Below are positions 1 to 20,228 of a stretch of 20,228 nt of DNA, piece after piece (position 1 is the first letter of the stretch; each line of letters starts with the position of its first letter). The DNA is from Stramenopiles sp. TOSAG23-6 (Eukaryota > Sar). The stretch is taken from NCBI GenBank assembly GCA_900128565.1, contig LT636035.1, positions 1-20,228 of the forward strand, given 5' to 3'. The position numbers were made by a program, and so were the translations under genes. A model generated the notes under the pieces. It had not been told where the DNA came from, did not search any database, and saw nothing but the letters and a program-made list of their open reading frames with translations.

Positions 1-61
1 CATACGAAATTTCGTACCTAACGATTTTTTTTTGAAATATTTTTCCAAAATACATCTCCAG
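1..61 (+). other. 3' part of an intron (introner-like copy A)
   Basis: The segment is AT-rich, contains GTACCTAAC, which resembles a CTAAC branch point, then nine T, then CCAAAATACATCTCCAG ending in AG at 60-61. It aligns with the 3' part of the intron at 3611-3710: 22 nt at the left with one mismatch, a 10-nt length difference, the same T9 run, then 22 nt with one mismatch. Both acceptors are followed by TG, completing a codon in phase 1. The donor is left of the window. Alternatively it is a 5'UTR intron, with ATG 76 as the start. Confidence 0.7.
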
Positions 62-3000
62 TGCCAGAAAATGAAATGGTATTTTCCAAAAGTAACCAAA
101 ATAAAAGTAGAGAAATTAAAAATAGAGGTCTGATACCACCAAAATCAGTTCCGCGTTATAAACCTACCTCAAAAACATCGAATAAACGATCAAAAGTAGA
201 TACTGGTAAATTGGCAAATGATGAAATCGGAATATCTCATAAAAACGAATTCGATGCTAAACAATCAAAAACGAAAAATAGTAAAAACGAATTTGGTGCT
301 AAACAATCAAAAACGAAAGATAGTAAAAACGAATTTGGTGCTAAACAATCAAAAACGAAAGATAGTAAAATAAAAGGGCGTCAAGAAACATTTAATGAAA
401 CTGATGACTCCGAAAGTAGAGACGCTGATAACAAACGAATAAATCAATATGAAACTAGAAGTGTTGTAACAAAAAGTACATTCAATAAACCATTGAATGC
501 AGCAGACAGAAAAAGTACGGAAACAAGAAGTGTTGTTACAAAAAGTATATCCAATAAACCCTTGAAGATGACCGATGGAAAAAGTACTGAAACAAGAAGT
601 GTTGTTACAAAAAGTACATTCAATAAACCATTGAATGTAGACAGAAAAAGTACGGAAACAAGAAGCGCTGTAACAAAAGATACACCCAATATTTCATATG
701 ATGCTACTGTCAGAAGATATAGTAAAACTATTCATGCTGATACTGATACCACTAAATCTCTCACTACTGAAAGTAGACCCAGAAAGAGTATTGACAAGAA
801 TGACGATAAAACTCGCAGAGCTCTTGAAAGGACAAGTAAAATCAATGAAAAGGATACCCCAAAAAATACTGAAAGGATCAATAGGAGAATTATTGAAAAG
901 GATACTGACAGTGCTGTAGAGCGATATCTTAGAGCTCGGAATTCTCGAAATAATAGATTACTTCAAAGAAATCGGGCTATAAGTACTCCAAGAAATAGAC
1001 CATTTTCTTCACAAGATAGCCGTACGGATAGTAATATCACTATACCAAAACGCGATACAATTAGCAATACAAGTACTCATAGAAATAGACCATATTCTTC
1101 ACAAGATAGTCATAGAAGTAGTACTACTACACCAAAACGCGATGCAATTCGCAATGTAACTACAGCTAAACCCACCAAACCAGATAGAACAAAAATTACT
1201 CCAAGCTCTACTCGTTTTGGTATAAAGGAAGATACCGAAGAGAAAACAGTAGAACTGCCCCATAATGTTATCAAAGTTAAGGATACAACATCTAAAGATA
1301 TTGAAGAAACAAATAAAAAGGCAATTCTAAAACATTTAGGAAGATTTGAAACTCGTAGTAGTTCTAGGCGGAAGGGCAATGAAGCAAACTCTGTTAGTAA
1401 AAGAGTTGAGTCTGAGGTTGGCGCGAGTACAGAGGCTAGTTTAAGTGGAAGTACTGGAGGAAGTGCATCTCGTAGTGACAATCAAGAAGCTACATTAGGA
1501 TCAACAGATAGCAATCGTGTGGCATCTACATTGTTGAAATCAAATAAGTCCAAACAAGATTCTCAGAATAGAAGTATAGTGCGACATATTACATCTTCGC
1601 GAAGACGTCCTAGTACGGCACAATCTAGGAATTTAAATGAAAATAGTGGATTAATCATTCGGCGTATTGATTCGCCACAACTTCGGCTAAGGAAATCATT
1701 TCAACATCGTCCTAGTACAGCATCATTTCAACATCGTCCTCGTACTGCATCATTTCAGCGTCGCCATAGTACATCATTTCAATATCGTCCTAGTACAGCA
1801 AGTACAAAAAAAGATAGAATTCCTCGGCGACTTAATGTAAACAGATTAAACTCTTTATCACGTTCAAAAACATCGCGAGCTAAGTTGTTTACAACTTTCC
1901 CAGAATCCACAGAAGACGGTGCTGGTGCAACTACAAATAAGAATTTAACATCCGCATTACCAAATAACTCCGTCAAAAACATCCGACATCGTAAAGAAGT
2001 ACATGCTCGTGCTCAGGCAAAGCGGCGCAGAAGAAGACTTCGGGAGAAGAAAAGACAATCGAAAGCTCATGCATCTGTAGCACGAATTGTGGCTGGTAAG
2101 AGGGATATAGAATATTTTAATAGTGAAACAGAAGCTACAGAAAAATTGTCGGTTGTTGTCACTGTACCACCTCCGCCCCCTAAGCGCAAATTTCAAGCCA
2201 AACTTAATTCTAAAAGAAAGAGAAACTTTATCAAACATTTTTCGGAAGATGAGGCAGATGCTGCGAGGTCGTCGTCGGAAGATACTGAAGGGAGCATGAG
2301 TAGCTCAGAAGTCTCAAAAAGTATAGAAGGTTTGAAAAAGATTTATTTGGAAGCAACGCGATCTTCTCATATCGGGGAAAATACAACACTTAAATTAGAC
2401 TATGAAAAGTTCTTTCATTTTTTCCATTTAAAAAAAACAGACCGTAATAGCAATACACTATTAGCTGAAGCTTTGCTAGATCAAGTTACTGTGTTTAAAA
2501 ATGAATCAAAAGTTGGATTGAAGATTAAACCATGGTGCTGGAGAAAGCTTGTTGGTTTTGGTCCTGTTTTTTTGAATGTTACTGTAAAGGCGACAGATGA
2601 AGGATATTTGGTATTTGCTCGGCATCCTACTGGACATTCAATTGAAACACATTTAAGTGAAAAAGATGTCCGAAAAGAACTTGTCTCATCTGGAACACCT
2701 CCTGGGTTTTATGCGACAAAATCACAACGTGGAGAAATATTACTTTCATCAATTCGTTTGATTAGGTCGAGATCTGGACGAGTACCTTACACCTTCAAGA
2801 TTGTTGGACCCCCACGTTTCCCCACTTCATTGATTATAAGCTTACCGTCAATTATTATAGACGGAATTCGAATGCATGTTCGTGTTTACGCGACATATAA
2901 TTATAATAGTGATCTTCTTTCTAGTGATGACGTTTTAAATAGTACCAGTGAACTTCAAGGTAGTCGTACACGGGTTAGTGGAGTTGTCATTTGGGCATTT

Positions 3001-4999
3001 GAAGGCGATGGTGCAGGGGCAGAGCCATTCTGTGTGCCAACTGATGAACTTCCATGGCAGTGGCAAAAACTTCAATTAAAGCTACATAAAATAAAACAAG
3101 TTGAAGGGAATGAAAGATTCAACGAGCAGAGAGAAGATATCAAAGACGAATTGCGCTCATGTGCTATATTATTAATTCAAAGGATCTATTGGAGAGGCGA
3201 AGAAGGTACTGTCATGGAATTAGCACCATTAACACATAAGGAGAGAATACGAAAAAAAGAAATGTTAAATGTTCTCCGAGGAACACACCAAGGTTTTAGA
3301 GTGAGCAATTTGCTTTTTCGCCGTGGTGACGTTGTAGAGAAGCAAGATTCATATTCTAATAGACTACGCAGTAAAATTGCAGCCGCAGCTACAACCAATA
3401 AAGGTGCATCTACATCAACGACAATGTCTAGACTATTTAAAAGGAAACAAGTCACGAATCACAGCAAAAATACTCTTTTATTTTGGGCAACTTCGAATAA
3501 GAAGGGTCATGGTATGCTTTCGTTTTATGAAGATGTTATGTCACGACTTTTAAACAATCGTGGTGGTGTATGGCAACGCTCAAATGAACTAACTCCTAAT
3601 GTACATGTATGTTTTTTTTTTTTTTTGTATGAATTTATTTTTCATACGAAATTTTGTACCTAACAAATTTAAATATTTTTTTTTGCAATATTTTTCCAAA
3701 ATACATGTAGTGTTTGGAGGATGGGGGGGTAAAGGAATTCCTCTCTATGGAGATCAGTATGATGACGGATTTACCGCCAACGGAATTATCTCAGTAGGAT
3801 CTGAAGTCTTTTCACACAAACATTCTTGGCCTTTATCTTGTTTCTCTGGACCAAATGACCCATGGAAATCAATGACTGGAAATGAGATCAAAGCATTTTG
3901 TGATGCTAGTGAAGGCGAGTTTCAAGGGCAAATACCAAATACTGTTCATGGTAAAACGTGTATGTTATTAAATTTTCAGCCATGGAACTGTCTAAAATAT
4001 ATATGTGATAAAGCTTTAATGGCAAAAACCCTAAAAGCGTATGCAAAACGAGATGGTATCAATATTAATTCATTGATTCCAAAAACTTTTATTTTTGATC
4101 TAAACAAATCACGAGGCGCATCTAACAGTGATCTTAAACGAAACGTAGATAGATTTATTAAAACATACCGTGCTATAGAAAAGGATAACATTTTCAGAAG
4201 AAGATCTGGTATGAGTGCACTTGCACAAAGTAGTCGTAATGTTTGGATATGTAAACCATCTGATGGATCACAAGGACAGAAAATCATTGTTACAGATGAA
4301 ATTGCTAGAGTAATTTCTATAGGAGAATCTTTAAGACCAAATGGTCGAGGATGGATTGTTCAGAAATATATGGAAGATCCCTTGACTGTATCTGGTGGGC
4401 GTAAATTTGATATTCGAGTATGGGTACTTTTGACAAGTGACTTCCGAGTTTGTATATATAGAGAAGGTGTGTTGCGAACATCTGCAGTGTCATTTAGTTT
4501 AGACAATCTTTACGATAGATTTGTACATTTGAGCAATCACTGTATTGCGAAGGAACACCCTGAGTATGGAAAATTTGAACCTACGAATGAATTATGGTTT
4601 TCTGAATTTGATGAGTATCTAGTATCGAAATATGGCAAAGAGTACGGTTTCTGGACTTGTATATATCCACAAATCCGTACTCTTGTAGCACATACAGCAC
4701 GAGCTCTTCGAAAAAAAATGGAAGCCCCGAAAGATGCATTTTTCAGACCCTTTCAATTGCTTGGCTTTGACTTTATGGTTAGTGCCGCGCCGGATCTTTG
4801 TGTTACTTTAATTGAAGTTAATTCATCTCCTGCCGTTGCCGACGATCTTCGAAATGTCATGGCTGAAGACTTTTTACGTGTTGCAATCGATGAGGTATTT
4901 CCCAGTTCTCGAAATAATGCCAACTCTTCATCGAGCCCATCAGGACCTATTCCTGGATTACCCGACGATCAAAAAGGTTTTGATGTGANTCAGNTGTNA
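62..4999 (+). CDS. Tubulin-tyrosine ligase (TTL) family protein with a ~1150-residue basic repeat-rich N-terminal extension; two exons visible, 5' end uncertain
   Basis: TTL enzymes are ATP-grasp ligases that add tyrosine to the C-terminus of alpha-tubulin. Exon 1 is 62-3610 and exon 2 is 3711-4999; joined in phase 1 they give about 1611 residues. Homology supports the join: the end of exon 1 (SFYEDVMSRLL...GVW) resembles the N-terminus of TTL, and exon 2 continues it at FGGWGG. Catalytic-domain motifs seen are VWICKPSDGSQG (4241-4276), RKFDIRVW, YREGVLRT, HLSNHCIAKE, FQLLGFDFM and LIEVNSSPA (4808-4834), closer to TTL proper than to the polyglutamylase TTLLs I know. Vertebrate TTL is about 380 residues, so this protein is over four times longer. 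The first in-frame ATG is at 76, but position 61 looks like a splice acceptor, so coding may begin upstream or the ATG may follow a 5'UTR intron. The stop is uncertain: codon 4997-4999 reads TNA, and the next candidate, 5012-5014, also reads TNA. Confidence 0.85.
241..366 (+). repeat. Three tandem 42-nt units (14 residues, KNEFGAKQSKTKDS type) in exon 1
   Basis: The units are 241-282, 283-324 and 325-366. Units 2 and 3 are identical over all 42 bases and unit 1 differs at three, which indicates recent in-frame tandem duplication. The encoded peptide is basic and probably disordered. Confidence 0.93.
451..690 (+). repeat. Three and a half tandem 69-nt units (23 residues, ETRSVVTKS...NKPL...DRKST type)
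   Basis: The units are 451-519, 520-588, 589-654 (one codon shorter) and a partial, diverged unit 655-690. Units 1 and 3 are more alike than either is to unit 2. The peptide is basic with many Ser/Thr and is probably disordered. Confidence 0.92.
982..1161 (+). repeat. Two tandem ~90-nt units (30 residues, RNRP(F/Y)SSQDS...PKRD type)
   Basis: The units are 982-1071 and 1072-1161. Shared blocks are RNRP followed by F or Y, SSQDS, and PKRD plus A/T and I. The repeat continues the Arg/Ser-rich character of the N-terminal region. Confidence 0.85.
1696..1800 (+). repeat. Four tandem 27-nt units (9 residues, SFQHRPSTA type)
   Basis: The units are 1696-1722, 1723-1749, 1750-1773 (one codon short) and 1774-1800. 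Each encodes SFQ, then H/R/Y, R, P/H, then Ser/Arg-Thr and mostly Ala. Base-level similarity is high, so the expansion looks young. Confidence 0.9.
2023..2226 (+). other. Basic clusters and polyproline in the TTL N-terminal extension (possible nuclear-localisation or microtubule-binding region)
   Basis: The coding shows KRRRRRLREKKR (about 2023-2058), and then VPPPPPKRK and KRKRNF (about 2164-2226). Such clusters can act as nuclear-localisation signals or bind the acidic surface of microtubules. For a tubulin-modifying enzyme, the second role is an attractive but unproven inference. Confidence 0.4.
2320..3230 (+). other. Unassigned folded-looking segment between the repeat region and the TTL domain
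   Basis: From about GLKKIYLEATRSS to QRIYWRGEEGTVMEL the composition shifts from repeats to mixed hydrophobic and charged residues, with likely beta-strands (FLNVTVKATDEGYLVFAR; RVPYTFKIVGPPRFP; MHVRVYATYN). I do not recognise a named domain. It may be a beta-rich adaptor domain of the kind attached to large protist cytoskeletal proteins, but this is a guess. The 55-nt block duplicated at the right edge (2396-2450) lies inside it. Confidence 0.35.
3508..4908 (+). other. TTL catalytic domain (ATP-grasp), interrupted by intron 3611-3710
   Basis: The domain begins near GMLSFYEDVMSRLL in exon 1 and ends near AIDEVFPSS in exon 2, about 435 coding residues. The ATP-binding Lys lies in ICKPS (about 4253), the glycine-rich loop follows as DGSQGQK, and the metal-binding Glu and Asn lie in IEVNS (about 4811-4825). 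All catalytic motifs that I can recognise are intact, so an active ligase is likely. Tyrosine specificity, as opposed to another amino acid, is inferred from overall likeness to TTL and is not shown by any single residue here. Confidence 0.88.
3611..3710 (+). other. Intron within the TTL domain, 100 nt, phase 1 (introner-like copy B)
   Basis: Without splicing, exon 1 ends at TAA 3661-3663 and the TTL domain is in another frame. Removing 3611-3710 (GT...AG) joins them in frame, giving NVHV-L-FGGWGG. The intron starts with a run of 15 T directly after the G at 3611, has a putative branch point CCTAAC at 3659-3664, and ends ATACATGTAG. A seven-base ACATGTA occurs at 3603-3609 and again at 3703-3709, so the exact boundary can slide: a cut one base earlier also keeps the frame (V instead of L) but would not be GT-AG. 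The other donor-like GTATGT at 3607 gives the wrong frame with this acceptor. Confidence 0.82.
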
Positions 5000-5013
5000 A
5001 AAANTTGTAGCTN
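4989..5013. other. Cluster of five ambiguous bases between the convergent genes
   Basis: Ns stand at 4989, 4994, 4998, 5004 and 5013. They obscure the TTL stop codon (TNA at 4997-4999 and at 5012-5014) and a possible splice donor (GTGANT at 4985). Similar small clusters occur at 14508/14515 and 17995/18014. Confidence 0.95.
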
Positions 5014-5017
5014 AAAA

Positions 5018-5023
5018 TTTATT
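5018..5023 (-). terminator. Candidate AATAAA polyadenylation signal for the giant gene
   Basis: The plus strand reads TTTATT, so the minus strand reads AATAAA, about 85 nt past the giant gene's TAA. No other canonical signal is visible in the 107-nt convergent gap. Many protists do not use AATAAA strictly, and the bases next to it include Ns. Confidence 0.25.
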
Positions 5024-5106
5024 TTGATTCAAAAATATATAAAACTACTTTTCATTATTACCCTTCTACTAATGCAGTATTATCAAGCAAAGGACCACAT
5101 ACCCAC

Positions 5107-8100
5107 TTACATCCCTTCACATCTATTTTGCTCACACAAATTCTTCGTTTTATGGAAACTTAGACAAGGAATTAAAACTTCTCGTCGAAGTGGCAACTCA
5201 GAAGCAAATTCCAATCCTCTTGCTTCTGTCGATCCATCAAGTACATTTGTTAATTCTTTGTTCCAACAACCAACACTCTTTGGAAAGGTTCTTTTTTGTA
5301 CTGGATTATAACTGCTGCAAAGGTTAGTACCCATTGCAGATTGATCCCATTCATATCCTTTTGGAATAGCAGACCAATTACCAATTTGATCTTCACATTT
5401 TGATGATATGCGAACTTTTACATTGCAATACAGAAACCCTGAATGATCCACACCAGTTTCATCTTTAATTGATGCTGTCCATACTCTAGGAACTTCATCT
5501 GTATTTACATCGGCGTCATGATCCCAATTACCAGTACATGCAACCTCAGATAATTTCGTTTTATCAGAACATTTACCTTTAAATCTTTTTTCTCTAACTT
5601 CGAAGTCACGCTCATCTCCAGTTGGGCAAATATCAAATCGCACAGTTCGTTTCTGGTCATCCAGCAACAATGGCATATCTTGTGTACCAAAGGTAGTCAT
5701 AATTTTACTTTCTAAACTCAAACCCGTGGTATCATAATCCCCATATTTACTACGATTTTCAGGTGGAATCAAGTCTAAGACCAGCTCCAAATCGTCCGCG
5801 TATGGTGTCTCATTTATCAAATCGAGATAAAAACTCGCACAATCACCAGTTGTAGCACCATTGCCTCGCTCCACATTGCGAGCTTTTTTGCTAACCGTTG
5901 GGCCAGTTAAGTCTAAGTTATTTAGACCTGGCTGAAATTGAACATCAAATTGCTCTCGAGGATCAGTTCCTGCTTCATGTGGACACATAGACCGACCAGC
6001 CTTTGTTCTAAAGACCGGAGTCCCATAAACTTTATCACGTAATACTTCGACGTCAAAATAATCACCGATAGAACTATCACTGAGAGTAAATTCAACAGCA
6101 CGCTCTTCTACACGGGTGTTATCCTGAGAATTATCGATAATATTCTGCCACTCGTCATACCACTCACCATTAGACTCAACATTAATTACAAATATATTCC
6201 AATACCCTGATGCATATGAATTGCTTATCTGTTTCTCTGTGTGTTCAAAGTTGAGTACAAGGGAAGAGGATTGAGAACTTGTGTACGAATACTTTGCAGC
6301 ACTTCCTCCACCAGAAAATGCGACAAGAGATGCAGTACTTTTACCCGAGGCACCATGAATATTTCCTATACCAATTGATGACGACCCAGCAGTAGCTGGG
6401 TCCATATTGCCAATGCTGCCACCGCGGAAAGCATTTTGTTTGTCATTAACATATTTGGGAGATGAGAGAGTGTTATCATCTTGAACCATATTTTCAACTC
6501 TTTCTGATTTTGGATTAAATTTGTTAGTCACTGAGCATTTGTGTTGGTAATACGGCATTCCAGAAGCCTTTTTCTTCTTCTGTTTTGCCCACTTCAAATC
6601 TGTTTTTTTCTGGCCCTCCTCTGTAAGAATTGGTGAATTGTCTGTAACTTCAGAAGTAGTTTTATCTGCTCTGGTACCGTTACAATTTTTAGCACAATAT
6701 CTCTGCCAGTAACACTTTGGTCCAGCAGCAGTGCATGTAGCTCGATCAGTATGCCCAATACATTCTCTACCACTAAACATAATATCTAAATTATAATCGC
6801 GTTCGACACCATTAATAGTTTCTTTGCCAAGTTGATTTGACAGAGTTGAACCCAACATTCCATTTGACGAATCATTAAGAGCCTTATCAGCACCGGCATA
6901 AAATCCAGGGATATCAGGGTTCGCACTGAATCCTTGTTCACCTTGTAATAAGGAACTCGCAACAAGTGCACTTGACTGTACCGGGGTACTATTTGCTTTC
7001 AATTCTTCGTTTAGTTTCAATACACGAATCCATCCTTTTATTGCATCTAAAGTTGCCAAAAGTCGAGCCTGAGCTTTAACAGCATCCTTTGCAGGTTTCA
7101 AAGCTGTTTTCTCTGCAGACGTGTATGTCTTTTTCACTATATTATCACAAGAAGTATTTTTTACCGTTCCCGTTAAACCACATGTTTTATCTTTGGGACT
7201 TCCAGAACACAAAGGCAAGTTACACCAATTTCTACCCGTCGTAGAGTCGACATGTTTATATGTTGCTAAAAGTGAATCAAAATATTTAGACGCTGGGCAC
7301 TGTCGCTTTCCTTTGGAAGGATCAGGATTCCCGGAAGCATTGTTGTTGTAACAATATGTTGTATCGCCATTACCAAATGGTCCTGAATAAGCGATGCTTG
7401 TAACATGCTTGCTTAAATCTACACCAGCAACATCAGCATAGTTACATCGAAGATCATTCCATTCTTCGAAGCAGCGAGCTTGTAATTGAGGGATTCGTGT
7501 TTTTATGACGTCATACACAGTATGAACGGTAACAGCATTCCAAGTATCATCCTTAATAGCTTGAACGGCATAATTTCGTAGTTTCAGAGAAGTCAAATTT
7601 GCACCCATTATATCTGAGTTAGCCACTAAATCAGAATCCACATGAAAGTCATCCAGTTTTGTCTTCAAAGCTTCGTCATCACCACCATTAATGAGTGACC
7701 AAGTGCTGATTTCATTTGCTGAATATCCGGCGCATTGAGCATTCGGCTTTCCCACACAAGTTGCATCGCCTTTACAAAAGACATCATCATCTCGGAAGAG
7801 AATTGGTAGTGCTGTTTTTGTAATGATGGCAAGGGAAGGAAGTACGATTAAATCTTGGAATGCGCCTCCTCCAGCCTCGGCACTCGTACTGTATTCTGCA
7901 GATGCAGTCATGTGTACTTCCATCGTACTTTGCATTTGCCTGAAGGCATCACTTGCCAAACCACCATTATTGTCATCCAGATTTCTATATCCACCAACCA
8001 TTCTTGTATCAACCACATTAATCTCCATGCCAGCAAGCATACCAATACCACCAAAACCACCGGCAACTGGTTCAGCGTCACCCGCAATTTCTTTCCGAAA

Positions 8101-11100
8101 TGAAACAGCTGCACCAGCACCCCAGTCGGAAGTATGTCCTTTCTGACTAGCTTTAGTGAATCCAACAGTTACACCTACAGATAGTGTGGTATCTTTTCTC
8201 CAAACAGCGAAGGAATCATCTCCAGGAGGATCTCGAATAATAGTAAATGGTACATACTCGGGAAGCTTGATGGATTGATTACGAGTGAGATCAACCTCAC
8301 CCTCAACAACAATATCTGCTGTCCAAGTCTTTGTCGTCAAATTTCTGACTGCTTTTGCAGATGGTAGATCGTCTTTTGAAGGGGTGAATGTGTACTCTAA
8401 TTGTTTGGTGAATGGATCATATCTCTCAGGAGAAGAAAGTTGATCAAAGTATAATTGATAAAAAGTTCCTTCGAGAGTCTCACCAGATATATCACATAAT
8501 GCAGGCTTTGTTACCACGCCGGCTTCTTCTGGTGTTGTACCCACTACTCCACAAGCATGCGTTAATATATTCTCTGCAGTACAGCCAGTAGATTTTGTAC
8601 ATTTAGTGCGAATATATCCAGCATTTTTTGGTTGACCATCGCTGCCATATACTAGAATAGAACTGCTCACAACAAAACGAGAATCCTTCGAATACGCTAG
8701 ATTGTCGTTTGTGTCAATCTTACCTGGTACATATAAAAGTTTTGGTAAATCTCCACCTGGAAGATCCATAACTTCACTACCATTATCACTAGTTGCATAT
8801 GCTTCATGTGCAGCAATAGTTGCAACTACTTCGTTATATGCTCTCTTTTTGACCATCGTAACACCATAGAGAGGCGATGAATCCATGCGTAAACAACTGC
8901 GTAATGAAGATGTTTCACCACTACTGTTCAATACCAACTTCAAAGTAGCTTTCTTTCTAAACATAAAACTCATTTCTGGGTCCGTATCTTTCGCATCTAC
9001 AGGAATAGCAGGAAGCTCGCGAAGATATTTGGCTACTCCTGCCTGTCCTTTTGTAAATTGAGGTTCTCCTTGTACGTCGCCTGGTATTCCTATATCCACC
9101 TTATTAATAGCAATTGTACCCATATTTGTAAATGTTCCTTTTGTTACAATTATAGCAACATTTGTTTTATCGTTAGGATTTTGCCGAAACACTGTACCTT
9201 CCCCAGATGTATTGACGACATTCGAAGGGATTCCAAGGCTTTCAGCATTATCTTTATCGTCAATCATCGTCACGGGTATTTTTGAAAACACGCCTGATGT
9301 AACTGAAACGACTATATCGGGTTTTGTTGAGCCACCAGTGTGATGTTCAACAAATGTTGGAACACCTGCGTCATATTCAACACCATTACTGTTAACAGTA
9401 AGTTTTCCACCGGAACTTCCAGCTACAACTTCTTTGTCACCTGTAACCAAAAGTATTGCATCGTTATTTTCACTCGAATATTTAATCAAAATAGCACTTG
9501 CTTTGGAAGTTGCTTGTGTCACAGATGAACCGAGTGCAAATGCAAATGGTGGATTAGAAGACGCAAGCCCCTTCACCCGGACAAGTACACCAGCGACCAA
9601 ACCGGTAGCGCCACTATCTTGAGAAAATACAGTACCTTTAGGATAAGCCTGTTTTTGCAATCCACTTAAAGTAGCAGTTTTTTGGCTCACTATATCATTT
9701 TTCGAAAATGTTTTTGTACCATTACCGAGCTTGAATAAAGTAGCAGGCCAAGATTCCATATCGTCAACAAGCACAGATATTTCATATGGCAAATCTCTTG
9801 GTAGTCTAACTGAATATTCTCGTCCGCCATGTTTTTGTGTTCGTGTATTAGCTAGAGGTATAATTCGATCACATCCACCAGCGAAACCTTGATGGGTTGT
9901 ACCAGGACCAGTGAAAGTCAGTTTGAAAGATACTTTCTGTCGGATTTCGGTGTGTAGCGAAAATGTTGTAGCAAATTGTGCATTCTCTTCAGCATCGGTC
10001 ATGTTAGGGCCACCATTATGCTTTATAAAACGACCAGCTGCCAACCGAATGATTGGATGTCGACTAGCAACTTCAATAAAGATTATTTCAGAACCTGCTG
10101 ATGCAACAGCGGCGCTAACACTACCAAAGCGACCACTTCCATCACCATATTCACTACCCACACGTTTCACACGACTATTGTCATTCAAAATATCCAAACC
10201 TTTGATAATTTCTTTGCTCTCACTATCACATTCCATGACATAATCGCTTGCCTCTTTTGGGCATCCATTTCGAATTTTTACATTCATTCCTCGAGGAATG
10301 CTTAGACCAACTTCACCTGATTTATCGGTGACTCCACAGCCAAGGAGGGAATTATCTGCCGTAAAAGCACACATAAGAATATTTTCTACCCCGCAAGATG
10401 AAGGGCTGCTGCCTATTCCTACATCTGGGTGTACTACCTTTACTGGCACTGTAACAACAGTTGTATCAACGATTTTCATATCGGAAAGAATTTGATGCTC
10501 AAGAATCTTAGAAATACTAGTTGGTACAGCATCCATGCCATACGTCCCTTTTTCAGACACAAAGTTGTGTTTATATGTAACAACATACTTTGAGTCGGGA
10601 CTTGGAAACATAGACACACGAGTTGGCATTATATGAATCCTACGAATATTTGAATTTGCACCTGTATCACCAGGTCGGACATCTGAAAATGGAATCTCTA
10701 CAGCCCCTTCTTCTCCAAGTCTGACAGATGAATATTGACGAATTAATCCAGACCAAGCATTTATAATCTGAATATCTGATTTTTCACGTTCTGCCCTTGG
10801 TGGAGATTGTGTAGGAATAGACATCGCAGCTTTTTCAGCATCCACAAGAAGAAGAATTGAAGCATCCGTATTTTTCTCTGAACCAAATTTGAAATTTAAC
10901 CAAGGAAGAGCTGAATCGTTACCAGGTAATCGCAATTGATCTTTATCGTGCAAGGCTTGAGCAGTTTCAAGGAAGATATTAAACTCACGTTTCTGTGCAC
11001 CACTAGAAGGTGGTGCAACAGGAACTGCATCTAAGGATGTTTTGTCACATTTAGTAAACACACGCATACAGCTATCCCATTGACTTGGACGGAACCCTTC

Positions 11101-14100
11101 ACAGCACTGAATTGTATCCGTGCCAGAAAGTAGATCACCATTCTTATCTAGAATTTTCTTATCAAAATAGGCAAACTTGGCCACATGAGGATCGCATTCA
11201 ACCTTTTGATCCTCAATTTTCATATCCTTTTTAATCATATCTTGGCCAAATATAAATGCACCCCGAGACTCGCCAGACATTCCACCAGCAAATTCAAAAG
11301 TCGTTTCGTCTGGACATCGAGCTTTATACTTAAAACAGAACTGTGGTGTTGCTACATCACCCACAAAAGGCGATCGATACACGTCATTTTCTGTAATCTT
11401 TTGACTCCCAGTTAATCCACATGTATCGCGACAATGTCGTGCCATAAAATGCCATGAAGGAAGTCTCTCTACTCGGAAATGATATCCAAATCCCAGAAAT
11501 CCATACTCAGATTGTACACCACCTGTTCGTATTACTTTGAATTGGGTACTTGTTCGTTCGCCTACATGAAGGAAACAACCTGGCGCCTCTGCGTACCACG
11601 CTATACCATCAGTGTGATCTAAAATCATTTCAAAATCAGGTTTGTCAGTTTTGTAGTTGACAATTGTATCTTTTACATATTTACATGCTTTCGACAAACT
11701 ATTATCTTTCTTATATGGTACTAGTGTTTTACTTGTTGCCAATGCGGTGAATGATACCATCGAGCCGCCATCGCCTAATGAATGTTGCCATGCATTTTTT
11801 GTTAATGCGGCACCCAAAACGGATGCATTGCACTCTACTTCATTTGTTGTACACAAAACTGAATTAATCAACACACCTGATTGGGGTTGACTACCACCTT
11901 GAGACATTATAAATATTTCCATAGAACTTTTCCATCCCATTGTGATGGATGTACAAGTCCAATCTGAGGTAACAATGACAGCGTCTCCAGGAATTACACT
12001 TCTGATACAGTATTCAACCTTCAAACCGGTGGAAAGCATTATATCTTGACCAAAATCTTGATGTGACATACCTGCTTGAATAAATGTGTTGCAAAATGTT
12101 TTATGTGCATAGGATTGAACAGGCGTTCGTTGCTTATCAAAAACTTTGTTGAAATCTGAACCAATTTGTTCATTTCTATCACGCACAAATTGATATTGAG
12201 TAGCTGCACGGCAACCTGGCTTAAAGGCAAAAGATACACCACCACCTGTCCATGTTGCTTTCAGTACTGTTGGCTGACATGTTGGGTTTGGACCATTATG
12301 ATGTGTCATTCCACATACAGTACTCTTTGGCAAGGAACTCAACACAGCTTCAGCAGTAGTCATTCGTCTGCATATAGCAAGCGATTCAACTTCCACACCA
12401 TATGAATCGAGAGATCTCTCTTTTCCATTCGCTTTATCAAACGCAGAAGTTGAAACAGGATCAAAGGCCCACGTGGTCACACTTTGGCTCTTTGAGACTT
12501 CCGCCAGACAAGATCCAACCATGTCTTTCGAAGTCACATAACTTGCCTTCGAATTCTTCGCTGTGATCGAATGGGCCAGAGGACTCAACCCAAAAGCTTC
12601 TCTTTCTTCTGTAGTAAGGTTCACAAAGTTTTCGTCTGTTTGCTTCCAAGTTGCTGATGGACCGATCGCCCATTTTACACTTTGTGCTTGAACCATAAAA
12701 CCATTGTTTAAAGTCACCATTGGAGGAGACAGATTTGTGGTGCCTTTCATTAGCTGTGCATATTGACGCTTGATATGGTCCAACAAAGCCTCGGAAGTTT
12801 GAGGAGGTAATAAAACATCCAAAACAGACATTTCTGCAATAGAGGCGCCGGAAGAGAATGTTGCCGATAATGTTTTGGTAGAACTTGAAACTTTCTGATT
12901 CGTTGGTCTTGAACCACCGATATAATCCAAACTTATTTCTTCACGGAGAGATGGTTCAACTTTGCTCAAGTAACAGCTTTTATAATTTGCTGAACGAGGG
13001 TTGCGGTCAAAGCCCCAAGCCTGACATTTCAATTCAGAGGAACACAAAGCTTCACATTTGCAAGGAGATGACATTACAAACAATTTGTAATGTTGCCCAG
13101 AACCAACACCAGAGCCTCCAGCAGCCGCTGCGATTTTTGGACCACCCATACCACATATAGTGATTTTCCCAGCATTTGCACCGCTACCTATGATACTTGC
13201 ATTATAATTTGCTTCATCACTTACGTGATTCTTTATGAAAACTGAATATTTGTTTAAAACTGCAGTCGTGCTTTCAGACACGATAATTCCAGTAGGACAT
13301 TGAACTTTTGAATTACATGGTTGAGTTGTTCCCGCACTCTGATCACACACAGCTCCACCATGCTCAGCTTTACGTAATATTGTGTACGATCTTGTTTGGG
13401 TCCCGCCAACGCAATCTTTGGAACATTTCGACCAATCGGACCACTGACCTACGCAATTCACTGGACATGTTTGAGTGTTGCATGCTTGTTTCTGTGGGAA
13501 ATGTGTGCCACATTTTGTCCCTCCATTTGCAGCAGGTGTAGTAATGACATAAGCTTTAGTCTGAGTTCCTCCACCACAACTCTTGGAACATGGACCATAA
13601 TCTCCATATTTTCCAACACAATCAACTTTTCTAGGTTTTATACAACACTCTTGAGATGTACAACTACTTCCTGTGCAGTACAATTCCTCTGGTTTATTGC
13701 CTAGATCTAGAAGAGGTTCTTTGCTACAATCGAATTTCTTAATTTCTCCCTCTTTAGCATCTGTGTTGTTACATGTTCTACGAGTTACTGTACAACAAAG
13801 TGATGCATTACACGGCCCAGCACCATTGTCAGAGCATTTCATATCTTTGGCATTTTGATGTAGGGCTTTGGGGTGCTTTTCACATGAATAAGGTGTAGGT
13901 GTTCCGTCTCCATCTATGTCATTACAAGTACGATTACCTGATGGGTCTACTGTACAACACGTGGCAGCAGTACATGTACCATTCGTACATTGAATTCTTT
14001 CAGGCTGGCCGTCGAGACTTTTTGGAGTAGGATCACTCTTACAATCAAATGCAACAGGTGCTTCTTTTGATGCATTAATATTAGCACACGTTTTGCGTAT

Positions 14101-17100
14101 TGTTGTACAACATTCTGTACTTGTACATGGATTTCCTGCACATTGTATAGCAGCAGGCGTGGCGCTTAATGCATTGTCTTGTAGAGAACAATCGAAAGGT
14201 GTCGCAAATTTAGCCCCCAGTGCGTTACGATCAGCACAAGTTCGAGCAATGGGAGTGATTGTACAACATAAAGCTGCAGTACAAGTACCATTCTGAGGGC
14301 AATTAATAGACTTAGGGTTTGCATCGATATCCTTGGCATCACCCGAACAACTAAATGTACTCGATGAACCAGTTGCCCCTGGATCATCACATGTCCTCTG
14401 AAAGCGTGTACAACAATCGGAAGCAGTACACTTTAGAGGGTTTTCAGTACACTCAACACTCGCTGGATTCGAATCGAGAAGTTTTGGCGCTGAACAAACG
14501 AAATCAGNACCATCNGCTGAACCATCAGCATTACGATCAGCACATGTTCGTTTTGGAGGTGCTACAGTACAACAGAGGTCTTGAGTACACTTGCTTCCAC
14601 ACCGAATGAACTCCGGTTTTGCGTGTAAATTCAAAGCATGTCCCGAACAATCCATTGGATGAATCTTCGAACCATTACCCTTTGGATCCAAACAAGTTTT
14701 TCGAATGACAGTACAGCATTCTGTAGCTGTACATTTGGAAGAATCCGCACACTGTTTTTCTTCAGGTTTTGCACGCAATGCTAAAGTTTCGGCGCTACAA
14801 TCGAAATTATCACCATCTACGCCATCTTTATTAGTATCCCCACATGTGAGTGGGACTTCGTCTTTTTTTTTGTTTAAAGTTCCATGATTATTATGTTGAC
14901 ATTTTGTACCAGTACCACATTTTGAGGACGCTGTACAGTATACAGAGCTCCAGCAACCCTTGCCTGTTGGGCAATCTGTATTTGGCGAGCCACCGTATAT
15001 GTTACATAACAAACACTCATTTGTTTTAAAATCGTTTTTCTTCCAGCCACCCCATCCAGCACTTTGACACCATCCACAACTCTCACCAGGCGTGCAAATA
15101 CCTGCACCTTCACTCAACCTACGAGATGTTCTTACAAGTCGTCTTCTACTTCCGGTACTACTGGAAGACGACGCACCCAAAATGCCTAATTTTGTCATAC
15201 TTGGAGATAAAATCAGTGTGGATCCAGTCGCGACAACAGAATTTGTGACACGTACGTCAACACGACTAATCACTACTCCGTGTGGGATACCTACACGAAG
15301 GACTTTACCATTTAAAGCAGCTGCTCCAGCAGAACCACCACAATCGAGATTTCCATCAACTGCACGCAAAGCTTCCGTTGCATTATCTGTAATCTTATTT
15401 CCAAAATATATCGGACGACTTGCCAAATCAAGTTTGTACTCAACATCGAATTGATCCTTTGCATATGCCGAGATTTCACAAACCGAAACGTTAACGTCGA
15501 TTGGGTGTAATTCCAGAAAGTTTTCCTCTAAATCCTGTAACGAATGTCTTATGAAATGAGGTGTGCGACCATTCGTCAAAGTTTCGTCGCATGCATGTAT
15601 CAGAGGGGAAGATATCTTTGAAATCCAATTGGAACGTGTACCAACATATAATTGGGCACCATCTATACTTGCCTTTTGCGATTGGCAGTTTACACTAGGA
15701 CCACTAGGAATCCCTTTAACGACAACACGCATGGGAACTACTCCTGGACTTAGATCAATTCTTATAATACCTTTCTGAATTTCGTCTGTTGTGATGCACG
15801 TGTTAGGGTCTCCGTCTACTAGTGCTGGAGAGGATGCACTACCAGCAAGTAGTGGGGATACTGCGACGGGAGCAAGCAAGGCAACATTAGGATTATTTGT
15901 AGTTATTGTAGATGGTGCAGCATATATTTCAATCTCACATACTGACATTTTTTTACTACCGAGGAGCCACACTGAAAAACGATTCGCTCCTGCGGGCCCT
16001 GCTGGCATAGCAAATGTGTATGTTCCCCCACTTGACACTTTTCCATACTTCATTACAATCTCAGGCTCGCTGGCACTTGGAGCACAAGAATCGTCAACTT
16101 CACCAGCTGGGCATGGAATTATATCGGTACTTTTACATTCTGAATCACTAGATGCGTAGCGAATTTGTGACCCTGACTGGCCTAGATCGGTTTTACAACA
16201 ATGACTGCCGTTGCTGAATACAAAAGTTCCGTTTGGACAAACTGCCTTATATTGTACTGATTGTGTTGGATTCAATGCATATTTCGGTACTACATGTCCA
16301 AGAATGGTACCATCAAGCTCAACAGTAAACGTTGCACTTGTGTCTGGATCGGTCAATTTTGAAGTTGTACGCACAATCACCTTCGTAATCCGAACAATTC
16401 CTGGATCCAGCTCGACTTCCCAGGTACGAATTCCATTCGCTTGTGACTCTGCACATGTGCTATTTACACCATCATTACCTAATTTAGAAGAAGTTCCTGC
16501 ATTGGCAGTTGATGAGAGCGATGATGGACGATTTAAAGCAATATTAGTCTTTCCTTCTCCAATTTCTGACGAATAAATTTCAACTTCGCAAATAATTAAG
16601 GACTTTGACTTTTCGGATGCATCTGAACTTGCAATGAGTTTCAACACTGGACGCGGTCTTGTTTCACAGAGTCTTGCATCCCATTGCGATGCATTGATAT
16701 CCTCTTTACCACGAGAAGCAGCACCCGACCGAAGACATGCGGTTACTTTATCATCGCCTTCAACAGAGAAGAGTGGTTTTAATTGAGGAAACTTTGCAAT
16801 TGCAATTGTCGTAAATTCACCACCAGAAGATAAAGTTGGTATAGTATACGATGGAAACGTCAAAGTAGCACCTTCATTCGACGATTCAATTGTTTTACCA
16901 CCTTGACCATTATCACTCAGAGTTAAACTTTTTACAGGGGCCACTGTTGCAGTTTCTTTAGTACTAGCAATGGATGTGGAATGCCAGAGACCAGAATGTG
17001 CTGCCTGTTTACCAATACTACTACCAGATGTGTCTTCTTGAAACCCATCAACTGTGTATTGAGCGCGCAAGAAAAGAGGAAGATTCTTACGAAAGAGAAA

Positions 17101-20100
17101 ACGCTCTACATCTTCAATTTGAGATTCTGTCAGAGGAAAGTCCGTGTGTAGAACCATGATTTCTGCAATCTGAAAAGGAGATCCAGATGTCACACCATCA
17201 GGGTTTATCACCAGTTGAATTCCTGCTAATGAACGCGCCGTTCGTCTATTAGCTACCAAAGGCCTTGTCACAAAGTTTGATCGATATCCAAAAGTGGTAG
17301 AAGAAGAGAGCACCCACGCCATATTACCATGTTCGGTACCCGGTTTCGTGTAAAACGGATGTCTATCAACCATTTCCGTAACAAAATCGTCAAAATGGTT
17401 GGCAACACCAGACTTTCCTGAATCGAAGCCATCAAACCAATTTGCTGCATTTAAATTTTGGAATATTTTTTTTTGAGAATTCGAATCTTCTGAACCATAC
17501 CGAGCAATATGAAATAACGTAGAATATTTCCCTCTTCTTGTGCCTTTTGAAGCATTATCTGCATCATCTAGGTGGTAAATAGAGGCAGATGCAATTGCAA
17601 CTTTATTTTCCTTTTTCACTACTGCAGTTGTAACATCGCCTATTCCTAAAGTCATTGCTTGATGTGTTGTACTTGACACATCATATCCAAGACAGCATGC
17701 TTTAGACGTAGTATCTTTTGGAAGTGTCTTCCGCATTGCCCATTTTTTATCTGCTTGGAAGACGGTACTCGATAGTGTACCAAACTTGTGAGATTGACCG
17801 ACAAATGCAAGACTTTCCACTGCGGTTGTTTTTGGAAGCGTCACTTTACACTCGATGTTTGAATCACTACTACAGTTAATAGTCAAACTGAATATTTTCA
17901 TTGGAACTCCTTTGACGTCGTGTGTTGTTGAGGTTTGCCTTCCTACTTGTGCATACACTTCACCATTGTATTTCCATTTATGTGAAACAGATGANCCACC
18001 AATATTTCCTTCTNCAGTGGCTACTTTGCCATCTAGGAGTCTTGCAAAATGTTTTACTTCTCTCACTTGTGCCAAAGTAAAACCAGGAGGAAGAGTGCAC
18101 GCCTTAGTTGGGTTCTCTGGATCAACACATTTGTTTGTTCCTCTTACACAATGAATAGGACATTTCGCTTTTGAGAACGTTACATTATACTTGTCTGGCG
18201 TAGGCAATAAACTCTCGGGTTTTGGAAGTTTAACCAAAGAACTTGTATTTGTACAGAAATCACTCTCTGTCTTGTAAATCCCGCTGGGTACAGTATATGT
18301 AGGATGACTCTCTGGACAGAAAGGAACAGCAAAACAAGATCCCCAATCACTACCACCGCCAGCTGATGTCGTACCAACAGGACACTTTTCAAAACATTGT
18401 TTTACGTTATCAGCCAGCATAGTTTTTGTTACATCAGTCGGTGCACATTTGTAAAAGTGAGCATTGCCGAAACATGCTTTGATGCTTTCTCTCTCAGCTG
18501 GAGGCACACAAGAATCATAAGGAGTATCGTAGTAAATTTTCTTACCATCAGGAGTTTTAGTCTTCGGACAACAATTTGCCCCATTATTATATGGAGTATA
18601 ACCATCAGGACATTTTGTGATATACACAGGACTAGCATCACAGCATATTTCACCATGAGAAGCGAAACCTTTCCCATTATTAATAATATGAGAACCTTCA
18701 AGTTGCACACCATTACCAGTACACGCACCACATTTATCAGATGGACAAAACCAACCTGACCTCGGAAATGAATTTGGTTTCATACTCATGTCCATATTGC
18801 TTTTCTTCTCTTTGCCATAAAAGTAATGATTAATGTCCCATGTACTCTGTGCTAAAACAGAGACCGTAAAAGTAGTTCCTGGAGGTGCCGAAAATGATAT
18901 TTCTGTGCCTTCTGGGACATGCTTAGGTCCACGAAACAGCGTAGCATATCCTTTCTCTGACAAAGTGAGTGAAGCCGGGATAGAAGAAAATTTACAATCA
19001 AGCAATGATTCTTTCTGTTTCAATGTGTATACACCATTTACAAGATCCACTTCAGTCGTTTCACTTACGTCTGTAGACGTATTGAAACATTTTGCCCCCT
19101 CTTTCATTATATCACGATTCCATCGCAGAGGTCCAGAGTGTCCAAGTGTAGCAGTACTACTGCGCATAGCTCTCTCACATAAGCAATCAAATATTTTATC
19201 TGCTTTATATTTACCACCACCAAGAGAAGTTCCATGTGCATCAGCACATGTAAAAGATTGATGGTTCTCAGCAAGTCTGGCTTGTGCGCAACCTGTATTT
19301 TTCATGAACTTGTTTTGACCACTTAATAGACAAAAATCATCGCACGTTTGAGAGCCATCATTGCCCAATACCCAGACAGTTCTATCTACAATTGCACTTA
19401 TAGAGACTTCAGCTGCGTCTTCATCAGCACCTGCAGCATCACCAAGAAGTTTCACTACGACATTAAATGTCGAAGGTGGGGCACTTGTTTTGGGTAGACT
19501 AATATCACAATGTGATCCATCTGGAGAGTTTGTATTAGTTGAGGTGCAAGATACAAATTTAGAATATACATTCACGTCTTCATTATTCAATTTAATAGAA
19601 CTTAAATCATCAACAGGCGTAAAACCTTCTCGGCGGAGAGAAGCATCACTCATTAAGTAATATTGCCGATTAATGAAATTATCATAGAGTTCTAGAACTT
19701 CAGGTGGTTGAGATTTAAATCGAGAACTGCGTGTTTTGCACTGAGTTGCCCAAGATAATCCCGGTGTATTCCATGTACCATCCACTTGACAAGCCGATCC
19801 TCTCAATACATCAAAATTATTTGGCCCTTCGCAAATGAAATCTTCTTTTCCATCCATATCGCAATCAGCAGTATAAAAACGCCCACCTTGAGCTTGTTGG
19901 GATGGCGTACAAAAGCTTTCCAATGCACGAAGACAAGAAGAATCACTCAAAGCATCAGGACATGCTGGAAGTGCGTAAAAATCTTTAGGAAATGGATTTT
20001 CCCATGGTGTTATTTGACATTGCATTAGTGCTCGAGTCATATTATTTTCTTTGATACCTTTCGATGGATTACCTGGATTGTAAGCTGGTTTCTTTTTCTC

Positions 20101-20228
20101 GAAGCTTACATCAAGAACCCCTCTCCACCAATTATCTTTTCTCGTTTTTTCTTGATTACTACTACATGTTTTACTATTACGGTCTGTTTTTTTTAAATGG
20201 AAAAAATGAAAGAACTTTTCATAGTCTA
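5107..20228 (-). CDS. Giant multidomain extracellular-type protein (discoidin-like, laminin-G-like, CCT Cys-repeats, TSP1, PAN-like), 5' end beyond window
   Basis: One unspliced frame runs from the right edge to TAA at 5109-5107. The first ATG in the window is at 20040 (4977 residues from there), but the frame stays open for 62 more codons to the edge without a stop, so this ATG is probably internal and no signal peptide is visible. Numbering from ATG 20040: a Cys-rich start; CP-G-NG-CC modules at about 474-513 and 1265-1304; laminin-G-like about 850-985; three discoidin-like repeats about 1147-1600; a dibasic stretch about 1622-1648; eight CCT repeats 1732-2137; two TSP1 repeats 2139-2249; a PAN-like cluster about 2320-2362; then about 2600 residues with a regulatory-like beta domain (about 3190-3262) and the motifs RDPPGD, FSGGGS and YGTPVF...CPHE. 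Many Cys and N-glycosylation sequons fit a secreted or surface location. No transmembrane helix or GPI tail is evident. It may act in adhesion or extracellular matrix; this is inferred from domain types. Confidence 0.9.
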   Translation of the reverse strand, partial: DYEKFFHFFHLKKTDRNSKTCSSNQEKTRKDNWWRGVLDVSFEKKKPAYNPGNPSKGIKENNMTRALMQCQITPWENPFPKDFYALPACPDALSDSSCLRALESFCTPSQQAQGGRFYTADCDMDGKEDFICEGPNNFDVLRGSACQVDGTWNTPGLSWATQCKTRSSRFKSQPPEVLELYDNFINRQYYLMSDASLRREGFTPVDDLSSIKLNNEDVNVYSKFVSCTSTNTNSPDGSHCDISLPKTSAPPSTFNVVVKLLGDAAGADEDAAEVSISAIVDRTVWVLGNDGSQTCDDFCLLSGQNKFMKNTGCAQARLAENHQSFTCADAHGTSLGGGKYKADKIFDCLCERAMRSSTATLGHSGPLRWNRDIMKEGAKCFNTSTDVSETTEVDLVNGVYTLKQKESLLDCKFSSIPASLTLSEKGYATLFRGPKHVPEGTEISFSAPPGTTFTVSVLAQSTWDINHYFYGKEKKSNMDMSMKPNSFPRSGWFCPSDKCGACTGNGVQLEGSHIINNGKGFASHGEICCDASPVYITKCPDGYTPYNNGANCCPKTKTPDGKKIYYDTPYDSCVPPAERESIKACFGNAHFYKCAPTDVTKTMLADNVKQCFEKCPVGTTSAGGGSDWGSCFAVPFCPESHPTYTVPSGIYKTESDFCTNTSSLVKLPKPESLLPTPDKYNVTFSKAKCPIHCVRGTNKCVDPENPTKACTLPPGFTLAQVREVKHFARLLDGKVATXEGNIGXSSVSHKWKYNGEVYAQVGRQTSTTHDVKGVPMKIFSLTINCSSDSNIECKVTLPKTTAVESLAFVGQSHKFGTLSSTVFQADKKWAMRKTLPKDTTSKACCLGYDVSSTTHQAMTLGIGDVTTAVVKKENKVAIASASIYHLDDADNASKGTRRGKYSTLFHIARYGSEDSNSQKKIFQNLNAANWFDGFDSGKSGVANHFDDFVTEMVDRHPFYTKPGTEHGNMAWVLSSSTTFGYRSNFVTRPLVANRRTARSLAGIQLVINPDGVTSGSPFQIAEIMVLHTDFPLTESQIEDVERFLFRKNLPLFLRAQYTVDGFQEDTSGSSIGKQAAHSGLWHSTSIASTKETATVAPVKSLTLSDNGQGGKTIESSNEGATLTFPSYTIPTLSSGGEFTTIAIAKFPQLKPLFSVEGDDKVTACLRSGAASRGKEDINASQWDARLCETRPRPVLKLIASSDASEKSKSLIICEVEIYSSEIGEGKTNIALNRPSSLSSTANAGTSSKLGNDGVNSTCAESQANGIRTWEVELDPGIVRITKVIVRTTSKLTDPDTSATFTVELDGTILGHVVPKYALNPTQSVQYKAVCPNGTFVFSNGSHCCKTDLGQSGSQIRYASSDSECKSTDIIPCPAGEVDDSCAPSASEPEIVMKYGKVSSGGTYTFAMPAGPAGANRFSVWLLGSKKMSVCEIEIYAAPSTITTNNPNVALLAPVAVSPLLAGSASSPALVDGDPNTCITTDEIQKGIIRIDLSPGVVPMRVVVKGIPSGPSVNCQSQKASIDGAQLYVGTRSNWISKISSPLIHACDETLTNGRTPHFIRHSLQDLEENFLELHPIDVNVSVCEISAYAKDQFDVEYKLDLASRPIYFGNKITDNATEALRAVDGNLDCGGSAGAAALNGKVLRVGIPHGVVISRVDVRVTNSVVATGSTLILSPSMTKLGILGASSSSSTGSRRRLVRTSRRLSEGAGICTPGESCGWCQSAGWGGWKKNDFKTNECLLCNIYGGSPNTDCPTGKGCWSSVYCTASSKCGTGTKCQHNNHGTLNKKKDEVPLTCGDTNKDGVDGDNFDCSAETLALRAKPEEKQCADSSKCTATECCTVIRKTCLDPKGNGSKIHPMDCSGHALNLHAKPEFIRCGSKCTQDLCCTVAPPKRTCADRNADGSXDGXDFVCSAPKLLDSNPASVECTENPLKCTASDCCTRFQRTCDDPGATGSSSTFSCSGDAKDIDANPKSINCPQNGTCTAALCCTITPIARTCADRNALGAKFATPFDCSLQDNALSATPAAIQCAGNPCTSTECCTTIRKTCANINASKEAPVAFDCKSDPTPKSLDGQPERIQCTNGTCTAATCCTVDPSGNRTCNDIDGDGTPTPYSCEKHPKALHQNAKDMKCSDNGAGPCNASLCCTVTRRTCNNTDAKEGEIKKFDCSKEPLLDLGNKPEELYCTGSSCTSQECCIKPRKVDCVGKYGDYGPCSKSCGGGTQTKAYVITTPAANGGTKCGTHFPQKQACNTQTCPVNCVGQWSDWSKCSKDCVGGTQTRSYTILRKAEHGGAVCDQSAGTTQPCNSKVQCPTGIIVSESTTAVLNKYSVFIKNHVSDEANYNASIIGSGANAGKITICGMGGPKIAAAAGGSGVGSGQHYKLFVMSSPCKCEALCSSELKCQAWGFDRNPRSANYKSCYLSKVEPSLREEISLDYIGGSRPTNQKVSSSTKTLSATFSSGASIAEMSVLDVLLPPQTSEALLDHIKRQYAQLMKGTTNLSPPMVTLNNGFMVQAQSVKWAIGPSATWKQTDENFVNLTTEEREAFGLSPLAHSITAKNSKASYVTSKDMVGSCLAEVSKSQSVTTWAFDPVSTSAFDKANGKERSLDSYGVEVESLAICRRMTTAEAVLSSLPKSTVCGMTHHNGPNPTCQPTVLKATWTGGGVSFAFKPGCRAATQYQFVRDRNEQIGSDFNKVFDKQRTPVQSYAHKTFCNTFIQAGMSHQDFGQDIMLSTGLKVEYCIRSVIPGDAVIVTSDWTCTSITMGWKSSMEIFIMSQGGSQPQSGVLINSVLCTTNEVECNASVLGAALTKNAWQHSLGDGGSMVSFTALATSKTLVPYKKDNSLSKACKYVKDTIVNYKTDKPDFEMILDHTDGIAWYAEAPGCFLHVGERTSTQFKVIRTGGVQSEYGFLGFGYHFRVERLPSWHFMARHCRDTCGLTGSQKITENDVYRSPFVGDVATPQFCFKYKARCPDETTFEFAGGMSGESRGAFIFGQDMIKKDMKIEDQKVECDPHVAKFAYFDKKILDKNGDLLSGTDTIQCCEGFRPSQWDSCMRVFTKCDKTSLDAVPVAPPSSGAQKREFNIFLETAQALHDKDQLRLPGNDSALPWLNFKFGSEKNTDASILLLVDAEKAAMSIPTQSPPRAEREKSDIQIINAWSGLIRQYSSVRLGEEGAVEIPFSDVRPGDTGANSNIRRIHIMPTRVSMFPSPDSKYVVTYKHNFVSEKGTYGMDAVPTSISKILEHQILSDMKIVDTTVVTVPVKVVHPDVGIGSSPSSCGVENILMCAFTADNSLLGCGVTDKSGEVGLSIPRGMNVKIRNGCPKEASDYVMECDSESKEIIKGLDILNDNSRVKRVGSEYGDGSGRFGSVSAAVASAGSEIIFIEVASRHPIIRLAAGRFIKHNGGPNMTDAEENAQFATTFSLHTEIRQKVSFKLTFTGPGTTHQGFAGGCDRIIPLANTRTQKHGGREYSVRLPRDLPYEISVLVDDMESWPATLFKLGNGTKTFSKNDIVSQKTATLSGLQKQAYPKGTVFSQDSGATGLVAGVLVRVKGLASSNPPFAFALGSSVTQATSKASAILIKYSSENNDAILLVTGDKEVVAGSSGGKLTVNSNGVEYDAGVPTFVEHHTGGSTKPDIVVSVTSGVFSKIPVTMIDDKDNAESLGIPSNVVNTSGEGTVFRQNPNDKTNVAIIVTKGTFTNMGTIAINKVDIGIPGDVQGEPQFTKGQAGVAKYLRELPAIPVDAKDTDPEMSFMFRKKATLKLVLNSSGETSSLRSCLRMDSSPLYGVTMVKKRAYNEVVATIAAHEAYATSDNGSEVMDLPGGDLPKLLYVPGKIDTNDNLAYSKDSRFVVSSSILVYGSDGQPKNAGYIRTKCTKSTGCTAENILTHACGVVGTTPEEAGVVTKPALCDISGETLEGTFYQLYFDQLSSPERYDPFTKQLEYTFTPSKDDLPSAKAVRNLTTKTWTADIVVEGEVDLTRNQSIKLPEYVPFTIIRDPPGDDSFAVWRKDTTLSVGVTVGFTKASQKGHTSDWGAGAAVSFRKEIAGDAEPVAGGFGGIGMLAGMEINVVDTRMVGGYRNLDDNNGGLASDAFRQMQSTMEVHMTASAEYSTSAEAGGGAFQDLIVLPSLAIITKTALPILFRDDDVFCKGDATCVGKPNAQCAGYSANEISTWSLINGGDDEALKTKLDDFHVDSDLVANSDIMGANLTSLKLRNYAVQAIKDDTWNAVTVHTVYDVIKTRIPQLQARCFEEWNDLRCNYADVAGVDLSKHVTSIAYSGPFGNGDTTYCYNNNASGNPDPSKGKRQCPASKYFDSLLATYKHVDSTTGRNWCNLPLCSGSPKDKTCGLTGTVKNTSCDNIVKKTYTSAEKTALKPAKDAVKAQARLLATLDAIKGWIRVLKLNEELKANSTPVQSSALVASSLLQGEQGFSANPDIPGFYAGADKALNDSSNGMLGSTLSNQLGKETINGVERDYNLDIMFSGRECIGHTDRATCTAAGPKCYWQRYCAKNCNGTRADKTTSEVTDNSPILTEEGQKKTDLKWAKQKKKKASGMPYYQHKCSVTNKFNPKSERVENMVQDDNTLSSPKYVNDKQNAFRGGSIGNMDPATAGSSSIGIGNIHGASGKSTASLVAFSGGGSAAKYSYTSSQSSSLVLNFEHTEKQISNSYASGYWNIFVINVESNGEWYDEWQNIIDNSQDNTRVEERAVEFTLSDSSIGDYFDVEVLRDKVYGTPVFRTKAGRSMCPHEAGTDPREQFDVQFQPGLNNLDLTGPTVSKKARNVERGNGATTGDCASFYLDLINETPYADDLELVLDLIPPENRSKYGDYDTTGLSLESKIMTTFGTQDMPLLLDDQKRTVRFDICPTGDERDFEVREKRFKGKCSDKTKLSEVACTGNWDHDADVNTDEVPRVWTASIKDETGVDHSGFLYCNVKVRISSKCEDQIGNWSAIPKGYEWDQSAMGTNLCSSYNPVQKRTFPKSVGCWNKELTNVLDGSTEARGLEFASELPLRREVLIPCLSFHKTKNLCEQNRCEGM
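5955..6335 (-). other. FSGGGS ... YGTPVF ... SMCPHEAGT block
   Basis: The block runs LVAFSGGGSAAKYSYTSS, then about 85 residues, then DVEVLRDKVYGTPVF and SMCPHEAGTDPR. Both motifs, in this order, are ones I associate with giant extracellular proteins of protists and some bacteria; recollection only. It is probably the best-conserved part of the C-terminal half and would be the best seed for a homology search. Confidence 0.4.
6685..6770 (-). other. Small Cys-rich module (ECIGHTDRATC...KCYWQRYC)
   Basis: Five Cys occur within about 28 residues: ECIGHTDRATCTAAGPKCYW followed by QRYCAKNC. The spacing resembles plexin/PSI-like or short disulfide-knot inserts. The extreme C-terminus (CLSFHKTKNLCEQNRC) has a similar C-x(9)-C-x(4)-C spacing, so the two may be related. 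Confidence 0.35.
8190..8255 (-). other. RDPPGD motif segment in the C-terminal half
   Basis: The peptide VPFTIIRDPPGDDSFAVW precedes alternating strands (TLSVGVTVGFT). I recall an RDPPGG/D motif in very large extracellular proteins of diverse protists; this is from memory and unverified. It marks a conserved core in the otherwise unassigned C-terminal half. Confidence 0.35.
9010..9735 (-). other. Internal low-Cys Gly/Thr/Val-rich beta region, possible insertion
   Basis: Over about 240 residues there is almost no Cys, but there are repeated GTVF-(S/R)-Q blocks (GTVFSQDSGATG; GTVFRQNPNDKTN) and ILIKYSS/AIIVTKG-like strands. It looks like a short series of beta units inserted between two parts of the surrounding domain. 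I do not recognise a family. Confidence 0.35.
10255..10470 (-). other. Carboxypeptidase-regulatory / CNA-B-like beta domain
   Basis: The peptide TVPVKVVH...ENILMCAF...LLGCGVTDKSGEVGLSIPRG followed by MNVKI has the T-D-x-x-G-x-x-x-L-x-(I/L)-P-x-G pattern of a regulatory-like Ig fold. These are usually structural spacers in surface proteins. Confidence 0.45.
12955..13075 (-). other. PAN/apple-like cysteine cluster
   Basis: The peptide SSPCKCEALCSSELKCQAWGFD, about ten residues, then CYLSKV matches the C-x-x-x-C-x(5)-C-x-(A/G)-W/F...C-x-L core of PAN/apple domains, which bind proteins or carbohydrates. Only the central part is recognisable. Confidence 0.5.
13294..13464 (-). other. Thrombospondin type-1 repeat 2
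   Basis: The peptide VNCVGQWSDWSKCSKDCVGG with TQTRSY...HGGAVC...CNSKVQC is a canonical TSP1 module with the WSDWSKCS core and six Cys. It directly follows repeat 1. Confidence 0.92.
13465..13626 (-). other. Thrombospondin type-1 repeat 1
   Basis: The peptide VDCVGKYGDYGPCSKSCGGG and TQTKAY...NGG...C...CNTQTC has the W/Y-x-x-C-S-x-x-C-G-G-G core and six Cys of a TSP1 module. TSP1 domains mediate adhesion and glycan binding. The usual Trp positions are Tyr here. Confidence 0.88.
13630..14850 (-). repeat. Eight tandem ~50-residue six-Cys repeats ('TC...C...C...C...CCT' type)
   Basis: Each unit runs T-C, a 10-15 residue segment, Cys, about 16 residues usually with a (K/A)P-E/x block, Cys, a short loop, Cys, and then a terminal CC followed by T (I in the last unit). 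Several units start with acidic Asp/Asn-Gly loops, for example DTNKDGVDGDN and DIDGDGT, which resemble calcium-binding loops. The spacing suggests three disulfides per unit. Repeat 3 carries two Ns (14508, 14515). Similar CCT repeats occur in other marine protist proteins to my recollection; their function is unknown. Confidence 0.88.
15095..15175 (-). other. Dibasic stretch, possible proprotein-processing site
   Basis: After the discoidin-like repeats, a Ser-rich linker leads into GSRRRLVRTSRRLSEGAG. RxxR and RRL pairs in an exposed linker between ordered modules fit a furin-like or RXL-type cleavage, as described for some diatom and oomycete extracellular proteins. No experiment supports cleavage here. 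Confidence 0.35.
15235..15505 (-). other. Discoidin-like (F5/8 type C) repeat 3
   Basis: The peptide holds CEISAYAK, then LDLASRPIYFGN, AVDGNLDCGG, VLRVGIPHG and ISRVDVRV. It keeps the CE-x-x-x-Y entry and the A-V-D-G turn of the other two. It is the most diverged copy. Confidence 0.55.
15710..15960 (-). other. Discoidin-like (F5/8 type C) repeat 2
   Basis: The peptide holds CEIEIYAA, NVALLAPVAVSP, ALVDGDPNTC and IIRIDLSPG followed by MRVVVKG. The order of elements equals that of repeat 1 with strong divergence, which points to an old internal duplication. Confidence 0.6.
16128..16246 (-). other. CP-G-NG-CC cysteine module, copy 2
   Basis: The peptide runs CPNGTFVFSNGSHCCK, then GSQIRYASSDSEC. 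It matches copy 1 in Cys spacing, in the NG before the CC pair, and in the G-x-x-I-x-Y block. It sits between the first and second discoidin-like repeats. Confidence 0.55.
16360..16605 (-). other. Discoidin-like (F5/8 type C) repeat 1
   Basis: The peptide holds CEVEIYSS, then NIALNRPSSLSS, a GNDG turn, a Cys, and WEVELDPG with ITKVIVR. The N-x-A-x-x-x-P-x-x-x-S-S start followed by A/G-x-D-G is characteristic of discoidin or fucolectin-type domains, which bind cell-surface carbohydrate or lipid. Confidence 0.65.
17080..17500 (-). other. Laminin-G / concanavalin-like lectin segment
   Basis: A block with NWFDGFDSGKSGVANHF is followed downstream by FQIAEIMVLHTDFPLTESQI and EDVERFL. The 'AEI-hydrophobic ... 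L-T-x-x-x-I-x-x-V-E-x-x-L' ending is typical of LamG-like jelly-roll domains in secreted proteins, which usually bind glycans or other matrix proteins. The N-terminal boundary is not clear; it may begin before 17560. Confidence 0.6.
18500..18617 (-). other. CP-G-NG-CC cysteine module, copy 1
   Basis: The peptide runs CPDGYTPYNNGANCC, then a Lys-rich linker, DGKKIYYD and a closing Cys. The same arrangement recurs at 16128-16246, which makes this a small repeated Cys module (about 40 residues) of unknown function. Two other CC pairs nearby (GEICCD, KACCLG) may be relatives. Confidence 0.55.
20041..20228 (-). other. In-frame open extension upstream of ATG 20040; last 55 nt duplicated in the TTL gene
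   Basis: Read on the minus strand, 62 sense codons precede ATG 20040 in the same frame (including NWWRGVLDVSFEKKKPAYNP). The outermost 55 nt (20228-20174) are identical to plus-strand 2396-2450 and even encode the same peptide (DYEKFFHFFHLKKTDRNS). The sequence from 20173 inward is unique. The true upstream sequence of the giant gene is therefore uncertain beyond about 20173. Confidence 0.8.

Follow-up and report, generated by a model that had tools for sequence, protein, structure and literature searches.

A large family of introner-like introns, usually bounded by GT and AT, in the genome of a probable MAST stramenopile

The window, that is, the whole stretch of 20,228 nucleotides analyzed here, is contig 85 of a 408-contig, 8.03-Mb assembly of Stramenopiles sp. 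TOSAG23-6, and it opens inside an intron of a tubulin-tyrosine-ligase-like gene. Two copies of one intron-like element (A and B) lie in this gene, whose sequence contains Ns near the 3' end. The features are listed below with the evidence for each in brackets; NN denotes the 2-bp direct repeat that borders the elements and a slash marks a junction.

1..55, + strand: copy A, introner-derived intron of which the contig edge leaves the 3' part (core match and 3' end rule)
from 56, + strand: exon after copy A, phase 1 from the downstream frame, the upstream exon lying outside the window
56..4980, + strand: host gene, tubulin-tyrosine-ligase-like, with exons 56-3606 and 3707-about 4980 (PF03133)
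3605..3606, + strand: upstream copy of the 2-bp direct repeat (AT), probably retained in the mRNA (keep-upstream-NN and repeat tests)
3607..3706, + strand: copy B, complete introner-derived intron of 100 nt, GTATGTTTT...AAAATACAT, phase 0 (family rule, not a homolog of the host gene)
3607..3615, + strand: GTAYGTTTT, 5' splice site motif of copy B (base profile of 70 copies)
3643..3664, + strand: conserved core CRTACGAAATTTYGTACCTAAC, the near-palindrome TACGAAATTTYGTA followed by CCTAAC (genome scan)
3659-3664, + strand: CCTAAC of copy B, branch-point-like, with a putative role as such (within the core)
3696..3706, + strand: YCAMAATACAT, 3' end motif of copy B (base profile of 70 copies)
3705..3706, + strand: downstream copy of the 2-bp direct repeat (AT), the final two intron bases (end counts and repeat tests)
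about 4160-4858, + strand: TTL domain (PF03133), E=7.8e-46 (domain search)

Copies A and B have two 22-nt blocks in common (1-22 with 3643-3664 and 34-55 with 3685-3706), and their direct comparison bears out the initial annotation as to the single mismatch in each block and the T9 run present in both copies; a length difference between the blocks also exists, but amounts to 9 nt and not to the 10 nt claimed. Chance is ruled out as the source of this similarity, since the 22-base form of the core has two matches in the window and none in 100 shuffles, and the reversed pattern has none in the whole assembly. Copy B had been placed at 3611-3710, with both introns in phase 1 and both acceptors followed by TG. 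The interval 3607-3706 reads better because its boundaries obey the rule that fits the other copies; under this rule copy A is in phase 1 and copy B in phase 0, and the AGs used before fall within the exon. Once copy B is taken out in this way the in-frame product is NVH/VVFGGWGG and the exon restarts at GTAGTGTTTGG. The contig edge does fall inside a copy, as had been noticed, copy A being cut by the contig start, and the idea that such repeats break the assembly finds further cases, five of the 100 core places among the matches listed lying 35 nt or less from a contig start.

With up to three mismatches allowed, the core CATACGAAATTTYGTACCTAAC matches the assembly 2,213 times, 1,150 times in forward and 1,063 times in reverse orientation, and the reversed pattern matches nowhere. 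Further copies therefore abound, which contradicts the alternative of a local duplication only. Stretches of the assembly are duplicated and inverted, so that the distinct copy number is somewhat below this raw count: at least 14 of 100 listed AT-ending matches repeat another row, nine of them through contig 14 repeating contig 13. It is strongly supported that the copies are introner-like introns, about two thousand in the genome, and the introner family suspected from the window is upheld by the core matches, the matching ends, the short direct repeat and the sense copies in coding exons. As to the host, the ClpB protein read from one sampled stretch (L027) and EukProt GSMAST32.ASY1.ANO1.1583.1 have the same sequence over most of the parts that they share, and a hydroxyacyl-CoA lyase protein aligns at 97% to EukProt GSMAST32 ...2007.1; the organism is probably a MAST stramenopile, MAST-3 by reading of the GSMAST32 label, for which the main text of the single-cell study of MAST-3 and MAST-4 (PMC5778133) gave no explanation in the passages considered.

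The anatomy of the element was studied in 39 stretches of DNA (233.7 kb). A first core scan gave 251 places, palindromic opposite-strand matches included. Both ends were lacking at 89 of them, which include nested, truncated and AG-ending copies. Orientation and length filters retained 140 sense-oriented elements, and the removal of 37 more with poorly matched ends left 103, of which one was counted twice (102 distinct). These are introns in unrelated genes that are similar nearly to both borders, and within the sample a copy matches its closest counterpart at a median of 90% identity. Their consensus is NN/GTAYGTTTT ... CRTACGAAATTTYGTACCTAAC ... AATACNN/, NN being usually AT. In a base profile of 70 copies, taken from a rebuilt search profile that recovered fewer copies, the 3' end reads YCAMAATACNN/, donor positions 1 and 2 are G in 95% and T in 94%, and an AG occurs between the core and the 3' end in 16 copies. 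The median length of the element is 101 nt and the median distance from CCTAAC to its 3' end is 41 nt.

Alignment of the copies with their flanks shows a 2-bp direct repeat and inverted ends of about 6 nt (ATGTAT...ATACAT), terminal structures of the kind anticipated in the initial annotation. In 68 of 103 copies AT stands at either end, and the two NN are identical in 77 of 103 (63.3 expected; 0 of 10,000 permutations as high), or in 76 of 102 distinct copies (63.9 expected). The ACATGTA found at both edges of copy B and taken for a target-site duplication is not general, the repeat being of 2 bp in those 76 distinct copies, within a CATG-like target; the longer match in copy B overlaps the element's own ends. 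For 15 of 103 copies the reconstruction of the target gives CATG, which makes up 0.39% of the 4-mers in the coding sequence of the window. A test with k=1 to 6, in one register and on 70 copies, revealed no target duplication beyond 2 bp. The proposal that the duplication supplies canonical splice sites finds no support, for it is 2 bp long and the 3' end is usually AT, and neither does a bias to phase 1, the phases being mixed (26/21/19 of 66). In the sample all six GT-ending copies have GT upstream, and the single distinct AG-ending copy has AG upstream. Seven further AG-ending copies, inspected out of the 32 in the genome-wide count, have AT (four), AG (two) or TA (one) upstream, so some AG ends may stem from insertion at AG and others from later change.

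The place where the element is cut was addressed by calling the reading frame on each side from codon use alone, in copies with well-matched ends. Of 78 informative copies, 66 stay in frame when GTAYG...AATACNN is taken out, and 30, close to the chance level, when the cut runs to the first AG that follows CCTAAC. An open reading frame of at least 60 aa bridges 127 of 139 junctions after removal by the family rule, compared with 69 and 76 of 139 when the 3' cut is shifted by 1 or 2 nt. The frame rule fails in 12 of the 78 copies, and 12 of the 139 junctions are unbridged; some of these exceptions are mis-set ends, but at least one copy (L045 6522) has clean ends yet is out of frame. Among 20 in-frame copies with differing NN, keeping the upstream NN is favored in 15 (log-odds sum +10.0), 6.2 of this sum coming from one copy in the lyase, where the downstream-NN alternative places a stop inside the conserved NDACWTQ. 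In ClpB, the same alternative turns a V shared by both aligned structures into I.

Junctions were then compared with homologs of five conserved proteins, and all 11 informative ones are free of gaps in the alignments:

ClpB (L027): two gap-free junctions
CaM-kinase-like protein: two gap-free junctions
nucleotide-sugar transporter: one gap-free junction
HSP70 (L059): three gap-free junctions
hydroxyacyl-CoA lyase (L039): three gap-free junctions

Sequence around the third lyase junction is variable, and of the five relatives aligned one shows a gap of one residue close by and a second an insertion; two junctions of RNase Z, which fall beyond the aligned region or on its margin, were left out of the count. 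In the EukProt model of the lyase, from the same genome, residues are missing at all three element junctions, each time directly downstream of an element: WGDGS is absent, TQIEREQIPILDS is reduced to one residue, and the third site is two residues short. This damage is the pattern expected of a predictor that insists on AG. The EukProt ClpB model has IIFSQY inserted at junction 1 and other sequence in place of the conserved stretch after junction 2, and constitutes weaker evidence, as it is poor in general, with six gaps in exon sequence where no element sits. Searches with ClpB, HSP70 and lyase gave no same-species transcript among the best 120 matches of each, with admitted lengths of 0.55 to 1.75 times the query, which places short fragments beyond their reach. 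Among the matches listed, the second for ClpB is 55% identical, the best for HSP70 belongs to another organism, and the closest for the lyase after the EukProt model stands at 75%.

AG is the near-universal 3' end of introns. Exact matches to GTACCTAACN12-42AATAC in the genome, counted for three following dinucleotides, end in AT (954), GT (38) or AG (32), with no match in the reversed control for any of them; the 102 distinct sampled copies, selected by likeness to AATACAT, end in AT (88), GT (6), AA (3), AC (2), TT (2) and AG (1). The elements share with canonical introns a donor, GTAYGTTTT, and the branch-point-like CCTAAC some tens of nucleotides upstream of the 3' end. U12-type introns, which have the donor ATATCCTT or GTATCCTT and the branch TTCCTTAAC, were set aside on motifs, the donor here being GTAYGTTTT and the branch-like motif GTACCTAAC.

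Canonical GT-AG introns coexist with the elements in the same genome. Clear cases are GTAAGT...CAACAG in L050 (within 5014-5129, minus strand) and an intron in L052 that ends in ACAATACAG. Of 63 gaps between adjacent coding segments, 48 contain the core, two the branch-like motif only and 13 neither; on inspection, these 13 comprise clear GT-AG introns such as the two just named as well as diverged copies that end in ACAATACATG. The genome also has a PRP8 domain. Searches of the genome for U6 and U2 snRNA gave no matches, a result that does not show absence, and a search for the U2AF large subunit gave nine matches, none over the cut-off. The coexistence of canonical introns and the presence of the PRP8 domain favor spliceosomal removal with CCTAAC as branch point, and the spliceosome probably removes the element from the RNA with an AT 3' end, as far as can be judged from genomic sequence.

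The explanation that best accommodates these data, and that is considered likely, is a short AT-rich introner family whose members would insert into coding exons at CATG-like sites and duplicate 2 bp, usually AT. The transcript would then lose everything from GTAYG through the end of the downstream 2-bp copy, whereby the reading frame would be restored. As removal reaches the end of that copy, the 3' splice site would normally be AT (AATACAT/), and the target duplication looks to become the 3' splice site whatever its letters. Removal would take place at the RNA level through the U2 spliceosome, using CCTAAC as branch point, and spread through DNA transposition of a non-autonomous element.

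The spread of the family is the part most exposed to a different reading, in which elements would reverse-splice into transcripts that are then copied into DNA; this reading concerns spread only and is compatible with the splicing part of the explanation above. By coding score, 93 of 102 copies with enough flank are sense, four antisense and five neither, and six of these nine (L018, L027, L043, L048, L053, L054) lie within bridging sense ORFs. No clear antisense or intergenic copy was seen among the 102 well-matched ones, although 938 of 2579 windows of 90 nt fail to score as coding. Such near-confinement to sense exons speaks for strong targeting, for strong selection or for a step through RNA. 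In favor of DNA insertion with a 2-bp duplication is the agreement of the paired NN: the two covary as target-site duplication predicts, in the GT-ending copies and the single distinct AG-ending one, a point limited by the further AG-ending copies, of which only two have AG upstream. DNA transposition is rated higher, and an RNA-based spread appears unlikely, if worth keeping in sight. A viral-contig origin was set aside after one exact pattern gave no matches in IMG/VR, a pattern that diverged copies would escape.

Removal from RNA by other means than the spliceosome is still less probable. The model follows a proposal made for the noncanonical introns of euglenozoans: the paired ends would be recognized and cut by a nuclease and a ligase dedicated to this task, and both the inverted ends ATGTAT...ATACAT and a 3' end without AG would suit such a system. 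Predicted folds pair the first 8 nt with the last 8 nt in 45 of 103 copies, compared with 81 of 1030 shuffles, which supports paired ends weakly; under half of the copies pair their ends. The GTAYGT donor and the CCTAAC motif, however, are strongly conserved, as in spliceosomal introns, and copies with the same core that end in AG exist. Borders of the euglenozoan type, without a conserved GT donor, are contradicted by the base frequencies at the first two positions.

That the elements are ordinary GT-AG introns of one repeat family, with the next AG downstream as acceptor, is very improbable. In the window AGs do end 4 and 6 nt past AATACAT, and 32 exact matches end in AATACAG, but AG is absent at most 3' ends, removal to the first AG keeps the frame no better than chance, and it would remove conserved residues, as the EukProt lyase model illustrates. 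The canonical U2-type GT-AG class was rejected for the elements on the first two of these grounds. Least credible of all is removal at the DNA level, like that of internal eliminated sequences, with the sequenced DNA as germline form: a transposase-derived excision would precisely leave one copy of the 2-bp repeat, but the donor and branch-like motifs would go unexplained, standard introns coexist, and we know of no such system in stramenopiles.

Systems comparable to this element are known from several lineages, compared here on the basis of parts of the published accounts. The introner survey of Gozashti et al., 2022 (PMC9860276) includes Micromonas and Aureococcus and describes similar introns over many genes, a bias to genes and aquatic protist hosts, many families having short direct repeats and inverted ends as in the present case. 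Splice sites are there carried or co-opted and the rare types named are GC and GA 5' sites, whereas the 3' site of the present element is usually AT; MAST is not mentioned in the main text of that survey, and its supplement could list the assembly. The introner elements of Amoebophrya (PMC7789003), as far as described in the portions considered, likewise have non-canonical ends, direct repeats at their borders, inverted repeats and a spread likened to that of MITEs. They belong to another lineage and form hundreds to thousands of families, with inverted repeats of 8-20 nt, direct repeats of 3-5 nt and no clear terminal dinucleotides, in contrast to one superfamily here, with short inverted ends, a fixed GT...AT form and a conserved branch-like core.

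In Fritillaria borealis (PMC13326754, considered in part), non-GT/AG introns, some of them ending in AC or AT, are removed by the U2 spliceosome, and introner transposons with weak splice sites are named as their possible source. That organism is an animal with duplicated U2AF and under 10% GT/AG introns, whereas the present elements retain GTAYGT as their 5' site and mostly share a single 3' motif. The noncanonical introns known from diplonemids and euglenids have non-AG ends, inverted terminal sequences and a proposed MITE origin, with extensive end pairing and no conserved GT-AG in the parts of that account considered (PMC12621601); the present element differs in its standard-looking donor and weak end pairing. 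The kind is already known, given that non-AG transposon-derived introns have been reported or proposed for Amoebophrya, Fritillaria and diplonemids, and the new part is the fixed GT...AT form in a stramenopile. In the text considered, none of the papers found on introners, MAST-3 introns and stramenopile introners describes the family, in agreement with the earlier suggestion that it had not been described for this lineage, and the word "intron" is absent from the main texts of the MAST genome papers examined.

On balance, these observations lean toward a transposon family that may have forced upon the spliceosome of a plankton lineage a second 3' splice site class, nearly uniform in sequence (AAUACAU/). 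A large share of the introns in that lineage would then depart from the AG rule, all in the same fixed manner, with canonical introns persisting beside them. If true, this would provide a natural system in which to ask how far, and via which factor, the AG requirement of the spliceosome relaxes. There is also a practical side, for public models are wrong at the elements, at all three in the lyase and at both in ClpB, the latter being wrong elsewhere as well, and other gene models of the same genome may need checking.

Most introner copies lie between AT dinucleotides, and one copy in another sampled stretch of the assembly (L051) carries AG at both borders, which makes it, by sequence, a canonical GT-AG intron owing to its target site. 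In three further stretches the conserved 22-nt core occurs at least twice in succession within one element, and each of these elements has, as judged by eye, a single 3' end. They appear to be introners nested or duplicated in tandem.

L051 3828, plus strand: introner copy with AG at both borders, AG/GTATG...AATACAG/
L039 ~8450-8640: element with two or more consecutive cores
L043 ~7680-7850: element with two or more consecutive cores
L046 ~840-1000: element with two or more consecutive cores

Near-duplicate contigs and inverted duplications inside contigs occur in the assembly (C13 and C14; C2, C4 and C27), and introner copy counts are therefore inflated; at least 14 rows repeat another row among the 100 exact genome-wide matches listed for AT-ending copies.

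The EukProt GSMAST32 models of ClpB (P0001) and hydroxyacyl-CoA lyase (P0241), from the same genome, contain errors at element junctions, WGDGS being missing from P0241. Errors in P0001 are also present at places without any element.

Two further features of the window lie outside the tubulin-tyrosine-ligase-like (TTL-like) gene.

5107-20173, minus strand: very long ORF, 5,039 aa as listed up to the contig end
20174-20228, minus strand: contig's final 55 bases, identical in this orientation to 2396-2450 (plus strand) within the TTL-like gene

The terminal copy is likely an amplification chimera, and the start of the large ORF is therefore probably artificial. No match to the introner core was found within this ORF, in which thrombospondin type 1 domains (PF19028, PF00090) were detected.
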